Below, one piece after another: positions 1 to 64,000 of a stretch of 64,000 nt of DNA (position 1 is its first letter; every line of letters starts with the position of its first letter). A program made the position numbers and the translations under genes. The DNA lies in the NCBI GenBank assembly GCA_025041195.1, contig JAKCFM010000001.1, positions 310,001 through 374,000 of the forward strand. Reading direction: 5' to 3'. This stretch comes from Halobacteriales archaeon YIM A00013 (GTDB taxonomy: Archaea; Halobacteriota; Halobacteria; Halobacteriales; Haloarculaceae). The notes under the pieces were generated by a model, which worked only from the letters and a program-made list of their open reading frames with translations, did no database searches and was not told where the DNA came from.

Positions 1-27
1 TGGGTCCGGAACTGGTAGCGATGCCCA

Positions 28-1506
28 ATGAATGAGCGGGCCACGAAACGTGGGTCTGTGAACGTCGTTGGGACGGCACACGTCTCAGCAGAGAGTGCAG
101 AGCGTGTTGAGCAGGTTATTGACGAAGAACAGCCCGATGTCGTCGCCGTTGAACTCGATGAGGGCCGCTACCGACAGCTGAAAGGCCACGAACCGGAGGA
201 TCTCGACGCCGGTGATCTCCTCCATGGCAACACTGTCTTCCAGTTTTTGGCCTACTGGATGCTTTCGTACGTACAAACCCGGCTCGGTGAGCAGTTCGAC
301 ATCGATCCCGGTGCGGATATGCTGTCGGCAGTGGAGACGGCAGAAGCCAACGACATCGACGTCGCGCTCGTCGATCGAGATATCCAGATGACGATTCAGC
401 GGTTCTGGGCGCGGCTCACCGTTCGAGAGAAGATCCGACTCGTCTGTGAGCTTGGATACGGTCTGGTTGGCGGTCCGATGGTTGGATTGTACGTCGGACT
501 GTTCATCGGGATCACCGGTGCCGTCGTGATCTCTGGATTCGGCGGCCCGTTTCTGCTGGGCTCGTTGGGAACTGGCATCCTGATCTCGATACTGGATACA
601 GTGGCGTTGGCGCTGTTGATCGGTGGGACGCTCGGTCTGCTCATCACCACCGTCGTCACCGTCGCCGTCGAACCGGAAGAGGAAGACATAGACGAGTTCG
701 ACATTGAGCAGCTCACCGAAGGTGATGTCGTCACTGCCATGATGGAGGAGTTCCGGCGATTTTCACCCGGTGGTGCCGAGGCACTGATCGATGAACGCGA
801 CGCGTTTATCGCCCACAAACTGGTTGCGCTTCGTGAGAGCGGTCGGGATGTCGTCGCCGTCGTGGGTGCCGGACACCGCGCGGGAATTGAGTCGTATCTC
901 AGACAGCCCGAGTCACTCCCACCGATGGAGTCGCTGGTTGGCGAACAACAGAGCAGTCGGTTTTCTGCCTACTCCCTCGTCGGCTATCTGCTCACGATCG
1001 GATTTCTCGCCTTTTTCGCACTGATCGCGATGGCCGGCGTCGGCAACGCCTTTTTTCTGAAGGTTGTTGGCGCGTGGTTTCTGTTCAACGGGCTAATCAC
1101 ACTGGGACTCTCTCGACTCGGTGGTGCACACTGGCCAAGCGCGTTCGTCGGCGGGGCGCTCGCCTGGCTCACCTCGTTGAATCCGATGCTCGCGCCCGGT
1201 TGGTTCGCCGGCTACGTCGAGCTGCGCTACGTGTCGGTCAACGTGACGGATATCGCCACGCTGAATGAGATCCTTAGCGACGAAGAGAGCCCGCTGTTCG
1301 ATCTCTTCGCCCGCATGCGTGAGGTCCCACTGTTCAATCTCATCCTCGTCGTTGCGATGACCAATGTCGGCAGCATGATCGGGACGTTTCTCTTTCTCGG
1401 TGCGATCCCGCATCTTTTCGGAGATGTGTCAGTCGTGCAACTAATGGTGACGGGCGCCCAAGAGAGCTTTAGCATGGTACTGGATGCACTCCAGGGGATC
1501 GTATGA
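28..1506 (+). CDS. TraB/PrgY-family membrane protein
   Basis: The N-terminal half carries the TraB/PrgY/GumN pattern: VVGTAHVS near residue 14, then VAVELDEGRYRQL near residue 40, and VVAVVGAGHRAGI near residue 280. The family resembles a proteinase fold, and its haloarchaeal members have no settled function; the bacterial PrgY blocks pheromone activity. Hydrophobic segments around residues 150-215 and at least four more after residue 310 make it an integral membrane protein. Length (492 aa) is normal for archaeal members. Its stop overlaps the start of the next gene by ATGA, so the two are probably co-translated. Family assignment is firm, biochemical role is not. Confidence 0.85.
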   Translation: MNERATKRGSVNVVGTAHVSAESAERVEQVIDEEQPDVVAVELDEGRYRQLKGHEPEDLDAGDLLHGNTVFQFLAYWMLSYVQTRLGEQFDIDPGADMLSAVETAEANDIDVALVDRDIQMTIQRFWARLTVREKIRLVCELGYGLVGGPMVGLYVGLFIGITGAVVISGFGGPFLLGSLGTGILISILDTVALALLIGGTLGLLITTVVTVAVEPEEEDIDEFDIEQLTEGDVVTAMMEEFRRFSPGGAEALIDERDAFIAHKLVALRESGRDVVAVVGAGHRAGIESYLRQPESLPPMESLVGEQQSSRFSAYSLVGYLLTIGFLAFFALIAMAGVGNAFFLKVVGAWFLFNGLITLGLSRLGGAHWPSAFVGGALAWLTSLNPMLAPGWFAGYVELRYVSVNVTDIATLNEILSDEESPLFDLFARMREVPLFNLILVVAMTNVGSMIGTFLFLGAIPHLFGDVSVVQLMVTGAQESFSMVLDALQGIV

Positions 1507-2153
1507 GCCACGAGCGGCGATCGATTCGGTTCAGCGGTCGCGAGATTCAGGATCTGTTGATCGCGTGGATCGCACTGGGCGTTGCGTTCGCGTTTTTGCT
1601 CAACCGGCAGTTGGTGAGCGCGCTGTTTGGCGCGACCGGCATCGTTGCCGTTGACGACGCCATCCTCTCCGTTGGGGTTAGCATGGCGACGGTTGGCGTT
1701 GGTTTTCTGCTGCACGAACTCGCCCACAAGGTCGTCGCGATCAAGTTCGGCCGAGTAGCGGAGTTTCGGGCGGACTACTCGATGTTGTTGCTTGCGGTCG
1801 GTGCTGGGATCGCTGGCTTTCTGTTCGCCGCTCCTGGTGCGGTGTATCACGCCGGCCGGGAGATTACGGCCAGGGAGAATGGCCTGATCGCAATCGCTGG
1901 CCCGGTGACGAATCTGTTGCTCGCGGGGCTGTTTTTCCCGCTTGTGGTGCTCGCACCGTCACCGATCGTCTATCAGGCCGGACAGCTCGGCGTGACCGTC
2001 AATCTCGTGCTGGCGGCGTTCAACATGATTCCGTTCGGGCCGCTCGATGGGCGAACGGTGATCAGCTGGTCGGTCATCGTGTTTGCGCTCGTCTTCGGAC
2101 TCTCGGTGGTGTTGACCTATCTGTCGTGGACACGAATTGGACTGGGATTCTAA
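1503..2153 (+). CDS. M50-family (site-2-type) membrane metalloprotease
   Basis: An intramembrane zinc protease of family M50. The HELAH motif (HExxH) lies near residue 71 within a hydrophobic segment, and the second conserved motif appears as FNMIPFGPLDGR near residue 180, supplying the aspartate that completes the zinc site. There are about six membrane segments, and no PDZ or CBS domain is attached, so this is a minimal member (216 aa). It starts inside the stop of the TraB-like gene (4-base overlap), which suggests a joint job at the membrane, perhaps protein quality control. It converges on cdd with adjacent stop codons. The substrate is unknown. Confidence 0.85.
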   Translation: MSHERRSIRFSGREIQDLLIAWIALGVAFAFLLNRQLVSALFGATGIVAVDDAILSVGVSMATVGVGFLLHELAHKVVAIKFGRVAEFRADYSMLLLAVGAGIAGFLFAAPGAVYHAGREITARENGLIAIAGPVTNLLLAGLFFPLVVLAPSPIVYQAGQLGVTVNLVLAAFNMIPFGPLDGRTVISWSVIVFALVFGLSVVLTYLSWTRIGLGF

Positions 2154-2567
2154 TCACCACGTTCGGGTTGGTAACAGGGCTGCCGGGGTGACACGGTGGG
2201 GGATGCCCTCAATTGGAACGATCACGTCGATTTCGTAGTCCATGAGTAGCTCTCGACACGCTCCACACGGCGGAACGACCACAGGAACGTCCGAATCGAA
2301 TGCGACGGCGACAGCGCATTCGAGCGCATCGTGGGCGTTCCCGTCCGCGATCGCTGTGCCGATGGCAGATGGCTCCGCACACTGTGAAACCCGTCCAATA
2401 TTTGCTGGAAGACTAACCCCATCGTAGAGGTCGCCAGCTGCCGTCCTGATGGCAGCAGCGACGATGTGCGCCCCGTCAAAAAAGTCTGGATCGTACGACT
2501 CGGTACACGTCCTCCGCGCTCGATCGAGCAGCCGTTCGTCTCGGTCAGTGAGTGGCTCTGCGTCCAT
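2154..2567 (-). CDS. cdd: Cytidine deaminase
   Basis: Zinc-dependent hydrolytic deamination of cytidine or deoxycytidine to uridine, part of pyrimidine salvage in the cytoplasm. The zinc site is visible: CAEPSAIGTAI supplies the first cysteine and the catalytic glutamate (the usual C-A-E), and PPCGACRELL supplies the PCxxC pair. The start at 2567 (MDAEPLTDR) gives 137 aa, the usual size of the tetrameric class; a start 27 bases upstream is possible but adds an unconserved stretch. It is divergent from purM with a gap of about 66 bases, so both promoters lie there. Confidence 0.88.
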   Translation of the reverse strand: MDAEPLTDRDERLLDRARRTCTESYDPDFFDGAHIVAAAIRTAAGDLYDGVSLPANIGRVSQCAEPSAIGTAIADGNAHDALECAVAVAFDSDVPVVVPPCGACRELLMDYEIDVIVPIEGIPHRVTPAALLPTRTW

Positions 2568-2633
2568 GACAACAGATCGCCTTTTGGAGTGCATGACAGT
2601 GACCTTTTGCCCACAGGGGGCAGAGCGTCTCGT

Positions 2634-3623
2634 ATGACCGACGAGGAGGGGATGACGTATGCGGACGCAGGTGTCGATATCGATGCCAGCGAGGCCGCCA
2701 CGGCTGCGTTGCTCAATGCCATCAGCGCACAGGTAACCGACGAAACGGATAGCGACTACGCCGGCCTGATTGATATCGGCGATCGGTATCTGGCGCTCGC
2801 AACCGACGGCGTCGGCACCAAACTGCTCGTTGCCGAGGCGCTGGACGATTACTCCACTGTTGGCATCGATTGCATAGCGATGAACGTCAACGACCTCGTT
2901 GCGGCCGGTATCCAGCCAGTGGCGTTCGTGGACTATCTTGCGATTGATGAGCCCGACGACGAAACTGCCACCCAGATCGGCGAGGGGCTTGCGGCTGGTG
3001 CCGAGCGCGCCGAAATGGCGCTAGTTGGTGGCGAAACCGCGGTGATGCCCGACGTGGTCAGTGGCCTCGATCTCGCGGGCACCTGTGCCGGATTGGCTCC
3101 AAAAGACGCCGTCCTCTCTGGGACGGCAGCACCCGGCGATCGACTCGTTGGCGTTCCATCCTCGGGAATCCACTCGAACGGGCTGACGCTTGCTCGAACG
3201 GCCGCCACGAGCGACCACAGCTACACCGATCCGTTTCCACACGACACTGATCGAACGATCGGAGACGTGTTGTTGGAACCCACCCGTCTCTACACCGATC
3301 TGCTTGCGCCGATCTGGGAGCATGCTGTGGACGCGGCCGCGCACATCACTGGTGGTGGATGGACGAACCTCCTGCGGATGGGCGAATTCGACTACGTCAT
3401 CGACGATCCGTTCGACGCACACCCAGTGTTTGAGTTCATCCAGTCCGAAGGAACGGTTAGCGACGAGGAAATGCACCGAACGTTCAACATGGGCACTGGC
3501 TTCGTGATGGCGGTCGATAGCACCGACGCCGAACAACTCGCCAACGCTGTTGATGGTCGGGTGATCGGCCACATTGAAGATGGTGATGGCTCAGTTTCCA
3601 TCAGAGATCTACAACTTTCCTGA
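2634..3623 (+). CDS. purM: Phosphoribosylformylglycinamidine cyclo-ligase (AIR synthase)
   Basis: Closes the imidazole ring with ATP, converting FGAM to AIR in de novo purine synthesis. The N-terminal YADAGVDI, the GVGTKLLVA loop, NDLVAAGIQPVAFVDYLA and GGETAVMP are the recognised PurM signatures. I start at ATG 2634 (MTDEEGMTY), giving 329 aa; the open frame continues upstream but overlaps cdd on the other strand and lacks conservation. A second ATG at 2652 is also possible. Two other purine genes (purNH, purB) lie 25-28 kb away in this window. Confidence 0.93.
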   Translation: MTDEEGMTYADAGVDIDASEAATAALLNAISAQVTDETDSDYAGLIDIGDRYLALATDGVGTKLLVAEALDDYSTVGIDCIAMNVNDLVAAGIQPVAFVDYLAIDEPDDETATQIGEGLAAGAERAEMALVGGETAVMPDVVSGLDLAGTCAGLAPKDAVLSGTAAPGDRLVGVPSSGIHSNGLTLARTAATSDHSYTDPFPHDTDRTIGDVLLEPTRLYTDLLAPIWEHAVDAAAHITGGGWTNLLRMGEFDYVIDDPFDAHPVFEFIQSEGTVSDEEMHRTFNMGTGFVMAVDSTDAEQLANAVDGRVIGHIEDGDGSVSIRDLQLS

Positions 3624-3726
3624 ACGGCGGTAAACAATCCTTTCCCAGATTGACTGCAGTATCTGCGGGGATATTTCCACCACATTAATAAAATGTGGTA
3701 TATGGATAGACGGAAAATATGGGCGT

Positions 3727-4278
3727 ATGAGTCGCAAAGCGGTGTTGATGGTGGTCGTGCTGCTGGTGCTGCCGATGCTGGCAGGGTGTAGTGGTTCTGA
3801 GCAACCACCAACCCCGGGAGAACAATCAGAAACGGCGCCCGAAGCCGAAAGTAATGATCCAGTGACAGAGACAGACGCAGACGCTGATACAGCTGGGCCA
3901 CAGACCACGATGGGGCCGACGGATGAACGAATGGAAATGCTCAGATCCGAACTTGAAGATCGCGGCATTATGGTCCAGCGGATCGAACACGACGGCGACC
4001 GGATTGATGTCTGGTACCGGACGATCAAGCGAACCCGATCACATCACCTGCGAACGATGGACGACTTTATCGACGAGTATGCGAGTCTGCTGCGAAACGG
4101 TGGCACGGCAGATCGACTTGAGGTTCGAATGCAGAACGGTCACGGAGAGCCGATTGGCCGATTCCACATCATGGGCGGCTGGATCGAGTCGTTTGACAAC
4201 GGCGGCATGACAGAACGAGAGCTGGAAAATCGAACCGTCGAAACCTTAGAGCCCTCGGATCCCGAGTTCTTCCAGTAG
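3727..4278 (+). CDS. Haloarchaeal lipoprotein, paralogue A
   Basis: Signal peptide with lipobox LAGCSG (cysteine at about residue 21) followed by a long acidic, Pro/Thr-rich linker to about residue 60, then a small folded domain of about 110 aa. The domain has the pattern LxxRGIxxxxIExxGDRI and ends with WIESFDNGGMTERELENR. It is clearly homologous to the next gene, over the whole domain. I do not recognise a named family. Expected location: lipid-anchored on the outer face of the membrane. An AT-rich stretch precedes it (TTAATAAAATG near 3690), fitting a haloarchaeal promoter. Confidence 0.75.
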   Translation: MSRKAVLMVVVLLVLPMLAGCSGSEQPPTPGEQSETAPEAESNDPVTETDADADTAGPQTTMGPTDERMEMLRSELEDRGIMVQRIEHDGDRIDVWYRTIKRTRSHHLRTMDDFIDEYASLLRNGGTADRLEVRMQNGHGEPIGRFHIMGGWIESFDNGGMTERELENRTVETLEPSDPEFFQ

Positions 4279-4365
4279 AAAACAAACACGGGGTTGCTAT
4301 CGTTTAAATATTCGTTCTTCTATCGAATAAAATGAGGTTAGTGAGTGTGGGTACACTAGGTGTAT

Positions 4366-4974
4366 ATGCACCGAAAGTCGATTGTCGTGGTGTTCGTGTT
4401 GATCAGTGTCGTTTTTGCGGGCTGTAGCAGTCAACCAACTGAAGGACCCCAGACAGAGAACGTACCGGCGACGATTTCTGAGACGCAAACGTCGGATTCA
4501 TCGACGTCTCGAATGCCGGCAACGCCGACGGCGACGACCACTGCGGAAGAATCGTCGCCGGAGGTCCGGGCGCTTCAAGACGAACTCACCGACCGAGGAA
4601 TCTCCATTCGCTCGATTGAGCAGTCGGGCGATCGCATTGCGCTGACCTACGGAACGATCGAAACGCGACTTGCGGAACACCGTCACGAACGAGCGTTGGT
4701 GGTCCGATCGTACTACCAGGTGTATCGAACGGGGGGCTCCTCCGAGCGACTCGACGTCCGAATAGTCGATCAGAACGGCGAAGCGATCGGGAGCTATCAC
4801 GTCGACAGTGATTGGCTCTCGGCGTACAGCAACGGCGGGCTAACCGACAGAGAACTCCTCGATCGAGTGAGCAGCACCGTCGAAACGTCGAAACCATCCT
4901 ACTTCCAGAACACGAGTGAATCAGTCCGGACGATGTCCATCGAAGCCACCGGGGAAGCTGTGCTCAGAAAATAA
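4366..4974 (+). CDS. Haloarchaeal lipoprotein, paralogue B
   Basis: Second copy of the lipoprotein family: lipobox VFAGCSS near residue 18, Thr/Ser/Pro-rich linker, then a domain matching its neighbour (LxxRGISIRSIExSGDRI, then SNGGLTDRELLDR). The C-terminal tail is longer than in paralogue A. I start at ATG 4366; a GTG two codons earlier is possible. The pair most likely arose by tandem duplication followed by divergence of the linkers. Function unknown, no catalytic residues evident. Confidence 0.75.
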   Translation: MHRKSIVVVFVLISVVFAGCSSQPTEGPQTENVPATISETQTSDSSTSRMPATPTATTTAEESSPEVRALQDELTDRGISIRSIEQSGDRIALTYGTIETRLAEHRHERALVVRSYYQVYRTGGSSERLDVRIVDQNGEAIGSYHVDSDWLSAYSNGGLTDRELLDRVSSTVETSKPSYFQNTSESVRTMSIEATGEAVLRK

Positions 4975-5067
4975 TATCAGATTTCTGGTGTCAACACAGT
5001 TCTGAACGGTGCAATCTGCCGATAGAATGCCCGTAACGCAAAAGTACTGGCTCACAAATAACGGAAT

Positions 5068-5763
5068 ATGACTATCAATAATTTGGTATCTAGGCGGAAA
5101 TTCATCATGGCTGCCACAGGGTCAACGGTGGTCGCTTCCGTCACCCCGGTGGCAGGCCAAGCGGGGACGAACAACACGACTGACAACGAAACGGAGGGAA
5201 ATGCGACGGGCAACGCGACCGGCAATGGGACAGGGAACGCCACAGGAGGCGACGGTCAACAGACCGGCCCGATCGATTTCGGTGGCTATCTCGATGATCT
5301 CACCTACTGGAGTGGGCAGGCCGTCGATCTCACTGGACAGGACACTGTACAGATCACCGTCGGCGCGAGCGCGAACAACAGCCTCTCATTTGAGCCAGTA
5401 GCGGTCCACGTTGATCCTGGGACCGCTGTGACGTGGGAGTGGAGCGGCAATGGTGGCGCACACAACGTCGTGTCCGAGACGGATGCGTTCACCAGTGGCA
5501 GCCCAACTGGCGAAGCCGGCACGACGTTCGCTCAAACGTTCGAAGAAGATGGAATTTTCAACTACTACTGCGATCCACACCGTGCATCGGGGATGCTGGG
5601 ATCCGTTGCCGTTGGCTCTGTCCCACGGACTGCGCCGGTAACACCTGCCCCTCCAGCCGTCGATACCAGCACGAAACAACTGGCGGTCGGTGTGGCTGGA
5701 ACAATGGCTGGCGTCCTCGGACTGGTGTTTTTCTTTCTCAAGTATGGTGGCGATTATGAATAG
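5068..5763 (+). CDS. Halocyanin-type blue copper protein, Tat-exported and membrane-anchored
   Basis: Electron carrier of the plastocyanin family outside the cytoplasmic membrane. A twin-arginine signal (SRRKFIMAATGS) is followed by a Thr/Asn/Gly linker with several NxT sequons, then the cupredoxin domain. The type I copper ligands are visible: His in GGAHNVV (near residue 130) and the cluster YYCDPHRASGM (Cys, His, Met) near residue 168. A hydrophobic helix near the C terminus (LAVGVAGTMAGVLGLVFFF) anchors it, with a short charged cytoplasmic tail. Halocyanins usually deliver electrons to terminal oxidases or nitrite reductase; no oxidase gene is next door. Confidence 0.9.
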   Translation: MTINNLVSRRKFIMAATGSTVVASVTPVAGQAGTNNTTDNETEGNATGNATGNGTGNATGGDGQQTGPIDFGGYLDDLTYWSGQAVDLTGQDTVQITVGASANNSLSFEPVAVHVDPGTAVTWEWSGNGGAHNVVSETDAFTSGSPTGEAGTTFAQTFEEDGIFNYYCDPHRASGMLGSVAVGSVPRTAPVTPAPPAVDTSTKQLAVGVAGTMAGVLGLVFFFLKYGGDYE

Positions 5764-5957
5764 ACATAGCTAAAAGTGAATGAATTACTGAATTTCATAT
5801 AGTAAAATGACATCTAAAAAACGATGTTTTACCCCTACAAACGCCCATTTTACGATACAACTGAACTACCGTTAATACATATGTATCCATGATTTTCTAC
5901 TAATTTTATCATTACGACTGAGGACAGCTATAAGATGGGAGAATTCGAACAGCAGCT

Positions 5958-6806
5958 ATGCCGCTGACCAACGGTACTGATGAACAGTGGTCGATGGATC
6001 GTCGGACGCTCTTAAAGCGAACGGGCGTCGCTGGAATTGGGCTTGCTGGGACGGCGTCTGCGATTGAGCGGACAGCTGCACAGCCATCCTGTGGTGAGCA
6101 GTCGTTCATGGTGGCCTATGAAGAGCTGCGCCCCGACCGAGCCGACTGGGACTACAACGACTTCACACACGAGGTGCACGTGGCGTTCAACGAACCGAAT
6201 GACCGGGTGAAACTCACGGTCAGTCCGATTGCTGCGCTCGCTGGTCTCAAAAGCGACCTTGAGATACACCTCCCGAAATCGCTCATTCACTCCAATGCAT
6301 CGTATCGCGTTGAGCGACGAGATCTCCCGACACAGACGGTGACGAAAGTCCAGGAAGGACACGTCTCTCGGGGAACGAGTCTGAACACACGGCTCGTAAA
6401 CACGGTCGGTGATGCGGTAACGAGTGGGTCGGCCGAAAGCTGTCCGATGACTCGCCACGAACTCACGCTGACGATCGATTTCGAACGATCGTTCCCCTCG
6501 GATGCTGCGTGTCCGTGGCCCCTCCCTTCCACGGACGACTTTGGCACCCACGCCAGCGAGCTGTTTTTCTCTCCAGCGCTGCGAAGACTCGACACTGGCA
6601 AGCGGGTGATGCCTGGTGACGACCGATTCCTGTTGCTGCCCTCCCCACAGGACGACTCCAGCTGGGCGCGTCCGAAAGAAGGTGTCCACGTTGCAGACGC
6701 ATATGAGAGCGTCTCACGAACCGATCAGAGCAATGTTCCCTCGTTCAATCGTTCGGACTGGTTCCGGCGGGAGTACGCGAACGAAAAATTCGTTGTTAAC
6801 TGTTAA
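5958..6806 (+). CDS. Tat-exported protein with LruC/DUF4842-like segment
   Basis: The N terminus carries a twin-arginine signal (MDRRTLLKRTGVAG at residues 13-26). After it comes FMVAYEELRPDRADWDYNDFTHEVHVAF, which matches the opening of LruC-type domains, where an acidic DxDxND loop probably binds calcium. The rest (to residue 282) is poorly conserved and contains four further cysteines. A TATA-like CTATAAGA at about 5929 lies 26-28 bases before ATG 5958, so the transcript may be leaderless from that codon. Extracellular location is expected. The LruC relation rests on a short motif, so the domain call is tentative. Confidence 0.6.
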   Translation: MPLTNGTDEQWSMDRRTLLKRTGVAGIGLAGTASAIERTAAQPSCGEQSFMVAYEELRPDRADWDYNDFTHEVHVAFNEPNDRVKLTVSPIAALAGLKSDLEIHLPKSLIHSNASYRVERRDLPTQTVTKVQEGHVSRGTSLNTRLVNTVGDAVTSGSAESCPMTRHELTLTIDFERSFPSDAACPWPLPSTDDFGTHASELFFSPALRRLDTGKRVMPGDDRFLLLPSPQDDSSWARPKEGVHVADAYESVSRTDQSNVPSFNRSDWFRREYANEKFVVNC

Positions 6807-7016
6807 TACGAATCACTCGATCGATCGAGTGAGCCCCCGTTTCTTCCATCCGAGTGCGTCTCTCCGTGAGCAGGCTGTTCTGCAATCGATCACCCCTGCG
6901 CACGCCACCTCCAGATTGCATAATTTCACAATAGTCTATATTAATAACAATAATAAATAGCAACAATTATTAATAAATATATCTCAGTTAATAATGAATC
7001 TGGTGTGATTACGAAT

Positions 7017-7646
7017 ATGTCCGAAAGAGTACGTTCACGGCGAGCAGTGTTGGGAGCAATTGGGACGGTGGCGGTGGGAGGGATACCTCCGATAGCGCAA
7101 GCGACGACGGCTGACATCGACACGTCGTTCGACCCAGCCAGTGAGTCGGCACTCCGTTCGTTCGCCACGGAGTTTCGAGCACTCAGTCCGGAGCGACAAC
7201 GAAGGGTCTTTGAATCGCTCACGAACGACCAACGGACGGCGACGAAACGAGCGTTCGCTCCCGACCGGATCGAATTTGAACGGAATCTATCGCCCACGAT
7301 GACGGCACAGGCCACGAACGTCGTCAGAACGGCTAGCGCGAAGGGCTGGTCGTTGCTCGGCTTTCATCTCTGGACCTGGAATCATCGGGTGACCTGGTCG
7401 CACGAGCCGGGCTCCGTCTCTGATGTGCAATCATCAGATTTTGCAACGGTTCACGATCCCACGTGGGCGTACAAGGGGACGGCGGCGCAGTCGAAAGACG
7501 TTGATGGCGACCATTTCGAGGTGTTTCGACAGGGTAAACTCACGTTTCTGGGGGGACGGTATACGCTTTCGGCGAGTCCACACGCCCGCATCCGAGGCAA
7601 CGCGGACGGGAGTTCGACGGTCGTTGCGGTGGACGATGGCTACTGA
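7017..7646 (+). CDS. Tat-exported protein of unknown function
   Basis: Begins MSERVRSRRAVLGAIG, a twin-arginine signal peptide, with a probable cut after PIAQA near residue 29. The mature part has an acidic helical region (residues 35-95) and then an aromatic-rich part with GFHLWTWNHRVTW and HDPTWAYKG, suggesting an extracellular beta fold. I do not recognise the family. The upstream 200 bases are very AT-rich and contain several possible TATA boxes. The gene overlaps the following membrane protein by 11 bases, so the two are likely co-expressed and may act together. Confidence 0.6.
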   Translation: MSERVRSRRAVLGAIGTVAVGGIPPIAQATTADIDTSFDPASESALRSFATEFRALSPERQRRVFESLTNDQRTATKRAFAPDRIEFERNLSPTMTAQATNVVRTASAKGWSLLGFHLWTWNHRVTWSHEPGSVSDVQSSDFATVHDPTWAYKGTAAQSKDVDGDHFEVFRQGKLTFLGGRYTLSASPHARIRGNADGSSTVVAVDDGY

Positions 7647-8538
7647 TCTGCTCGACTGGAGGGGGCGACTCACTCGTCTCAGAACGGCGGTTGGCCCCGT
7701 CTCAGAGCTGTTCCTTGTCGGCTGCTTTCTTCTCCTCGCATATTACTGGGAAGCGACGGCGATTGCATCGGTAACACGGGCAGTGCTCGGCCCGGATGCG
7801 CTGGTATTGTCCCTTCAGATCCCGCTTTCAATCGGCCTGCTCGTGGGTGGGCTCGCAATCGGTGCGCGATACGACGGCGCTGGCGCTGCGATCATGGCTC
7901 ACCACTCGCTCGCTTCGAGAGCGTGGCTGCTCACGGCTGCGCTCTGTCGGCGAGCCGTTGGGCTCTGGACGCTCACCGTTCTCGCAATCGGTAGTGGTGG
8001 AGTGATCGCGCTTCGCACTGGCTCATCCCCCTCGATCGTGGCACTCGGCGGGTTCGTGTTCGTGTCACTGTTGTATGGGTGGTTCTGGATCGCGATGGGA
8101 GCGTTCTGTGCGAACGCTGTCGGTGGGCAACGGCGAATGCGGAGTGTGGTGGTACTCACCGCCGCGGTTGGACTGCTATGGAAACACCTCGCAACGGGTG
8201 TCTACTCGTTCGTTCGATCGGTCTCTGTGAACCCGTTTTTTCCACCTGCGGATGGTCCGTTGTTTCTGCTTCGACGGATCGATCCCCGGGGTGCGTATCT
8301 GGTGGTGACAAACTGGCTGTATGGGGTGGGTAACGCAGCCGGACCGTACCAGGCAGTGGTGTTCGAACTCCACGGGGCCGGGCAGTCGCTGACGAACGTG
8401 CTCGTGGTCGAAGGCACGTTTCCAATCCCACCCGCCTATCTCCATCCCCTCCTGGCCGGGGTGGTTCTCCTGGGCTGGTGCGCGTTCGTCTGGGTGATCG
8501 TTCTCAGTACGCTACGAGCGCATCCCATCAGTCGGTGA
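7636..8538 (+). CDS. Multipass membrane protein, ABC-2-permease-like
   Basis: Six or seven hydrophobic segments over 300 aa, with a long extracytoplasmic loop around residues 195-265 before the final helix. This layout and the hydrophobic pattern resemble ABC-2-type export permeases of haloarchaea, but no ATPase gene lies beside it. The open frame extends upstream to 7423, yet ATG 7636 (MATDLLDW), overlapping the end of the Tat protein by 11 bases, is the sensible start. Its stop faces that of the HTH-CBS gene. Permease identity is inferred from topology only. Confidence 0.6.
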   Translation: MATDLLDWRGRLTRLRTAVGPVSELFLVGCFLLLAYYWEATAIASVTRAVLGPDALVLSLQIPLSIGLLVGGLAIGARYDGAGAAIMAHHSLASRAWLLTAALCRRAVGLWTLTVLAIGSGGVIALRTGSSPSIVALGGFVFVSLLYGWFWIAMGAFCANAVGGQRRMRSVVVLTAAVGLLWKHLATGVYSFVRSVSVNPFFPPADGPLFLLRRIDPRGAYLVVTNWLYGVGNAAGPYQAVVFELHGAGQSLTNVLVVEGTFPIPPAYLHPLLAGVVLLGWCAFVWVIVLSTLRAHPISR

Positions 8539-8542
8539 ACGA

Positions 8543-9088
8543 TCAGGAGATGTGGGCGGCGACGTCCGCCTCGGTGATGATCCCGATCATCTCTCCGCTT
8601 TCGATCACGATGATCGCATCGTGGTGATTGAGATGGGTGTCGACTTCTGAAAGCGTTGCGTCGGGTGTCACTGTGGTGATCGACTCTCGCATGATCTCGG
8701 CAATCGGGAGCGCACCTGGCTCAGAATCATCGTCGATCTGGCGAATGTCGCTGTTCGAGATGATTCCAACCGGATAGCCGTCCCGGATAACCGGGAGCTG
8801 GGAGTAGCCCTCTGGCGTCATCTGTTTGGTTGCCGCTTTCACGCTGTCATCGGGTGCAATCCCGACGACTGGACTGTGCATGATATCACCGGCACGCCGA
8901 ACTGACGCACCGGCCTCGTTGAGTGCGGTAACGATCCGGCGGAGCGTCGACAGCCGCGGGTCAACGTCGCCCCCCTCGATGCGTGCGATCAACGGCTGGG
9001 AGACTGAAGCCATTTCCGCGAGCTCGCTCTGGGTCAGATCCAACTCATGGCGGCGTTCTCGGAGGTCCTCCGGCGTCGGAAGTTCCAT
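8543..9088 (-). CDS. Transcriptional regulator with XRE-type HTH and paired CBS domains
   Basis: Residues 1-60 form a Cro/XRE helix-turn-helix (LRERRHELDLTQSELAEMASVSQPLIARIEGG, shown here only as its key region: LTQSELA then SQPLIARIE). Residues 70-181 hold two CBS motifs, ending in IIVIESGEMIGIITEADV, which normally sense adenosyl ligands such as AMP or SAM. This domain pair is widespread in archaea and is taken to couple DNA binding to energy or metabolite state. I chose ATG 9088 (MELPTPEDL) over an upstream codon because the HTH begins directly after it. Targets are unknown. Confidence 0.85.
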   Translation of the reverse strand: MELPTPEDLRERRHELDLTQSELAEMASVSQPLIARIEGGDVDPRLSTLRRIVTALNEAGASVRRAGDIMHSPVVGIAPDDSVKAATKQMTPEGYSQLPVIRDGYPVGIISNSDIRQIDDDSEPGALPIAEIMRESITTVTPDATLSEVDTHLNHHDAIIVIESGEMIGIITEADVAAHIS

Positions 9089-9139
9089 GTTCGAGATAAC
9101 CACTAGTTATACAAAAATGTTGCCGATCGGCCGATCACC

Positions 9140-9499
9140 TTACTGATCGGCGTCGTCCTCGATCTTGGCCGTGTGGATCACTTTCAGTGGGACGTTTTTG
9201 AGCGCGCCACCGATCTCGCTTTTTGCGACCCGCTGGGCGTGCTGTTCGCTGTCGACGTTGAAAACGTCCATTTCGAGGATAAGCCCGACCAGCGCGGTGT
9301 CTGCGGCGATATACGCCGAGTCGAACGCTTCATTGCAGACCGGACACTCCGTCGCACCGATCTCGACTTCGACGTAGTCCATATCCGTCTCGTTCAATCG
9401 TTTGCCGGCTTCGCTAACCGCGACACCAATCGCATCGTTTATACTTTCGACATCTCTCACAAGCCACGCAGCCTCGACGGCGACGAGATAGTTGCTCAT
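9140..9499 (-). CDS. UPF0212/DUF555 family protein
   Basis: A small archaeal protein (119 aa) of the UPF0212 family. It starts MSNYLVAVEAAWLVRDV, has a CxxC pair (ECPVCNEAF) near residue 55 and ends with KVIHTAKIEDDADQ. The cysteine pair suggests a metal site but no function is established. The start is at 9499 rather than at the longer open frame at 9544, because conservation begins with MSNYLVA. It precedes the HTH-CBS gene on the same strand with 51 bases between. Confidence 0.8.
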   Translation of the reverse strand: MSNYLVAVEAAWLVRDVESINDAIGVAVSEAGKRLNETDMDYVEVEIGATECPVCNEAFDSAYIAADTALVGLILEMDVFNVDSEQHAQRVAKSEIGGALKNVPLKVIHTAKIEDDADQ

Positions 9500-9926
9500 G
9501 CACCGTCTTAGAATTCGAGGATATCCATCTTTGTGGTTCGACAATGTGATTTTAAGATTACATCTAGGGACGAAATGGTATATAGATGGTTCTTATGTCA
9601 ATGTAAATGGTAATTAAGTGGAACGCAACTTGCCGAATATGTTGGAAATTCGCAGGTGATATGCGTAATAATGGTGCGTATTATGCTCGCACCCCACTGT
9701 TCGACTCGGTTCGCGGATGACACAGCTATCTCGCCCATAGGTTATGGTGAACCAATGAATCAGGAATGTGTCATCTCCCTCGTTGATACGTTCGTGGCTC
9801 CGTTGGGTGCATCGTGAGCACCGTCGAACGCTCTCCAGGATAAAACCACCAGACGACAGCGTGGTTGCCTGATTTTGCCTGTCGGAACCCTTTTCTGTCT
9901 CAAGTTTGTTCCCGGCAGGTGAGGAC
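9500..9926. other. Intergenic region
   Basis: About 430 bases between two divergent genes, AT-rich on the left. I see an imperfect inverted repeat, GATGACACA at 9716 with TGTGTCATC at about 9767, that could be an operator or hairpin. I find no tRNA and no convincing reading frame. The right end carries GAGG just before the small membrane protein. Confidence 0.4.
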
Positions 9927-10100
9927 ATGTTGAGACGGCTTCGGTCAATAGGCCTGTTCGCACTGTATCAGATCATCATCGTCACGGGGATTGTGCTGCT
10001 TCCGTTTGGAATGGTGGCCACTCGAATGGGTGTCCCGTTCCCATTCCAGCGGCTCCTCCGTCTATTTGCACCGTCGGAGGCGTCGACTGACGGTCGGTGA
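9927..10100 (+). CDS. Small single-span membrane protein
   Basis: A 57-residue protein: a basic start (MLRRLRSIG), one long hydrophobic segment (residues 10-35) and an amphipathic tail ending in ASTDGR. GAGG stands a few bases before ATG 9927. It lies 49 bases upstream of psmB in the same direction, an arrangement that may reflect co-transcription. No function is known to me. Confidence 0.55.
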   Translation: MLRRLRSIGLFALYQIIIVTGIVLLPFGMVATRMGVPFPFQRLLRLFAPSEASTDGR

Positions 10101-10149
10101 ACTGCTCGAAGGAGTGCTTTTATCAGCACTGGGTGGGTACGCGCTACTA

Positions 10150-10872
10150 ATGCGCGAACACCAGCTTTCGGGGCAGGTTTCCGTCCCAGATCGGCGTGAT
10201 TACCTACCGCCAGTGCACGAACCGGAGCTCGGTTCACTGCCGGACGTATCGACTGCCGATATGGATTCGGTGAACAAGACTGGAACGACGACGATCGGCA
10301 TTGCTGCCGAGGATGGTGTCGTCATCGCGACCGACATGCGCGCGAGTCTTGGTGGTCGATTCGTTTCGAATAAGAACGTCCAGAAGGTCGAGCAGATCCA
10401 CCCAACGGGGGCAATGACCCTCGTTGGGAGCGTTGGGGGCGCTCAATCGTTCATCCGCAACATGCGTGCGGAGGTGAATCTGTACGACGTTCGCCGTGGT
10501 GAGGAGATGTCGATCCACGCGCTCGCAACGATCGCCGGCAACTACGCCCGTGGTGGGCCATTCTTCCAGATCAATCCAATTCTCGGCGGCGTTGACAGCG
10601 ATGGCTCACACGTCTACTCGATCGATCCGGCCGGCGGCGTGATGGAAGACGACTACACCATCACTGGTTCCGGTCTGACGGTCGCCTACGGCACGTTAGA
10701 GCGTGAATACGAAGACGATCTCTCGATTGCAGAGGCAAAATCGGTCGCCGCAAGCGGTATCAAAGCCGCAGTTGAGCGTGACACCGGCTCCGGTAACGGT
10801 GTGTATCTCGCCGAAATCACTGACGAAGGCGTCGAGATTGCGGGCCACAAGGCGTTCGAGGACGTCCTGTAG
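10150..10872 (+). CDS. psmB: Proteasome subunit beta
   Basis: Catalytic subunit of the archaeal 20S proteasome. A propeptide of 45 residues ends in KTG, and autocleavage would expose Thr46 (TTTIGIAAEDGVV), the N-terminal nucleophile. The other catalytic residues follow the usual spacing (ATDMRAS, Asp near mature residue 17; SNKNVQKV, Lys33). The start at ATG 10150 gives 240 aa, typical for haloarchaeal PsmB. It converges with the HEAT-repeat gene, with stops two bases apart. The alpha subunit is not in the window. Confidence 0.95.
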   Translation: MREHQLSGQVSVPDRRDYLPPVHEPELGSLPDVSTADMDSVNKTGTTTIGIAAEDGVVIATDMRASLGGRFVSNKNVQKVEQIHPTGAMTLVGSVGGAQSFIRNMRAEVNLYDVRRGEEMSIHALATIAGNYARGGPFFQINPILGGVDSDGSHVYSIDPAGGVMEDDYTITGSGLTVAYGTLEREYEDDLSIAEAKSVAASGIKAAVERDTGSGNGVYLAEITDEGVEIAGHKAFEDVL

Positions 10873-10874
10873 CG

Positions 10875-13800
10875 CTATCTGTGTGGCTGGGGTAGCTCTC
10901 CGTCGTCGGCCGCCGGTAGAATCGCTCGCATCGCGGTTTCTCGCAGGAATTCGTCTTCCGTTTCGAGCAACCCAACCAGCTTCTCGATCGCGTCGGTGAT
11001 CGCGGCCGGATTGGCTTCGGCGATCGAAGCGATCGCGGCCACGGCGTTTTTCTGGATGATCCCATCGTCGGCGTCGAGCAGCGCAACCAGGTTATCAACG
11101 GCCGCAATGGCCGCATTTGGCGCGTAGTTCGTTATCTCTTTGATCGTTCTGACGGCGAGCTCCTGTGTTGTCGGCTCGCCGGTTAGATGGCCAACCAGCA
11201 CGTCAATCGCGGGTGCGGCCGCACCGGGTGTCGTGGTCGCAATCGCTGCGGTAGCTCGGGCAGCCCGTCGCTGGACGGCTGGATCCGGATCGTCGATCAT
11301 CGCCCCGAACTGTCCAACCGGTGGGATCGAAAGGCCTGTTGGAGAGAGCGCGATCGATTCCAGCGCGGTGATGGCCTGGCGTCTGACGTACGGATCGTTC
11401 GCCCCAAGACAGCGTTGCAGCTGCGTTTCTGCGGTGAGCGTGGCGTCAGGATCGTGTTCTGCAGCCCTGGCGATCGCATAAATTGCCGTCTTCCGGACGA
11501 GTGCTTCTGGGCTGTCGAGAAACGAGGCCAGCGATTCCGTCGCTGGAACGGCGACTGCTGGATCACTTTTTGCGATCCAGCCAATGCCGATCACCGCACC
11601 GTGCTGTAAGTAGCGATTCTCGTCGTCGAGCAGTTCAATGAGCGAACTGACTGCCGGGAGTGCAGTGGTCGGCGATCCGTAGGCAATCAACACCGTTGCC
11701 TGTACCGCGAGCTCTTTCGTGTACGGATCATCGACCGAGAGCAGTGGAATGAGCGACTCGATGGCCGTTCCCACTGTCTTCGGGGCGGTATCTGCGAGCA
11801 CGGCCATCGCCGTCACGGCGATCGACCGCCCGATCGTCGCTCCGGAGCCAAGCAGCTTGGCGAGCGTGCGAACGGTCGATTCGGATAGCTCTTCGTCTGG
11901 CTCGACGCGTGCGAGCGCCTCAAGTGCCCCAACAGCCGACCGTTGGGCATCGAGGGCGTTGGCACCGAGTCGTGGCAACAGCGCATCCACTGACGGCGTC
12001 GATGTGGGTGGAAGCTGGATGACAAACGAGACGACCGTCCGTGTGGCCGCCTTTCTGATCGGCACGGCCTCGGCAGCGAGCTGTGGGACGACGATATCGA
12101 TGACGGGAATGATCGCCTCAGGGATCGACGTTGCAATCTCAGCGATTGCGTACAGCGCGTTTTCCTGGACGGTTTCGGATGGATCGCCGAGCATGGTTTC
12201 AAGGAGCGAAACCATTCCAGCGATCGATTCCGGTTCAACACCGCTAATCGCGGCGATTGTCCCGGCGGCGTGCTCTCTGACGCCCCGTGGGGTGCTGTCG
12301 TCCGTGAGGGCCTCGGAAACGACATCAGTGGCCGGAACGACCGACTCCGGGTCAGCGGTTACGATCGCCTGGAGCGCTGCTGCGCTGTGTTGCTGGAGCA
12401 ACTCGTCATCGGCAACCAGACACGCAGAGAGCTCATCCACGACCGAACTCGCCGCTGTTGGCCGCACGGTCGTGATTTCAGCGATAATTCGCACTGCTTT
12501 GGTCTGGAGCGACCGCCATTCGCTCGACAGCAACGGCGTGAGCGTCTCGACCGCACCACAGGCAGCACTTGGCGCGACAATCGCCACGTCGCACAGCGCA
12601 CAGATTGCTTTCCACCGGATGAGTCGCTCGTCGCTTTCGAGACATTCGATCAACGACGGTGTCGCCCCAATCACTGTCCGTGGCGCCACCTCCGCGATGG
12701 CGGCGACGACACGCGCTGCGTTGGCCCGAACGCTCCGGTCGTCAGCCGCAAGCATCGGAATGATCGCCGGGGCTGCTGGAACGACGGCGTCGGGCTCCTG
12801 GATGGCTATTTCTGCGAGCGCACGGACGATGAGCGCATCAGTGTCAGAATCCTCGCCGAGGAGCGTCGTCAGCGGTCTGACAGCCGGCGTGGCCGCCCGT
12901 GGAGAGGTTGTGCCGACGACCATGATCGCTGCCGCAACGTATTTTTGCACAATCTGTCGGTCGGAGTCGAGCAAGAACAAGAGCGGATCAACCGCGGGCA
13001 CCGCACCGTCTGGAACGTCCGAGGCAATTTCAACGATCGAGCGCAAGGCGAGTTGCTGGCCGATCGATTCATCGGCGTCGATTAGCGTTGCCAGCGCGTC
13101 GACCGCCCTGATCGAAGGACGGGTAGCCCCCTCAGTCAGGGCGGCGATCGTTCGCGCCGCCTGTTTTCGGACGAACGACTCGTTGGTGTCCAGTGGCGCC
13201 AGTAACGAATCCACCATCGGCGTCACTCGATCGGGCATGCTTGACGTGATAGCAATCACCGCCCGGATCGCAGACCGCTGGATGGCAGAATCGTCCGCAG
13301 TCAGCAGTCTGAACAGTGGATAGTAGGCGTCGATAACGGCTTCGGGAGCGTGCTGTGCCACAGCGGCGACGATGTGGACCGCCGCACTGCGGGTGATCGA
13401 ATCGTCGCAGTCGAACAGCTCGACGGCCGGATCGACCGCCGGAATGACCGCTTCTGGGTCGATATCGGCAATTTCTGAGAGCGAGCAGATCGCGATCTTT
13501 CGTTGATACGGCTTCTCTGCGGTGAGTCGTTCGACGAGCGCGTCGATCGCTGGGCGCACCGCAGTTGGAGATGAGAGCGTGATGCCGGCAAGCACCTCCA
13601 GTGCGGCCTGCTGGCCGCTCGAATGGCTGGTCTGGAGGATTGTAACCAGGTCAGTGACGGCCCCAGCCGGAATCTCGACCGCAGTCTCGACGATCTGTTT
13701 CAACGAATGGACCGCCAGTGTGCGGAGTGAATCCGATTTCTCATCGAGCAGCGTCACCAGCGGTTCGATTGCGGACTGACAGCGGGCAGGCGACGCCTCA

Positions 13801-14390
13801 GCCAGTGTCCCAATCGTATCGAGTGCCTGGCGAACGAGCGCATCGTCTGTTGATACCAGCACCGAACAGATGCCGTCAATACCCTGCAGTGCGCTGTCGG
13901 GGGCCTGCTCTGCGGCGACGGCGATCGCACGGAGTGCTGCTCGCTGGATGACGGGTTCAGAATCATCCAAGAGTCTTGACAATACGGGAACGTGTTTGAT
14001 GAACTCGTTCGACACTGGAGACGGCGGACCGTTTTCGAAGATTGCGAGCACGATCTGTGCGGTCTGTCTGCGCAGTGCGGTGGAGTTCTCGGCTGGCTGT
14101 AGCCGATGCACGATTGGCTCGGCGTGGGCTGCGATGACATCGTGAAAGCCGTTATCGGCGAACAGACAGAGGCGAGTGGCCGCAAGGAGTTGATTCTCGT
14201 CGGTGTCGCCGCCGGTGTCGGTAGTTCTGGACTCCCGTGTTGCTGCCACGAACGGGCGCGCAAACGGGGTCACCCCGCTATCGAGTATCGTGATGAGCCG
14301 GGGAATTTCGGTGGCAGCAACGTCCTCGGGATCGGGATAGATCTGATCGAGTGAAGTGACAAACGGACCAGTGTCGCATCCCGGTTCCAT
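10875..14390 (-). CDS. Giant HEAT-repeat protein
   Basis: A protein of about 1,171 residues made almost wholly of HEAT-like helical repeats of roughly 38-39 aa. The recurring pattern is a short acidic turn, VRxxAxxAIAxIAE, then PxAVxPAVDxLVxLL; roughly 28 copies can be followed from residue 120 to the end. Such solenoids are scaffolds for protein binding. There is no signal peptide and no added enzyme domain. The first 100 residues differ and may be a capping or binding domain. I start at ATG 14390 (MEPGCDTGP). It follows thiDN on the same strand after 87 bases. Its size is far beyond ordinary archaeal HEAT or PBS-lyase proteins. Confidence 0.8.
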   Translation of the reverse strand: MEPGCDTGPFVTSLDQIYPDPEDVAATEIPRLITILDSGVTPFARPFVAATRESRTTDTGGDTDENQLLAATRLCLFADNGFHDVIAAHAEPIVHRLQPAENSTALRRQTAQIVLAIFENGPPSPVSNEFIKHVPVLSRLLDDSEPVIQRAALRAIAVAAEQAPDSALQGIDGICSVLVSTDDALVRQALDTIGTLAEASPARCQSAIEPLVTLLDEKSDSLRTLAVHSLKQIVETAVEIPAGAVTDLVTILQTSHSSGQQAALEVLAGITLSSPTAVRPAIDALVERLTAEKPYQRKIAICSLSEIADIDPEAVIPAVDPAVELFDCDDSITRSAAVHIVAAVAQHAPEAVIDAYYPLFRLLTADDSAIQRSAIRAVIAITSSMPDRVTPMVDSLLAPLDTNESFVRKQAARTIAALTEGATRPSIRAVDALATLIDADESIGQQLALRSIVEIASDVPDGAVPAVDPLLFLLDSDRQIVQKYVAAAIMVVGTTSPRAATPAVRPLTTLLGEDSDTDALIVRALAEIAIQEPDAVVPAAPAIIPMLAADDRSVRANAARVVAAIAEVAPRTVIGATPSLIECLESDERLIRWKAICALCDVAIVAPSAACGAVETLTPLLSSEWRSLQTKAVRIIAEITTVRPTAASSVVDELSACLVADDELLQQHSAAALQAIVTADPESVVPATDVVSEALTDDSTPRGVREHAAGTIAAISGVEPESIAGMVSLLETMLGDPSETVQENALYAIAEIATSIPEAIIPVIDIVVPQLAAEAVPIRKAATRTVVSFVIQLPPTSTPSVDALLPRLGANALDAQRSAVGALEALARVEPDEELSESTVRTLAKLLGSGATIGRSIAVTAMAVLADTAPKTVGTAIESLIPLLSVDDPYTKELAVQATVLIAYGSPTTALPAVSSLIELLDDENRYLQHGAVIGIGWIAKSDPAVAVPATESLASFLDSPEALVRKTAIYAIARAAEHDPDATLTAETQLQRCLGANDPYVRRQAITALESIALSPTGLSIPPVGQFGAMIDDPDPAVQRRAARATAAIATTTPGAAAPAIDVLVGHLTGEPTTQELAVRTIKEITNYAPNAAIAAVDNLVALLDADDGIIQKNAVAAIASIAEANPAAITDAIEKLVGLLETEDEFLRETAMRAILPAADDGELPQPHR

Positions 14391-14477
14391 ATCTGCTACT
14401 ATATGGTAAATGTGATAATCGTTTGGGATGCGACCGCTCGACACAGTCGCGCCACCCTTACAGGGGAGGCAGCTGGA

Positions 14478-15839
14478 TCACTGCGCATCGAGTGCTCCCG
14501 CAACGGTTCGAACGCGTTCTATCAGCGTTGCTGGTCGCTCTGCGAGCAGTTTGATGATCGGCTCTTTTCCGTGTGCGCCATCGTCGAGGACGGCCACCGG
14601 CGTTTCTGCGACCGACTCGTAGGCCATTCGTGCTCCCCAGCCCATCGTGGCGTTTTCTTCGTGCTTCGTTGGCTCATCAGCGCGGTCATACGCCGCAATC
14701 GGTCCAGAGAGCGCTTTGACAGCCTGTTTACTGGCGTCTGTGTGCCGACAGTTGATCGCGAATCGGATCGCGGGATCGCGCTCGCGCATGGAGAGGAGAA
14801 ATCTGGCCATGTGACTTGAGGCGCCGAATCTGACGCCGCGATTGGGATGGATTCCGTCGATCGTTTTCGTGATTCGCCCTTCGACGGCGGCGATTTCTGT
14901 CGTCGTTTCCGCGTACGGTGTTGCGCCAACAACGTTCATGCCGACTTCCGGGACGAGGTCACGGACGCCGATCTCAGAGAGCGTTTGGACGAGCTCCGTG
15001 ACGGTCTCCTGGAGTGGCTGTCGGTGTGCGGTCTCTCGCAGGCCGACGAGATGGTGGACCGCGCCTGGGCCGTCCCCAACGTCGTTGTGATAGCGAATCG
15101 CCCGCCGCACCAGATCGCTGGCCGAATCGATGGCGCGCTCGATTGAGTCGCCGGCTGCCAGTTTTGCCGTGATCGCACTTGAGAGCATACAGCCGGTGCC
15201 GTGCGTTGCTGTCGTCTCCACTCGCGGATGAGAGAGCGTGGTGGTGGCGTCGGCAGTCGCTAGCACGTCGATCACGTCGTCCGTGGGCAGATGGCCGCCG
15301 GTAAGGAGGACGGTCTCTGCTCCATGTGCTCTGAGAGCTTCTGCGACGGAGCGAGCGTCTGCGGCGGTCGTTGGCTCGGTGTCGGTCAGGACGGCCGCCT
15401 CGTCAGTGTTGGGCGTAATGAGTGTCGCGTGCTTGAAGAGTCGGTCGTACGCCTTGACTGCGGCGGGCGCAAGCAGTCGGTCGCCGCTGGTGGCAACCAT
15501 CACGGGATCGACGACGATCGGGCCATCGAACGTGCTGGCGAACTCGGTGACCAGATCGATCACCGGCTCACTCGCTAGCATGCCGGTTTTCACGGCTCGT
15601 ACATCGAAATCGTCAGTGATGGCCGACAGCTGCGCAGAAATTTCTTCGGTGGGAAGCACGTGTGTCGACGCAACGCCCTGCGTGTTCTGTGCGGTCACCG
15701 CGGTAATGATACTCGTCGGGAACACCCCACAGGCAGCCATCGTTTTACAATCCGCCTGAATGCCAGCGCCGCCACCGGAGTCGCTCCCAGCGATGGTGAG
15801 CGTCACGGGGCGTTCGTCCGGCGCGGGTTGTCGCGTCAT
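14478..15839 (-). CDS. thiDN: Bifunctional HMP/HMP-P kinase and thiamine-phosphate synthase
   Basis: Fusion for thiamine synthesis. Residues 1-260 are ThiD: TIAGSDSGGGAGIQAD for substrate and nucleotide binding, then VVDPVMVATSGDRLL and the anion hole HGTGCMLSSAI. This part phosphorylates hydroxymethylpyrimidine twice. Residues 285-453 are ThiN, the archaeal replacement for ThiE that joins pyrimidine and thiazole phosphates (MNVVGATPYAET, PNRGVRFGASSHMARF, NATMGWGARMAYE). ThiD-ThiN fusions are common in archaea. Its ATG overlaps the stop of the upstream AIR-synthase-like gene by one base, so they form an operon. Confidence 0.93.
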   Translation of the reverse strand: MTRQPAPDERPVTLTIAGSDSGGGAGIQADCKTMAACGVFPTSIITAVTAQNTQGVASTHVLPTEEISAQLSAITDDFDVRAVKTGMLASEPVIDLVTEFASTFDGPIVVDPVMVATSGDRLLAPAAVKAYDRLFKHATLITPNTDEAAVLTDTEPTTAADARSVAEALRAHGAETVLLTGGHLPTDDVIDVLATADATTTLSHPRVETTATHGTGCMLSSAITAKLAAGDSIERAIDSASDLVRRAIRYHNDVGDGPGAVHHLVGLRETAHRQPLQETVTELVQTLSEIGVRDLVPEVGMNVVGATPYAETTTEIAAVEGRITKTIDGIHPNRGVRFGASSHMARFLLSMRERDPAIRFAINCRHTDASKQAVKALSGPIAAYDRADEPTKHEENATMGWGARMAYESVAETPVAVLDDGAHGKEPIIKLLAERPATLIERVRTVAGALDAQ

Positions 15840-16861
15840 TACTCGTCCACCTCCTCGCTCATTGCTGCGACGGCGCCCCAGTACGGATCCACCCGTGGGT
15901 GTTCGATTCGGTCGCCATCAGTAACGACACCGGAGCCATCGGTGACGCGACCCACGTCAGCAGCTGGAATCTCCTCTCGTTCGAGTGCAGCGAGTACGTC
16001 GTCAACGCCGGACGGATCGACGGTCGCGATAAGCGTCCCCTCGCTGATCGCCGCCCACGGGTCGATTTCGAACGCCTCACAGACGGCCATTACGCCCGGT
16101 AGTCGTGGGACGGCTTCTGGCGTGAACTCGATACCGACATCACCTGCTCGGGCGAGTTCGTACAGCCCGCCGTGAATGCCACACTCGGTCGCGTCGTGCA
16201 TCGCCGTCACGGGGCCGGCCGCGGCCGCCGTCAGTGCATCACGCACGGGACTCATGTCGTAAAACCGGGACTGGGCGGCTGAAACCGTCTCCTCGGAGAG
16301 CTCCGCACGAAGATACTCCTCAAACTGATAGGAAAGCAACCCCGTCGCCTCAATGGCTGGTCCTTTCGTGATTACGACGCGATCACCAACCGTCGCGCCG
16401 TCCGGCCGGACCACGTTCTCGTGTGCCCCAACCGCAAGCGTCGTCGCGCCACCCACCATCGGATATGAACAGCCTTCATACCGAGCGGTGTGACCGGTCA
16501 CAACGCTGACGTCCAGCTTCCTCGCCTCCTCGTCGAACGTGGTCCAGACACGTTCGAACTCCTCGTTGGTGATCTCCGGTGGCAGATTGAAATCCACGCT
16601 CAGATGCGTCGGGGGAAGCCCCGACACTGCCACGTCGCTCAGCAGAATGTGAAACGCAAACCAGGCCGCACGCTCGTATCCCAGCGACGGCAGCAAAAAC
16701 ACTGGATCGGTCGCCATCACCACCGCCGTGCCGTTGACATCGATCGCACCGAAATCCACGCCGTGATTCGGCCAAAGCACCACGTCATCCCGCTCTGCAC
16801 CGAGATTCGGATGGATGTACTCGTCGAAAAACGTCCGATCAATTTTTCCGAGGTCTGCCAT
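15839..16861 (-). CDS. AIR-synthase-related (PurM/HypE/ThiL superfamily) protein
   Basis: 340 residues with the PurM-like two-domain fold: DFGAIDVNGTAVVMATDPVF near residue 50, HILLSDVAVSGLPPTHLSVDF near residue 90 and HDATECGIHGGLYELA near residue 222, all in the positions of the ATP-binding elements of HypE and ThiL. The exact substrate is not evident. Translational overlap with thiDN points to a role in thiamine metabolism, possibly a kinase-like step, but this is inference from context. It lacks the cysteine C terminus of the hydrogenase-maturation protein HypE. Confidence 0.75.
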   Translation of the reverse strand: MADLGKIDRTFFDEYIHPNLGAERDDVVLWPNHGVDFGAIDVNGTAVVMATDPVFLLPSLGYERAAWFAFHILLSDVAVSGLPPTHLSVDFNLPPEITNEEFERVWTTFDEEARKLDVSVVTGHTARYEGCSYPMVGGATTLAVGAHENVVRPDGATVGDRVVITKGPAIEATGLLSYQFEEYLRAELSEETVSAAQSRFYDMSPVRDALTAAAAGPVTAMHDATECGIHGGLYELARAGDVGIEFTPEAVPRLPGVMAVCEAFEIDPWAAISEGTLIATVDPSGVDDVLAALEREEIPAADVGRVTDGSGVVTDGDRIEHPRVDPYWGAVAAMSEEVDE

Positions 16862-16914
16862 ACTCGGTGGTACAACCCGGTGGTGTATATGTTGGCTGGT
16901 TCACACTGTGGGTT

Positions 16915-18444
16915 TCAGGGGCGTGCGAACCATTCGACCCGGTCACGTAGATTGGTGTCGAACCGCTGGTCGACGCCAGCCAGCAGTTCGAGCTCTCGTT
17001 GGTCAATCCCGACCCTGAGACTGAACAGCAGATAGCCCCCACCGAACAGGAACACGGTGAGTGCCAGCGCCCTGTACGGAGCGGAGAGCAGCCAGCCGAG
17101 TGTCCCCACCACGATGGTGAGCAACAGCGTTGCGCCCAGTGCGATCGTTCCAAGCGATTTCGACAGCGGATGCATTCCGGTTGCTCGATAGAGCTGCGTG
17201 GTGTAGAGGACGTTGAGAGTACCGTAGGCGACTGCTGTTGCAATGGCCGCACCGAAAAATGAAAACCGGGGGATCAACAGCAGATTCAGTCCCATGTTCA
17301 ACAGCGCCACCACCAGATCGTCGACCATGACAAGTCGTGTCTTTCCGATTGCGGTCAAGCAATCGAGATTCGGCCCAGCGATCGCGTGTGTGAAAAATGC
17401 CAGCGCAAGCACGCGGAGTGCCGTCGCCCCGTGCGTGTATGCGCCTCCGAACGTGAGTCCGATGAGCTCCGTGGGAAAGCAGACGAGCAGCCCGAAGATC
17501 GGAAACGCTCCGAGAAAGATCCATTTCGTGGTGCGCTGATACAGCGTCGCCATGGTGTCGGTGTCACCACGCTCGTGGAGTCGTGAGAGCACTGGCATCA
17601 CGATGAATCCAACCGAGCTCATCGGAACGACGAGCAAGTGGGCCAACGGATACACCGTATTGTACGTCCCCACATCAGCCGTTGGCGAAAAGTAGCCAAG
17701 CATGAACGTATCAACGTCTGAGAATATGAACGTCATGGCAGCAGAGATCACGAGCGGGAGCGAAAAGGCAACGAGCGTTCGTTTGTACGGCGTCGGCGAG
17801 ATCGCTCGCTCGAACAGCGAGGTTTCTCTGGCGACGATGACCAGTCCGACTGTCGCCGCACAGAAATACGCCACGCCGTAGGCCCACGCCACCCCGACAG
17901 CACCAAAGCCTGCAACGATGACGACGGCGATTGCCACAAAGCGGGTGAGTGGCAGGATAATGTTTCGAATCAGCACTTTTGGCCGTGCAGCTTCAAGGCC
18001 CTGGCTCACGCCAACATCGAGTTTCAACAGCGCAGCAATCGGGATAATCGGGCCGAAGACGCGCAACACCGGGGTCACAGCTGGATCGCGAAAGAGTTCC
18101 GTGGCAATCGTCGGCGCGAACATGACGACGAGCCCACCGGCTGCGACGGCAACAGGCATGGCGATACCAAACGCCGCGATGAGCACGCCCCGCCGATCGC
18201 TGGCATCGTCGAATCTGGGGAGAAATCGAGCGACACCGATGTCGAGGCCACCGAGAACGAGCGTCGAGACGACGATCATCGTCGTCACACCGAGCGAGAC
18301 GACGCCGTACTCCAGTGGGCCGAGGACGCGTGCAATGACGAGTTTGGCAAGAAAGGAGATGCCTAGCTCGATCACGAGGCCGAGAAATACGATCGAGCCT
18401 TCGGAGGCGACCGTCGAAAGCGCATCGTCGAGATCGTCAGACAC
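16915..18444 (-). CDS. Oligosaccharide flippase (PST/MATE-type)
   Basis: 509 residues with about 13-14 membrane helices and the N-terminal pattern GSIVFLGLVIELGISFLAKLVIARVLGPLEYGVVSLG, of which the key part is ARVLGPLEYG, typical of Wzx-like polysaccharide transporters. It would move lipid-linked glycans across the membrane for S-layer N-glycosylation or exopolysaccharide. The gene lies 10 bases after a family 2 glycosyltransferase in the same direction and probably belongs to that operon. Specificity cannot be read from sequence. Confidence 0.88.
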   Translation of the reverse strand: MSDDLDDALSTVASEGSIVFLGLVIELGISFLAKLVIARVLGPLEYGVVSLGVTTMIVVSTLVLGGLDIGVARFLPRFDDASDRRGVLIAAFGIAMPVAVAAGGLVVMFAPTIATELFRDPAVTPVLRVFGPIIPIAALLKLDVGVSQGLEAARPKVLIRNIILPLTRFVAIAVVIVAGFGAVGVAWAYGVAYFCAATVGLVIVARETSLFERAISPTPYKRTLVAFSLPLVISAAMTFIFSDVDTFMLGYFSPTADVGTYNTVYPLAHLLVVPMSSVGFIVMPVLSRLHERGDTDTMATLYQRTTKWIFLGAFPIFGLLVCFPTELIGLTFGGAYTHGATALRVLALAFFTHAIAGPNLDCLTAIGKTRLVMVDDLVVALLNMGLNLLLIPRFSFFGAAIATAVAYGTLNVLYTTQLYRATGMHPLSKSLGTIALGATLLLTIVVGTLGWLLSAPYRALALTVFLFGGGYLLFSLRVGIDQRELELLAGVDQRFDTNLRDRVEWFARP

Positions 18445-18454
18445 GGCGCGTAGT

Positions 18455-19318
18455 TCAGTCCCGTGGTGGTAGTGCGTACCGGTTTTCGTCGGTGGCGTAC
18501 GCTTCGAGGGTGGATGGAACGGGCACCACTATCTCCTCGTAGGTTGGCCGGGCGGACATCTCGGTTATCTCTCGCCAGGATTTCTCCCGGGCGGTGTACA
18601 CTCGGCCGTCGATCGCGCCAGCAACAATCCCGGCCGCGTAGATCGGCGTTCCTACAATAGCGAGCGCCAGCGGATGGTTCGCGTACAGAAAGCGGCCAAG
18701 CTGTGCGGGTGAAAAGCCAATCCGGTAGAGCGCCTTTGCGGACCGAAACGCCCGCTGTATTCGCGTCCGAACTGACCGCTCGTCAGCATTGACGGGTGCC
18801 GTGTTCGCCACCGGAAGATATCTGAGAACCCCAGCATCCTCCAGCCGGTCGGTGAGCTCGTGGTCTTCGCCGCGCATCAGCGGCTTATAGCCACCACGTT
18901 CGAGCAAGAGCGCTCGCGGCGCGATAAAGAGATTCCCTGCTGTCCGGAGCGCGATCTCTCCCTCGGTCGCAGTCAGCTCGGAGTACACCGCAAGAATGGA
19001 ATCAAGAAGCTCGCCGTACTCCTGATCGAGATCGTAGTTCGAAATGATGTGCGTCCCGCGCGCCGCTTCGAGCGCGCGCTGGCGACCCTCTCCTCGATTC
19101 GCCCCCGGTTCGACGAGCACGCGGAGCCGTTCGGACTCGGCCGTGAGCGCCCGCAGCGTTTCGAGGCTCCCGTCGTCACTCCCGGCATCGACGATCACGA
19201 CTTCCATCGACGGACCGAGCTGTGTCAGAATGCTTTCGAGGCTCCGTTCGATCGTCGCGCCCTGATTGTAATGCGTAATACAGATCGAGTACGTTGGCGA
19301 GTCTCCGGCCGCTTCCAT
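18455..19318 (-). CDS. Family 2 glycosyltransferase
   Basis: GT-A fold enzyme: YSICITHYNQGATIERSL at residue 9, VVIVDAGSDDGSLETL near residue 40, and an IISNYDLDQEYGELLD stretch near residue 93 standing for the DxD metal site. Residues 200-245 include hydrophobic segments that may associate with the membrane. It transfers a sugar from a nucleotide or dolichol-phosphate donor. Together with the flippase and the neighbouring GT4 enzyme it makes a small glycan cluster. Sugar identity is unknown. Confidence 0.88.
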   Translation of the reverse strand: MEAAGDSPTYSICITHYNQGATIERSLESILTQLGPSMEVVIVDAGSDDGSLETLRALTAESERLRVLVEPGANRGEGRQRALEAARGTHIISNYDLDQEYGELLDSILAVYSELTATEGEIALRTAGNLFIAPRALLLERGGYKPLMRGEDHELTDRLEDAGVLRYLPVANTAPVNADERSVRTRIQRAFRSAKALYRIGFSPAQLGRFLYANHPLALAIVGTPIYAAGIVAGAIDGRVYTAREKSWREITEMSARPTYEEIVVPVPSTLEAYATDENRYALPPRD

Positions 19319-19370
19319 TGTGTGTGGCTACTGCGTCGATTCCCCTGAAAGGTGTGGTCGAATGGTTGTG

Positions 19371-20375
19371 TTAGATCCTGACACAATTGCGAAGTACTCG
19401 CTCGTAAATTGATGCAACAGCCTCGATGTCGTGGTCGGCTGCCCGTTCCCGGAGTTCGTCTGACGGGCCGCTCTCGGTTGCTTGCCTGACGGCCGTCGCG
19501 ACGGATTCGGGGGTTGGATCACAGAACGTTACCTGCCCTTCGAACGCCGTACGTGCACGCCCGTCGACCTGCACGACGGGCAGTCCAGCCGCGCCGTATT
19601 CGAGGACTTTCAGCGTGTGGGGGTCGTCCACCAGACTGATACCGACATCACAGGCGTGCAGGTAGCCGGCGAGCAGCTCGTTGTCCACGAGCCCCGGAAA
19701 GATGATGTTCTTTCTCCGCTCTGCAGCGCGTTCGACGTCGTCTTCGAGACGCCCAGCACCGAGGACAACGAGCGTCCAGTCAGTCAGCTGCTTCATTGTC
19801 CTGAGCAGGGGTTCGATCCGGTAGATTGGCGCTAAGCCACCGACGTACACTAGCCGTCTGTCGGGGGTGTCGAATTCGTTGAGATGGGTGCGCGCTCGTT
19901 CGATGACGGCCGCTTCTGGGCTCGCGAACCGGTCGAACTGGATCGCCAACCGACTTTTCGTCACGTTGCGATCCGACCGATCGATGCGCGTTCGCTCACG
20001 ATCATAGTGGTAGATCACGTGATCGGCGCGGGAAAATGCGAGTCGCTCGACGACATCGACGGTGCGGGCGAGCCACCAGGGAGACGTCGCTGCAAACTGC
20101 TCGATCGGATCGACGTGATCGACCACGAACGCCCCATCGAAGCCCACTGACCCGACAAGCCCGAGTCCCGCACCCGCGCGGGTCGTCCCGACGATTACAT
20201 CATAGTCGTTGCGATTGCGAAACACTGCTCCGATCGCGTCGGGCGTGGCCACACGCTGTGTCACAGACAGCCCGCGCGCCGAAAGCGCCGATGCGATCCA
20301 CGAGCGCCCCTCGCTGATCCCGTCAGGCGTGTGCGGGGCCAGCCAGAGGACGCGAACAGGAGTTTCGGTGGACAC
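19371..20375 (-). CDS. Family 1/4 glycosyltransferase
   Basis: GT-B enzyme. The C-terminal half shows RLVYVGGLAPIYRIEPLL, then VVLGAGRLEDDV, HACDVGISLVDDPHTLKVLEYGAAGLPVV, the nucleotide-sugar binding region with its conserved glutamate (key part KVLEYGAAGLPVV). The start is uncertain because no ATG is suitable; GTG at 20375 puts VRVLWLAPHTP near the N terminus, and a GTG at 20438 is the upstream alternative. It is divergent from the zinc-ribbon gene, sharing a short promoter region. Confidence 0.85.
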   Translation of the reverse strand: MSTETPVRVLWLAPHTPDGISEGRSWIASALSARGLSVTQRVATPDAIGAVFRNRNDYDVIVGTTRAGAGLGLVGSVGFDGAFVVDHVDPIEQFAATSPWWLARTVDVVERLAFSRADHVIYHYDRERTRIDRSDRNVTKSRLAIQFDRFASPEAAVIERARTHLNEFDTPDRRLVYVGGLAPIYRIEPLLRTMKQLTDWTLVVLGAGRLEDDVERAAERRKNIIFPGLVDNELLAGYLHACDVGISLVDDPHTLKVLEYGAAGLPVVQVDGRARTAFEGQVTFCDPTPESVATAVRQATESGPSDELRERAADHDIEAVASIYERVLRNCVRI

Positions 20376-20515
20376 TACCGACACTGTCGATTCCAACCCG
20401 GGAAAAACGACCGATCCACTCTCACACCAGTTACTCACCGATCAGTGGGGAGTGAATTCATTGCTGAAAGTATTGAATGCCAATGAATATTATGCTGGCA
20501 ACTGAACGGTCGACC

Positions 20516-21487
20516 ATGGCGACGCCTGGGATACTGCGGTTGTTACAGACAATAGCTGACGGCTCAGTCGAACGGTTCTCGCCGTCGATCACCGACGATG
20601 GGGGGGTGAACTATCCGACGGTTGAGCGCGAGCTTCCGCCGTCGGACGGCGATCCGGTTGAAGCGCTCGAACGACTTGCGGAGATGGGAGTGTTGTTCCG
20701 TGAATTTCAGGAAAAAGCGTACGTCTGCCCGGAGTGTCGCGCTGACGGCATGCGCTACACGACGGTGTGTGCAGACTGTGGCTCAGAGCACACGATCGAA
20801 CGCCAGCAACGGGAACACCCACCGTGTGGCGTCATCGCCCCTGATGCGGAGTTTCAAACGGAAAACGGTGGTGCGTGTCCACACTGTGACCAAGGCGTTG
20901 CAATCGAAGATCTGCCCGTGGTCCACCAGCACGTCTGTCAGACCTGTGGGAGCTACGCCGACGGAACGGTTGGCGCGTTGCGCTGTCGTGAGTGTGCGGC
21001 AGTGTTTGACCCGCAGAATGCAATCGAGTGGGTGCTCTATGGCTACGGTATCGAAGAGTACGGCCATCAGTGGCTCACCACCCAGCTGAACGCACGAGCA
21101 GCACTGCAGTCGATGCTGGCCGATCGCGGCTTTGAGGTAGACATTGATACGGCCGTTCGAATGGATGACGGCGACCGCGACGTGCATCTGTACGCCACGG
21201 AGGAACTCCTTGATGACCGTGTCATCGGTGCCGTCCACGATCGACCGGACGAAACCGACGTTGACCGGTTGCACCGGATTGCATCGGCCGCAAACGCCCG
21301 GGGCGTGCTGGCAACCACATCGGGATCGGTGACCGAACGCGCCGATGCGCTCGCACAAGAGTACGACATCAAACTGCTGCGATACACGCAGGAGGGCACT
21401 CTGGCCCCAGATTATACTACTGACTGTGAGCAAGCAGACCGCTCACGTTCGTCCGTGTTTGAGCGACTCACCGCGAGTTTCAGGTAG
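20516..21487 (+). CDS. Multi-zinc-ribbon protein with degenerate Mrr-like C-terminal domain
   Basis: Residues 60-165 carry four CxxC-type knuckles (CPECR, CADCG, CPHCD, CQTCG, CRECA), forming two or more zinc ribbons. The C-terminal part (residues 195-300) reads like the restriction-endonuclease-like fold of Mrr-type proteins: DIDTAVRMDDGDRDVHLYA, then a region ending GVLATTSGSVTERADALAQEYDIKLL. The catalytic lysines are not clear, so it may only bind DNA or sense. ATG 20516 is chosen; ATGs at 20492 and 20477 are in frame. It converges with an 8-base overlap on the next gene. Confidence 0.55.
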   Translation: MATPGILRLLQTIADGSVERFSPSITDDGGVNYPTVERELPPSDGDPVEALERLAEMGVLFREFQEKAYVCPECRADGMRYTTVCADCGSEHTIERQQREHPPCGVIAPDAEFQTENGGACPHCDQGVAIEDLPVVHQHVCQTCGSYADGTVGALRCRECAAVFDPQNAIEWVLYGYGIEEYGHQWLTTQLNARAALQSMLADRGFEVDIDTAVRMDDGDRDVHLYATEELLDDRVIGAVHDRPDETDVDRLHRIASAANARGVLATTSGSVTERADALAQEYDIKLLRYTQEGTLAPDYTTDCEQADRSRSSVFERLTASFR

Positions 21488-22511
21488 TATTTCGAAGATT
21501 CTCGCTGGCAATGACGGCAGCGACACCTCCACCGACGACGGTTGGAATAACGTAGATCACGAATCGGTGGATGAGCACGGCCGCGAGGATCGTCGGTCTC
21601 GCGATTGACACCAGTGCGAGCAAGACGCCCACCAGCACCAGGTCGATTGCACCCAGGCCGCCGGGTAACGGTGTCACCCCGGCGATCGCCCCGATTGGAA
21701 TCGCGATCAACACGACCATTGGTGACACGGTGTGTCCGAGTGCGAGCAATGAGAGCCAGAGCGCACCCACCTGTGCGATCCAGCCAAGCGACGAGAGCAA
21801 CAGCGCGATGAGGAGCGTTTTTGGTTGTGTGCCGATCCGTTCGATCGCCGAGAAAAAGCCACCAATCCGGCGCTCGATTGCGCCCGTTGTGATCGTCTGA
21901 TTGCGAATCCGCGAAAGGAGCGCAACGATTGGTCGCAGTGTGATCACGACTCCTCGCTGGAGATACTGTCGGTACTGCCAGCTGATGACCCCACAGAGTG
22001 GCACGAGCACGGCCAGCGCGAGAAACGTTCCGGCCACAACCGGGAGCTGAGCCGTGTTGGGTGCGTCAATACCGAGTATCAGCACGCCACAGAGCGCGAG
22101 CCCAATCGAGGGAATGAAGTTCAACGCATCAACGCTGGCGATCGCGGCCAGGCCACGCTCATACCGCTGGTCGGTAATCCGTGCGATTAACAGCCCGCTG
22201 ATCGGCTCACCACCGGCCTGTCCGAACGGCGTGACGTTGTTGGCAAAGAGCACGCCAGAGAATATGGCCGTAGACTGTGCCACTGAGATTGATGCCCCGA
22301 GTTCACCGAGCACCGTTCGGAGCGCAAGTCCCCAGGACGTCAGCCACACCACGCCACACAAAAAAACGAGTCCAAGAACGAGAGGATCGGCCGCATGGAC
22401 CGCATCGATCGTCGCCGACGGATCGACGCCAGCGAGCCAGTAGAGCACGCCAAACACGAGCAGCGAGCCGACAAACCCCAGGGCGATCGATCGGCCGTTG
22501 ATCCTGTCCAT
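21480..22511 (-). CDS. UPF0104/LPG-synthase-like flippase-domain membrane protein
   Basis: 343 residues, eight or so membrane helices, with the family signatures FANNVTPFGQAGGEP near residue 90 and TPLPGGLGAIDLVLVG near residue 278. This family includes the transmembrane part of lysylphosphatidylglycerol synthase and archaeal AglD-like proteins, and is generally linked to lipid or lipid-linked sugar handling. The proximity to the glycosyltransferase cluster supports a role in glycolipid or N-glycan processing, but no substrate can be assigned. It overlaps the convergent neighbour by 8 bases. Confidence 0.8.
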   Translation of the reverse strand: MDRINGRSIALGFVGSLLVFGVLYWLAGVDPSATIDAVHAADPLVLGLVFLCGVVWLTSWGLALRTVLGELGASISVAQSTAIFSGVLFANNVTPFGQAGGEPISGLLIARITDQRYERGLAAIASVDALNFIPSIGLALCGVLILGIDAPNTAQLPVVAGTFLALAVLVPLCGVISWQYRQYLQRGVVITLRPIVALLSRIRNQTITTGAIERRIGGFFSAIERIGTQPKTLLIALLLSSLGWIAQVGALWLSLLALGHTVSPMVVLIAIPIGAIAGVTPLPGGLGAIDLVLVGVLLALVSIARPTILAAVLIHRFVIYVIPTVVGGGVAAVIASENLRNTT

Positions 22512-22555
22512 ACGCTGTGAAGTCCTGGCAAGCGCTTATACGCACCGTTCTATGC

Positions 22556-24982
22556 TCATCGGCGTGTGGCTTGTTGGGTCTTGATTGCGGCGACCGTCGC
22601 TTCGGCGTCGTGAACGCGAACGATATCCGCACCGCGCTCAGCGGCGATCGTCGAGGCTGCGACGGTTGGAATGTGTCGCTCGTCGGGCCCGTGGCCGATC
22701 AGCTCGAACATCGATTTGTGTGAGTGACCAATCAACACCGGACAGCCGAGCGCGTGAAACTCGTTGGCCCGGCCGAGCAGCTCGAAGTTCTCTGCGGCGG
22801 ATTTCCCGAAGCCGAGGCCGGGATCGACGATGATTTGCTTGCGATCGAGTCCGGCTTTTTCGGCGCGGAACACGCGTTCTCGCAGGGCATCGATCGTGTC
22901 GCTCACCACGTCGTCATACTCGACAGTCGTGGTCGGATCGACCGGTGTTTCGTTGCTGTCCATCACCACCACCATCGCGTCGTACTCGGCGACAACGCCC
23001 GCCATTGCGGGATCGTCGAGTCCGGAGACATCGTTGACGATGTCAGCACCGGCCGCGAGTGCTTCGCGGGCAACGGCTGCCTTTCGAGTGTCGACCGAGA
23101 GGAGACACTCAGTTCCGGCGAGCTCCTCGATTACGGGAACGACTCGGTCAATTTCGGTCTGGACCGGAACGGGCTTTGCCCCCGGGCGGGTGCTCTCGCC
23201 GCCAATATCCAGAATGTCGGCGCCTGCCTCGATGAGCGTCTGCGCTCGCGAAAGCGCGTCAGTGGTGCTGTCGTACTCGCCTCCATCGTGGAAGCTGTCC
23301 GGCGTCACGTTGATAATCCCCATCACGGCCACCCCATCTTCCCAGGGGTAGCCGTGGTTCGGTGATTCTGTCTGGATTGAAAGTGCTTGGCGCAGATCCG
23401 TTCCGAGATGATCGAGACCGTGTGGCTGGCTTTCGAGCTTTCCGATCAAGCGCTTGAACTGGAACAGCGTGCCCAGCAGGACCACATTTAGATACCGTGG
23501 CTCGTGCGTGTGTGATGAGAGACCAGTGATCGAACACTCACCACCGAGACTCAACAGCTCTTCTTTCAGAAAGCGGGCCTGCCGGCCGAGCACGCGAAGC
23601 GAGACGGCGCGGTGGACGCCTTTCGCTCGCATTCGCCAGACGCCTTCTCGCGTGACATCACGCTCTCGCAACAGAGATTTGGCATCGTCGAGCGTTTCGG
23701 GCTGTGCAACGGTCGGGGTGGCCGTCCATCGGTCGCGCGCTTCGGCGACGGTATAGAGTGAGCCGGTGATGAGCACGCAGTCGTTCTCGGCTGCCCGTTC
23801 AAGGGCGGTTTCGACTGCCGATCGAACGGACCGGACGACGGTTGCGTCGCTCTCAGTGGTGCGCTCGACGGCGCGAACGAGCACGTCTGCGTCTTCAGCC
23901 CGCTCGGTAGCGGGTTCGCACGCGATCACACTCGTGGCGGTCGGTAGCGCAGCGAGCGTCCCAGCGTGGTCTTTCTCGCTCATCGCACCGTAGATGAGAT
24001 GGCAGTCGTCGTAGTCGAACGACGAGAGCGTCTCGGCCGTCGTCTCTGCCCCTCCGGGGTTGTGTGCGCCATCGAGGACGACCAGGGGGTTCTGGCTCAC
24101 CACTTCGAACCGACCCGGCCAGTGTGCGGCTTCGAGTCCACGAACCAGCGTCTCTGTACTGATGTCGGCAACCTGCTTGCAGAGCACGCTGGCAATGCCT
24201 GCATTACGCGCCTGGTGTGCGCCAAGCAACGAGAGGTTGGGGGTGATCGTCCACGATGGCCCCGCAATGGTGACGGTCGATCGCAGTCCGTCCCGACCGC
24301 GGTGTTCGACCGAAACGGTGCCATTGCTGTCAGGTCCGCCGACAGCGATCACTGATCCGGCAACGTCGGTGATCGCCGACTGCACGTCGTCGGTAACGGC
24401 CGTCACGAGGGGATTCTCACCGGCGACGTGGGCTTTGTCCCGGGCAATTGCCTCGCGCGTGTCGCCCAGAATGTCCGTGTGCTCTAGCGTGACCGCCGTC
24501 ACGGCGCTTGCAACCGGATCGACAACGCTCGTGGCGTCGTGTTTGCCGCCAATACCGACTTCGAGAACGGCTACATCAACGTCCTGTCTGTCGAACTCGA
24601 ACAGCGCCAGCGCGGTGAGCGTCTCGAAGAACGTTGGCGCGTTCCCATCGCTTGCCGCCGTAAGAATGTGGTCGTGCGCCTGCTCGACAAACGAGGTGAC
24701 GGCGGCCTTTCTGATCGGTCGTCCGTCGATACGAATCCGCTCGCGAACGTCGGAAAGATGCGGCGACGTGTAGAGTCCGACGGAGAGTCCTGCCTCGCGA
24801 AGCACCCGCTCGACCATTCGTGCGGTCGATCCCTTGCCGTTCGATCCGGCGATCTGGATGCACGTGAGCTCGTCGTGCGGATCACCGAATGCACCCAGCA
24901 ATGCGCTGGTGGCGGCCGTTCCCTTGCGAGAGGGGTATCGATTGAGGTCGAACAGAACGTTCGCGGCCTCGTAATACTCCAT
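22556..24982 (-). CDS. folCP: FolC-FolP fusion: dihydrofolate/folylpolyglutamate synthase and dihydropteroate synthase
   Basis: 808-residue fusion. Residues 1-410 are a Mur-ligase-like FolC: IAGSNGKGSTARMVERVL (ATP loop), LYTSPHLSDVRERI and LDGAHNPGGAE. Residues 530-808 are dihydropteroate synthase: GIINVTPDSFHDGG near residue 548, DIGGESTRPGA, DPGLGFGKSAAENFELL and HSHKSMF. The fusion converts pteridine and p-aminobenzoate to dihydropteroate and then adds glutamate. Haloarchaea are known to carry this fusion (shown in Haloferax volcanii). I start at ATG 24982 (MEYYEAANVLF); an upstream codon would run into argS. Confidence 0.93.
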   Translation of the reverse strand: MEYYEAANVLFDLNRYPSRKGTAATSALLGAFGDPHDELTCIQIAGSNGKGSTARMVERVLREAGLSVGLYTSPHLSDVRERIRIDGRPIRKAAVTSFVEQAHDHILTAASDGNAPTFFETLTALALFEFDRQDVDVAVLEVGIGGKHDATSVVDPVASAVTAVTLEHTDILGDTREAIARDKAHVAGENPLVTAVTDDVQSAITDVAGSVIAVGGPDSNGTVSVEHRGRDGLRSTVTIAGPSWTITPNLSLLGAHQARNAGIASVLCKQVADISTETLVRGLEAAHWPGRFEVVSQNPLVVLDGAHNPGGAETTAETLSSFDYDDCHLIYGAMSEKDHAGTLAALPTATSVIACEPATERAEDADVLVRAVERTTESDATVVRSVRSAVETALERAAENDCVLITGSLYTVAEARDRWTATPTVAQPETLDDAKSLLRERDVTREGVWRMRAKGVHRAVSLRVLGRQARFLKEELLSLGGECSITGLSSHTHEPRYLNVVLLGTLFQFKRLIGKLESQPHGLDHLGTDLRQALSIQTESPNHGYPWEDGVAVMGIINVTPDSFHDGGEYDSTTDALSRAQTLIEAGADILDIGGESTRPGAKPVPVQTEIDRVVPVIEELAGTECLLSVDTRKAAVAREALAAGADIVNDVSGLDDPAMAGVVAEYDAMVVVMDSNETPVDPTTTVEYDDVVSDTIDALRERVFRAEKAGLDRKQIIVDPGLGFGKSAAENFELLGRANEFHALGCPVLIGHSHKSMFELIGHGPDERHIPTVAASTIAAERGADIVRVHDAEATVAAIKTQQATRR

Positions 24983-25090
24983 ACAGTTCGTTTTCTCAGG
25001 GTTCGCTTTACGCTGTCGAACGCCACGCCGGGGTGAACGCGCCGTATCCATACATTGAAACCACTCCACAGCAAACCCAAGCGCACGTGT

Positions 25091-26929
25091 ATGCTGGAAG
25101 TTCTACGTGATCGTCTCGTCGAGGAGATATCGGCGATTCTACGCGAGTGGGGCTGTGCGTCGGCAGTGTCGCCGGTGCCCGTGGAGATCAATGAGTATGA
25201 CGACGCCGAGAAGGGGCTGCTCGCCTCGCCGGTGGCGTTTCAGCTCGCTGGTGAGCGCGGTCAGCCGCCGGCAGAGATTGCAGCCGAACTGGCAGAATCG
25301 CTGTCCGGTCGGCTTGCTGAGGGCTGGGTCGACCGAATCGAATCGACGGGTCCCTACCTCAACGTCTACGTTGACGATGATCACGTTGCAACCGAGACGA
25401 TGGCTCGAATTCTCGATGCGGGGACGTCGTATGGCGTCGTCGATGATCGCAACTGGTCGGCCGTGTTCGAATTTTCCTCGCCGAATGTGGCCAAGCCGAT
25501 GCACATTGGCCATCTCAGAAACACCGTTCTCGGCGACGTGCTCGCGAACGTTCTCGACGCACAGGGCTATGAGCTGATTCGTGACAACCACATCGGCGAC
25601 TGGGGTGTGCAGTTCGGCCACATGCTGTATGAGTACGAACAGGCCGACGACACCGAGCGCTTCGAAACCGAACCGATTGCGTATCTTCTCGATCTCTATC
25701 AGCGCTATGGCTCCCAGGAGGCCGAACTGGCTGATGCTGGCGATGACGACGCACTCGAAGCGCTGCGTGACACCGGCCGGTCGTATTTTGCACGGCTTGA
25801 AGACGGTGATCCGACGCTTCGAGAGCGCTGGGAGGCGTTTTCTGCCGCGAGCATCGAGCGATTTACCGAAACGTACGACCGGCTAGGCGTCGAGTTCGAT
25901 ACCTGGCACGGCGAGAGCTACTACGTCATCGAGAGCTGGACGAGTCAGATCAGATCCGAAGCACTGGACCGATCGATTGCCGTCGAAGCTGACGATGGCG
26001 CACAGATTATCCCGGTGTTCGATGACGAACTCGACGGCGTCGAATCACCGGAGACCGCCGACGTTCGCACCGGTCCAATCGACGAGCTCCCCGAGGATGA
26101 CGACAGCTACGGCTCACTCGTCCTCGAAAAGCGCGACGGAACGACGACCTACGGAACGCGAGATCTTGCCACAATAGCCTACCGCGTCGCAGAGGGGTTC
26201 GACGAGCTGATTTACGTGGTCGCCGAAGAACAGCGCGAGTATTTCCAGCAGGTGTTCGCCGCCGCTCGGAAGCTTGGCTTCACTGATGTGACGTTTACGC
26301 ACGTTGAGTACGGAATGGTCGATCTCCCCGAGGGAAGCATGTCGACCCGTGCTGGGCGGATGATTTCTGCGGTCGATGTGCTCGATCGCGTTCACGAGGA
26401 GGCGCTCTCTGTGGTCCAGGAAAACTATCCGGAGCTCTCAGAAGACGAGGCGTCCCAGATCGCCGAAGGCGTCACGCTCGGCACCGTCACGTTCGAGAAT
26501 GTCGACAAACGCCGCACGAAAAACAGCACGTTCGACATCGAGCAGGCAACGTCGCTTGAGGGCGATACCGGCCCGTACGTGCAGTACGCCGCAACCCGTG
26601 GCGTGAACATCCTCGATCGTGTCGAACAGCCGGTTCCAGAGCCAGCGTCGGTTGCTGATGAGGCGTTCAACGAGTACGATTATCAGCTCGCCGTCGAACT
26701 CGCTCGCTATCCGCTCGTCCTTGAACAGAGCCGCGACCGGTACGATCCATCGCCGCTCGTCCAGTATCTCCTCGATCTCGCCAGGACGTTCAACAAATTC
26801 TACCACGAAAACCGTGTCATCGACGACGAAACCGTCCGCGAACGACGCCTCACGCTGGTCGCAGCCGCCGTCACCGTCTTCGAGGCTGGCTTCGAGCTCG
26901 CTAACGTCCCGATGCTCGATCGGATGTAA
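25091..26929 (+). CDS. argS: Arginyl-tRNA synthetase
   Basis: Class I synthetase of 612 residues. The HIGH motif appears in SSPNVAKPMHIGHLRNTVLGD near residue 135 (HIGH as HIGH), and the degenerate KMSKS region as GSMSTRAGRMI near residue 415. The N-terminal Add-1 domain (residues 1-105) and the helical anticodon-binding C terminus (ending NVPMLDRM) are both present, so the gene is intact. ATG 25091 is chosen over an upstream frame that overlaps the folCP promoter. The two genes are divergent with about 108 bases between them. Confidence 0.95.
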   Translation: MLEVLRDRLVEEISAILREWGCASAVSPVPVEINEYDDAEKGLLASPVAFQLAGERGQPPAEIAAELAESLSGRLAEGWVDRIESTGPYLNVYVDDDHVATETMARILDAGTSYGVVDDRNWSAVFEFSSPNVAKPMHIGHLRNTVLGDVLANVLDAQGYELIRDNHIGDWGVQFGHMLYEYEQADDTERFETEPIAYLLDLYQRYGSQEAELADAGDDDALEALRDTGRSYFARLEDGDPTLRERWEAFSAASIERFTETYDRLGVEFDTWHGESYYVIESWTSQIRSEALDRSIAVEADDGAQIIPVFDDELDGVESPETADVRTGPIDELPEDDDSYGSLVLEKRDGTTTYGTRDLATIAYRVAEGFDELIYVVAEEQREYFQQVFAAARKLGFTDVTFTHVEYGMVDLPEGSMSTRAGRMISAVDVLDRVHEEALSVVQENYPELSEDEASQIAEGVTLGTVTFENVDKRRTKNSTFDIEQATSLEGDTGPYVQYAATRGVNILDRVEQPVPEPASVADEAFNEYDYQLAVELARYPLVLEQSRDRYDPSPLVQYLLDLARTFNKFYHENRVIDDETVRERRLTLVAAAVTVFEAGFELANVPMLDRM

Positions 26930-26942
26930 TCCGACGCGTTGC

Positions 26943-27560
26943 TCATAAGATTCCATAGAAGAAGCCAAAGACCGCCACAGCCGATGGGATGACGAGCGCG
27001 AGCGAACGCCTCAGACGAATTGCTCGGGCTCGACTGAGAATCACTGCCCACAGCAGCACGCTCACGCCGAACAGGACGTTCGTCCCGATTCCAACCAGCA
27101 TGAACAGTGGAGACGCCCGAAACGCGGTGACAGCTGCGGGAAGATTCCCAACTGAGGCGGTGGTTCCACTGGAACCGGCGATACCGGCGATGACCGTCAC
27201 AACCGTGAGCACCACACCGGCCACACACAACGGGAGATAGCCCCACCCGAGCAACACGAGCAGCCGTTCGAACGAACCAGCACGGTCAAACAGCGCCGAA
27301 ACCGCCTGAAGAACCCCTGTGAAGACGAACCAACTACCGACCGTTCGGATCGTCCACTCGACCACCACGCCAAACAGCCCGCTGGTCAGCACGAACCAGC
27401 CATCCGAGAGAACGAACGCAAGCAACACCAGCTGTGAGAGGACGGTGCTCACGATCGTTCCGACAACGACGGCGACCGATCCCCGTGTCGATGGCTCGCT
27501 GAGCTGTTTGCTGAGGAACGTGTCGGCAGCGTTGGACACTAACCGCACGTGATCTATCAT
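26943..27560 (-). CDS. Yip1-family membrane protein
   Basis: 205 residues with five hydrophobic helices and the general pattern of archaeal Yip1-domain proteins (a soluble N-terminal 30 residues, then WGYLPLCVAGVVLTVV at residue 107). Function in archaea is unknown. It converges on argS, stops 13 bases apart, and lies downstream of a small membrane protein gene on the same strand. Confidence 0.65.
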   Translation of the reverse strand: MIDHVRLVSNAADTFLSKQLSEPSTRGSVAVVVGTIVSTVLSQLVLLAFVLSDGWFVLTSGLFGVVVEWTIRTVGSWFVFTGVLQAVSALFDRAGSFERLLVLLGWGYLPLCVAGVVLTVVTVIAGIAGSSGTTASVGNLPAAVTAFRASPLFMLVGIGTNVLFGVSVLLWAVILSRARAIRLRRSLALVIPSAVAVFGFFYGIL

Positions 27561-27604
27561 CTATCCACACAGTACGGGGCAGCCAAAAAGAGTGTTGTGG
27601 GTGA

Positions 27605-27784
27605 TCAATCGACCTGTCTGCGGAGATCGAAGCCGACGAAGAGACTCACCAGCACAACTGCCGCTGCCACCGAGGGCTGGTGACTGACGACCATCGGCGT
27701 GGACACAGTGTACACACCAAGGACCAGTAAGACGACAGTAACGAACATCAGTCCGATTACGTAGGTGGTTGTTCGGAGGGCCAT
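27605..27784 (-). CDS. Small two-span membrane protein
   Basis: A 59-residue frame: MALRTTTYVIGLMFV, a first hydrophobic helix, a VSTPMVVSHQPS loop, then a second helix ending FVGFDLRRQVD. The basic residues at each end fit both termini being cytoplasmic. The region just upstream (27790-27840) is strongly AT-rich with TATATATT, consistent with a promoter. It sits 44 bases upstream of the Yip1-type gene. Small proteins of this form are common in haloarchaea and have no assigned role. Confidence 0.55.
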   Translation of the reverse strand: MALRTTTYVIGLMFVTVVLLVLGVYTVSTPMVVSHQPSVAAAVVLVSLFVGFDLRRQVD

Positions 27785-27860
27785 GAGCTATATATTATGC
27801 ACTGAGACAATATTAAAGTAACTATAATATATTATAATTTACGTTATTTCCAATCAGGTA

Positions 27861-28832
27861 TTAGTTCAACGATGCAAGCGACCTGACGGATGCAGAAACT
27901 GAACAGAACCGTTCGAAGCCGTTGTCGGTTCGTCTGCAAATCGATCCGTCGTTTGTGCCTGCAACAAGTGTGTTCTCGGTCGCTTCGAAGGCGAGAACGA
28001 ATTCGTTGGGCTCGCCGGGATACGGTAGTTGCTCGAACGTGTCGCCGCCGTCCGTCGATTCGAACAGCGCACCGTCTGTTCCCCGAGGGCCACCCCAGCT
28101 CCCTGGCGGGTTGCGGGTAGCGCCCGCGATCAGTCGGTCGTCAGTTTCGTATGATTCGCGGAAATAGGAGTGCTCGAATCCATCGTCGATGCGATCGTAT
28201 TCGGTGCCGCCGCTGGTTGTCCGATAGAGTCCGCCGCCGGTGGCAACGATGAACCGGTCGGGCGAACTCTGCAAGACGTGGTGAACGTCATTGCTATAGG
28301 TGCTGTCGAAGGCGTCGAGTCGTCGTTCTGTGATGGTTTCTCCTCCGTCGTCGCTCAGATGGACGCCGCCAACCTCGATGCCAATGACCAGTCGATCCGG
28401 TTGCTCCGGGTGTGTACAGAGCGATCTGACGTGCGAAACGTTGCGGTGGCGTGGCGTGTGCCAGTCATCTCGTGAGGGAAGATCCTGAAGCGCGGTTAGT
28501 TCCCGCCACGATGGGGGTTCGCCACCTGGCATGAACGATTCCGTGACGTACAGGTGCGATGGATGGGTGCCGGCGTAGAGGCGATCACCGGCAGGCCCTG
28601 CCACAACGCTGTACACCTCCGTCTGTGGCACGCCGAGATCGGTCCACGTCGTTCTATCCATCGTGTGATAGAGCCCGTCCTTTGTCGCTGCGAACGCACC
28701 CGGAACAGCTGAGAACGTCCGCACCCGCATCGTTCGCCCACAGTCGAGTACCTTCGACTGCTCGATTGTACCAGTGCGCGCAGTTGGATCGGTGATCTGG
28801 TAGACGCCGTCGTCCGTTCCTGCCAGAAGCAT
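27861..28832 (-). CDS. BNR/sortilin-type beta-propeller protein
   Basis: 323 residues of repeating blades with the Asp-box pattern SxDGGxT: LSDDGGETIT near residue 160 and ESTDGGDTFEQL near residue 260, with glycine-rich strands between (LLAGTDDGVYQI, RLYAGTHPSHLYV, LVAGTNDGSI). There is no signal peptide, so it appears cytoplasmic. Such propellers are seen in sialidases, photosystem II assembly factors and sortilin; catalytic residues of sialidases are not recognisable here. Start at ATG 28832 (MLLAGTDDG) since the blade begins there. Confidence 0.75.
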   Translation of the reverse strand: MLLAGTDDGVYQITDPTARTGTIEQSKVLDCGRTMRVRTFSAVPGAFAATKDGLYHTMDRTTWTDLGVPQTEVYSVVAGPAGDRLYAGTHPSHLYVTESFMPGGEPPSWRELTALQDLPSRDDWHTPRHRNVSHVRSLCTHPEQPDRLVIGIEVGGVHLSDDGGETITERRLDAFDSTYSNDVHHVLQSSPDRFIVATGGGLYRTTSGGTEYDRIDDGFEHSYFRESYETDDRLIAGATRNPPGSWGGPRGTDGALFESTDGGDTFEQLPYPGEPNEFVLAFEATENTLVAGTNDGSICRRTDNGFERFCSVSASVRSLASLN

Positions 28833-28907
28833 ACCAAACGCTATGTGATGCACCGGGTTATTCGTTTCCTGAAGGGAATTATAGAATAAAAGTTGATATT
28901 TTCGCTG

Positions 28908-30485
28908 TCAGTCGTGGCGGAACGCTCGCTGGCCCGTGAACACCATCGACATGTCGAGTTCGTTGGCCGCCTCGATGACGGTATCGTCATTTTTCGACCC
29001 ACCGGGCTGGATGACGGCCTCGATTCCGTGTTCGGCGGCCGCTTCGACGCCATCAGGGAACGGGAAGAAGGCGTCGGAGGCCATCACCGCTCCATCCGGT
29101 GATTTCCCCTCTGCGTGTTCGGTGGCCTTCATTCCCGCCAGTCGGACGGCATCCACGCGCGACACCTGCCCCATGCCGATCCCAACAGTTTCGGTGCCGT
29201 CGGCGAAGACGATCGCGTTTGATTTGACGTGTTTGATCACCGACCAGGCGAACAGCATCGATTCGAGCTGTTCGTCGGTTGGCTGGCGGTCAGTAACGAC
29301 CTCGAGATCGTCGATCGTGAGCGCCCTTTCGTCGCGTTCCTGGACGAGTCGACCACCGACGATCTGCTTTTCGGTGAATCGTTCGGTCCGCTCAAGTTTC
29401 TCTCCCACGTCGAGCACGCGGAGATTCGATTTCGTTTCGAGGATTTCGAGCGCTGGCTCCGAATAGCCCGGGGCGACGACGACTTCCTTGAACGAGTCAA
29501 TGATCCGTTCGGCAGTAGCCTCGTTGCACTCGCGGTTGAGCGCCACGATCCCGCCGAACGCGCTCATTGGGTCGGTCGCGAGTGCCTGCTCGTACGCCCC
29601 AGAGAGCGTCTCCGCGCTCGCACAGCCCGCCGGATTCGTGTGCTTGATCACCGCTGCAGCGGGCTCGTCAAACTCCTTGATCAGATTCAACGCACCGTCT
29701 GCGTCGTTGTAGTTGTTGTACGAGAGCGCTTTGGCTCCCTCGTTGAGCTGGGGGGCACCCACCACACTCGCCTCACTGCACGACCGATCCGCGTAGAGAG
29801 CCGCTTCCTGGTGCGGGTTTTCCCCATAGCGAAGCGACGCCACCCGATCGCCGGTCGTGTAGCGGCGAGCCGGTAGCGCTCCATCGTCGTCGCCGGTAAC
29901 GGTGACGTCGTCGCCATCGAGTGACACTCGACCCTCGGCAATCGCCTCAACCGCACGCGGATACGCGACGAACTCGCCGTCGTAGAGCACTCGATCTTTC
30001 AGCTCTGGGGCGGTGTCGTCCTCGAACACTGGGATGGGCTCCTGGGTGACGATTGGGCCTGCATCGACCGCTTCGGTCACCACGTGGACCGTACAGCCGG
30101 TCGTTCTGACGCCGGCATCCAGCGCATCTCCCCACGCGTCCATCCCCTTGAACGTGGGCAACAACGACGGATGAACGTTCAGCGTCAGCGGCGCGTCATC
30201 GAGAAACGTCTCCGTCAGCACACGCATGTAGCCATCCAGACAGATGAGATCCACATCGTACGACGAAAGCCGATCGAGAATTCGCCGTTCGTGCGATTCA
30301 CGCGATTCGTCCGCGTCTCGTTCGACGACCTCGGTCGGAATGTCACGCTCGCTAGCAGCTGAGAGCACTGGTGCCGACGCGTCGTTCGTGAGAATCACCG
30401 AAAACTCCGCTCCACCCGGCGATCGATCCGCAATGTTGCGTAGATTCCGGCCGCGATTACTGGCCATCCCCGCGATCTGTACCAT
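28908..30485 (-). CDS. purNH: PurN-PurH fusion: GAR transformylase and AICAR transformylase
   Basis: 525 residues. Residues 1-195 are PurN: MASNRGRNLRNI, then NVHPSLLPTFKGMDAWGDALDAGVRTTGCTVH (key catalytic His-Asn area: LNVHPSLLP). Residues 215-525 are the AICAR formyltransferase half of PurH: LRYGENPHQEAALY, VIKHTNPAGCASA, SNAIVFADG and FPFPDGVEAAA. The IMP cyclohydrolase half is absent; in archaea that step is done by PurO. This fusion is known in haloarchaea. ATG 30485 (MVQIAGMAS) is chosen. It is divergent from purB, so both purine genes share a short promoter region. Confidence 0.92.
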   Translation of the reverse strand: MVQIAGMASNRGRNLRNIADRSPGGAEFSVILTNDASAPVLSAASERDIPTEVVERDADESRESHERRILDRLSSYDVDLICLDGYMRVLTETFLDDAPLTLNVHPSLLPTFKGMDAWGDALDAGVRTTGCTVHVVTEAVDAGPIVTQEPIPVFEDDTAPELKDRVLYDGEFVAYPRAVEAIAEGRVSLDGDDVTVTGDDDGALPARRYTTGDRVASLRYGENPHQEAALYADRSCSEASVVGAPQLNEGAKALSYNNYNDADGALNLIKEFDEPAAAVIKHTNPAGCASAETLSGAYEQALATDPMSAFGGIVALNRECNEATAERIIDSFKEVVVAPGYSEPALEILETKSNLRVLDVGEKLERTERFTEKQIVGGRLVQERDERALTIDDLEVVTDRQPTDEQLESMLFAWSVIKHVKSNAIVFADGTETVGIGMGQVSRVDAVRLAGMKATEHAEGKSPDGAVMASDAFFPFPDGVEAAAEHGIEAVIQPGGSKNDDTVIEAANELDMSMVFTGQRAFRHD

Positions 30486-30650
30486 ATCTACGTGAGACGG
30501 ATCCGCTCCCAAATGAATATCGATTCATCCGCAGAGACGTGTATCAGTCTCCCATGAAACGATGATATGTATGCACGTCTGTGTATACTCTGGGCCATTC
30601 CGTGGGGCTGGCTTCGATACGCTTTTTCGGTGGCTCCTCCGAGCACCGGT

Positions 30651-32027
30651 ATGAGTAGTCCGTTGGCAGCCATCTCACCGCTCGACGGCCGATACGCCGA
30701 TCGGACGGCGGTGCTGGCACCGTATGCGAGCGAAATGGGATTAATGCGAGCGCGTGTGCACGTCGAAGTGGAGTATCTGATTGCGCTTGCTGATTGCTCC
30801 GAGATCCCGCTCGAAATCCCGCCGGAGGATCGCTCCGCACTGAGAGCGCTCTATTCGGAGTTCGAAGAGTCGGACGGAGCCATGATCAAGCAGATCGAAA
30901 CGGAGGGGTACGGCGAGTTTCCAGCCACCAATCACGACGTGAAGGCAGTCGAGTATTTCATTCGTGATGCGATGAGCGAGTACGGTCCGTGGATTCATTT
31001 TGGACTCACGAGCGAGGATGTGAACAATCTGGCCCACCGCCTTTTGCTCAGCGATGCGCGCGAACAGGTGATCCTCCCGGATCTCCGCGCGGTTCGAGAT
31101 CAGCTGACTGACCTTGCCCACGAGCACGCCGATCTGGCGATGCTCGCACGGACTCACGGCCAGCCGGCAACACCAACGACGTTCGGCAAGGAGATGGCGG
31201 TGTACGCCGCCCGCCTTGGGCGTGCGATCGGCGACATTGCGTCGGTGACGCTGTCTGGAAAGCTGGCCGGCGCCAGTGGCACGTACGCCGCACACTCGGT
31301 GGCCTATCCCGAGGTTGATTGGCCTGCGTTTGCCGAATCGTTCGTCGAATCGCTCGGTTTCGAGCACGCAGGACTGACCACGCAGGTGAATCCGTGTGAT
31401 GATGTGGCGTCGCTCTTTGACGCAGTTCGTCGGGCCAATCAGATACTCATCGATCTCGACCGGGACTGCTGGCGCTACATCAGCGATCGGTATCTCGGCC
31501 AGCGCGCCGAGAGCACCGAAACCGGATCGTCGACGATGCCGCATAAGGTCAATCCAATCGACTTCGAAAACAGCGAGGGGAATCTCTCGAAAGCAAACGC
31601 GGATCTCACATTTTTGGCCGACTATATCACCACGTCCAGACTCCAGCGCGATCTCTCCGATTCGACCGTCAAGCGGAACAACGGAACTGCGCTTGCCCAC
31701 TGTCACATCGGCTACACAAAACTCCAGGCGGGACTTGAGAAGGTCGTTCCCAACGAGCAGGTGATGGCCACCGCATTGGCGGACACACCAGCAATCATCG
31801 GCGAGGCCGTCCAGACGATTCTTCGGCGCGAGGGCCACGACGATGCGTACGAACGCGTGAAGGAACTCACGCGTGGACAAACTGTGACGATTGAGGATTT
31901 CCACGCGCTGTTCGGCGAGTTGGACGTTTCCGCCGCCGTTCGTGACGAACTCCAGGAACTCACCCCCGCGGGCTACACCGGCCTTGGGGAGTCGCTGGCC
32001 CGTGGCGTCGGCTCACCCGAGGAGTGA
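30651..32027 (+). CDS. purB: Adenylosuccinate lyase
   Basis: Fumarase-superfamily lyase that releases fumarate from SAICAR and adenylosuccinate. The signature loop is GSSTMPHKVNPIDFEN near residue 290, and earlier elements are TSEDVNNLAHRLL and ARTHGQPATPTTFGKEM (catalytic histidine near residue 170). 458 residues is normal. ATG 30651 (MSSPLAAISPLDGRY) is clearly the right start. The 3' end overlaps dapE on the other strand by 15 bases. Confidence 0.95.
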   Translation: MSSPLAAISPLDGRYADRTAVLAPYASEMGLMRARVHVEVEYLIALADCSEIPLEIPPEDRSALRALYSEFEESDGAMIKQIETEGYGEFPATNHDVKAVEYFIRDAMSEYGPWIHFGLTSEDVNNLAHRLLLSDAREQVILPDLRAVRDQLTDLAHEHADLAMLARTHGQPATPTTFGKEMAVYAARLGRAIGDIASVTLSGKLAGASGTYAAHSVAYPEVDWPAFAESFVESLGFEHAGLTTQVNPCDDVASLFDAVRRANQILIDLDRDCWRYISDRYLGQRAESTETGSSTMPHKVNPIDFENSEGNLSKANADLTFLADYITTSRLQRDLSDSTVKRNNGTALAHCHIGYTKLQAGLEKVVPNEQVMATALADTPAIIGEAVQTILRREGHDDAYERVKELTRGQTVTIEDFHALFGELDVSAAVRDELQELTPAGYTGLGESLARGVGSPEE

Positions 32028-33074
32028 GCCAATCGCGCGTTCGAGTATCTCCGTCGCCCCACGGATGGACTCCTCTTCGATGTACTCCCGGTCTGCGTGT
32101 GCAACCGGGCCGTCGTCGTCGAAGAGGACTCCCGGACCGAAGACGATCGTCGGTTCGTCGGCAAAGTAGGACGCCTCCGTGGCCGCACCGAAGGGCCGTG
32201 GCTCGCCAGCGCCCGCCTGCACCAGTGCATCGACGAGTGGTTCATCGTGCGCAGTCGCAAAGGCCGCAAGAAACGGGCTTTCGCGATCGGTGAGCGCAAA
32301 CGAAGCGTCGACACCAGTCGTTTGCAGCTGCTCGTTCAGCTCGCGCTCGAATTCGTCTGCGCTCTCTGGCGGGACGCTCCGGCGATCGATGGCGATCGAA
32401 CACTCTGCGGGGAGCTGATTGACCGCGTCGCCACCCTCGATCACCGTTGGGGTGAGCGTTGGCGCACCAAGCATCGGATGTGTTCCTGGGCCGTACGTCG
32501 AGTCGAACGTTTCTAGCGCCTTGAGAACTGGGGGAATCCCCGAAATTGCATTCGTTCCGGCGGTCGGATCGGCCGCGTGTGCGTTCGTTCCATTGATGGT
32601 GATCGTCCCTTCGAACCGGCCACGGGCACCAGTACAAACGTCGAGGCCGGTTGGCTCGCCAACGATGTAGCCATCAGCATCGAGTGTGAGCGCGGCTGCC
32701 CCGAGCGAGCCGGTCTCCTCGTCGGGCGTCACGGCGAGCGTGAGTTTGCCACGCTCAACGGCGACGCTGTTGAATGCGCCAAGTAACGCCGCAAGCGGCC
32801 CCTTTGCGTCACACGCGCCCCGACCGTAGACGGTTGATCCCACGCGTTCGAACGCCACCGGTGGACTCACCGTGTCGAGATGCGTGTTCAACACGAGATG
32901 CGGGCCGTTGGACGCGCCCGTGCGTGAGACGATCGTGTTCCCATGCGAATCCACTACCGGCTCGAAGCCGAGTCCGTCGAGCGAATCGACGAGTAGCGAT
33001 CGCATCTCGGCGACCGAGTCGTGTGACGGCGTTTTGACTGCCGCGGTGTGGAATTCAAGGGGGTCGAACGCCAT
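32013..33074 (-). CDS. dapE: Succinyl-diaminopimelate desuccinylase-like M20 peptidase
   Basis: Last gene of the lysine operon. M20 zinc hydrolase: LVLNTHLDTVSP (first metal His/Asp) near residue 77, GRGACDAKGPLAALL with the bridging Asp near residue 110, TPDEETGSLGA with the catalytic glutamate near residue 140, and VGEPTGLDV. It would remove succinate from N-succinyl-LL-diaminopimelate. The start overlaps the dapF stop by one base. Because it lies with dapD, dapF and lysA, the dapE assignment is more likely than a general M20 peptidase. Confidence 0.9.
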   Translation of the reverse strand: MAFDPLEFHTAAVKTPSHDSVAEMRSLLVDSLDGLGFEPVVDSHGNTIVSRTGASNGPHLVLNTHLDTVSPPVAFERVGSTVYGRGACDAKGPLAALLGAFNSVAVERGKLTLAVTPDEETGSLGAAALTLDADGYIVGEPTGLDVCTGARGRFEGTITINGTNAHAADPTAGTNAISGIPPVLKALETFDSTYGPGTHPMLGAPTLTPTVIEGGDAVNQLPAECSIAIDRRSVPPESADEFERELNEQLQTTGVDASFALTDRESPFLAAFATAHDEPLVDALVQAGAGEPRPFGAATEASYFADEPTIVFGPGVLFDDDGPVAHADREYIEEESIRGATEILERAIGSLLG

Positions 33075-33940
33075 CAGCCGATGACTCCTGGCTCGGCAAC
33101 GGGGAGTTCGGTGCTGTAGGACCGCGTTGCCGGTCCTCGCATGATTGCATCATCGCCCCGCCAGTCGACCGTCACGGTGCCGCCGGGGAGTGAGACCGCT
33201 GCAGGGTCGGCATCATCGATCAGCCCGAGCCGTCGGGCAACGGCAACCACTGCCACGGCACCCGTCCCACAGGAGGCCGTCTCACCCTCGACGCCGCGTT
33301 CGTACGTCCGCTGATCGAACGCGGGCGGCGCTGCGTTTCTGAGCGATCCGAGCGTCAGATTCGCTCCCTCGGGAAAGACGGACGCATTTCGAACGATTGG
33401 ACCAACGGCTTCGAGATCAATCGCATCGACGGACTCGACCATCGCAACCGCGTGGGGAACGCCGGTGTTGACGGCCGTCACCGACAGGTCGCCGATTTGG
33501 CCCTCGATCAACGGCGAAGTTCCCTCAAGTGGAACGATATCGGGATCGAACGTGGGGACTCCCATCTCGACATGGACGGTGTCGTCTTCGATACGCGCGT
33601 GTCGGGTTCCGGCGAGCGTATCAATCATCAGCTCGGTCGCGCCAGTGCGGCTTCCAGCCCAGTGGGCTGCACATCTGACGCCGTTGCCACACATCTGTGC
33701 CACGGACCCATCCGGCTGCACAAGCGTCATGATCACTCGTGGTGGCGAGTACTGCTCTTCGAGTGCGAGAAACAAGACGCCGTCTGCGCCCCGCTTTCCG
33801 GTCTCTCCTGTGGGCGGTTCGATGCCATCGGTTCGATCACAGTATCGTCGTGCGAATGCTCGTCGGTCGGGAACGGATCGCTCTGGGCCAACAACGATGA
33901 AGTCGTTGCCAGTGCCGTGGTACTTCTCTACGTGAATCAT
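33074..33940 (-). CDS. dapF: Diaminopimelate epimerase
   Basis: Converts LL- to meso-diaminopimelate without cofactor. The two catalytic cysteines are seen in QMCGNGVRCAAHW (near residue 84) and ASCGTGAVAVVAVA (near residue 230). The N-terminal YHGTGNDFIVV is the usual substrate loop. Length 288 aa is normal. ATGA overlap with lysA and one-base overlap with dapE show tight translational coupling. Confidence 0.95.
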   Translation of the reverse strand: MIHVEKYHGTGNDFIVVGPERSVPDRRAFARRYCDRTDGIEPPTGETGKRGADGVLFLALEEQYSPPRVIMTLVQPDGSVAQMCGNGVRCAAHWAGSRTGATELMIDTLAGTRHARIEDDTVHVEMGVPTFDPDIVPLEGTSPLIEGQIGDLSVTAVNTGVPHAVAMVESVDAIDLEAVGPIVRNASVFPEGANLTLGSLRNAAPPAFDQRTYERGVEGETASCGTGAVAVVAVARRLGLIDDADPAAVSLPGGTVTVDWRGDDAIMRGPATRSYSTELPVAEPGVIG

Positions 33941-35181
33941 CGGTTCGTGGTTGCTATGGAGTGTTCGAGTCTGGTGCAGTCCGCGACGGTTTCCCGGCGG
34001 ACGAGTGGTGTGCCATCGATCGAAACGACGGCCGGACGCGGTCGTGAGTTGTACTGGCTCGCCATTTCGTAGCCGTATGCGCCGGCGTTGCCGACGGCGA
34101 TCGTCTCGCTGCGGTCGGGTTTCGGGAGCGTTCGATCTCGACCCAGCACGTCGGCGGTCTCACAGATCGGGCCGGCAACGAGACAGTCGATTGACGGCCG
34201 TGCGTCGTTGCTCGGGTTCAACAGGCGGAGTTCGTGGTGGGCGTCGTACAGCGCCGGGCGTGCGAGCGTCGTCATGCCGGCATCCACCCCGACAACGGTC
34301 GTGTCTGGTGTTTGTTTGACCGTGGTTACGTCGGTGAGCAAGACGCCAGCATCAGCGAGCAGGTAGCGACCTGGTTCGATTGCAAGCTGTGCGTCGCACT
34401 CACCGAACGCGTTTCGGGTTGTCTCTGCCACAGTCTCGAGATCGAGCGGGGGCTCAGACGGTCGGTACGGGACGCCAAAGCCCCCACCGACGGAGACAAA
34501 CGAAAGCCCGCCGATCTCGCCGGCGAGCGAGGCGAGCCCTTCGACAAGCGCACGGTGAGCTTCGTAGCCGTCGCCACTGATCCCGCTGCCGGCGTGCGCG
34601 TGGAGTCCAGCGAGCGTCAGTGTTTGCTCTCGCTCACGGATTCGGTCACAGAGCGCCGGGACGCGATCGAACGGGACGCCAAACTGTGGTGCGTCGCCGG
34701 TGCGGACCTTTTCGTGGTGGCCCGCTCCGACGCCAGGATTCACCCTGACGCACACCGATCCCGCAAAGCCTCGATCGAGCAGCCGATCGAGCGTGTCAAC
34801 CGCACCGAACGTCACGGTGAAATCGTGGTCGGCGGCCAGTGAGGCGATCTGATCGAGGTCAGCCGCTGGCGGATTGACTGCTGTGTACCGAATGCGATCG
34901 CCAGGGAAGCCGGCTTCGAGCGCCCGCTGTGTCTCACCGGCCGACGCACATTCGGCGTCGAGCCCGCTCGTGTGGATCGTTTCGAGCACTGCACGCGTGC
35001 TGTTCGCTTTCACGGCGTAGCTGCAGTGTGCGTCCGGAAACGCCGATTGCAGTCGCCTCGAATTCTCGCGAACGCGTTCGAGATCAAGCACGTACAGTGG
35101 CGTTCCGTGGCGGTCTGCGAGCGCCAGCAGTCGATCAGCAGGCCAGTCCGACAGTCGTCGGATCGGTGGTCCGTGGTTCAT
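33937..35181 (-). CDS. lysA: Diaminopimelate decarboxylase
   Basis: PLP enzyme of alanine-racemase fold that makes L-lysine from meso-diaminopimelate. The PLP lysine is in HCSYAVKANSTRAVL near residue 58; GLHAHAGSGISG and the glycine-rich FVSVGGGFGVPY bind phosphate and substrate, and GPICETADVLG near residue 355 supplies the cysteine of the active site. 414 residues, intact. It is six bases after dapD and overlaps dapF by four bases. Confidence 0.95.
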   Translation of the reverse strand: MNHGPPIRRLSDWPADRLLALADRHGTPLYVLDLERVRENSRRLQSAFPDAHCSYAVKANSTRAVLETIHTSGLDAECASAGETQRALEAGFPGDRIRYTAVNPPAADLDQIASLAADHDFTVTFGAVDTLDRLLDRGFAGSVCVRVNPGVGAGHHEKVRTGDAPQFGVPFDRVPALCDRIREREQTLTLAGLHAHAGSGISGDGYEAHRALVEGLASLAGEIGGLSFVSVGGGFGVPYRPSEPPLDLETVAETTRNAFGECDAQLAIEPGRYLLADAGVLLTDVTTVKQTPDTTVVGVDAGMTTLARPALYDAHHELRLLNPSNDARPSIDCLVAGPICETADVLGRDRTLPKPDRSETIAVGNAGAYGYEMASQYNSRPRPAVVSIDGTPLVRRETVADCTRLEHSIATTNR

Positions 35182-35187
35182 GGGTGG

Positions 35188-36024
35188 CTACGATCGTAAC
35201 AGCGCCTCGCGCTCCGTCCCAGAGAGCGTCGTCGCCTCGATGTCGGTCGCCACGACGGCTGGCTTAAACGCTCTGCCATCGAACAGATCGTGCTCACCAA
35301 CGCTGGATTCGACAAAGCGGGTGAATGCACGGCGTTCAGCTGGGAGGCGCCCATAGTAGATCTCCTCGTCAACAAGGTCATACACCGGAATTCTGGGTGT
35401 CAACAGCGTGTTCTCGCCAATCACACAGCCCTCACCGACGACAAACCCGGACGTGATCCGACAGCCTGCGCCGACGGCAACGTCATCCTCAACAATCACG
35501 GGTGCGCTTTCGACCGGCTCAAGAACGCCACCGATCAGCGTGTTCGCCCCGAGCTTCACGTTGGCTCCAATCTGTGCACACGAGCCCACCGTGTCACAGG
35601 AGTCAATGAGCGTTCCGTCGCCGACGTGTGCGCCAACGTTGACGAACGCGGGGCTCATCAGGATCGCGTCGCTTCCAATGGCGGCGCCGCGGCGGATCAC
35701 GGTCCCGTCAGGCGTGTTTCGTGTGCCGCGTGCGGGGAGGTCGTCGGTTGATCGGAGCCCGAGCACGTCGTGATAGTCGACGGCGCTCGAATGCTGCACG
35801 TCGATAGCCCGACAGACGAAGTTCAGTAAAATCCCGTGTTTTACCCACTCGTTGGCCACCCATTCGCCATCGCGCTTGTGCGCCGCTCGGACGGAGCCAT
35901 CTTCGAGCGCGTCGAGAAACGCATCGAGCGTGGCCAGCTCCTCGGTGCCGGCCACCTCGGCAGAGAGTGATTCGGTTTCGTGTCGATTCCACAGTGCTTC
36001 AATGTCAGATTCGAGTGTACTCAT
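35188..36024 (-). CDS. dapD: Tetrahydrodipicolinate N-succinyltransferase
   Basis: Left-handed parallel beta-helix acyltransferase. Hexapeptide repeats run from about residue 105 to 200 (VNVGAHVGDGTLIDSC, GANVKLGANTLIGGV, GAGCRITSGFVVGEG). It transfers succinyl from succinyl-CoA to tetrahydrodipicolinate and marks the pathway as the succinylase branch. 278 aa is normal. ATGA overlap with the upstream dapB. Confidence 0.93.
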   Translation of the reverse strand: MSTLESDIEALWNRHETESLSAEVAGTEELATLDAFLDALEDGSVRAAHKRDGEWVANEWVKHGILLNFVCRAIDVQHSSAVDYHDVLGLRSTDDLPARGTRNTPDGTVIRRGAAIGSDAILMSPAFVNVGAHVGDGTLIDSCDTVGSCAQIGANVKLGANTLIGGVLEPVESAPVIVEDDVAVGAGCRITSGFVVGEGCVIGENTLLTPRIPVYDLVDEEIYYGRLPAERRAFTRFVESSVGEHDLFDGRAFKPAVVATDIEATTLSGTEREALLRS

Positions 36025-36758
36025 TGCTCAGCTACTACCTCCGAAAATTCATACCGACCAGCCGGTCGATCGGCCAGCCAGAGCGCGCTATCGAGTGCGC
36101 CCGCCGCGAAGACGCGTCGACTTTCTGCGCGGTGTGTTATCGTCAGTATCTCATCATTTCCAGCGAGCAGGATCTCGTGCTCTCCGTGGATCGAACCCGC
36201 CCGACGAACGTGGACGCCGATCTCGCCGTCGGATCGTGGTTGGTGACCCTCCCGGCCGAACACTCGCTCACCGAGCTCGCGTTCTCCGTCGATCGTTTCG
36301 AGCAGGCGCTTTGCCGTTCCGCTCGGGGCGTCGCGCTTGCGGTTGTGGTGGGTTTCGGTCAGCTCGATGTCGTACGATTCGAGGCTGTTGACAGCCTCGC
36401 GGACGAGGATTTCTAACGCGTGGACGCCACGCGCAAAGTTGCTCGCTTTCAACAGTGGAATCTGTTGGCTCGCGCAGTCGAACCGTTCGGCTGCGTCGGG
36501 GTCAAAGCCGGTCGTGCCGATGACGAGCGGTGTTTCGGTTTCCACACAGGCGTCGATCACTTCGTCTGTCCGCTCTGGAACCGACACGTCGATCACGGCG
36601 GTGGCGGGGTGGGTGTCGAGGTGGCGCTCCAGTTCGGGGGGATCGATCCCCCCATCGAGCGAGCGCGAGCACGCAATCGTTTCGATATCGCGCTCGTCGG
36701 CTGCGTCTCGGATGGCGGTTCCCAGCTTGCCACTGGCTCCAGTGACGACGATTGTCAT
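36021..36758 (-). CDS. dapB: 4-hydroxy-tetrahydrodipicolinate reductase
   Basis: NAD(P)H-dependent reductase. The dinucleotide motif VTGASGKLGTAI is at residue 5; the catalytic region is ELTETHHNRKRDAPSGTAKRL near residue 157 (key HHNxKxDxPSGTA). 245 residues. Overlaps dapA upstream and dapD downstream by four bases each. Confidence 0.95.
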   Translation of the reverse strand: MTIVVTGASGKLGTAIRDAADERDIETIACSRSLDGGIDPPELERHLDTHPATAVIDVSVPERTDEVIDACVETETPLVIGTTGFDPDAAERFDCASQQIPLLKASNFARGVHALEILVREAVNSLESYDIELTETHHNRKRDAPSGTAKRLLETIDGERELGERVFGREGHQPRSDGEIGVHVRRAGSIHGEHEILLAGNDEILTITHRAESRRVFAAGALDSALWLADRPAGRYEFSEVVAEQ

Positions 36759-37666
36759 CGGCTGCTCTCCTGGGGCTGTTCGAGTGGTTCGAGCGAGTCG
36801 AGTGCTGATTCGAGTGCCGATCGGTGTTCGTCGGAGAGTGTCGACAGCGGCGGTCGGACGCGCTCGGGGGCGTGTCCACAGTAGTCCATTGCGGCAACGA
36901 CTGGGATGGGATTCGTCTCGATGAACAGCAACCGAAACAGCTCGCCGAGCTCGTGGTGGTGCGTGCGTGCCGTCTCGAAATCACCGTCGAGTGCGGCGTG
37001 GACCATCGATGTCAGTCGTGCTGGGACAACGTTTGCCCCTACGCTGATACAGCCGCTCGCACCGATCGAACAGAGCGGAACCGTCATGGCATCGTCACCG
37101 GAGAGCACCGCGAAATTCTCAGCACGCGTGTGCTCGATGATTTCGGTGATTCGGTTGGTATCCCCGCTGGCCGCCTTATACCCCACCACGTTTTCGTGGC
37201 TCGCCAGCGATCGAACGGTTTCGATCGCCATCGATCGGCCCGTTCTGCTGGGAACGTTGTAGACGATCTGTGGGAGATCAACGCCGTCGGCAATCGTTCG
37301 GAAGTGTTCTTCCATGCCAGCCGGCTCCGGATTGTTGTAGTAGGGCGAAATCAACAGCAAGCCATCTGCGCCGGCGTTGGCCGCACGCCCTGCGAGATCG
37401 AGTGCTTCGTGTGTGGCGTTCGATCCCGCGCCGGCGATTACTGGCACGTCAGTTGCTGTTTCGACGACGGTTTCGATCACGGCCACGTGTTCATCGTGGG
37501 TGAGTGTGGCGCTCTCGCCGGTCGTTCCGACCGGAACGAGACCGTCGACGCCGGCGGCTTCGAGCCGTCGAACGTCGTCGGCAAGCTGTTGGTGGTCAAT
37601 TGCGAGCGATTCGGTAAATGGCGTCGTGAGTGCTGGAAAGACGCCGGTGTATGGTGTGTGTGACAT
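36755..37666 (-). CDS. dapA: 4-hydroxy-tetrahydrodipicolinate synthase
   Basis: First gene of the lysine operon; condenses pyruvate and aspartate semialdehyde. TIM-barrel aldolase with GVFPALTTPF at the start, VPVGTTGESATLTHDEH near residue 45, the tyrosine of IVYNVPSRTGR near residue 135 and the Schiff-base lysine in NVVGYKAASGDT near residue 163. Start ATG 37666 (MSHTPYTGVF); an extended frame upstream has no conservation. The operon promoter must lie in the 300 bases before it. Confidence 0.95.
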   Translation of the reverse strand: MSHTPYTGVFPALTTPFTESLAIDHQQLADDVRRLEAAGVDGLVPVGTTGESATLTHDEHVAVIETVVETATDVPVIAGAGSNATHEALDLAGRAANAGADGLLLISPYYNNPEPAGMEEHFRTIADGVDLPQIVYNVPSRTGRSMAIETVRSLASHENVVGYKAASGDTNRITEIIEHTRAENFAVLSGDDAMTVPLCSIGASGCISVGANVVPARLTSMVHAALDGDFETARTHHHELGELFRLLFIETNPIPVVAAMDYCGHAPERVRPPLSTLSDEHRSALESALDSLEPLEQPQESSR

Positions 37667-37979
37667 TCGTTCGGTTGGTGGCAGCTGTGGCGGTCGCAGT
37701 ACTGTTCGATCGATCAGAAAATAGCCCGCGACGGGGTCCCAACCCGCCACCGACCCATCTCAGGGTCGTTTAGTTTTTGTCCGCCGCACCAGCCGCTCAC
37801 ACCCGCCTGTAGTCCAGGATGTGACGGCGTCCATGCCCCATCATTTGTTATCACCGGTATTAGCGATTGCGTCATCCCCCAAAAGCTGCCACTACCCGCA
37901 TCGCGTGTCACAGCCGGTGATAGTCACCGATTCAGAGCCAAATACCAAGGACTAACCACCTCGCCAAGGGAGTCTGAAT
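37667..37979. other. Intergenic region between dapA and the NYN gene
   Basis: About 310 bases between divergent genes. It is GC-rich in the middle with several short complementary stretches, which could fold, but it contains no tRNA that I can complete and no recognisable riboswitch. A lysine riboswitch would be unexpected in archaea. It should contain the promoters of the lysine operon and of the NYN gene. Confidence 0.4.
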
Positions 37980-38471
37980 ATGGCGCCATACCATTCGGGC
38001 CAGCGCGTTGCCGTCCTTGCAGACGCGCAGAATCTCTATCACAGTGCTCATAGTCTCTTCTCGCGGAACGTTGACTACGCTGCCGTCCTTGAACGTGCCG
38101 TGAACGACCGCGAACTCGTCCGTGCAATCGCTTACGTAATCCGCGCGCATTCGCCGGACGAAGAACGGTTTTTCGAAGCGCTCGACGATATTGGCTTCGA
38201 GACCAAGATTAAGGATCTCAAGACGTTCGAAGACGGCACGAAAAAGGCCGACTGGGACGTTGGGTTGAGTCTCGATGCGATCACGCTCGCCTCGCACGTC
38301 GATTCGATCGTGTTGTGTACCGGCGATGGGGATTTCACCCGTCTTTGCTGGCACCTCCGCCACGAGGGCGTTCGCGTTGAGGTGATGAGCTTCGAGCCCT
38401 CTACCGCCGAAGATCTCATCGATGCTGCCGATTCGTTCGTCAATCTCGGTGAGGAAGAGTATCTGTTGTGA
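37980..38471 (+). CDS. NYN-domain (DUF88/LabA-like) putative RNase
   Basis: 163 residues with the PIN-like NYN fold: VLADAQNLYHSAHS at residue 12, KKADWDVGLSLDAI near residue 95 and VLCTGDGDFTRLC near residue 115. The spaced aspartates would bind a metal for endoribonuclease action. Archaeal NYN proteins have no defined target. It is the last gene before CRISPR array 1, 157 bases away, but I see no sign that it is part of the CRISPR system. Confidence 0.88.
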   Translation: MAPYHSGQRVAVLADAQNLYHSAHSLFSRNVDYAAVLERAVNDRELVRAIAYVIRAHSPDEERFFEALDDIGFETKIKDLKTFEDGTKKADWDVGLSLDAITLASHVDSIVLCTGDGDFTRLCWHLRHEGVRVEVMSFEPSTAEDLIDAADSFVNLGEEEYLL

Positions 38472-38628
38472 GTACGGAGTGAACTGCTCAGTCATAGCCA
38501 GTTTTCGGGTGCTCAGGTTTTAATTATCCAGCAGAATCGTCGGCGGTGACATGATAAATCAAGCTTGGAGTGGTTTTTAGCGTCATGCGACGGTCATTCC
38601 GTTCGTGAATGCCTTCGTTGGTGGGTAT

Positions 38629-40195
38629 GTTTCAATCCCGTTCTGAATCTAGGGTACTGCGACCGTCAACGCGCTCCTCGTGGTTGTCTCGCACGAACAT
38701 GTTTCAATCCCGCTGTGGGTTTCTAGGGTCCTGCGACCGCCGACGGCGATCCCGATGAGGAACGAATGCCACTCGTTTCAATCCCGCTGTGGGTTTCTAG
38801 GGTCCTGCGACGTAGCGTTTGGCCTGATCGTAGGACGGCCCAACCGTTTCAATCCCGCTGTGGGTTTCTAGGGTCCTGCGACAATGGCCTCGGCTTCATG
38901 GTACTGCTGACCATCGTACCGTTTCAATCCCGCTGTGGGTTTCTAGGGTCCTGCGACAGATGAAACTGCCCTGATGGCGGCGGTCCTGATCATGTTTCAA
39001 TCCCGCTGTGGGTTTCTAGGGTCCTGCGACTTGTCGATATCGAACGTTTCCGTGCCGGAGCCGTCGTTTCAATCCCGCTGTGGGTTTCTAGGGTCCTGCG
39101 ACGCGACCGAGATCCCGTTAATGACGGCGATGATGATGTTTCAATCCCGCTGTGGGTTTCTAGGGTCCTGCGACTCAAGAGCAATCCGGACCGTGGGGAT
39201 GCAGTAAGATCGTTTCAATCCCGCTGTGGGTTTCTAGGGTCCTGCGACATACTTAATCCGAGAGAAAACGGATCTGGACAAAGGGTTTCAATCCCGCTGT
39301 GGGTTTCTAGGGTCCTGCGACTCCAAAGCTTCGAATAGCCAATAAATCGCTATCAAGTTTCAATCCCGCTGTGGGTTTCTAGGGTCCTGCGACGGTAGGA
39401 GTGTGTTATGCTCTGTCGAGGCGACGACGTTTCAATCCCGCTGTGGGTTTCTAGGGTCCTGCGACGAGTATCACAGCGACAACTATCTTAACTTCAACTG
39501 GGGTTTCAATCCCGCTGTGGGTTTCTAGGGTCCTGCGACGATTCGTCGGAATAGACGCTGTCGTACGTGATTTTGTTTCAATCCCGCTGTGGGTTTCTAG
39601 GGTCCTGCGACTTTTTCCCTTGTTCTGTTCTACTTCTCCTATGCCGTGTTTCAATCCCGCTGTGGGTTTCTAGGGTCCTGCGACCACTCATTGTTATCTT
39701 CCTCCAAATTGTATTCCGCAGTTTCAATCCCGCTGTGGGTTTCTAGGGTCCTGCGACTTGCATTGGCATTTTGTGGTCCCTCCATACTACATTGTTTCAA
39801 TCCCGCTGTGGGTTTCTAGGGTCCTGCGACGGAGCATCACCATCGGCCGAATAGACGGGGATACCGTTTCAATCCCGCTGTGGGTTTCTAGGGTCCTGCG
39901 ACATATTTGGAACAGTCATTGTACGCACTCGATTGCTGGAGTTTCAATCCCGCTGTGGGTTTCTAGGGTCCTGCGACGATGCATCTAGCGTATCGTCTAT
40001 GGCCCGTATTGCTTGTTTCAATCCCGCTGTGGGTTTCTAGGGTCCTGCGACGATACCAACGAGCCAGCAGAGACTCACCCTGTTTCGTTTCAATCCCGCT
40101 GTGGGTTTCTAGGGTCCTGCGACGTCTCGTATTCTGTTACTGTGTCCTTCATGCTTTGGTTTCAATCCCGCTGTGGGTTTCTAGGGTCCTGCGAC
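38629..40195 (-). CRISPR. CRISPR array 1 (22 repeats, 21 spacers)
   Basis: 21 repeats of 37 bases start GTTTCAATCCCGCTGTGGG and end CTAGGGTCCTGCGAC on the + strand; one shorter degenerate repeat at 38629-38663 ends the array. Spacers are 34-38 bases. The transcribed strand is the minus strand: the handle ATTGAAAC is then at the repeat's 3' end and the leader lies at the right. So the newest spacers are near 40159 and the oldest near 38664. The degenerate end repeat contains CCCGTTCTG, resembling array 3 rather than array 1. No spacers within this array are identical by eye. Confidence 0.98.
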
Positions 40196-40305
40196 AGGGG
40201 GTGATAATTGGAGCATAGGCCCTATAATCGTTTCTGCAGCGGCGAGAATCAGGACCGTCTTCGTGGACCCCCCCTGTACACAGACTTTATAAAGGTCCAC
40301 GAAGG
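40196..40305 (-). promoter_or_regulatory. Leader and promoter of array 1
   Basis: Leader running into the array on the minus strand. A palindromic TATA box CTTTATAAAG (40285-40294) is set between inverted-repeat arms CTTCGTGGACC (40259-40269) and GGTCCACGAAG (40294-40304). Transcription should begin about 25 bases left of the TATA box, within the left arm. The same arrangement occurs beside arrays 2 and 3. Confidence 0.8.
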
Positions 40306-40713
40306 TCACGCCGCCATTCTACCGAATCTACATCTAGACTCCGAATTCACGTCTATTCTCCCCGCCCACCACACCTCAATGTTTCGTCGATGCTGGTGAA
40401 CCCAACCGGTCTCCACCCCGGTACAGTGTTCTGTACTCTTTGCCGACGTACACGACATACCTGTATCCAGTCGATCAGGCTCGTTATTTCGTCTGATATC
40501 AGCGCAGATATTGAAACTTATTTAACACACTGACAGGACGTGCTTACTGAGCGTTTAAAGCCGGGTCGATACATTAGACGAGTCCGTCGATGTTCGAAAT
40601 CGAAGCATCAGTACTGCGTTGATATCGCGTTGCTCGTAGTGGTGGACGGCCGACGTGTCCTTGAAACTTTCCGGGCGACAAATCTATCCATCCTCATCAT
40701 GTAATTCATTACC
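40306..40713. repeat. Flank homologous to the array 2 flank, with a PIN-like remnant
   Basis: This stretch is alignable by eye with 50936-51280 (for example CACGCCG, CAGACTCCGAATTCACGTCT, CTGACAGGAC and TACTGAGCGTT in order). On the minus strand around 40580-40680 a short piece reads DTSAVHHYEQRDINAVL, matching DASIIHHCEQRDIDAVV in the array 2 flank and resembling the C terminus of a PIN protein. No intact gene remains. The right end should hold the promoter of the gene at 40714. Confidence 0.55.
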
Positions 40714-42165
40714 ATGAAACAAACACGCAGACAAATAGTGAAAACCCTTTCTGGACTTCTCGCAGGGGGTGGTATACTCGGCCAAGGAGCAGGACAATTC
40801 ACTACTTCCGACAGCTCTATCATATCTCAAAATAAAGTAGCATCCAATACTAATACGACACCACTCGAAAATATGAATGGATCAACATATCTCGCACTCC
40901 CCGGCGCGTCATTGACCTCCCTGATGGCAAATCTGCCACAGCTACTTTATGATGATTCTCCTTCTGTTATCTATCTCGATTCATATGATTACGCTCGGCA
41001 TCGCGGTCGGTTTTTGACTGAACGGGGGAACACCAAGATCCAGGCCCTCGGAATGGCCTTCGAAGAATTACGTCGCCGTGGCAGACTTCGAACCATCAAT
41101 TACGGGGAGTACTATCCACAGTGGATTCAAGAACGGAACGCGGAGCAGTGTCAAGCATTGCTTGATGCCGCGTCCGACACGGCAGTGCAACACGCTGCAG
41201 TCCAGGCTGGGAACGGATACTTGGACTACTGTCTCGGTTCCTATCAAGACACCCTCCGAGCTGGATTAGACGATGGATCACCGTTCACTAACCGACGGGA
41301 AAGTGTGGCTCACCAACGTAAGAAAATGGAACGAGGAGGGGGAGATCCGGAGACCTGGCACAAGCGAATCTTCAGCCAATATCTGACTGCACTTGCAGTT
41401 CGTCACTACGTGAACCGCGACCGTGACGTGCACATCGACGGGATTATCGGCCAGGGAGAAACAAAAGGTATCGACGCACTCCTTCGCTCCTCTGATATCG
41501 ATATGAGTGACTTTGGATCACCTGGGTATCCTACAGACCATATCGGACGAGTCAACACAAAACGCAGCGCAGCCCTGAACAATCGACTGGATATGGTTGG
41601 TACGCTAGCGAGAGAGATCACAGGAACACAGCACCATGATTGCTTTCTGTTGGGTCCACGACTCGCTTTTCCTCAGCTCTCGGAGATATTCCCCGAAGCG
41701 TGGCATTCGCTCCAATCAGACTACGATATGTCTGAATTGGTCTCTGAGACCCACGAAATACTCTCACACCTCGAAACAGCGGATGAGGACAATCGGTCTG
41801 TGGCTGCGATTGAGGCCCAGGCTGATTGGCTTGCAGAGGAGAGTGACCTTTCCTCTACTGATACACAAGATTTGGTCGATCAGGTGGATTCCGCTGTAAG
41901 TCTCTCAAATCATTCCCGGGAACTGCGGGAGTTTGTCGCTGAGGGAAGGTCTCCAGCAGCAATTTATCTGGCTGCTTCGATCAAACAAGATCCACAGTAT
42001 CGATACAACGAAGATTCAATATTTAGCAGGGTCCAATTTTTGAAAAGTCGTCTCGAACCAATGGCAATCTCCAACTCAGAGATTGATTACTTCAAAGATC
42101 GAGGGAATTTCCGACGAGGAGAATCCGGCAAAGACTGGCATCAAAATTCTATCTTCCATCGATAG
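40714..42165 (+). CDS. Unknown protein with Tat-like N terminus
   Basis: 483 residues starting MKQTRRQIVKTLSGLLAGGG, a probable twin-arginine signal, with mature sequence from about residue 28. The body is hydrophilic and mostly helical. Recognisable features are few: a YLDSYDYARHRGRFLTERG stretch near residue 92, HYVNRDRDVHIDGIIGQGETKG near residue 233 and a basic C terminus. I do not recognise a family. It converges with the following regulator, stop codons adjacent. It opens the block lying between CRISPR arrays 1 and 2. Confidence 0.6.
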   Translation: MKQTRRQIVKTLSGLLAGGGILGQGAGQFTTSDSSIISQNKVASNTNTTPLENMNGSTYLALPGASLTSLMANLPQLLYDDSPSVIYLDSYDYARHRGRFLTERGNTKIQALGMAFEELRRRGRLRTINYGEYYPQWIQERNAEQCQALLDAASDTAVQHAAVQAGNGYLDYCLGSYQDTLRAGLDDGSPFTNRRESVAHQRKKMERGGGDPETWHKRIFSQYLTALAVRHYVNRDRDVHIDGIIGQGETKGIDALLRSSDIDMSDFGSPGYPTDHIGRVNTKRSAALNNRLDMVGTLAREITGTQHHDCFLLGPRLAFPQLSEIFPEAWHSLQSDYDMSELVSETHEILSHLETADEDNRSVAAIEAQADWLAEESDLSSTDTQDLVDQVDSAVSLSNHSRELREFVAEGRSPAAIYLAASIKQDPQYRYNEDSIFSRVQFLKSRLEPMAISNSEIDYFKDRGNFRRGESGKDWHQNSIFHR

Positions 42166-43143
42166 CTACTGTTGCAGTTTCTTGTATTGATCGAGACCGT
42201 CGGACTGTTGGTCTGTTTGGAGGGTCCATTGAAGATCGAGTGTCTGATCGGCACCAAGTTCTTGTCCAAGAATTCCTACCTTCTGTGCCAGTTCCTCAAC
42301 CGTCATCGATGATGAGAGCGTTAGCATGGGTTCATCGTCCACACAATACGCTGGATTGAGAGAGGCTGCCGTCGAATCACCGTCTAAGTTAACGACAATC
42401 CCTGTTTGGCACTCCTCGTGAGCGGATTGTGAGATATCGGCTATAGATGACTCAGCCGGGGGATCGGTTGTTTCTCTAGAGATTTCACTATGCCGCTTAA
42501 CGAATTTGAGTATCTGTTCGAACAGGCGAATCTGTTCCTCGCCTTTGTCAGTAAGTGTGATTTCTTGCCCCGCGAATTTAATAGACCCAGCAGTGTCAAA
42601 CTGATCGAGTCGGTACCAAACCTGTTTACTGGTCACTGTTTGGTACTGTTCCACATCGGCTACGATATCGGATTTTTTGAGTTTCTTCGAAGAGTATAAC
42701 AAATTAAATTGAGTACCAACGGAGCTACGACATCCAATCGAGTACAGGACAAAGAATATCAACGGACTACTCGATGTGTGAAGTGGATCGAGACACTCAG
42801 ATACGGCTGATATATCCGATTCGTCATCCCAATCAATGTTGTAGAGGTCAACACCAAAGGTTTCTGTCGTCTCCGATAGCAGTGCGAGAATCTTCCGTCC
42901 CTCCGGCGTGATTTCATAATTTGATCCGTCCTTGACGACGATCGGGATAGGCAGCTTCGAGAGCGTTTTAAGATGATTTGAGACGGTCGTTGGAGAACAA
43001 TCGAGTATTGAGGCTAGCTCCCGCTGCGTTTCGATGTCACTATCGGGAAAGAAGGCTGTTGCTAGGCGATTGGGCGTCAATGATTGTAATATCTTACCCG
43101 CTGAAACGATAGTTTCCGCATTTTCCGATTTCCTCTCTGGCAT
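42166..43143 (-). CDS. Transcriptional regulator with two winged-helix domains
   Basis: Residues 15-90 form an ArsR-like winged helix (ETQRELASILDCSPTTVSNHLKTL), and residues 145-215 form a second one (SDIVADVEQYQTVTSKQVWYRLDQF then ITLTDKGEEQIRLF). The C-terminal 100 residues are acidic and may bind partners. No ligand-binding domain can be named. It is divergent from the TFB gene, with 170 AT-rich bases between them, so it may control TFB or itself. Confidence 0.7.
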   Translation of the reverse strand: MPERKSENAETIVSAGKILQSLTPNRLATAFFPDSDIETQRELASILDCSPTTVSNHLKTLSKLPIPIVVKDGSNYEITPEGRKILALLSETTETFGVDLYNIDWDDESDISAVSECLDPLHTSSSPLIFFVLYSIGCRSSVGTQFNLLYSSKKLKKSDIVADVEQYQTVTSKQVWYRLDQFDTAGSIKFAGQEITLTDKGEEQIRLFEQILKFVKRHSEISRETTDPPAESSIADISQSAHEECQTGIVVNLDGDSTAASLNPAYCVDDEPMLTLSSSMTVEELAQKVGILGQELGADQTLDLQWTLQTDQQSDGLDQYKKLQQ

Positions 43144-43312
43144 TTTAATGACCTAGGTATCTATTGCGGCATGTATTTTGTGTCGTTAGAGTGAATCCAG
43201 AATTATTCGAACTTAGGCACCAGAATCAACCTATAGAGAATTAAAGCGCCAATAAATCATCTTATAGAAGAAAATATTTAGTAGGATTAGATATAACTGT
43301 GGAGTGGATCGT

Positions 43313-44278
43313 ATGAAGTCATCCTCAAAAGCAACCAAAAGGCATCCTACTAATGCTGAAGATAGCATAGTAGATTATGTAAGGATTCAGAATTCTTGTC
43401 CAGAATGCAACGGGAAAATTCGAACTGAATCGAGTAGCGATGAACGAGCCTGTGACGATTGTGGTCTTATAATCAAGGAAAACTCAATCGACCACGGTCC
43501 TGAGTGGCGCGCGTTCGATAGTCAGGAGCGAGGCCGAAAGTCCCGCGTGGGATCGCCTGTAACCAACACAATTCACGACAAGGGTCTTTCGACGAATATC
43601 GGTTGGCAGGACAGAGACGCGAACGGAAATTTGCTGTCGTCCAGGAAGCGCGAAACAATGAAGCGACTGCGGAAATGGGATCTCCGATGCAAGTCCCACT
43701 CCGCGAAGGAGCGAAATCTGAAACAGGCATTCACTGAGGTCGATCGGATGGCGAGTGCACTCGGACTCCCTCAATCAGTGCGAGAAACAGCGAGTATGAT
43801 CTACCGACGAGCTGTCGAGGAGGATGTCCTGGTTGGTCGATCGATCGAGGAATTCGCGACGGCTGCGCTCTATGGTGCGGCACGCAAAGAACAGATTCCA
43901 CGAACGCTCGATGAGGTGACTGCTGTCGCACGAGTTGGACGGACCCGAATCGCCAGGGCCTATCGAACGATCGTTGGAGAACTGGGCCTTGCCATCGAAC
44001 CCTCTGATCCGACCGAGTACTTGCCGCGATTCACTTCAGACCTCGATTGCTCACAGGCAGTCCAGCGCCGGGCATACGATCTGCTTGAGACTGTTGCTGG
44101 GACCACCTTCACCAGTGGGAAACACCCCGCTGGACTGGCGGCTGCGGCGCTCTATGCGGCGACGTGTCTCACTGGCGAGCGCGTCACGCAAGAGGAGATT
44201 GGCGAGGCTTCCGATGTCACTCCGATGACGATACGAACACATTACCGAGAGTTGTTGAGGATGTATTCATGCGAATAG
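43313..44278 (+). CDS. tfb: Transcription initiation factor IIB (accessory TFB)
   Basis: Zinc ribbon CPECNGK with ACDDCG near residues 30-50, then the B-reader and linker (GPEWRAFDSQERGRKSRVG) and two cyclin-fold repeats (residues 125-320) ending in TPMTIRTHYREL. TFB bridges TBP and RNA polymerase and selects promoters. Haloarchaea carry several TFBs, some used for special regulons. This one lies beside a regulator and the lanthipeptide genes, so it could be a dedicated factor. GGAG precedes ATG 43313 by about eight bases; a GTG at 43304 is in frame. Confidence 0.92.
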   Translation: MKSSSKATKRHPTNAEDSIVDYVRIQNSCPECNGKIRTESSSDERACDDCGLIIKENSIDHGPEWRAFDSQERGRKSRVGSPVTNTIHDKGLSTNIGWQDRDANGNLLSSRKRETMKRLRKWDLRCKSHSAKERNLKQAFTEVDRMASALGLPQSVRETASMIYRRAVEEDVLVGRSIEEFATAALYGAARKEQIPRTLDEVTAVARVGRTRIARAYRTIVGELGLAIEPSDPTEYLPRFTSDLDCSQAVQRRAYDLLETVAGTTFTSGKHPAGLAAAALYAATCLTGERVTQEEIGEASDVTPMTIRTHYRELLRMYSCE

Positions 44279-44348
44279 AACAAGGTGACGGGAAGGCTGA
44301 GCGGATTCGACACCACACTGTGCCCTACCAATTACCAACTATCCTTCG

Positions 44349-44714
44349 ATGGGGCCGGAGAGGAACGAGGTGGTGGCTGTGACCTCCCAGCAGTGTGATT
44401 TCCTTGAACACTTCGGCGGTGGAGTGTGCCGATCCATTCCACCTGGAAGATCTGACGGGGAAAGTCATACTCGGTTACGAGATCGGTGCGATGCAATCAC
44501 CACCGACCATCGACTAGTCCGCTCGTACGAACACGTCTTTGGGGCAGCAGTCTGTCCCAAATGCGACCATCTGAATCCACTGCATGGCAATCCTATCGAA
44601 TTCGTTGATACAGTTCTTCGGTGCATGGGGTGTCGCGGAATCATTACTATCGATCTGGAATCGGTTGAGAATTTTCGGGAACGATCACATACTGAATTCC
44701 TTGGAAATCTATGA
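44349..44714 (+). CDS. Zinc-ribbon protein of unknown function
   Basis: 121 residues with a zinc ribbon: CPKCDHLNPLHG near residue 69 and RCMGCRGI near residue 90. The N-terminal 60 residues are of low complexity. It overlaps the next gene by four bases (ATGA), so the two are translated together, and both follow the TFB gene in the same direction. I infer that they belong to the same regulatory group. Confidence 0.6.
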   Translation: MGPERNEVVAVTSQQCDFLEHFGGGVCRSIPPGRSDGESHTRLRDRCDAITTDHRLVRSYEHVFGAAVCPKCDHLNPLHGNPIEFVDTVLRCMGCRGIITIDLESVENFRERSHTEFLGNL

Positions 44715-45073
44715 CCTGTTCTGATCACGACCCACAGGACATTGAGACGCGTACGACAGAGGGGGGTCGTGTCGAACTTGAAGCGACATGCACTGACTGT
44801 GGAACTCATCTGTGGGCATCAGCTGACCTGAAATCAGTCACTGATGTGGCGGTAGGAGACGACTTCAGAGGACCTGATGGCATATACTGGTCGATTGCGG
44901 ATACGACAAGACCTGGGAGATCAGATCAATCAGGGAGCAGAGCTGAAAATGTTAATAATCCATTAGAGGCTCAGTCGATTGGCGTTGTTATGAAATCGAG
45001 AGAAGAAATGTACTGGTTCGAAACGTCGCACTTTGAACGCGTTCGAAAAAAGCTGCTCACGGCGATTCGATAG
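44711..45073 (+). CDS. Small protein with CxxC motif
   Basis: 120 residues. A CxxC pair (TCTDCGTHLW) near residue 27 suggests half a zinc ribbon, with another cysteine at residue 3. The rest shows FRGPDGIYWSIADTT and a basic end KKLLTAIR. No family recognised. Coupled to the upstream zinc-ribbon gene by ATGA. Confidence 0.55.
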   Translation: MTCSDHDPQDIETRTTEGGRVELEATCTDCGTHLWASADLKSVTDVAVGDDFRGPDGIYWSIADTTRPGRSDQSGSRAENVNNPLEAQSIGVVMKSREEMYWFETSHFERVRKKLLTAIR

Positions 45074-45212
45074 GTCTTGTAGTTCAGGGTAACACGCCAC
45101 AGTGCATCCAGCAAAGTCAGAGTAGATCGAGGACGGTCCATCAAGGAGTGAGCAGCTGACGGATATTAGATCTCAAACTATAGTTATAAATTACTATTAC
45201 TTTGTATAATGA

Positions 45213-46283
45213 TTAATTTTCGAAAACAAATGACCCATCTTGCTGTATCATCTCACCATCGACAGTCACAACACCACCCTCCCGCATGTCAATGAGCATA
45301 TCGACGTGAATCGTGCTTTCATTCCCTCTCTTCGGAGCAGCTCGGTCGCTCGCACTCCCGAGGGCGAGGTGGACAGTCCCTGCCATCTTCTCATCGAAGA
45401 GGATGTTCTGAGTGAACTGGTCGATGCCACGATTCATTCCAAATCCAATCTCACCCAGTCGTCGAGCACCGCTGTCAGTATTGAGTAGTGATGTCAATGT
45501 GGATTCGTTTGTGGCTGCGTGGTGCTCAACTACTTCTCCTTGCTCGAACGTGAGAGTCACGTCTTCGATAGTCTGACCAGCATGTTGTACCGGAAAATCG
45601 AACTTGACTATACCATTTATAGAGTCAACAATTGGTGCGGTAAACACCTCACCGTCTGGAAGGTTTCCGCGTCCATCTCCATTAATGGCGTGCATACCAT
45701 TAACTGACATCGTGAGATCGGTGCCTGTTGGGCGGGTTAGATTGATCTCACTTGCGGATTCTAGATACTCGACCAACTGTTCTTGAAACTCATGCTGGGC
45801 CTCCCAGTCCTGATTGATAGCATTCCAAACGAAATCTTCGTACGCTTTGGTGCTCATTTCAGCCTGCTGTGCATTACCTGGTGCTGGATAGACTGTAAAC
45901 ACATCTCTATCAGGAACTGCTTCCTGGACTGGTGCACTCGCACGTGCTACAGCTTGTCCAACTTCGGCGGGAGTTTCGCTATGTTCTGCAGTGTTTGTAT
46001 GACTTTGAATAACAATATGAACATCTGTTTCCTCCATCGCTGCTACGGTATGCTCAGCTGTAACAGCATCCTCCGGGGCGAGTGCTTGAAGATAGGCTGC
46101 ATTGGCACGGGAATTGAGCCACGTGAGCCTCGGACGTGCACCGATCTGTCCAAGTTGTTCATTCAGGGCGATAACCAGCTTCTCTGCAGAGGTCGGTGCC
46201 TTGACCTCTACCATATCGCCTTGCTCGACACGAGCAGAATGGTGTATTAGAATTGACGCATGGCGTTGAATTCGTTTGTCCAT
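45213..46283 (-). CDS. M29-family aminopeptidase
   Basis: 356 residues of the thermophilic metalloprotease (M29, AmpS/PepS) family. The C-terminal half contains the paired metal site: INGIVKFDFPVQHAGQTIEDV, VEHHAATNESTLTSLL (His and Glu ligands), GEIGFGMNRGI, and NESTIHVDMLIDM (His and Asp). I chose ATG 46283 (MDKRIQRHASILIHH) because the family begins there; the open frame runs 43 codons further with no conservation. It removes N-terminal residues from peptides. It is divergent from the lanM group, so a part in trimming a leader peptide is possible but unproven. Confidence 0.82.
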   Translation of the reverse strand: MDKRIQRHASILIHHSARVEQGDMVEVKAPTSAEKLVIALNEQLGQIGARPRLTWLNSRANAAYLQALAPEDAVTAEHTVAAMEETDVHIVIQSHTNTAEHSETPAEVGQAVARASAPVQEAVPDRDVFTVYPAPGNAQQAEMSTKAYEDFVWNAINQDWEAQHEFQEQLVEYLESASEINLTRPTGTDLTMSVNGMHAINGDGRGNLPDGEVFTAPIVDSINGIVKFDFPVQHAGQTIEDVTLTFEQGEVVEHHAATNESTLTSLLNTDSGARRLGEIGFGMNRGIDQFTQNILFDEKMAGTVHLALGSASDRAAPKRGNESTIHVDMLIDMREGGVVTVDGEMIQQDGSFVFEN

Positions 46284-46397
46284 ATACTGCTGATAGATCT
46301 CAAACTGATAAATAACGTAGTGACTAACCTTAGCTAATTCACAATGGTCACTATATTCTATACTGGTGATATAATAAATTAGCGATTTTGAATTGGT

Positions 46398-46404
46398 TAA
46401 ATAC
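46398..46404 (+). promoter_or_regulatory. Candidate TATA box for the lanA-lanM transcript
   Basis: TTAAATA lies 24-30 bases before ATG 46428. This is the spacing expected for a haloarchaeal leaderless transcript beginning at that codon, and no Shine-Dalgarno sequence is seen before it. Confidence 0.45.
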
Positions 46405-46427
46405 CATGTCAATGTACTTTTTCTTGG

Positions 46428-46556
46428 ATGATTGAGAAATCACCACCCGATCTGAAGACGGGCATAGAACACCACTATCGACGAGAGGACCTTCCGGTTG
46501 AAATCGGGAGATTGGACGAATCTGGACAAGGATCTGTTCCAGCTCCACAGTGCTAA
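46428..46556 (+). CDS. Candidate lanthipeptide precursor peptide
   Basis: A 42-residue frame directly upstream of the LanM gene, same strand. The first 30 residues are charged (leader-like, MIEKSPPDLKTG... then DLPVEIGRLDE), and the last residues are SGQGSVPAPQC with cysteine as the final residue before the TAA. Ser and Cys in the tail could form one lanthionine ring. A TATA-like box at correct distance supports expression. Against it: only one Cys, no classical GG motif, and the frame is the same as that of lanM, so it could also be an N-terminal extension cut off by a stop codon. Assignment is tentative. Confidence 0.4.
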   Translation: MIEKSPPDLKTGIEHHYRREDLPVEIGRLDESGQGSVPAPQC

Positions 46557-46634
46557 GGAGGGACAATAGATTCTGATCACGGGACACAGCAATCCCTTGT
46601 ATCGAATCTAACCGACACTAGTTATTTACACAAC

Positions 46635-49600
46635 GTGAAAATGGTGCCAGCATTATCGACGGAAGAAAAACAAGCAATTGCAGGTCGTGCACGAACACTG
46701 CACGAACGTATTGAGATGTCCTCCGCCAGTGGAAAACCGGTTGACAATCCAAACGCCTGGATGGATGAGTGGGAGGAACGGGTTGTAGACGGGGACAAAG
46801 CACAGTTCACTATACGACTTGATCAGCTTGGATTGTCATATGGAGATTGTCGTGAACGACTCCAAAACCATGGATGGCCAGCAGAAAAATCGCTTCCTGA
46901 GTGGGTTCATCAACTTGATGACCTTATCCAATACGTAGCCACAAAACCAACTGAAATAACCCACTCCGATGCTGAACAGCCCTTCGAACATATACTTTCA
47001 GTTATCGTTGCGTATGCGACTGAGAGGCTTGATATAGACATTCCTCGATATATCTCTGAGAGCGCCGTTGATGGGTCGAAAGATGTACTCTATTCCCGTC
47101 TCGATCTGTTCGTTACTCATCCTCTGTTTATTGAGTTCAAAACCTTTTTCGCACAGCGAGATGAATCGCTGATCTTCAGCGAAGATCCTACACCTACCGG
47201 AGATCCTCACCAGTATTACGACCAATTTGTTGGCGCTGTGCTAGCTGACGGGTTGAAATCGTTCTTCATCGAGTATGCCTTTCTCGCACGACTAATCACG
47301 ACATTTATCAACCAATGGTTCACCACTATCGAGGAGTTTTGCAACCGTCTAGAGAGTGACTACCTACAATTGGAAGCAATAACTTCGAAAGATGAGCAAC
47401 TTGGAACGCTTATCGACATTGAACCCAAAGGCGATTGGCATGAAGGCGGCAGACAGGTATTATGCCTCACGTTCGAAGATGGACGAAAGATAGCCTATAA
47501 ACCCAGAAATCTCGATCTCGAAGCAGGACTATTCGAGCTCCTCTCCTGGATCAACAAATCTGGCGAAATGATAAATTTCGAAAGTATTGCAGTTATCCCC
47601 CGAGACGAATATGGTTGGGTTGAGTGGATTGATCCTGCCCCTTGCTCTGTTGAAGAGGAGGTAAAACAATACTATCACCGCGCTGGCGCACTCACGTGCC
47701 TTTTGTATCTTCTTGGATTCTCCGATGGTCATCTAGAAAATATCATCGCAGCGAACGAGCACCCCGTCGTCATAGATGCAGAGACACTCGCCCAACCCCA
47801 GCCAGATCCGTCACATCTTCCGGTGAATCGGACACTCAGACGTGTAATGCATGAATCTGTTCTGCGTACGGGATTGGTTCCAATGCATTGGCCGGACAGC
47901 GACTCCACGGACAACAGTGGATTTGGACGGAGTACGATGCATTCGGAGGTGCAAAATCGAGAATTTCGAGATATAAATACTGATCTCATGGAGTTGAGCT
48001 ATCAAAGTGAAGCAACGCTAGAGGGAGATAATCTTCCCACACTGGATGGACAAAAGGTCAAAGGAGATGATTATGTGTCTGACATCATCCAGGGCTTCGA
48101 AGGGATGTACGATTTTCTCCAGACTCACAAGGAAACACTTCTAGCTGAGGAGACGCTCACCCACTTTCGGGATGCAGAAGTTCGGTATGTCTTTCGGCCG
48201 ACCGATAATTATGCCCGCATTCTGACTATGATGACCACACCGCAGTATCTCAGAACTGGCCTTAAATTCGGCTGTAAGGTCGAATCTCTCGCTCGACCGT
48301 TGCTCTCCGGAACTGAGTCAACTAGTGTTTGGAAGTTATATACAGCTGAGAGAGTCGCTCTTCGAAATGGAACGTTTCCCCGTCTCTCAACCACTACTGA
48401 TAGCACTGAATTGCGGGTGGGTACGACTATAATCGAGGAGTTCTTCGAGAAAACCTCACTATCTCGACTCAACTACTCAATTAATCGTCTCTCTGATACT
48501 GACCAACAGGAACAGCAGCGATACCTCCGGTGGGCACATGGTGGTTCACTTCACTCAAATCACCGCTCAACCACTATGTCCTCCACCCTTCATGATCCTC
48601 ACACAATCGTCAATGAGAACGCAGCGACCTGCGCACGCGACATTGGCGAACGAATTCTCTCGAACGCAAATTACACTCACACGGGAGAATTGACCTGGAT
48701 TCGACGAACTCTCGGCCCGAATGGTGGAGTTCATCTTCATACTATTCCTCCTGGATTGTATGCCGGATGGATGGGACTGGCTCTGTTTATGGCAGCGCTT
48801 TACCGGGTTACTGAGGAAAAGAAGTATGGAGCGGCCATTGAAGAAATTGTAGATCCGATAGCAGATCCGAAGACAGGAGGTTTTCAGCCGAGCGAACAAT
48901 CTGTCGGTGGCGGCACTGGTCTGGGTGGGATAGTGTACGGTTTCACAAAACTCGGAACCTTCCTTGCCGACGATCGATACTCCGAAATCGCCACTAGGTA
49001 TCAGTCAATGCTCACACCAGACCGCATTATTTCCGATGACGCATTCGATGTAGTGGATGGCAGTGCTGGAGCGATACTTGGGCTTCTTGCACTTTACGAG
49101 GCAACTGGACATTCACAGTCGTTAGAACGAGCAGAGATAGCTGGTGATCACCTACTGAAACACAGCACGGAGATCGACGGAATACCAGTCTGGATACCGA
49201 GTACTATTGAGCAGCCGCTTACAGGATTCGCTCATGGGACCTCTGGTATCGCATACAGCCTCACTCGACTTTCCACCGCTACACAGGCTGACCGATTCAG
49301 GGAAACGGCTCTGAACAGTCTCGCGTATGAGCGACACCAGTACGTTGCCAGGGAACAGAATTGGCGGGATCTTCGTCCGGATTCGTCTTCATACATGGAT
49401 GCTTGGTGTCATGGACGAAGCGGAATAGGTCTCGCACGACTCGGAATTGCCGAACACGGAGATTTGGAACAGGTACAAGACGAACTCAATCAGGCACTGG
49501 ACGGGGTGACAATGGCCCTCGCAGATGACGACCACCTCTGTTGTGGTACCTCCTCCCGTATTTCGTTTCTTCTCCAAGCAGCTCAGGTGTTGGACGAACC

Positions 49601-49793
49601 AAAGTATCGCGAGCAAGCCACCCAGCTGCTAGCAGCGAGTATCGAACAGTCAGCCACGCGAGGACGGTTTCGTACGAAGTGGCAAACTCAACACTGGTAT
49701 GATCCCGCGTTCTTCCAAGGGGAGGCCGGGATTGGATACATCTTGCTCCGTTGGCTCGATCCAACGCTACCATCTATTGCGCTTTTTGAATGA
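46635..49793 (+). CDS. lanM: Class II lanthipeptide synthetase LanM (CCG type)
   Basis: 1,052 residues. The N-terminal dehydratase domain shows GRKIAYKPRNLD near residue 284, FSDGHLENIIAA (Asp364) and VVIDAETLAQP (Asp381): kinase-like residues that phosphorylate and eliminate Ser/Thr of a precursor. The C-terminal cyclase resembles LanC: FAHGTSGIAYSL, then zinc ligands Cys925 in WCHGRSGIG and Cys969-Cys970 in LCCGTSS. A third cysteine in place of histidine defines the CCG group, which includes the relaxed-specificity ProcM. GTG 46635 or ATG 46641 may be the start. No transporter gene is adjacent. Lanthipeptide synthetases are known from haloarchaea. Confidence 0.93.
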   Translation: MKMVPALSTEEKQAIAGRARTLHERIEMSSASGKPVDNPNAWMDEWEERVVDGDKAQFTIRLDQLGLSYGDCRERLQNHGWPAEKSLPEWVHQLDDLIQYVATKPTEITHSDAEQPFEHILSVIVAYATERLDIDIPRYISESAVDGSKDVLYSRLDLFVTHPLFIEFKTFFAQRDESLIFSEDPTPTGDPHQYYDQFVGAVLADGLKSFFIEYAFLARLITTFINQWFTTIEEFCNRLESDYLQLEAITSKDEQLGTLIDIEPKGDWHEGGRQVLCLTFEDGRKIAYKPRNLDLEAGLFELLSWINKSGEMINFESIAVIPRDEYGWVEWIDPAPCSVEEEVKQYYHRAGALTCLLYLLGFSDGHLENIIAANEHPVVIDAETLAQPQPDPSHLPVNRTLRRVMHESVLRTGLVPMHWPDSDSTDNSGFGRSTMHSEVQNREFRDINTDLMELSYQSEATLEGDNLPTLDGQKVKGDDYVSDIIQGFEGMYDFLQTHKETLLAEETLTHFRDAEVRYVFRPTDNYARILTMMTTPQYLRTGLKFGCKVESLARPLLSGTESTSVWKLYTAERVALRNGTFPRLSTTTDSTELRVGTTIIEEFFEKTSLSRLNYSINRLSDTDQQEQQRYLRWAHGGSLHSNHRSTTMSSTLHDPHTIVNENAATCARDIGERILSNANYTHTGELTWIRRTLGPNGGVHLHTIPPGLYAGWMGLALFMAALYRVTEEKKYGAAIEEIVDPIADPKTGGFQPSEQSVGGGTGLGGIVYGFTKLGTFLADDRYSEIATRYQSMLTPDRIISDDAFDVVDGSAGAILGLLALYEATGHSQSLERAEIAGDHLLKHSTEIDGIPVWIPSTIEQPLTGFAHGTSGIAYSLTRLSTATQADRFRETALNSLAYERHQYVAREQNWRDLRPDSSSYMDAWCHGRSGIGLARLGIAEHGDLEQVQDELNQALDGVTMALADDDHLCCGTSSRISFLLQAAQVLDEPKYREQATQLLAASIEQSATRGRFRTKWQTQHWYDPAFFQGEAGIGYILLRWLDPTLPSIALFE

Positions 49794-49800
49794 GCGTAAC

Positions 49801-50327
49801 AGTCTGGACTTCGGCGTGATTCGTGAGGTTGACTAAGCTATCGAGCGTCTTGAACAGATACCGCTCGCAGATCTCGCGCAACCGACCTAGGAGTGGTACA
49901 ACGACCGACGGAGTGAATTGGCTCACCAATTCAACGCAACGATAATTCACGACGATCTCAAGCCACTGCATTTCCTTGTGGTGACTGATGAAAAACCAAC
50001 CATCAGTGCCACCGTCGATTGGGAGGATGTGATGGCCGGCCCACCCGAACTGCAGGTTACAATAGCCCTCACATTATTCGATCGACAGCTTGGGGAACTC
50101 GATAAACCGACGATCTACGATCGGTCTGTGAACGGCTATCGATCAGTTCAAGACCTCCCAGCAGGCTATGAACAGGGTGGCACGCTGTATGAGCTCAGAC
50201 TAGTCGCCTAGTCAGCACTCTTCAGCCGGATCTCGGCACCAGTGACGGTTATGAAACGGCTGTCGAACGCTATGCTCGAACAGCCTTCTATCAGGGCATT
50301 GAAGATAGAGAACTCATTTGGTATTAA
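49801..50327 (+). pseudogene. Decayed aminoglycoside-phosphotransferase-like kinase
   Basis: Translation from 49801 gives a phosphotransferase-like sequence broken by stops at 49834 and 49888 (TAA, TAG): AIERLEQIPLADLAQPT, stop, EWYNDRRSELAHQFNATIIHDDLKP. The Brenner-type motif is IIHDDLKPLHFLV and the metal motif is VDWEDVMAGPP. After another stop near 50209, the frame shifts and continues as SDGYETAVERYARTAFYQGIEDRELIWY to TAA at 50327. A TTG-initiated 97-codon frame (49918-50211) survives but lacks the N-lobe. This is a remnant, probably of a kinase gene that arrived with the block. Confidence 0.75.
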
Positions 50328-50442
50328 TATAATTAGTTTTTATCATGAGTAGATTTATATAATATTATAATATTTTTAGAGATAGCAGAAGAACAGCATG
50401 GGTTCGAATAAAAATTTGAGATGAGTCTCGTAATTGGTGATT

Positions 50443-50823
50443 TAGGGTCCTGCGACTTAGACGAATTTCTTGCAATCCAAACACCATATCCCGTTTCAAT
50501 CCCGCATTGGGTTTCTAGGGTGCTGTAACGATTGACCACCTCAATATTGATGAAGCCGACCGCGTGTTTCAATCCCGCATTGGGTTTCTAGGGTGCTGTA
50601 ACGATTGACCACCTCAATATTGATGAAGCCGACCGCGTGTTTCAATCCCGCATTGGGTTTCTAGGGTGCTGTAACAATACAGTAAACGAGTGTGAGACAG
50701 TCGCAATGATAGTTTCAATCCCGCATTGGGTTTCTAGGGTGCTGTAACCCCATCGGGACTACTGCAATCTCAAACGTTCAGACGTCGTTTCAATCCCGCA
50801 TTGGGTTTCTAGGGTGCTGTAAC
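50443..50823 (-). CRISPR. CRISPR array 2 (5 repeats, plus a truncated sixth)
   Basis: Five 37-base repeats at 50493, 50566, 50639, 50712 and 50787. They start GTTTCAATCCCGCATTGGG and end CTAGGGTGCTGTAAC, so the middle and the end differ from arrays 1 and 3. The first and second spacers (50530-50565 and 50603-50638) are identical. A broken repeat TAGGGTCCTGCGAC at 50443-50456, followed by a 36-base spacer, carries the array 1/3 ending. The leader is at the right, and transcription is leftward. Confidence 0.95.
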
Positions 50824-50935
50824 AGGGGGTGATTGTTGGAGTATAGGCCCTATAATCGTTTTTGCACCGGCGAGAATCAGGACCGTCTTCGTGGACCCCC
50901 CCCCTGTACACTGATTTTATAAAGGTCCACGAAGG
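50824..50935 (-). promoter_or_regulatory. Leader and promoter of array 2
   Basis: Near-identical to the array 1 leader: arms CTTCGTGGACC (50887-50897) and GGTCCACGAAG (50924-50934) enclose the TATA box TTTTATAAA (about 50915-50923). Small differences include TGATTGTTGG and an extra C in the poly-C run. Confidence 0.8.
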
Positions 50936-51169
50936 TCACGCCGTCGTTCCACCGAACCCACATCCAGACTCCGAATTCACGTCTGTTCTCACTGTCCGAT
51001 GTACGTCAATGTTCCGCTGGAACAGGTAAATCCAGCCGGCGTTCACCCCGGTGCAGAGTACTACAGCCACAATTCCGTGTACACAACGCACCTGCGTCGA
51101 GTCGCTCCGTTATCCCATCTGTTACCACCGTAGACGCCGTCACTGATGGTTGATACTGACAGGACATGC
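50936..51169. repeat. Flank homologous to the array 1 flank
   Basis: Continues the duplication seen at 40306-40600, with numerous substitutions. No gene is recognisable. Confidence 0.55.
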
Positions 51170-51435
51170 TCACTGAGCGTTCGAAGCTGAATCGATGCTC
51201 ACCACTGCGTCGATATCACGTTGCTCGCAGTGGTGGATGATCGACGCGTCGGGTCGTCGTATCGTCGAAACGTTTCCAGCACTGCATAGATCTCAGCTGG
51301 CTCAACGACGAGGACCTCGAACCCCTCCGGGAGCGAATCCTCATCGAACTGCTGGCGAGCAATGGTGTCTGCTGCGTGGGATGTTCGTCCGCGCCCGCGT
51401 GAGGGTATGACGATCTCGTCGAGAAACCGGTTCAA
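51170..51435 (-). pseudogene. PIN-domain-like remnant
   Basis: Minus-strand frame begins MNRFLDEIVIPSRGRG and runs to AEIYAVLETFRRYDD. After one frame change it continues as PDASIIHHCEQRDIDAVVSIDSASNAQ and stops at 51170. The pattern FRRYDD, then an acidic residue and DIDAVVSID, resembles the C-terminal half of VapC/PIN nucleases, but the N-terminal catalytic aspartate is missing. A shorter relative remains in the array 1 flank. Confidence 0.45.
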
Positions 51436-51512
51436 GTGTACTTCTTCGTTTAAGTGGTTCTGGCAATAAGGTAGAGATATAGACGGAGTTTCTGGGACTC
51501 TTACTCGACTGA

Positions 51513-51926
51513 TTACTGGCCTGTCGAGGAGTCGTCTTCGAGCACTGTTTCCGGTGCGACGCCACCGTGGTCAAGAAGTTCCCCATCGAAGGTTACCAGT
51601 GTTGCGTCTACATCGTCCGCTAAGGCAAGCAATATACAGTCCATGGCATAGAGTAAATTGTCTCGTTGTAATTCGTAGGCAGTGATGTGATCGCTTATTT
51701 CGGGGGCATAGATATCGACTCGGTTGTAGATATCCGATAACACTTCCTCAACACGCTCTTGTTCAATGTACTTTTTCTTTGTCAGCACAGATCGAAGCTC
51801 CATGAGGTTGATAATCGATGTACAGAAGTCGTGATCCTCGTTAAGCAATCGTGTTGCAATTTTCCCTCGTGACGGTTCGTCAGTTAGACTGGCAACAAAG
51901 ATATTAGTATCAACAAAAAGTTTCAT
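51513..51926 (-). CDS. PIN-domain toxin (VapC-like)
   Basis: 137 residues: MKLFVDTNIFVASL with the first catalytic aspartate, INLMELRSVL with the glutamate near residue 43, and LYAMDCILLALADDVDATLVTFDGELL with the two later acidic residues. PIN nucleases of this type cut tRNA or rRNA. The start overlaps the stop of the small upstream gene by two bases of ATGA, the usual antitoxin-toxin order. The pair lies between arrays 2 and 3. Confidence 0.85.
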   Translation of the reverse strand: MKLFVDTNIFVASLTDEPSRGKIATRLLNEDHDFCTSIINLMELRSVLTKKKYIEQERVEEVLSDIYNRVDIYAPEISDHITAYELQRDNLLYAMDCILLALADDVDATLVTFDGELLDHGGVAPETVLEDDSSTGQ

Positions 51927-52072
51927 TCTGGGTTCCGTTCGTCGCGCACTGCCTCCACTGAATCAATGTCAATATCTGCGAATTTGCCCGAAAGCACGTC
52001 TCCGAGTTGTCGCCCGTCACTCTCGTTCGTATGCTTATCGTCCCAGCTTGGCGCTCTTGCGTAACTTCCCAT
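51923..52072 (-). CDS. Small antitoxin of the VapC-like toxin
   Basis: A 49-residue frame, MGSYARAPSWDDKHTNESDG, then LGDVLSGKFADIDIDSVEAVRDERNPE. It ends in TGA overlapping the ATG of the PIN gene. It is acidic and lacks a clear DNA-binding domain, so only the toxin-binding portion is seen. Its position makes it the probable antitoxin. Confidence 0.6.
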   Translation of the reverse strand: MGSYARAPSWDDKHTNESDGRQLGDVLSGKFADIDIDSVEAVRDERNPE

Positions 52073-52314
52073 TAGTGGCAGTTGCAGAGCGACCTGTAAA
52101 TCAGTTTCTCCGCTCTAGCATTCTCTATAGCGGATCCGGTTGCCGATGAACAGATGACCTCTGATCTACCCTCGTCCAAATAGCCCTCCCTCCGCTGGTT
52201 CCGCACATTCGAGCCACCAGCTTCGACCCTGTGTGGTAACGCAGGTATCCTTCAACACCTACTTCAGCATACTGTCTGGAGTGCTATCTCGAATAGTTGC
52301 AGCCATCTCCCATT

Positions 52315-53425
52315 GTTTCAAACCCGTTCTGTCTAGGGTACTGCGACAGGGACTCCGGAGTGAAAACGCACGTAGGCCGCTCAGTTTCAATCTCGTATTG
52401 GGTTTCTAGGGTCCTGCGACCGAACGCGCAGCAGTTGGATTGGGAGGAGTGGGAGGTTTCAATCCCGTTCTGGGTTTCTAGGGTCCTGCGACAGGTTCGG
52501 CAGCAGATAGACGACGCTGTTCGCGAGTTTCAATCCCGTTCTGGGTTTCTAGGGTCCTGCGACGAAGCGCGGCCCAAACGGACAATCGCAGTCGTCCTGT
52601 TTCAATCCCGTTCTGGGTTTCTAGGGTCCTGCGACGAAGCGCGGCCCAAACGGACAATCGCAGTCGTCCTGTTTCAATCCCGTTCTGGGTTTCTAGGGTC
52701 CTGCGACATCCTCTTGCTTAGCCCAGAAAGGCAGATTCCTATCGTTTCAATCCCGTTCTGGGTTTCTAGGGTCCTGCGACAGAATAGGTGTCATCGGTTG
52801 CATCGCCATCGACATGTTTCAATCCCGTTCTGGGTTTCTAGGGTCCTGCGACCCGACGGCCCGGTTGCGATCGAGATAGTCGAATAGGTTTCAATCCCGT
52901 TCTGGGTTTCTAGGGTCCTGCGACCATTCAAACCCATTCGACGGAACGTTTCGATGTTGTTTCAATCCCGTTCTGGGTTTCTAGGGTCCTGCGACGAAAC
53001 TGAGTCCGTTGGAGTCTGAAGCCGCGTATATGTTTCAATCCCGTTCTGGGTTTCTAGGGTCCTGCGACGTCGTCGTTTGGAGGGCTCGTCAGTCATCGAT
53101 AGTTTCAATCCCGTTCTGGGTTTCTAGGGTCCTGCGACTTCGTACACTGCGCGTGTGCCATCGTCGGCAGCCGTTTCAATCCCGTTCTGGGTTTCTAGGG
53201 TCCTGCGACTTCGCAGCATCGATATCGATGAAGTCTGTGGTAAGTTTCAATCCCGTTCTGGGTTTCTAGGGTCCTGCGACTTCGCAGCATCGATATCGAT
53301 GAAGTCTGTGGTAAGTTTCAATCCCGTTCTGGGTTTCTAGGGTCCTGCGACTCGGCGTGCGCAAGAATGGGGTTCTGTACGTCAAGGAGTTTCAATCCCG
53401 TTCTGGGTTTCTAGGGTCCTGCGAC
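52315..53425 (-). CRISPR. CRISPR array 3 (16 repeats, 15 spacers)
   Basis: Repeats start GTTTCAATCCCGTTCTGGG and end CTAGGGTCCTGCGAC. The leftmost, 52315-52347, is degenerate and short; the next, 52384-52420, has CTCGTATTGGG. Two adjacent spacer pairs are identical: 52564-52598 with 52636-52670, and 53210-53243 with 53281-53314. Leader is at the right, so crRNAs are transcribed leftward from next to cas2. The array lies directly at the end of the cas operon. Confidence 0.98.
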
Positions 53426-53536
53426 AGGGGGTGATAATTGGAGTATAGCCCCTATAATCGTTTCTACATCGGCGAGAATGAGGGCCGTCTTCGTGGACCC
53501 CCCCCTGTACACAGACCTTATAAAGGTCCACGAAGG
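53426..53536 (-). promoter_or_regulatory. Leader and promoter of array 3
   Basis: Arms CTTCGTGGACC (53489-53499) and GGTCCACGAAG (53525-53535) flank CCTTATAAAGG (about 53517-53526). Homology to leaders 1 and 2 ends at about 53536, seven bases from the cas2 stop codon. So transcripts from the cas operon may read into the array. Confidence 0.8.
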
Positions 53537-53542
53537 ATGACG

Positions 53543-53815
53543 CTACAGAACGTTCGATTTTTGCTCTGGTGGTGAAACACCGAGATCCGTAATCGCATCA
53601 CAGCAGGCTCCACACAGTCGATAAACTCGAATACGATCTCCGTCGGTAGGTTCTATCAGAGACTCCAGCTCCGATTCCAACTCGACTCGCTCGGTTTTCG
53701 AGATGTCCAGCTCGAACACACTGTACTGCTGCCAGGCTCCGTATCGCTCAAGCGTCCGATACACCTGCCGCCGATTCCCGTCATCACTCACGTCATAGGT
53801 CACAGCGAGTCTCAT
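53543..53815 (-). CDS. cas2: CRISPR-associated endoribonuclease/adaptation protein Cas2
   Basis: 90 residues, ferredoxin fold: MRLAVTYDVSDDGNRRQVYRTLERYG with the metal aspartate, then QYSVFELDISKTERVELESELESL and DRIRVYRLCGAC. With Cas1 it forms the spacer integration complex. ATG overlaps the cas1 stop by three bases. Size is typical. Confidence 0.95.
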   Translation of the reverse strand: MRLAVTYDVSDDGNRRQVYRTLERYGAWQQYSVFELDISKTERVELESELESLIEPTDGDRIRVYRLCGACCDAITDLGVSPPEQKSNVL

Positions 53816-54807
53816 CGGTTCACCGCCAATGCATGGTATGCATCCAGCTCTCCGGTGATCGCTTTTCGCAGGAGTATCACCTGCTGGCGAATAGCGCTCC
53901 GGCGGCTCACTTCATAATCAAAGTGAGGATGAGTGAACGTCTCTTTCATGTAATCGTCGAATTTGTCGAGATACACCTGGAACGCATCATCGGTGAGATG
54001 GTTGTTCTTCTTGAACTGATCGTGGGTGAGCGTCCGTCGGTTCACTAACCGCATCACGAAGGCGTCACAGAACAACGGCCGAAACTCTTCCTGCAGGTCT
54101 AACGCCAACGATGGACGCCCATGGCGATCAGCGTGGAGCACACCAAGGAACGGATCGAGGTTGTAACACCGCAACGCACTCAACACCTCGTTTTTCATCA
54201 TCACGTAGGTTAACGAGAGAAGTGAGTTGATGTGATCCTCCGGTGGCCGCTTGCTCCGTGTTTCGAACGTCCATCCCTCTATGAGTGTTTCATCAAGACG
54301 GCCGAAATATCGCTCCGCAGCTTCTCCTTCGACGCCACGAAGATCATCCTTGTTCGAGACTGAGGTACCTCGATCGCCGATCGCTGCAAGATCATCAGTG
54401 CCGGTGACTCCCTTTCGGGAGAGCAGTGTTCGTGCGTTTCGGATCTTCGCGTCGATCATTGCCGATGCGATCGTGAGCTCATCTTTCTCCGATAGTGCAT
54501 ACTGTGCCCGCCGAACTTCTGCTATCGTGTTCCGTTCGGGAACGAAACTTCCGCGGTAGTTTCCGATCTCGGTGAAGTAGTTGAGCACGATTCCGTGTTC
54601 ATTGGCTTTCGCGACAAACGGCGTCGTGAAGTTCACACCACCGAAGACGTTGATCGTATCCACCTTTTCGATCGGGAACGTTCCCAGTGCTCCCTGCTCT
54701 CCATCAACGTCATAGACAACGATCTTCCCACCGTCGGTCTGAATTTGTGCACCCTGGGTCGTGACGAACAACACCGAATCGGTGAACAATCCATCGCTGG
54801 CTTTCAT
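53812..54807 (-). CDS. cas1: CRISPR-associated integrase Cas1
   Basis: 331 residues. Beta-rich N domain (FVTTQGAQIQTDGGKIVVYD) and a helical C domain with the metal ligands: the glutamate in LSLTYVMMKNEVLSAL near residue 208, the histidine in FLGVLHADRHGRPSLALDLQEEFRP near residue 235 and the acidic residue in DLQEEFRP. ATG 54807 (MKASDGLF) overlaps the cas4 stop by ATGA. Integrates new spacers next to the leaders described above. Confidence 0.95.
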   Translation of the reverse strand: MKASDGLFTDSVLFVTTQGAQIQTDGGKIVVYDVDGEQGALGTFPIEKVDTINVFGGVNFTTPFVAKANEHGIVLNYFTEIGNYRGSFVPERNTIAEVRRAQYALSEKDELTIASAMIDAKIRNARTLLSRKGVTGTDDLAAIGDRGTSVSNKDDLRGVEGEAAERYFGRLDETLIEGWTFETRSKRPPEDHINSLLSLTYVMMKNEVLSALRCYNLDPFLGVLHADRHGRPSLALDLQEEFRPLFCDAFVMRLVNRRTLTHDQFKKNNHLTDDAFQVYLDKFDDYMKETFTHPHFDYEVSRRSAIRQQVILLRKAITGELDAYHALAVNR

Positions 54808-55430
54808 GGGGGCTCCTCCGGTGAGACACCTTCCCAATCGGTTCCTACTGCCTCATTAGGGGCGAGAACTGCTGTTTCACCAGGCATACAGTACGTCCGT
54901 GCGGAACAGGCATCGCATTTCGATCGATTATCAATTAATGATGGAACGTTATTGATAGACATAGTCTGTATTTGATCGATTATGTTCCGAACAGCATCAC
55001 GGTGTTTGGGTGTAATTCGGACTGCGTGCCTGGTGTCTGTTGAGTAGAGATAGATATAGCCAACGGAAACCGGTTCTTCGAGGACGGCTTCGAGTAACAT
55101 ACAGTATCCAGCGAGCTGAAGTTCGTCACTCGCGTAATACGATCCACTCTCAGCCCGCTTGCGCTCGACTGGCGTGAGTGTCCCACTGTCCGTCTCGATG
55201 AGATCGATCTTTCCATGGAGTCCGAGCTCGTCAGACCGGAAATACCGTTCTTTGATCCATCCCCCACGTCGGGAAGAGGTATCATGTTTTAACCGTCCGT
55301 CGACAAGTTCGTACGGCTCGCCGATTTCATCGTAGTAGCGCTGGTAGTAGTACCGTCGTGGACAGTAGACATATTCGTTCAACGCACTCACGTATACTAG
55401 CTCGTCTTTGAAACTCGATCTGGTAGGCAT
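54804..55430 (-). CDS. cas4: CRISPR-associated exonuclease Cas4
   Basis: 208 residues with RecB-like nuclease motifs (HGKIDLIE with the Asp, PVERKRAESG with the Glu/Lys) and an iron-sulfur cluster set: EYVYCPRRYYY at the N terminus and CDACSARTYC near residue 175. It trims prespacers and helps choose the PAM. Start ATG 55430 (MPTRSSFKDEL) lies one base past the cas3' stop; an open frame upstream overlaps cas3'. Confidence 0.93.
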   Translation of the reverse strand: MPTRSSFKDELVYVSALNEYVYCPRRYYYQRYYDEIGEPYELVDGRLKHDTSSRRGGWIKERYFRSDELGLHGKIDLIETDSGTLTPVERKRAESGSYYASDELQLAGYCMLLEAVLEEPVSVGYIYLYSTDTRHAVRITPKHRDAVRNIIDQIQTMSINNVPSLIDNRSKCDACSARTYCMPGETAVLAPNEAVGTDWEGVSPEEPP

Positions 55431-55431
55431 C

Positions 55432-57582
55432 TCAGATATCCATTCCGAACTGTTCGAGGTTGATCGATTCGTGTTCTTCCTGCACGGCGCAGTGGAGATA
55501 CAGAGCATCGGTACCGATGGCAATCGACATCATTTCATCAGCAACTTTTAATTTAGTGAGGAAGAAGAACGCACCCAAATCGTAGTAGTTCTTCGCTTCC
55601 CTGGTAGTCTCTTTAATAGCGTAACAAAGGATGTTCTCCTGGGCCAATCCCTCACGTAAGTGCTCAATGCTCGTGATTCGTTTCGAACCGTCCGTAACAT
55701 CGAGATCGACAGAGAGACCACTCACAATCTCTGGGGAACGGGTACGTCTATGTTGTCCATCATCGCTTCGTAACCACGCGTATATATCAGTACCAGCTTC
55801 CAGCGCTACGTCGCGTCCGTATCCTTCGTCGTCGGTGTCTATCGTGCCATTGTAGGTACAGTATCCCACGACGTACGGCTCTGCTTGTTCAATGTCGTCG
55901 TTGTGTTCGTCCGGAACGACTTGTTTGAATTCGTCATTTGAGAGGAATTCGACGTCTCCGTATCGAAGTAAATAGAACAAGTTGTACGTTTTGACAGGGT
56001 TTTCAGCGTCAGTTCTTTGATCGTACACGAGCACTGAAATCGAATCACCACGATACCACCTCAGCGTTTGATCAACCCGCTCGTTGATGATATCTACATA
56101 TCGCTCGATATCTGACCGGTTAATGTGCTTTTCTTCCGAGCCGTAGTGCTGAGTAATGCGTTCCCAACCTTTCTCCCGGATCTGAGTTGCAACTTCGGAG
56201 TTTGCGTTTCGGGCTCGCCGCTGAATGTGGTGGTATGCCTCGGCAGCCGAGTAACGCCAGTCGAACGATGCTGGGTCGCGTGGATCATGATACGCCTCGG
56301 AGAGAGTACCGGTAAGTTCGGCGCGAGAGATTCGTGTGTCACACCTTTTATCCATCAGAGCGTCTGCCACGACCGGAGGGACGTAACATCGTGCTTGTTG
56401 GCACTCTGATTTCGTTCGGAGTCGGCCAAGTCGTTGGAGAAAGCTTGATCGGTTATGAGCCGAGAACACGAGCCGATCGACATCGAAATCGATCCCGACT
56501 TCGACAGCCGAGTTGCTTACCAGCACATCAAAGTCCTCAAGCTTAGCCTGAAGATCACCACGATGCAACCCGTCAATTCGAATGACTTCGGATTCATCGA
56601 GTTCCGCGTTGAGCTGTTGATAAACCTGCTCTACCTCGTGAAGTCCATCGAGAATGAAAACGGTTCGACCTGGACGGACTGCAAAGTCGAATGTTTCTTC
56701 CCAATCTGCATCGAGTAATTTATCTACAGTCTTGAATGTTGGAGCTGATCGAATATCAAGATCAACAGGTGGCATCACGGCCGACCATCCGTCTGTCGGC
56801 GTTTCACTGTACGCTTGCTGCTCGTTAGATTCTCGAAGACCTGTAATGCGCGTGTACGATGCACTCATTGCTTGCTCGAATCGCTGTTCGAGCCGTTCGG
56901 TCGGTGTGGCACTCAATAGTATGATCCGTGAGAGTGCACATTGATACTCCGGAAGATCGTACATCTCGTCAAGCAGGAATAGTAATGTATTCTGCTCTTT
57001 TCGTTCAGCTCGATGAAATTCGTCAACGACAATTGTGTCAAACTCATCCAAAGCACGAATGCGTGCCCCTGAATCACCTGAACGCCCATACAGATGTCGG
57101 CGCATCATCACGAAGATGTCTGGATTAGTGAGGACGATCACCTGTCCATCCCCGTTCCAAACGTTCTGGCTCAAAAGCCTATGAAGACGCTCTCCATTCG
57201 AGTTGGCGTTTGGATACGCCTTTGCGTGTTCCGTCCGAAGCGAATCAGCAGTGATCGTGAGGATTTCTGTATCAGCGCTGTGGCTAGGAAACTGTGAAGC
57301 AAGCTCTCTTTCGATATTTTTCTCTTGATCGTGAATGAGTGCGTTTGTTGGGTAGATGATAAGTGTGTGGTCGCCGCTCTCAATGATCGGTGAGATCCAT
57401 GACATCGTCTTGCCTCCTCCGGTTGGACTGTCGTTTACTGCCAGAAACGAGTCCTCGTTCACGAACAGGTCACGGAGATCTTGTTGATGAGCATATGGTT
57501 TGAATTCTGCACTCTCGGCTGGATATTCGGGATCTTTGTGCTGACGAAGTTCAACGCCGGACAGATGAAGTGGATCATTCAT
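55432..57582 (-). CDS. cas3': Type I-D Cas3' helicase
   Basis: 716 residues. DExH helicase: Walker A SPTGGGKT (residues 52-59), IIYPTNALIHDQ, box II VVDEFHRAE, SAT motif LLSATPT, and later VGIDFDVDRLVF and FLQRLGRLRT. There is no HD nuclease domain; in type I-D the HD domain is in Cas10d, as seen here. It unwinds target DNA for degradation. The start lies two bases after the csc1 stop. Confidence 0.93.
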   Translation of the reverse strand: MNDPLHLSGVELRQHKDPEYPAESAEFKPYAHQQDLRDLFVNEDSFLAVNDSPTGGGKTMSWISPIIESGDHTLIIYPTNALIHDQEKNIERELASQFPSHSADTEILTITADSLRTEHAKAYPNANSNGERLHRLLSQNVWNGDGQVIVLTNPDIFVMMRRHLYGRSGDSGARIRALDEFDTIVVDEFHRAERKEQNTLLFLLDEMYDLPEYQCALSRIILLSATPTERLEQRFEQAMSASYTRITGLRESNEQQAYSETPTDGWSAVMPPVDLDIRSAPTFKTVDKLLDADWEETFDFAVRPGRTVFILDGLHEVEQVYQQLNAELDESEVIRIDGLHRGDLQAKLEDFDVLVSNSAVEVGIDFDVDRLVFSAHNRSSFLQRLGRLRTKSECQQARCYVPPVVADALMDKRCDTRISRAELTGTLSEAYHDPRDPASFDWRYSAAEAYHHIQRRARNANSEVATQIREKGWERITQHYGSEEKHINRSDIERYVDIINERVDQTLRWYRGDSISVLVYDQRTDAENPVKTYNLFYLLRYGDVEFLSNDEFKQVVPDEHNDDIEQAEPYVVGYCTYNGTIDTDDEGYGRDVALEAGTDIYAWLRSDDGQHRRTRSPEIVSGLSVDLDVTDGSKRITSIEHLREGLAQENILCYAIKETTREAKNYYDLGAFFFLTKLKVADEMMSIAIGTDALYLHCAVQEEHESINLEQFGMDI

Positions 57583-57584
57583 CG

Positions 57585-58334
57585 TTATCGTTTCATTTTA
57601 AGGAATTCCACGTCTGATGGGAGTCGGATGGCATCTTCTCTATCCTCCTCATTGTGTTCGTTCGCGCCGTCTGTCCGGCGGAGTACTACGTGCTCGCCCT
57701 CATAAGTCGCCTGCACAATTAGAGGAGTTGGACGCATTCGCTTGGTGATCAGATTCCCGGTTGGCATCCGATCGGAGTCATACACCCCGATCGGGTGACC
57801 GAGTGAGAACTCACCGCTGTCACTGTCGACATTCAGTCGTTCTATCGCTAGCTTCGCCTTGCCGCGTTTTTTTCCAAGGCGAATGTATCCAGGGACGCTA
57901 TTTGCGAGCTCGTCGGTGGGTATGCCACGGCCCAGCAGCAAACACCGAAGTGCGTTTCCGTGACCGAGGACCCGGCGGCGACCGAACGTCGGCAGGTTTT
58001 TCCCTGCATCTGGATCCTTTTCTGCAGAGTAGTTGACAGTCGCGTAGTCGTCGGTGTTCGTGTTGTAAGTGGAGGTGATTCGGTTTGCAGTACCCTCGCC
58101 TCGGCCTATTGGAGCTGCAGGTGAGACGTATACCGTTTGTGCGATCTCCGCAGTGTCATCCAGATACGTCGGGTTGAATGAACGATCTATATACCGGCCT
58201 GATGCTAATCCAAACGCATAGTAGAGCGCTGTGTTGAGAAAGTACGACTCCGTATCTGCAAGCCGACCGAGCTCGCGGCTTGCAAACCAAATCTCACCTT
58301 GCGTTCGGATCGTTACTTCGAGTGCAGACTCCAT
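57585..58334 (-). CDS. csc1: Csc1 (Cas5 subunit of type I-D)
   Basis: 249 residues. N terminus VTIRTQGEIWFASRELGRLADTESYFLNTALYYAFGLA carries the Csc1/Cas5d signature (key piece IWFASRELGRLADTE). A glycine-rich RRRVLGHGNALRC and GYIRLGKKRGKAKL follow. It caps the 5' handle of the crRNA in the effector complex. Four bases after csc2. Confidence 0.9.
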   Translation of the reverse strand: MESALEVTIRTQGEIWFASRELGRLADTESYFLNTALYYAFGLASGRYIDRSFNPTYLDDTAEIAQTVYVSPAAPIGRGEGTANRITSTYNTNTDDYATVNYSAEKDPDAGKNLPTFGRRRVLGHGNALRCLLLGRGIPTDELANSVPGYIRLGKKRGKAKLAIERLNVDSDSGEFSLGHPIGVYDSDRMPTGNLITKRMRPTPLIVQATYEGEHVVLRRTDGANEHNEEDREDAIRLPSDVEFLKMKR

Positions 58335-58337
58335 AGG

Positions 58338-59327
58338 CTACTCGTCGGCTTGCTTGATGAACGCCTGTGAGGCATCTCTCTGGGTTTCTAGGATCTCTGC
58401 GAGCGAATCTCCCGAGGCAGTTCCAATCAGTTCTGAAATCGTCTCTTCAGGCACCCGTTCAATGTCGAGCCCGCCGTGTTCTCTCTCAATTCGGTCTTCG
58501 AACGATGATTGGAGGTGCTTACTAACAGTCTCAGGATCGTGGGCAGAGGCTGTGATGACCTCCTGAATGGATTCATGAGCGGTGCTGCTGTCATTCCGAA
58601 GGCGTCGAATGATGTCTCGTGTCAGTCCAAGATTCGCAGGACCTTCTTCGCTGCCTGTATACACGCCGAGGATGTGGTTCTTCACTCGGCCGAGACGAGT
58701 GGTAGCAGCACCGTACCGCTTGTTTTTAACTGTTACACCGAGCACAAACGCGAGTTCTTCTGGCGTCGCATCCCGGAGGGTTACGACCGTCGGGAACAGC
58801 GTACCAGGTTCGAAAAAGTCGGGCTCTCGAATCGTCGGCTCAGCTTCTTTCGCGTAGTCGTCACCAGGTGCGTTCTGGAATTTGTCATCGATAGCAACTG
58901 TAGCGTCCCGAAGGGTGTATGCAGTGTCGTACATCACTCGGGACGTAATTGATAGGGAGCTATCGGCATCAGAACTCGCAGCACTACCGTAGAGCACGCA
59001 CTCAACGCACTCTTGGCACATGCTGTTGACCTGCATCGTGCAGTCGGTGTCAAGGAGATCTCGTTGGAGTGATTTTCCGAATCGGCGGTCACTGCCGGTC
59101 TGTTTTCGCATGAACAGTAGTCCTGGTGAGTATGTTTCACGATCTTCACCAGATCCGACAGCAACACTTGCAAGATCAGCATTTTCACCATCGGTCGTGA
59201 AAATTGCGTGACTCTCCAACTCTCGAAGTACGAGAATACTCGTAAAGTTGCTCTGTGGAGCGATACTCATCTCGTCACGGTGAACGGTGCCACGTTCTAG
59301 TTCTGGGTAGGTATCGTAGTCGATCAT
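58338..59327 (-). CDS. csc2: Csc2 (Cas7 subunit of type I-D)
   Basis: 329 residues, backbone protein that polymerises on crRNA. Features: RGTVHRDEMSIAPQ near residue 12, KQTGSDRRFGKSLQRDLL near residue 76, a Cys-rich MCQECVECVLYG segment that probably binds zinc, and VTVKNKRYGAATTRLGRVKNHILGVYTG (key piece KRYGAATTRLGRV). ATG 59327 (MIDYDTYPEL) lies seven bases after the cas10d stop. Confidence 0.92.
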   Translation of the reverse strand: MIDYDTYPELERGTVHRDEMSIAPQSNFTSILVLRELESHAIFTTDGENADLASVAVGSGEDRETYSPGLLFMRKQTGSDRRFGKSLQRDLLDTDCTMQVNSMCQECVECVLYGSAASSDADSSLSITSRVMYDTAYTLRDATVAIDDKFQNAPGDDYAKEAEPTIREPDFFEPGTLFPTVVTLRDATPEELAFVLGVTVKNKRYGAATTRLGRVKNHILGVYTGSEEGPANLGLTRDIIRRLRNDSSTAHESIQEVITASAHDPETVSKHLQSSFEDRIEREHGGLDIERVPEETISELIGTASGDSLAEILETQRDASQAFIKQADE

Positions 59328-59334
59328 TGTATTG

Positions 59335-62304
59335 TCAGTTGTCTTCGTTGTTTTCTTGTGTTGATTCACGCTGTAGTCTCAAAGTTGCCGCGTAAAATCC
59401 ATCCGCAAAGTTGTTTTCCCGCTGTTTCAACAGCGAGGGTTTCCCTTCACAGCGGTCGGCAAGCAGTCGGGTGGCAAAGGCCTTGGCATAGCGTTCGATC
59501 CGTTCATCGAGATAATCACCATGCTCGCTTTGCTCTGCTGGGACGCGGTACACCTGATCACTTCGTTTAGGCAGTTTCTGGAGTCGTCCTGTGATGCGTA
59601 CTTCTGCTTCACTGGTATCCATTCGAAGTTGTTTCGTGTCTTTGACTGCTTTCACTGACTCTCGAAATACACGTTCGATAGTGTGGGGCTTTTTATTACC
59701 GTACACTGGACGGATCGCGTCGTACGCGAGTTCTGCGAGCGTTGTGATGTCGTCTTTCTCGTTTGATGTCATTAGTTGGTCATTTTCACTATTATTAGCT
59801 GTTACACTCTGCTTGGCAGTCATATACCCATCAAGGTGATTCGTTTCTTCAAGCAGATATTCGGAATCTCCACCGCTATCTGGGTTCTGTGCGATCCGCT
59901 TCAGGAGATACGATCCTGGGAGTGGTTTGTTCCGTGTTGCACGGAGATATTTCGGGAACAGTGCATCCTCTCTCTTCAGCCCATAGCCGAGTTGGACGAG
60001 TGCTGCTGCCGCTCCGAGCCGACCGCTAAGGTGTTTGAGTGGGATATCATGGCCGTAGAACTCTGCAACTGTAGTGAATCCGGCATCTAATTTCACCATT
60101 TCGTGGAAATCGCGTCCACGCACATCCGGTAATGGGGAGTGGGAGATGTACGCTCTGAGTCCTATCGTGGACGCAACTGCGATCCCGATGAAGACACCGA
60201 AGAACTGGAATTCGGTCTCGTTGTCCTGGGGTTTGTAAAACGAAAGTATCCGTGTTCCGAATCCAGTGTCAACATCGAAGCCCTGACTCAACTGTTCGAC
60301 CACCGACCGGCCCCCAGAATCATCTGCGCGCGTCGCTTCCCGTAGTACCGTCGCCAGCGATGCCGAGAGTTCTTGGGTATTGGGATCGAGTGGATTGAAG
60401 TCGTCATCGATTTGTTTGGTAGCTTCGAACACGGCTTCAGCAAGCCGACCAGTTCGAGTCATTGCCTCGCCGGTAAAGCGGGCGAACACTTCGTTGGCGT
60501 ACATCGACCACATTGCCGGTGTGTAGAAGTAATCCGGTACGAGGTGGATGAACAGCCGACCATCTTCCCTGCGTGTTGCACCCGTCTCTCTGAGCGAGAA
60601 TTCTACCTGACATGGAATACACACAAGAAGATTGTCTGGTTTTCCCGCATCCGCCGGAATCCGATTGGAGTAGCCAGCTTGGAAGGTTGTGAGCGACTTC
60701 GGTGCCTTCATGTCATCCTTTCTGGTACTCGTCGTTCCCCGGTTACAGAATGTACACGTTTTCCCGCGTCTGACCGTGTGGTGCTCCTCAAATGGATCGG
60801 TGAGTGCTTCCATCTCCTCTGTTGGATCAACTGCCCGTCCGCCAATGCGGAGGATGTCGGCAATGTATGCGCGAAGTTCGGTCTCGAATTCGCCAGTGTG
60901 TTCTTCCATCACGACTTCATTCCATTCTTCCGAGATATCGTTCAATCGCTCAGCGAGAAACCCAGCCAGATTCGGAGCGGCAGGTGACCAGCTTTTCCGA
61001 CGAACGAGATCAGCGATATGCTGTCCGATGGCGTAACTGTAGTCCCACTTACCACCGGCAGTAAGACTAAGTTCATCATCTTCGAGCGCACACAGTCCCT
61101 CCATGACATCATCGTCAACGCCAAACAGCCGACAGGTCGTGGTGAGCGCGTCATCTGCGAGATCTGCATCGACGAGTGGATCGACATATGAGCGTTTTAC
61201 TGTGTATGCCAATCGCGCATATCCGGGTGCAACACGAGTCGTTGTATCGATCTCAATGGGGAGGCGTTCGTTGAGCGATTCCATTGTCTCCTGCATACTA
61301 TCGGTCGGATCGGTGGTGGGATCTGCGTCCTGTTTCGCTTTTACTGAGATCGCGAGGAGGACATTGGGCGCGCCGGCGTAGAAGAAGTCTTGATTGTTGA
61401 TCCCATAGAATCCCTGTGACCGCGTTGCAAGATTCTCTGCGAGCTGTTCACGATTCTTATACGCCGGATGTGCGTCGTTGATTTCCGTTTTGAGACGTTC
61501 GTAGATGTCTCCAATCAGTGGCTCATCTAGCTGCATGTCAGGAGCATCACTGTCTGTGAGGTACACACACCCATCCTGATAGATTAAAAACAATTCATAT
61601 TCGTTCTGCTCTGCCAGCACCATGTTAGTGACGCCGTTGAGAATGTTGGTGAACTCGCCTTTGACGTCGTCGAGTGTGTGATGGCGGAGTTCAAGGTTAG
61701 CACCTGGGTACGCGGTCGCAAGATTCGACAGATTACGGGTTCCTGCTGCTTCCTCGGGCGTTGCACACGATGCGAATCCGTCTGCGACCCGAACGAACGG
61801 CCTAAGTTTGTTGTAGGTCCGGGTGGAATGCTCTGGATTGGATTTCCAACTATTTTCATGGTCTACTGCGCATGCGTGGAAATCCTCAAGCCGAAGTGAC
61901 GGAGCGAACTCCCATAGCCCGAGGCGTGTAACGAGGGTGTCTACGGTTGCTTTGTCTATGTCGTATTCGGTGTGAACGGTAGTGTCATCTCTGAGTTTGT
62001 GAAGATCGTGGATGACAAACAGCGCTAGTGTCTGCCGGAGTTCTGTGTCTGAGAGTTCGAATGCCCCAAAAGTGGGCGCGATCGTGTTGAGTCGGGTAAT
62101 AGCGAATGCCCCACTCCGGACATGGTTCGCCATCGATTGATCGGTCAGTTCGTATTCGGCGAAGTCGATGGCACATTTTGCAGGAATGAATCCCCATCCC
62201 AAATCGATCAGCTTCGGATCAACCTCAGAAAGGAATTCAGAGAGGACATCAGTTTGAACATCCTCAAAGAGACCGAATAGATCTTCACCATCTGATGCAC
62301 TCAT
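59335..62304 (-). CDS. csc3: Cas10d/Csc3 large subunit with HD nuclease domain
   Basis: 989 residues; defines the type I-D subtype. HD nuclease elements are NHVRSG (His61) and VIHDLHKL (His99-Asp100), so target DNA cleavage is expected here rather than in Cas3'. A zinc finger is formed by CTFCNRG (near residue 516) and CIPCQVEF (near residue 560). No GGDD cyclase motif is apparent. In type I-D the small subunit Cas11d can be made from an internal start in the 3' third of this gene; I cannot place it. The start lies inside the end of the small upstream ORF. Confidence 0.92.
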   Translation of the reverse strand: MSASDGEDLFGLFEDVQTDVLSEFLSEVDPKLIDLGWGFIPAKCAIDFAEYELTDQSMANHVRSGAFAITRLNTIAPTFGAFELSDTELRQTLALFVIHDLHKLRDDTTVHTEYDIDKATVDTLVTRLGLWEFAPSLRLEDFHACAVDHENSWKSNPEHSTRTYNKLRPFVRVADGFASCATPEEAAGTRNLSNLATAYPGANLELRHHTLDDVKGEFTNILNGVTNMVLAEQNEYELFLIYQDGCVYLTDSDAPDMQLDEPLIGDIYERLKTEINDAHPAYKNREQLAENLATRSQGFYGINNQDFFYAGAPNVLLAISVKAKQDADPTTDPTDSMQETMESLNERLPIEIDTTTRVAPGYARLAYTVKRSYVDPLVDADLADDALTTTCRLFGVDDDVMEGLCALEDDELSLTAGGKWDYSYAIGQHIADLVRRKSWSPAAPNLAGFLAERLNDISEEWNEVVMEEHTGEFETELRAYIADILRIGGRAVDPTEEMEALTDPFEEHHTVRRGKTCTFCNRGTTSTRKDDMKAPKSLTTFQAGYSNRIPADAGKPDNLLVCIPCQVEFSLRETGATRREDGRLFIHLVPDYFYTPAMWSMYANEVFARFTGEAMTRTGRLAEAVFEATKQIDDDFNPLDPNTQELSASLATVLREATRADDSGGRSVVEQLSQGFDVDTGFGTRILSFYKPQDNETEFQFFGVFIGIAVASTIGLRAYISHSPLPDVRGRDFHEMVKLDAGFTTVAEFYGHDIPLKHLSGRLGAAAALVQLGYGLKREDALFPKYLRATRNKPLPGSYLLKRIAQNPDSGGDSEYLLEETNHLDGYMTAKQSVTANNSENDQLMTSNEKDDITTLAELAYDAIRPVYGNKKPHTIERVFRESVKAVKDTKQLRMDTSEAEVRITGRLQKLPKRSDQVYRVPAEQSEHGDYLDERIERYAKAFATRLLADRCEGKPSLLKQRENNFADGFYAATLRLQRESTQENNEDN

Positions 62305-62566
62305 CTTTTTCCTCCTGTTCTGACATTTCGATTACGATGTACTCGGACGGCCAGATCAGTCTTCCCGAAATTTGAAATCTTTTCCCTCTTTTGGAGATTT
62401 TTTTGTTGGAAAGGATGATATGTGACTGTCCATCCTGTGTTTCCAACTGGTGAATATATCTCGGTTCTTTCGGATATCTTGGATTTTTTGACACCCATTC
62501 TACTTGTTCGATGTCCACGATCACCTCGACTGGATTCGGTTGCATATTGATGCCAATTATTACCAC
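62285..62566 (-). CDS. Small ORF between cas6 and cas10d
   Basis: 93 codons from GTG 62566, or 86 from ATG 62545. After MQPNPVEVIVDIEQVEWV the sequence alternates polar and hydrophobic residues (HIILSNKKISKRGKRFQISGRLI then EYIVIEMSE), like a small beta-barrel. It uses AGA arginine codons heavily (several), unlike the neighbours. It overlaps the cas10d start by 20 bases, so translation may be coupled. A TACATA sequence at 62591-62596 (minus strand) lies about 26 bases before GTG 62566. It may be an accessory subunit, or a toxin controlled by the guide-like RNA next to it. I recognise no family. Confidence 0.5.
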   Translation of the reverse strand: MVIIGINMQPNPVEVIVDIEQVEWVSKNPRYPKEPRYIHQLETQDGQSHIILSNKKISKRGKRFQISGRLIWPSEYIVIEMSEQEEKDECIRW

Positions 62567-62590
62567 TCGAAGTTACTTGGTCTTTGGGCC

Positions 62591-62604
62591 TATGTAGAGA
62601 TCGA
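62591..62604 (+). promoter_or_regulatory. Site matched by the pseudo-spacer
   Basis: TATGTAGAGATCGA matches the first 14 bases of the pseudo-spacer (TATGTCGAGATAGA, from 62688) at all positions except 6 and 12. It overlaps a TATA-like sequence of the minus strand located about 26 bases before the small ORF, and is about 30 bases to the right of AATTATTA, which could be a plus-strand promoter. Confidence 0.6.
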
Positions 62605-62650
62605 CGCAATTCGCGATAAGCAAAATCGCAGTATTGATATGATTTTCCGT

Positions 62651-62740
62651 CCCATTGGTTATTGGGAATCCAATACGGGATTGAAATTATGTCGAGATAG
62701 AAATCGTCACTAGGAAACCCATACGGGATTCTCATTTTTC
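62651..62740 (+). ncRNA. CreA-like guide RNA candidate with two degenerate CRISPR repeats
   Basis: On the + strand, CCAATACGGGATTGAAAT (62670-62687) equals the 3' half of the array repeat in crRNA sense, with handle ATTGAAAT. A short pseudo-spacer starts at 62688. Then CTAGGAAACCCATACGGGAT (62710-62729) equals most of a second repeat, followed by TTTTT (62735-62739), a plausible terminator. The loop ATAC resembles the atypical array 3 repeat at 52384. The element overlaps the cas6 stop codon and runs against the cas operon. Possible promoter TTGATATG near 62634. In Haloarcula type I-B the CreTA module occupies the same gap between cas6 and cas8. Confidence 0.65.
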
Positions 62741-63580
62741 TACCACCACATCAATAGTTCCGCAGCCACGGGCAACGAAGCCACCTACACCAGCATACTC
62801 TCCGAACAACGCAAGAGCTGTTACCGCTGTCCGGATTGCCTCGCTTGCACCTTTGAACTTATAGGTGCATTGTCCAGAGAAGCCCTGGCGTTGGATGGGT
62901 CTACCATCTTCACCCCGGTTCACGAGCACGCTATCGGAGTCAAGCGTCCGAAAGTCGGGTTTCTCGATGAGGTTCTGCTCGAAGTCCTCTCGAACCAATC
63001 CCAATTCGAGTTCATCGGCCTTCTCTGCTGGAACTGTCTTATTCCATCTGCGCAGTAGAGAACGGAACGTGCTAGCCCTGTGTGGGAACATCGTGGTGAT
63101 CTCAGGTGTTTCTCGGATACACGTTGGCGTCCGGAATTCCATTTCTATCTCGAAGTTCGGCGGGAGATCATCCACGACCTCAGCTGCGTCGGTTAACAGC
63201 TCCTCATGTGTTCTGTTTGTGCTCGCGAAATTGCGCACCTGGAAAACCCCGTTATAGAGTTCCAGCGAATCGCCGCTGAATACGAATGCGTCAGCGAGCG
63301 CTTCAAACACCTCTTGGTCACGAGGATCTGTGACACCCAGGGTGAGTTCGTAGGTTTCGTCATTCACCACCCGCTGGTGGTGATCCCGATCGCTCGAAGC
63401 AAACGTTCCCAGCAAGCCACTATTATGGAGGCTTCCGATTGGTGAATCGTGAATGTGCGAACTCAGCGAATCAGATACGTCACCGAGCTTTGATAGGAGC
63501 GCACCGTACGTCTGGTACCCGTTCCATGTCGGGATGTGAAACGGTCGTTCTGGCTCCAGTTCGAGGGTGATATGTCTCAT
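62732..63580 (-). CDS. cas6: CRISPR RNA endonuclease Cas6
   Basis: 282 residues; two ferredoxin-like folds with the glycine-rich loop FGEYAGVGGFVARGCGTIDV near the C terminus. His25-region HIPTWNGYQTYG at the N terminus and conserved ARTF-like RASTFRSLLRRWN near residue 167. It cuts the repeat to leave the ATTGAAAC handle. First gene of the cas operon; its stop codon lies within the second degenerate repeat described next to it. Which histidine is catalytic cannot be decided by eye. Confidence 0.9.
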   Translation of the reverse strand: MRHITLELEPERPFHIPTWNGYQTYGALLSKLGDVSDSLSSHIHDSPIGSLHNSGLLGTFASSDRDHHQRVVNDETYELTLGVTDPRDQEVFEALADAFVFSGDSLELYNGVFQVRNFASTNRTHEELLTDAAEVVDDLPPNFEIEMEFRTPTCIRETPEITTMFPHRASTFRSLLRRWNKTVPAEKADELELGLVREDFEQNLIEKPDFRTLDSDSVLVNRGEDGRPIQRQGFSGQCTYKFKGASEAIRTAVTALALFGEYAGVGGFVARGCGTIDVVVEK

Positions 63581-63862
63581 CAGTAGTTGGTCTCACCTCC
63601 CTCCGATTCCACTTGCCCTCCCACATCCATCCAGGGCGCAGCAGGTACCACGCACACTGAATGTCGGTGGTTGACGTCAGGGTGGATCGGCCACAATGAT
63701 TTAGTTGGTTTACTTCTCATCTACTACACACTCTCCCAACGACTGTTTGTAACTAAATTGTTCCGGTTCTCTGATATGATTCCAATTGAATGGAATCGTA
63801 CTGTTGCGATTACGGAGATGTGAAACGATATTGCTTTGTTAAATGCGAAAGATCGTCTTGTT
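63581..63862. promoter_or_regulatory. Divergent promoter region of the cas operon and csa3
   Basis: About 280 bases between cas6 and the csa3-like gene. It is AT-rich in the right half; TTAAAT at 63837-63842 lies some 21-26 bases before GTG 63863 and suits a leaderless csa3 transcript. A regulator of the Csa3 type commonly controls such divergent promoters. I see no copy of the array-leader inverted repeat here. Confidence 0.5.
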
Positions 63863-64000
63863 GTGAAAACGTTCATTTCGCCGATTGGGTACAATAGTAC
63901 GAGCGTTACGCGGTCGGTGCTCGGTCATGGACTGACGGCAGGCGATACGGTGATTTTGATTCGTCCGCTGGAGGAAACCGACGAAAGTCGATCGGATGAG
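63863..64000 (+). CDS. csa3: Csa3-like CARF-domain regulator (partial, runs off the window)
   Basis: 46 codons from GTG 63863: KTFISPIGYNSTSV, RSVLGHGLTAGDTVILIRP, LEETDESRSDE. This is the start of a CARF (Rossmann-like) domain, with the SPIGY nucleotide loop and GDTVILIRP strand. CARF proteins sense cyclic oligoadenylates or other nucleotides; Csa3 regulators join this to a winged helix. The rest of the gene, including any DNA-binding domain, is outside the window. Confidence 0.7.
   Translation, partial: MKTFISPIGYNSTSVTRSVLGHGLTAGDTVILIRPLEETDESRSDE

Follow-up and report, generated by a model that had tools for sequence, protein, structure and literature searches.

The open reading frame (ORF) at positions 46428 to 46556 of the window, i.e., the whole stretch of 64,000 nucleotides that was analyzed, very probably encodes a class II lanthipeptide precursor, as judged from its sequence. 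We also hold with considerable confidence the fuller reading that this gene, named lanA, has its own promoter, and that the LanM enzyme would dehydrate Ser36 of its product and cyclise it to Cys42. The features of the locus are the following:

45213 to 46283, minus strand: M29 aminopeptidase gene, divergent (PF02073, 5.4e-56)
46397 to 46403, plus strand: TTAAATA, probably the TATA element from which lanA is transcribed without a 5' leader; the transcript is expected to start at or very near 46428
46428 to 46556, plus strand: lanA, 42 aa, ATG at 46428 and TAA at 46554-46556, with homology to lanM-linked precursors of nine other genomes
46641 to 49793, plus strand: lanM, class II lanthipeptide synthetase with a kinase-like dehydratase, a LanC cyclase and a CCG zinc motif; in-frame GTG at 46635 as alternative
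49918 to 50211, plus strand: remnant (C-terminal part) of an APH-type phosphotransferase gene; genome G044 has it whole, 348 aa, in locus L022

The lanA-lanM locus

The lanA translation (MIEKSPPDLKTGIEHHYRREDLPVEIGRLDESGQGSVPAPQC) comprises a leader (LKTGIEHHYRRED), which covers approximately residues 1-31 or 1-35, and a core ending in GSVPAPQC. Its C-terminal part contains Ser32, Ser36 and a single cysteine, Cys42. The stop-free frame of lanA has no start codon upstream of the ATG at 46428, and the gene precedes lanM with a gap of 84 bases. A sequence-only reading had singled out this 42-residue frame, ending in SGQGSVPAPQC and lying in register with lanM, as a candidate lanthipeptide precursor. 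Both the ORF and its register with lanM (GTG 46635, ATG 46641) were found as described, and the leader family and the rankings reported below support the proposal.

The same reading had placed TTAAATA 24-30 bases before the ATG and considered that the start fits a leaderless transcript. The element is present, but it lies at -31 to -25 from the lanA ATG. The pattern TT[TA]A[TAC] was observed at -36 to -26 of the ATG for 14 of the 18 family genes; the control ORFs had it in 22 of 634 cases at these loci and in 8 of 329 within the window. This contrast is somewhat flattered, as the pattern was picked after inspecting the sequences. It was missing before the genes of L048, L049 and L083 and before one gene of L053, while a TATA-like element at -31 was common to the window, to Actinarchaeum halophilum (G039) and to both L060 genes. 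The placement of this element, shared by most of the family, would fit a leaderless lanA transcript, in agreement with the earlier proposal.

The lanM product presents the two domains of a bifunctional LanM (DUF4135, 9.7e-107; LANC_like, 1.9e-57), reaches 774 bits against TIGR03897 (cut-off 304), as expected for a full LanM, and aligns with its relatives from its first residues. Its YKPR, DGHLEN, DAET, FRPT, WCHG and CCG motifs align with those of LicM2 and CylM, in which the Lys, DxH, Asn and Asp belong to the kinase-like site, the Arg to the elimination site, and the last residues are the LanC zinc ligands (PMC4550811). The third zinc ligand is a Cys (CCG). Among 41 loci examined, CCG was present in 29 of the 31 with a pattern match, the other two being CHG (L012) and a non-LanM frame (L054). 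ProcM-type LanMs have CCG, which is linked to substrate tolerance in ProcM, and Halorussus CCG LanMs have already been noted (PMC10027976).

Several neighboring elements were considered as parts of the pathway. The M29 aminopeptidase was rejected as a dedicated leader protease, as no homologue lies in or near any other LanM locus compared; it is a neighbor, and not evidently part of the pathway. A dedicated C39 transporter was also rejected, since the source genome gave no Peptidase_C39 (LanT-type) match. This result bears on leader removal, not on class II membership. A module made of a Tat-like protein (40714-42165, 483 aa, without Pfam or NCBIfam match), an HTH gene and a TFB gene shows synteny between the window and L022. 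It was not retained as part of the cluster, as the 40714 family is multicopy and genus-restricted, and so not tied to lanM (10 places in G000, the window's genome, 7 in G039 and 9 in G044; 6 of 146 family genomes).

Locus L022 (G044:C5, same genus), the flank of which matches that of the window (40714 homologue, HTH, TFB), contains a LanM only about 30% identical to the window's. At the domain boundary, this LanM is split into two frames, a dehydratase of 645 aa (8141-10078) and a cyclase of 394 aa with a CHG motif (10085-11269). A 45-aa candidate precursor lies upstream (L022:7962-8099, end STCLSTNISCDD), and a whole APH-type kinase gene follows. The window's genome also carries a second lanthipeptide locus (G000:C3), with lanM at L013:8841-12023 and a divergent 86-aa precursor at L013:8433-8690 on the minus strand (end SSSTCKSTACGGKSCH), 69% identical to a G044:C4 precursor located beside a sister LanM. 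Finally, three CRISPR-like arrays flank lanA-lanM (38701-40195, 50493-50823 and 52384-53460; 37-base repeat, 34-38-base spacers). The repeat version of 50493-50823 differs at several positions, and the trailing sequence of the arrays recurs three times.

Leader family and related LanM enzymes

LanM homologues were detected in 9 of the 146 family genomes and in 39 of the 392 order genomes sampled. Around the LanM genes related to the window's, compared for the ten nearest LanM loci first and for further LanM loci later, there are short ORFs with a common leader (consensus LKAxxExxYxRxD). Some cores of this family are identical to the published cores of archalan gamma (CSCYTRICCDIDS, L055) and archalan beta (GLPSASMYSFEHCC, L096) (PMC12144867; PMC10105419). 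The Halorussus litoreus locus L056 also carries precursors with the family leader, and this species is reported to make litlans (PMC12144867). The sequence-only reading had called for a comparison with the regions upstream of related lanM genes, and its outcome favors a gene of its own: wherever found, the homologous ORFs are separate from lanM, and a Cys is kept in the C-terminal region, in the last aligned Cys column of all 14 aligned precursors (in A. halophilum this Cys is the penultimate residue, not the last).

The archaeal LanA leader motif Kx(Y/F)(D/E)xx(F/Y) of Castro et al., as quoted in PMC10105419, is not matched exactly by the window leader (K-T-G-I-E-H-H-Y, with one residue more and Ile for Tyr/Phe), nor by that of archalan gamma. 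In the precursor alignment, the family leaders mostly read (K/R)-x-x-(I/F/V/L)-E-x-x-Y. The window ORF had no match in Pfam, the other 13 rows of alignment A2 gave nothing meaningful there (best E 0.09, one row), and three short precursor stretches scanned against NCBIfam gave no matches.

Membership of lanA in this family was evaluated by several scores. Among the 414 window ORFs of 30-60 aa, lanA ranked first, with a summed local BLOSUM62 score of 378 against 12 precursors from other genomes, the G039 precursor being excluded (runner-up 278), and this score was reached by none of 2000 shuffles. Single comparisons ranged from strong (0 of 5000 shuffles as high vs. the G039 precursor, and likewise vs. 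L049) to weak (933 of 5000, i.e., 19%, vs. L053a, and 587 of 5000 vs. L054a). A full-length profile built without the window row placed lanA first among 1787 stop-free frames (E 3.1e-4), and first again when the G039 row was also removed (E 0.019). It also ranked first with a leader-only profile lacking the window, at E 0.09, the weakest value of the family. When each of the 11 other precursors was omitted from the profile in turn, E ran from 6.5e-10 to 3.9e-3 in searches of their respective loci, which are smaller (306-566 frames each, vs. 1787 frames for the window).

Profile A2 (14 rows, window included) was then searched in the 392 genomes, 20 of which had matches at E up to 0.05. The 18 places with E below 1e-4 belonged to 10 genomes, all among the 39 with LanM, and judging by coordinates none of these places lies farther than about 3 kb from a LanM. 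Four of these places (G256:C6, G259, and one each in G199 and G297) were not A2 rows. The other 12 places, at E 0.003 to 0.05 and including one in the window's own genome, look like chance matches. Beyond lanA, the source genome contained no credible A2 match, the next (E 0.003) being inside a 133-aa frame far from LanM. On sequence similarity, the window ORF is a weak but first-ranked member of the archalan beta/gamma leader family.

In the LanM tree (43 rows), the 13 LanMs with the family leader form one side of a 99/99 branch, where they are joined by L044, the upstream ORFs of which carry a similar DIETEY stretch. The LanMs of the window and of G039 are sisters (100/99), and a five-row subgroup (99/96) consists of the window, G039, archalan gamma's LanM, G259 and G256:C4. 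Four of the five precursors of this subgroup (window, G039, G259 and G256:C4) have a single Cys, so that precursors with one Cys are a recurrent feature of this subgroup.

The window is a haloarchaeal sequence, located at positions 310001-374000 of G000:C1. Its genome belongs to the same genus as G039 (A. halophilum YIM 93972), with lanM on a 99,700-base plasmid, and G043 (Halocatena salina AD-1), which has a 415,306-base plasmid. Within this genus, the precursor was found in only 2 of 7 genomes and LanM in 4. Scanning the named genomes with a single LanM query returned no loci, and with alignment A1 it returned 10. No close orthologue of lanA-lanM was found in the named genomes and plasmids searched, and the plasmids contained no DNA nearly identical to lanA-lanM. 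The sister locus of A. halophilum contains:

77408 to 77542 of NZ_CP071308.1: precursor ORF of A. halophilum YIM 93972, 44 aa, translation MSELDMTSVKEQIEAKYSRNDYQIRIHEMGSSSGGSVKGHPDCD
L014:9467-11551 (NZ_CP071308.1): LanM of the same strain, dehydratase-only, a 694-aa frame stopping before the cyclase

This precursor ORF is absent from the PLSDB gene table of the plasmid record, a table which is incomplete. As LanM lacks the LanC domain and a search for LANC_like gave no matches in the A. halophilum genome, the pathway may be dead in this strain. LanM matches likewise end near residue 633 in two order genomes (G251:C6 and G411).

Predicted product and alternative explanations

We propose that a promoter of its own drives lanA, the transcript of which probably lacks a 5' leader and would yield a 42-aa precursor; LanM would recognize the leader of this peptide (LKxxIExxYxRxD). 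The enzyme would convert Ser36, and possibly Ser32 as well, to dehydroalanine by phosphorylation and dehydration, and the Cys42 thiol would then be added by its LanC domain in a Michael addition that closes one lanthionine ring. Host proteases would then cleave off the leader. A cut after Gly35 would release the 7-residue macrocycle SVPAPQC, with its first and last residues joined and no tails. At most one ring is possible, as lanA encodes one Cys. The likeliest ring would be Ser36-Cys42, with Ser32-Cys42 as an alternative, Ser36 being favored by the alignment of the window and G039 cores (G-S-V...P-x-C).

Three other explanations of the ORF were weighed. The sequence-only reading had itself raised the possibility that the ORF is a severed N-terminal extension of LanM, coding for nothing alone, and the lanA and lanM frames are indeed in register in the window. 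This explanation was rejected and now appears barely credible: from about 46641 onward LanM is a complete protein, whose first residues already align with its relatives, and the homologous ORFs are separate genes with their own start and promoter-like element, the G039 ORF lying in another frame than lanM (offset 211), and the precursors of L049 and L083 (G259 gene) lying on the opposite strand. An intergenic ORF that resembles a precursor by chance, the true LanM substrate being elsewhere, is also improbable. Short ORFs are common in the window, and the leader score of lanA is the weakest of the family; however, lanA comes first of 414 ORFs, beyond all shuffles, and its location matches that of its relatives, with 207 bases from ORF start to LanM match in the window and 217 in G039. 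Moreover, it shares its core pattern and the -31 position of the promoter-like element with G039, and no other match in the genome is credible, including the E 0.003 frame mentioned above.

Somewhat less improbable, though still far behind, is a real precursor gene that has become a relic and no longer yields a cyclised product. The sister locus G039 has lost the cyclase domain, the kinase gene downstream in the window is a remnant, and no transporter gene was recognized among the scanned neighbors. Against this stand a full-length window LanM with all checked motifs present and an intact precursor ORF, Cys included. Our preferred explanation is that lanA is the precursor gene of a one-ring product that the adjacent LanM would make.

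The gene itself, its homology, its genomic linkage, the placement of its promoter and the intact motifs of the enzyme are observed here; for the peptide, we infer its modification, ring pattern, cut site, export and activity. It would be an anti-haloarchaeal or cell-behavior peptide, by analogy with published lanthipeptides of archaea, which either inhibit haloarchaea or make the cells more motile and more often rod-shaped (PMC12144867). The lanA gene would add to the archaeal lanthipeptides a precursor whose core probably forms one ring of 7 residues. As a small substrate with a single ring, it also lends itself to simple tests of an archaeal LanM of the CCG type. The leader profile together with the -31 TATA placement offers a practical route to such genes.

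Streptomyces has morphogenetic lanthipeptides, and the window's peptide could be pictured as their functional counterpart, a morphogen or developmental signal that haloarchaea with hyphae and spores would use outside the cell, perhaps sensed via a BldK-like oligopeptide importer; this we regard as very improbable. Related cores do occur in the source genome and in A. halophilum, placed here in the same genus, and the latter has a hyphal life cycle and a BldK-like importer (PMC10067837). Effects on cell shape are also reported for haloarchaeal lanthipeptides. However, the presence of the precursor in 2 and of LanM in 4 of the 7 genomes of the genus, the loss of the cyclase in G039 and the lack of a close orthologue argue against an essential role and against such a developmental function.

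Comparison with known systems

Class II lanthipeptides from archaea are already known, as are their leaders and small products with one ring. The literature searched appears to contain no report of the lanA precursor or of its core subfamily: two exact peptide strings had no occurrence, and no report joining Halocatena and lanthipeptide was found; an entry in the supplementary tables of mining papers is possible.

The archalan gamma and beta precursors of Halorussus salinus resemble that of the window by their leader family, by their LanM tree group (99/99) and by the position of the precursor at or near lanM, and archalan gamma's LanM is of the CCG type, as is the window's. In contrast, their cores are unrelated in sequence and contain several Cys, with more than one bridge, whereas the window core has one Cys and at most one ring. 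The A. halophilum precursor is closer, with the same place, leader and core pattern and 36% identity (core SGGSVKGHPDCD vs. GQGSVPAPQC in the window), but its ring would be one residue larger, its peptide ends in Asp, and its LanM is devoid of the LanC domain that the window LanM has. The precursors of G259 and G256:C4 (ends AGHMTIAFCYDTSPDLH and AGQMTVAFCGGHYTNLE) share with the window one Cys, the leader family and the five-row LanM subgroup, but they differ by their divergent orientation, by a Thr rather than a Ser before the Cys and by a longer tail. In both loci (L083 and L103), these divergent single-Cys precursors have the common core AG(H/Q)MT(I/V)AFC and possibly constitute a separate one-ring subfamily. 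Finally, sallan A2 (SalA, Halorussus salinus), a six-residue one-ring product with the sequence CTRYSF and a Cys1-Ser5 ring (PMC12144867), has a different core in which the Cys precedes the Ser. Like the product predicted here, it is archaeal, very short and has one ring, and its six residues indicate that haloarchaea do make products of this size.

What the first reader, a model, noticed from the sequence alone, without database searches (positions are those of the whole stretch)
46428..49793. Archaeal CCG-type LanM lanthipeptide synthetase
A full-length class II synthetase with both catalytic domains intact. The cyclase has Cys969-Cys970 where most LanM proteins have Cys-His. This CCG group includes ProcM, which modifies many unrelated precursors, so the archaeal enzyme may also be tolerant and may use precursors encoded elsewhere. 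The lack of a transporter and protease in the immediate cluster is unusual.
Basis: partly seen in the sequence, partly recalled or inferred. Interest (0 to 1): 0.75.

Follow-up and report, generated by a model that had tools for sequence, protein, structure and literature searches.

The report
Archaeal lanthipeptide synthetase with its precursor

Summary
The LanM is real and intact: window 46641-49793 (+), 1050 aa, TIGR03897 LanM at 774 bits, with dehydratase and cyclase residues kept. The reported start, 46428, is wrong: an in-frame TAA ends that frame after 42 codons. Those 42 codons look like the missing precursor, LanA. The ORF aligns with a precursor in the same place beside the closest LanM relative, from the same genus (score 56; shuffles 20.5 ± 4.5, 0 of 5000; above all 6216 haloarchaeal small ORFs under stricter scoring). 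Both share a GSV...P.C core.

The CCG motif is confirmed but usual: 37 of 44 full-length haloarchaeal LanMs have it, and CCG in archaeal LanMs is already published. Archaeal LanMs form one clade on the CCG side of the tree; this enzyme falls with the archalan γ synthetase. I found no sign of ProcM-like dispersed precursors.

No transporter was found in the cluster and no C39 peptidase in the genome, but an intact M29 aminopeptidase gene lies divergently next door. The cluster may be eroding: a downstream APH-like kinase gene is a pseudogene. It sits between CRISPR arrays of a type I-D locus. New member of a known kind.

The parts
46428..46556 (+). probable LanA precursor, 42 aa, MIEKSPPDLKTGIEHHYRREDLPVEIGRLDESGQGSVPAPQC; leader about 1-30, core about ESGQGSVPAPQC
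   Evidence: Separate ORF. Aligns end to end with the precursor 5' of the same-genus LanM relative (L083), score 56, 0 of 5000 shuffles; above all 6216 haloarchaeal small ORFs under a stricter gap penalty. Weak with a family profile that leaves it out (11.9 bits, E 0.86 genome-wide).
46641..49793 (+). LanM class II lanthipeptide synthetase, 1050 aa (GTG alternative start at 46635)
   Evidence: TIGR03897 774 bits, Pfam, alignment to LicM2 6st5 and CylM 5dzt, tree.
47274..48386 (+). LanM dehydratase domain (DUF4135)
   Evidence: PF13575 361 bits; active-site positions D265, H267, K287, D362, H364, N367, D379, E381, R515, T521 (ATG numbering) all kept (their roles in CylM are recalled from the literature).
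48747..49769 (+). LanM cyclase domain (LANC_like)
   Evidence: PF05147 198 bits; zinc ligands C925 (49407-49409) and C969-C970 (49539-49544), GTG numbering.
49834..50300 (+). remnant of an APH-like kinase gene (pseudogene)
   Evidence: 63% identical to residues 187-311 of the APH-like protein after the LanM of L201, with two in-frame stops and a frameshift before residues 318-346; the first 186 residues are missing.
45213..46283 (-). M29 family aminopeptidase, divergent neighbour; membership in the cluster unproven
   Evidence: PF02073 190 bits; one of four in the genome; absent from the other archaeal LanM loci examined.
43304..44278 (+). TFB-type transcription factor, context only
   Evidence: PF00382 and PF08271; 68% identical TFB in the same order upstream of the LanM in L201.

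Best explanation
A minimal haloarchaeal class II lanthipeptide locus. LanM (46641-49793) recognises the leader of the small precursor encoded just upstream (46428-46556), phosphorylates and eliminates one or both core serines (ESGQGSVPAPQC), and its Cys3-zinc cyclase adds the single C-terminal cysteine to a dehydroalanine, giving one thioether ring. The leader is probably removed by a general or neighbouring peptidase, since no C39 peptidase exists in the genome. Shown: the intact enzyme, its clade, and the position of, and similarity between, the two same-genus precursors. Inferred: substrate pairing, ring, trimming, and that the locus is still active despite the decayed kinase gene.
For: LanM assignment and residues. 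Tree: all 44 archaeal LanMs one clade (100), bacterial CHG enzymes apart (100), this one in a 4-row clade (95) with the LanM of L196, whose locus encodes a precursor ending in CSCYTRICCDIDS, identical to the archalan gamma core verified in PMC12144867. Precursors near the clade's LanMs share a leader of the form K..(F/I)E..Y.R(D/E). The closest relative, from Actinarchaeum halophilum (same genus), has the same LanA-then-LanM layout and a GSV...P.C core; similarity 0 of 5000 shuffles and highest of 6216 small ORFs, whose own best scorers include known precursors. No second credible precursor of this family in the genome: the only other family hit lies in another frame of a 629-aa ORF.
Against: A profile that leaves this ORF out scores it weakly (11.9 bits, E 0.86) and ranks an out-of-frame hit above it; the genome-wide protein search with the relative's precursor did not list it. 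The core has only one cysteine. The adjacent kinase gene is dead, so the locus may be decaying. The closest relative's LanM has lost its cyclase.
Confidence: 0.75

Rival explanations
1. ProcM-like tolerant synthetase that serves many unrelated precursors scattered in the genome.
For: CCG motif; the tolerance of CCG enzymes such as ProcM and SyncM is stated in PMC10027976 and PMC12328550. The genome has a second precursor with an unrelated leader on contig C3.
Against: Only one credible precursor of this leader family genome-wide; clade relatives have one to three local precursors; the C3 precursor has its own LanM, 31% identical to this one, and is conserved beside the homologous LanM in L197. 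CCG is the archaeal default.
Confidence: 0.08
2. Decaying locus: the enzyme is still intact but no longer makes a product, the upstream ORF being a precursor remnant.
For: APH-like kinase pseudogene directly downstream; same-genus relative truncated after residue 639; low leader-profile score.
Against: LanM has an open frame of 1050 codons with every catalytic position kept, and the precursor keeps a start, a stop, core serines and a terminal cysteine.
Confidence: 0.15
3. The 42-codon ORF is not a precursor and the true substrate is elsewhere or lost.
For: Weak family-profile score, and not listed with the relative's precursor as query.
Against: Same place and shared core with the same-genus precursor; shuffle and ORF controls.
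Confidence: 0.12

Closest known systems
Archalan gamma system of Halorussus salinus (PMC12144867); same precursor core found in L196 (genome G413)
   Same: Same LanM subclade, CCG cyclase, short precursor with the K..(F/I)E..Y.R leader.
   Different: Core unrelated (CSCYTRICCDIDS, several rings and a disulfide) against a single-Cys core here; about 40% LanM identity.
Actinarchaeum halophilum YIM 93972 plasmid locus (L083/L050)
   Same: Closest LanM (45-46%), LanA about 76 bases before LanM, GSV...P.C core.
   Different: Its LanM stops after about residue 639, without a cyclase.
Archalan alpha/beta, medlan, larlan and other archaeal class II systems (PMC10105419, PMC12144867)
   Same: Class II LanM found in archaea only in Haloarchaea; single-chain LanM.
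   Different: Other LanM clades and other leader families.
ProcM / prochlorosins
   Same: CCG zinc site.
   Different: Cyanobacterial, Nif11-type leaders, about 30 scattered precursors; not seen here.

Membership tests
Class II lanthipeptide synthetase (LanM) | Fused DUF4135 dehydratase and LanC-like cyclase | tested here: met
   PF13575, PF05147, TIGR03897.
Class II lanthipeptide synthetase (LanM) | Dehydratase kinase/lyase residues and zinc ligands | tested here: met
   All ten positions and the three Cys ligands kept.
Class II lanthipeptide synthetase (LanM) | Catalyses dehydration and thioether formation | not testable with these tools
   Needs co-expression and mass spectrometry.
Haloarchaeal LanM clade | Groups with archaeal LanMs | tested here: met
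   One clade of 44, support 100.
CCG-type LanM | Cys-Cys-Gly in place of Cys-His-Gly | tested here: met
CCG-type LanM | Placement apart from CHG enzymes | tested here: met
   Bacterial CHG rows split off at 100; ProcM not included, and bacterial sampling was biased to near relatives.
ProcM-like diversity-generating system | Many precursors with a shared leader, scattered in the genome | tested here: not met
   One credible hit of this leader family in 3.73 Mb; other leader families were not searched genome-wide.
ProcM-like diversity-generating system | Relaxed substrate specificity | not testable with these tools
   Biochemical.
LanA precursor of the leader family found with archalan gamma | Conserved leader upstream of a variable Cys-bearing core, beside LanM | tested here: inconclusive
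   Strong against the same-genus precursor, weak against the family profile.

The most novel reading that the evidence does not exclude
The precursor, LanM and the divergent M29 aminopeptidase form a dedicated pathway without a transporter-peptidase, in which an aminopeptidase trims the leader to a single-ring peptide, in a genus that includes a hyphae- and spore-forming archaeon; the peptide might act in development rather than as an antibiotic.
Probability: 0.05. Interest if true: 0.6.

Novelty: new member of a known kind. Interest (0 to 1): 0.3.

Why it matters
It corrects an annotation that merged a precursor with its enzyme, adds a probable single-cysteine precursor type to the small set of archaeal lanthipeptides, and shows that a CCG motif in an archaeal LanM is no evidence of ProcM-like breadth. 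It gives a ready pair to test in Haloferax volcanii.

Tried and rejected
Start at 46428: rejected, in-frame TAA. A precursor like that of the genome's second LanM anywhere in the window: no credible match. Exact leader pattern in the window: none; found only with looser comparison. Genome hit at C1:1091513-1091614 as a second precursor: rejected, in another frame of a 629-aa membrane-protein-like ORF and without a fitting stop. C39 transporter-peptidase: absent from the genome. M29 gene as a conserved cluster member: not found in the other archaeal LanM loci examined, four copies in the genome. The 483-aa ORF/HTH pair as part of the cluster: it is a multicopy module with copies in genomes or places without LanM. 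The ProcM sequence could not be fetched, and no structure model was run since sequence settled the family.

Full report
WHAT IS THERE. The window lies in a 3.73 Mb haloarchaeal genome of three contigs. Its genus, as assigned by the tool, includes a genome that matches Actinarchaeum halophilum YIM 93972 by its 99,700-base plasmid contig. A LanM gene occupies 46641-49793 on the + strand. It matches TIGR03897 at 774 bits, PF13575 and PF05147, and the solved LanMs LicM2 and CylM. All ten dehydratase positions checked and three zinc-site cysteines are kept.

THE START. The finding begins at 46428. That frame reads 42 codons and stops at TAA. LanM then opens at ATG 46641 (MVPALSTEEKQAIAGRARTLHERIE), which lines up with the N-termini of relatives such as MSLTTEEKKRVAVRAKTLHDRLR; GTG 46635 is possible. 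The quoted Cys969-Cys970 fits the GTG start.

THE PRECURSOR. Next to the LanMs most like this one lie short ORFs with a shared leader, for example MPTNTDNVKAQFEKEYAREEPTV... and MSATSMPTNDLKAQFEDKYARDEPTI.... A profile of seven such leaders found more: L195 at 26.4 bits; L083, the same-genus relative, at 19.9; L196 at 15.2; L193 at 13.4; and then the window ORF at 5.8 bits, level with background. The window ORF is much closer to the L083 precursor: MIEKSPPDLKTGIEHHYRREDLPVEIGRLDESGQGSVPAPQC against MSELDMTSVKEQIEAKYSRNDYQIRIHEMGSSSGGSVKGHPDCD. The local score is 56 against a shuffle mean of 20.5, sd 4.5, maximum 46 in 5000; it is the best of 1626 small ORFs in the fetched stretches of this genome, the next being 40. 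With stricter gaps and 6216 haloarchaeal ORFs as background it scores 53, above all of them; the runners-up (51, 44, 40) look like lanthipeptide precursors, and the one at 40 ends much like the archalan beta core (that core is given). A Gumbel fit gives about 1e-5 per ORF, so about 0.26 over a whole genome, but small for the few ORFs beside a LanM (the last step is my inference). Against this, a family profile without the window ORF scores it 11.9 bits, E 0.86, in the whole genome, and a genome search with the L083 precursor did not list it. I hold the precursor assignment at about 0.85. The better-scoring hit lies in another frame of a 629-aa ORF and has no fitting end.

CLADE AND MOTIF. Of 44 full-length archaeal LanMs, 37 have Cys, Cys, Cys, Gly at the aligned zinc-site positions; of the bacterial ones fetched, 35 have CCG and 29 CHG. 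In a 77-row tree the archaeal LanMs are one clade (100), the bacterial CHG rows are apart (100), and the window's LanM is in a 4-row clade (95) with L196, L051 and L193, inside a 9-row clade (99). L196 encodes a precursor ending in CSCYTRICCDIDS, exactly the verified archalan gamma core (PMC12144867). That archaeal LanMs carry CCG is stated in PMC10027976. Bacterial rows were fetched by similarity to the archaeal set, and ProcM was not among them, so the tree does not place the enzyme relative to ProcM.

SURROUNDINGS. Downstream is the remnant of an APH-like kinase gene (about 49834-50300) with two in-frame stops, a frameshift and no N-terminal half. Intact kinases of this kind follow the genome's second LanM, its relative in L197, and the split LanM of L201. 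Upstream and divergent is an M29 aminopeptidase gene (45213-46283), one of four in the genome. No C39 peptidase is in the genome, and no transporter appears among the ORFs tested from 40.7 to 52 kb. PMC10105419 says most archaeal class II clusters include a transporter, so its absence is mildly unusual. G+C of the LanM gene is 0.49 against 0.60 for the first 38 kb. The cluster lies between CRISPR arrays at 38701-40195 and 50493-50823, with a third at 52384-53425 and type I-D cas genes from 53.5 kb on.

HOW IT MOST LIKELY WORKS. LanM binds the leader, dehydrates Ser32 and/or Ser36 of the 42-mer and closes one ring to Cys42. Trimming is likely by general peptidases; PMC12144867 reports trace product from larA and larM alone and invokes generic host peptidases. 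Steps after translation are inference. The biological role is unknown; known archaeal lanthipeptides inhibit other haloarchaea or alter motility, and an anti-haloarchaeal or signalling role is the default guess.

NOVELTY. A new member of a known kind, with a probable new core type.

Noticed in passing
40714-42165 (+) and 42166-43143 (-): A 483-aa protein with a twin-arginine-like N-terminus and no family hit, convergent with an HTH regulator. Homologues of the first occur in 8 of 392 genomes of the order, up to four matches per genome, five of the eight in this genus, often beside a homologue of the regulator.
   Followed up: partly
38701-40195, 50493-50823, 52384-53425, cas genes 53546-63580: Three CRISPR arrays with similar flanking leader-like sequence and a type I-D cas set; the lanthipeptide cluster sits between the first and second array.
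   Followed up: partly
L005 10429-14025 (contig C3): A second LanM with CCG and a divergent 86-aa precursor ending DSSSTCKSTACGGKSCH, conserved in L197 of the same genus, followed by an intact APH-like kinase.
   Followed up: partly
L058, L059, L064, L066, L070, L074, L201: Split LanMs: separate dehydratase (about 650 aa) and cyclase (about 400 aa) genes, with CHG rather than CCG in the cyclase.
   Followed up: no
L201 112-10375: Same gene order as the window (483-aa relative, HTH, TFB, precursor-like ORF 5962-6099, LanM, APH kinase) but with a split CHG LanM in place of the single CCG one.
   Followed up: partly
L039, L045, L052, L053, L056, L195: Full-length archaeal LanMs whose aligned zinc-ligand positions lack two or all three cysteines, so the cyclase may be altered or dead (or the alignment is off there).
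   Followed up: no
46557-46640: A GGAGGG directly after the precursor's stop codon, about 80 bases before the LanM ATG, too far to serve that start.
   Followed up: no

What the first reader, a model, noticed from the sequence alone, without database searches (positions are those of the whole stretch)
62567..62740. CreA/CreR-like crRNA mimic inside a type I-D cas operon
Between cas6 and cas10d, two degenerate repeats on the plus strand flank a short pseudo-spacer and are followed by a T-run. The pseudo-spacer (from 62688) matches 62591-62604 at 12 of 14 bases, starting at its first base, and the two mismatches are at positions 6 and 12. Type I effectors flip out every sixth base of the guide, so these mismatches would cost nothing. 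A hand estimate with equal base use gives roughly 3 in a million per position, or of the order of one in a thousand over this gap. Established: CreTA in the Haloarcula hispanica I-B locus lies between cas6 and cas8 and has a repeat-spacer-repeat guide with partial match to a promoter. Inference: this is a similar element for type I-D, running antisense to the operon, repressing either a toxin or cas transcription. I know of no description for this subtype.
Basis: partly seen in the sequence, partly recalled or inferred. Interest (0 to 1): 0.95.

Follow-up and report, generated by a model that had tools for sequence, protein, structure and literature searches.

The report
Self-targeting guide RNA in type I-D CRISPR
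Inside the type I-D CRISPR operon of a salt-loving archaeon sits a small, conserved, degenerate guide-RNA gene whose guide matches a single site 84 bases away, so the CRISPR complex probably represses part of its own operon together with a small unknown gene that may be a toxin.

Summary
Seven haloarchaeal type I-D loci, including the window, carry a 340-480 nt cassette between cas6 and cas10d with the same parts. These are an antisense pseudo-repeat ending in the crRNA handle ATTGAAAY, a pseudo-spacer, and a matching site 92-97 nt away in six of the seven. The site is preceded by GGCN in 7/7. Guide positions 1-5 and 7-11 match, position 12 never does and position 6 fails in five. Guides differ between lineages, yet each fits its own target (47 of 50 seed bases over five lineages; best of 120 pairings, next 43). 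In the window's genome GGCN plus the seed occurs once. On a Cas10d tree the element was gained once and cleanly lost twice. This is the signature of CreA/CreR guides, here with a type I-D effector. The site lies upstream of a small fast-evolving ORF whose stop overlaps the cas10d start, so the controlled transcript should carry both. I favour CRISPR-guided autorepression of the effector genes. Whether the small ORF is also a CreT/CreP-type toxin is open. Transcription, Cas6 processing, the PAM and repression are not shown here.

The parts
62651..62687 (+). psiR1, degenerate CRISPR repeat with 8-nt crRNA handle ATTGAAAT (62680-62687)
   Evidence: 24-nt 88% and 20-nt 90% match to array repeats; ungapped 22/37 overall, 12/15 over the last 15 bases; handle kept in 7/7 loci
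62688..62705 (+). psiS, guide of the crRNA mimic; positions 1-5 and 7-11 form the seed
   Evidence: 10/10 seed match to 62591-62601
62706..62734 (+). psiR2, second degenerate repeat, shortened
   Evidence: 18/25 identical to the array repeat; 80% identical to psiR1 over 25 nt (D16)
62735..62739 (+). T5 run, possible transcription terminator of the guide RNA
   Evidence: sequence; no stem-loop terminator found by the simple scan
62591..62604 (+). target of psiS, inferred to overlap the core promoter of the minus-strand transcript
   Evidence: 12/14 match, mismatches at 6 and 12; 97 nt from psiS start to start, 92 nt in five relatives
62587..62590 (+). GGCC, 5' flank of the target, candidate PAM (GCN)
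   Evidence: GGCN in 7/7 loci, also where the target lies on the other strand (L115)
62285..62545 (-). small ORF (86 aa, MQPNPVEV...; possible earlier GTG start at 62566) downstream of the target; its stop lies inside cas10d
   Evidence: weak relation to small ORFs at the same place in L051 and L115, which match each other at E=2e-9; not found elsewhere in 293 genomes searched
62301..62735 (-). bridge reading frame (144 codons) from the ATG overlapping the cas6 stop to the cas10d start; creA is embedded antisense in it
   Evidence: open in 7/7 loci; 2/5000 shuffles stay open for the window
62732..63580 (-). cas6 (Cas6d), presumed maturation nuclease of the guide RNA
   Evidence: PADLOC Cas6d 407 bits
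59335..62304 (-). cas10d/csc3, large subunit with HD motif (HDLHK at residue 99), first effector gene behind the target site
   Evidence: TIGR03174 509 bits; HD motif
55432..59369 (-). csc2, csc1, cas3': rest of the effector genes in the same operon
   Evidence: TIGR03157, TIGR03159, TIGR03158

Best explanation
The plus strand encodes a crRNA mimic of the CreA/CreR type adapted to a type I-D effector. Inferred steps: a short RNA is transcribed antisense to the cas operon. Cas6d cuts psiR1 to give the ATTGAAAU handle. The RNA loads into Cas10d-Csc2-Csc1. The effector finds the GCN-flanked site nearby (92-97 nt start to start in six of the seven loci) by 10 paired seed bases (1-5, 7-11; bases 6 and 12 flipped out). 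The match is too short for interference, so the effector sits on the initiation region of the minus-strand promoter and represses it. That transcript begins with a small fast-evolving ORF and runs into cas10d-csc2-csc1-cas3'..., so the minimal effect is autorepression of the effector operon, released when the effector is limiting or inhibited. Shown by sequence: repeats, guide, target, flank, co-variation, gene order, single origin with two losses. Inferred: transcription, processing, promoter position, repression, role of the small ORF.
For: Seed pairing with own target in 7 loci, 47/50 over five lineages, best of 120 pairings; position 12 mismatched 7/7, position 6 in 5/7; GGCN flank 7/7. 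Constant spacing of 92-97 nt in six loci. Handle ATTGAAAY 7/7. The seed+flank site is unique in the genome. One gain and two clean losses on the Cas10d tree. Same 1-5/7-11 rule shown by mutation for haloarchaeal I-B CreA (PMC8501985). I-D Cascade flips every sixth base and uses GTN/GTH PAMs with G at -3 and a free last base (PMC10212523). In H. hispanica the cas6-cas8 gap with creTA carries a strong promoter for cas8 to cas2 (PMC9458426). The stop of the small ORF overlaps the cas10d start in all seven.
Against: No RNA or reporter data. The archaeal promoter is inferred by eye only. The PAM could not be confirmed from array spacers. L050 has two seed mismatches (one a G-T wobble) and L115 one wobble; L115 has its target on the other strand. 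psiR2 is recognisable only in the window. A pure autoregulator would not need the small ORF. The bridge frame suggests that read-through from cas6 also reaches cas10d, which would weaken control by this promoter.
Confidence: 0.62

Rival explanations
1. CreTA/CrePA-like addiction module: the guide is an antitoxin and the small ORF or its RNA downstream of the target is a toxin released when the I-D effector fails. Effect on cas10d would be secondary.
For: Same layout as the Acinetobacter I-F CreTA: a ~400-bp insert splitting an otherwise continuous cas operon, mini-ORF divergent from creA and downstream of its target (PMC10097628). The small ORF is absent wherever creA is absent. The module evolves far faster than its cas genes: L050/L051 cas6 90% and cas10d 95% identical, cassette 50-64%. 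In the L048/L052/L099 group the ORF starts with rare codons ATG ATA GCT ARG, and the window ORF uses AGA for all 6 Arg.
Against: No shared toxin sequence across lineages. The ORF stop overlaps cas10d, so a toxin could not be made without cas10d mRNA. No terminator between them was seen. AGA use may only reflect the AT-rich stretch. Fold model poor (pLDDT 66; best PDB hits OB-fold proteins, E 0.01).
Confidence: 0.28
2. Dead remnant of a mini-CRISPR whose guide matches the neighbouring DNA by chance or by self-acquisition.
For: psiR2 is decayed or absent in most loci; the repeats are degenerate.
Against: Guide and target co-vary over five lineages with the seed kept; spacing, flank and handle are kept; the element is retained in 7 of 9 clade members.
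Confidence: 0.04
3. The guide mainly controls its own plus-strand promoter (negative feedback on the guide RNA), not the minus-strand transcript.
For: The target lies on the side upstream of the guide gene, and a TATA-like TTGATATG lies between them in the window.
Against: The target sits some 40-60 nt upstream of the likely guide start, outside its core promoter. The conserved block ACTCRAA next to the target in five loci reads as a BRE on the minus strand.
Confidence: 0.06

Closest known systems
CreTA (CRISPR-regulated toxin-antitoxin RNAs), haloarchaeal type I-B
   Same: Degenerate repeat(s), guide with pairing exactly at 1-5 and 7-11, nearby flanked target, place next to cas6 in front of the large-subunit gene
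   Different: Type I-D effector; guide antisense to the operon and divergent from the target gene; candidate PAM GCN, not TTC; no toxin shown; downstream ORF overlaps cas10d
CreTA of Acinetobacter type I-F (PMC10097628)
   Same: About 400-bp insert in a continuous cas operon, creA divergent from a small ORF behind the target
   Different: Bacterial I-F, mini-ORF of 33 bp, two good repeats with hairpins
CreR, cas-regulating RNAs (types I-B, I-E and V-A as summarised in PMC13131331)
   Same: crRNA-like RNA partly matching a promoter inside its own cas operon; expected autorepression
   Different: Type I-D not among those named; a small ORF lies between promoter and first cas gene; known here only through reviews, the original paper was not readable
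CrePA (guide RNA with protein toxin)
   Same: Guide repressing a small protein gene next to CRISPR-Cas
   Different: Small protein here has no detectable relatives and no tested toxicity

Membership tests
CreA/CreR-type guides (common core) | ectopic degenerate repeat(s) with conserved crRNA 5' handle | tested here: met
   psiR1 with ATTGAAAY in 7/7 loci
CreA/CreR-type guides (common core) | partial guide match at 1-5 and 7-11 to a nearby site | tested here: met
   10/10 in five of seven loci, 9 and 8 in the other two
CreA/CreR-type guides (common core) | target flanked by the PAM of the cognate effector | tested here: inconclusive
   GGCN conserved 7/7, compatible with the form of known I-D PAMs (G at -3, free last base), but spacer-derived PAM search failed
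CreA/CreR-type guides (common core) | Cas6-dependent small RNA loaded into the effector | not testable with these tools
   needs small-RNA sequencing
CreTA | target in the promoter of a toxic RNA or mini-ORF | tested here: inconclusive
   small ORF present behind the target in 7/7, toxicity untested, sequence not shared by all
CreR | target in the promoter of cas genes | tested here: inconclusive
   cas10d is downstream with overlapping small ORF and no obvious terminator; promoter start not mapped
CreR | not coupled to a toxin gene | tested here: inconclusive
   a small ORF of unknown function is coupled
CrePA | repressed gene encodes a toxic protein | not testable with these tools
   no Pfam, PHROG or PADLOC family

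The most novel reading that the evidence does not exclude
One guide RNA controls a fused output: a fast-evolving toxin-like small protein and, in translational overlap with it, the whole I-D effector operon. Effector failure or anti-CRISPR inhibition would then induce both fresh effector and toxin at once, merging CreTA/CrePA and CreR in a single transcript, in a subtype whose large subunit itself carries the HD nuclease.
Probability: 0.25. Interest if true: 0.87.

Novelty: new variant of a known kind. Interest (0 to 1): 0.74.

Why it matters
It extends RNA-guided self-regulation to type I-D, the type I/III hybrid whose nuclease domain is built into the effector, so such a guide must avoid cutting its own locus. 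The seven natural variants, with different seeds in five lineages, give ready-made pairs for testing seed rules, the haloarchaeal I-D PAM, and whether regulation or addiction keeps these loci.

Tried and rejected
PAM from array spacers: three arrays against phages, spacers against all fetched DNA and four exact viral-contig scans; the only exact hit matched 20 spacer bases in the middle but not the ends and is not a convincing protospacer. Small-protein homologues: none in plasmids, Pfam, PHROGs, PADLOC, PDB sequences, or, at a convincing E-value, in 293 genomes outside creA loci. Rfam: no match. Fold models weak; Foldseek gives only OB-fold-like hits at E 0.01 or worse, not relied on. RNA folding of the mimic is no better than shuffles. 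A scan for further guide-target pairs over all fetched I-D loci gave no other convincing case. One DNA alignment had wrong coordinates and was discarded. The sigma-70 promoter scan does not apply to archaea.

Full report
Observation. On the plus strand, a degenerate repeat (62651-62687) ends in CGGGATTGAAAT, a pseudo-spacer starts at 62688, a second shortened repeat follows (62706-62734), then five T. The array repeat, read in the cas direction, ends in CGGGATTGAAAC. The pseudo-spacer matches 62591-62604 at 12 of 14 bases with mismatches at 6 and 12. In 2000 dinucleotide shuffles of the gap this seed match arises 4 times, and never with the GGCN flank. In the 3.73-Mb genome the pattern GGCN-TATGTNGAGAT occurs once.

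Setting. The minus strand carries a complete type I-D locus: cas6d, a gap, cas10d, csc2, csc1, cas3', cas4, cas1, cas2, then arrays. Most haloarchaeal I-D loci have no gap or a short one between cas6 and cas10d.

Conservation. All seven cassettes hold the same antisense psiR1 with the ATTGAAAY handle, a pseudo-spacer and a match in the same cassette. The start-to-start distance is 92 nt in five loci and 97 in the window; in L115 the match is on the other strand. The four bases before the target are GGCN in all seven, also in L115. Guide positions 1-5 and 9-11 match in 7/7, position 7 in 6/7, position 8 in 5/7 with G-U-type wobbles in the other two, position 6 in 2/7, position 12 in 0/7 and position 17 in 0/7. 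The guides are different words in five lineages, yet each fits its own target: 47 of 50 seed bases, the best of all 120 pairings (next 43). This is compensatory co-variation and excludes chance.

History. On a Cas10d tree the cassette sits in a clade of nine loci, seven of which have it; the tree needs three changes, most simply one gain and two losses. The two losses (L047, L049) are clean: cas6 runs directly into cas10d. The cassette can evolve much faster than the genes around it: L050 and L051 are 90% (cas6) and 95% (cas10d) identical, but 50-64% in the cassette.

What is controlled. Behind the target, on the minus strand, lies a small ORF in the same frame relation to cas10d in all seven loci, with its stop overlapping the cas10d start region. 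In L051 and L115 the small proteins are homologous (E=2e-9) and the window protein fits them weakly (no pairwise hit to L115); no relative was found outside such loci. In the L048/L052/L099 group coding constraint is weak (nonsynonymous to synonymous codon differences 24:13, 22:11, 19:8). In all seven loci the frame that begins at the ATG overlapping the cas6 stop is open across the whole cassette to the cas10d start; 2 to 61 of 5000 shuffles keep it open, locus by locus. I read this as selection for continuous translation from cas6 to cas10d; this is inference.

Mechanism. Established for haloarchaeal I-B CreA: pairing at 1-5 and 7-11 is necessary, and 6 and 12 are free (PMC8501985). Established for I-D: every sixth base is flipped out, and the PAM is GTN or GTH with Cas10d reading the G at -3 (PMC10212523). 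The flank here, GCN, keeps that form. Inferred: Cas6d matures the RNA, the I-D effector carries it to the target, and binding without interference represses the minus-strand promoter. In H. hispanica the corresponding cas6-cas8 gap contains a strong promoter for all downstream cas genes (PMC9458426), which makes an internal promoter here plausible. Because the small ORF overlaps cas10d, repression should act on both; autorepression of the effector is therefore the minimal reading, and a toxin function of the small ORF is an open addition. The layout is the same as in the Acinetobacter I-F CreTA (PMC10097628).

Known or new. CreA-type guides were found next to cas6 in type I or III systems (statement in PMC10097628), and CreR is summarised for I-B, I-E and V-A (PMC13131331). 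In the open-access papers searched I found no I-D case ('I-D' does not occur in PMC8501985, PMC9458426, PMC10097628 or PMC12737573). The original CreR and CreTA papers were not readable, so an I-D entry in their supplements cannot be excluded. I rate it a new variant of a known kind.

Limits. No transcript data; promoters judged by eye; PAM not confirmed from spacers; seven loci from five lineages; L048's own array is not on its contig, so its psiR1 was compared with the L052 repeat.

Noticed in passing
window 50787-50935 and 53389-53536: The two CRISPR arrays have near-identical leader-side ends (117 nt at 88% and 39 nt at 92%), which suggests duplication of array plus leader.
   Followed up: no
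window 52527-52670, 53173-53315, 50493-50638: Three pairs of adjacent identical repeat-spacer units within the arrays, i.e. recent tandem duplications.
   Followed up: no
window 51513-51926: PIN-family toxin-like ORF between the two arrays (TIGR00305, 30 bits, just over its cut-off).
   Followed up: no
window 62301-62735 and the same place in L048, L050, L051, L052, L099, L115: Reading frame kept open from the ATG overlapping the cas6 stop to the cas10d start in all cassette-bearing loci, apparently a translational bridge with the guide gene embedded antisense.
   Followed up: partly
L050 and L051 cas6-cas10d gaps: Two loci with 90-95% identical cas genes carry cassettes only 50-64% alike, as if the cassette were exchanged or under fast diversifying change.
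   Followed up: partly
L044-L055, L090, L099, L115 cas10d region: Many haloarchaeal I-D loci encode the C-terminal Cas11d-like part of Cas10d as a separate ORF, while the window has one 989-aa ORF.
   Followed up: no
many of L038-L055: Many of these I-D loci are flanked by arrays on both sides of the cas genes, in opposite orientation.
   Followed up: no
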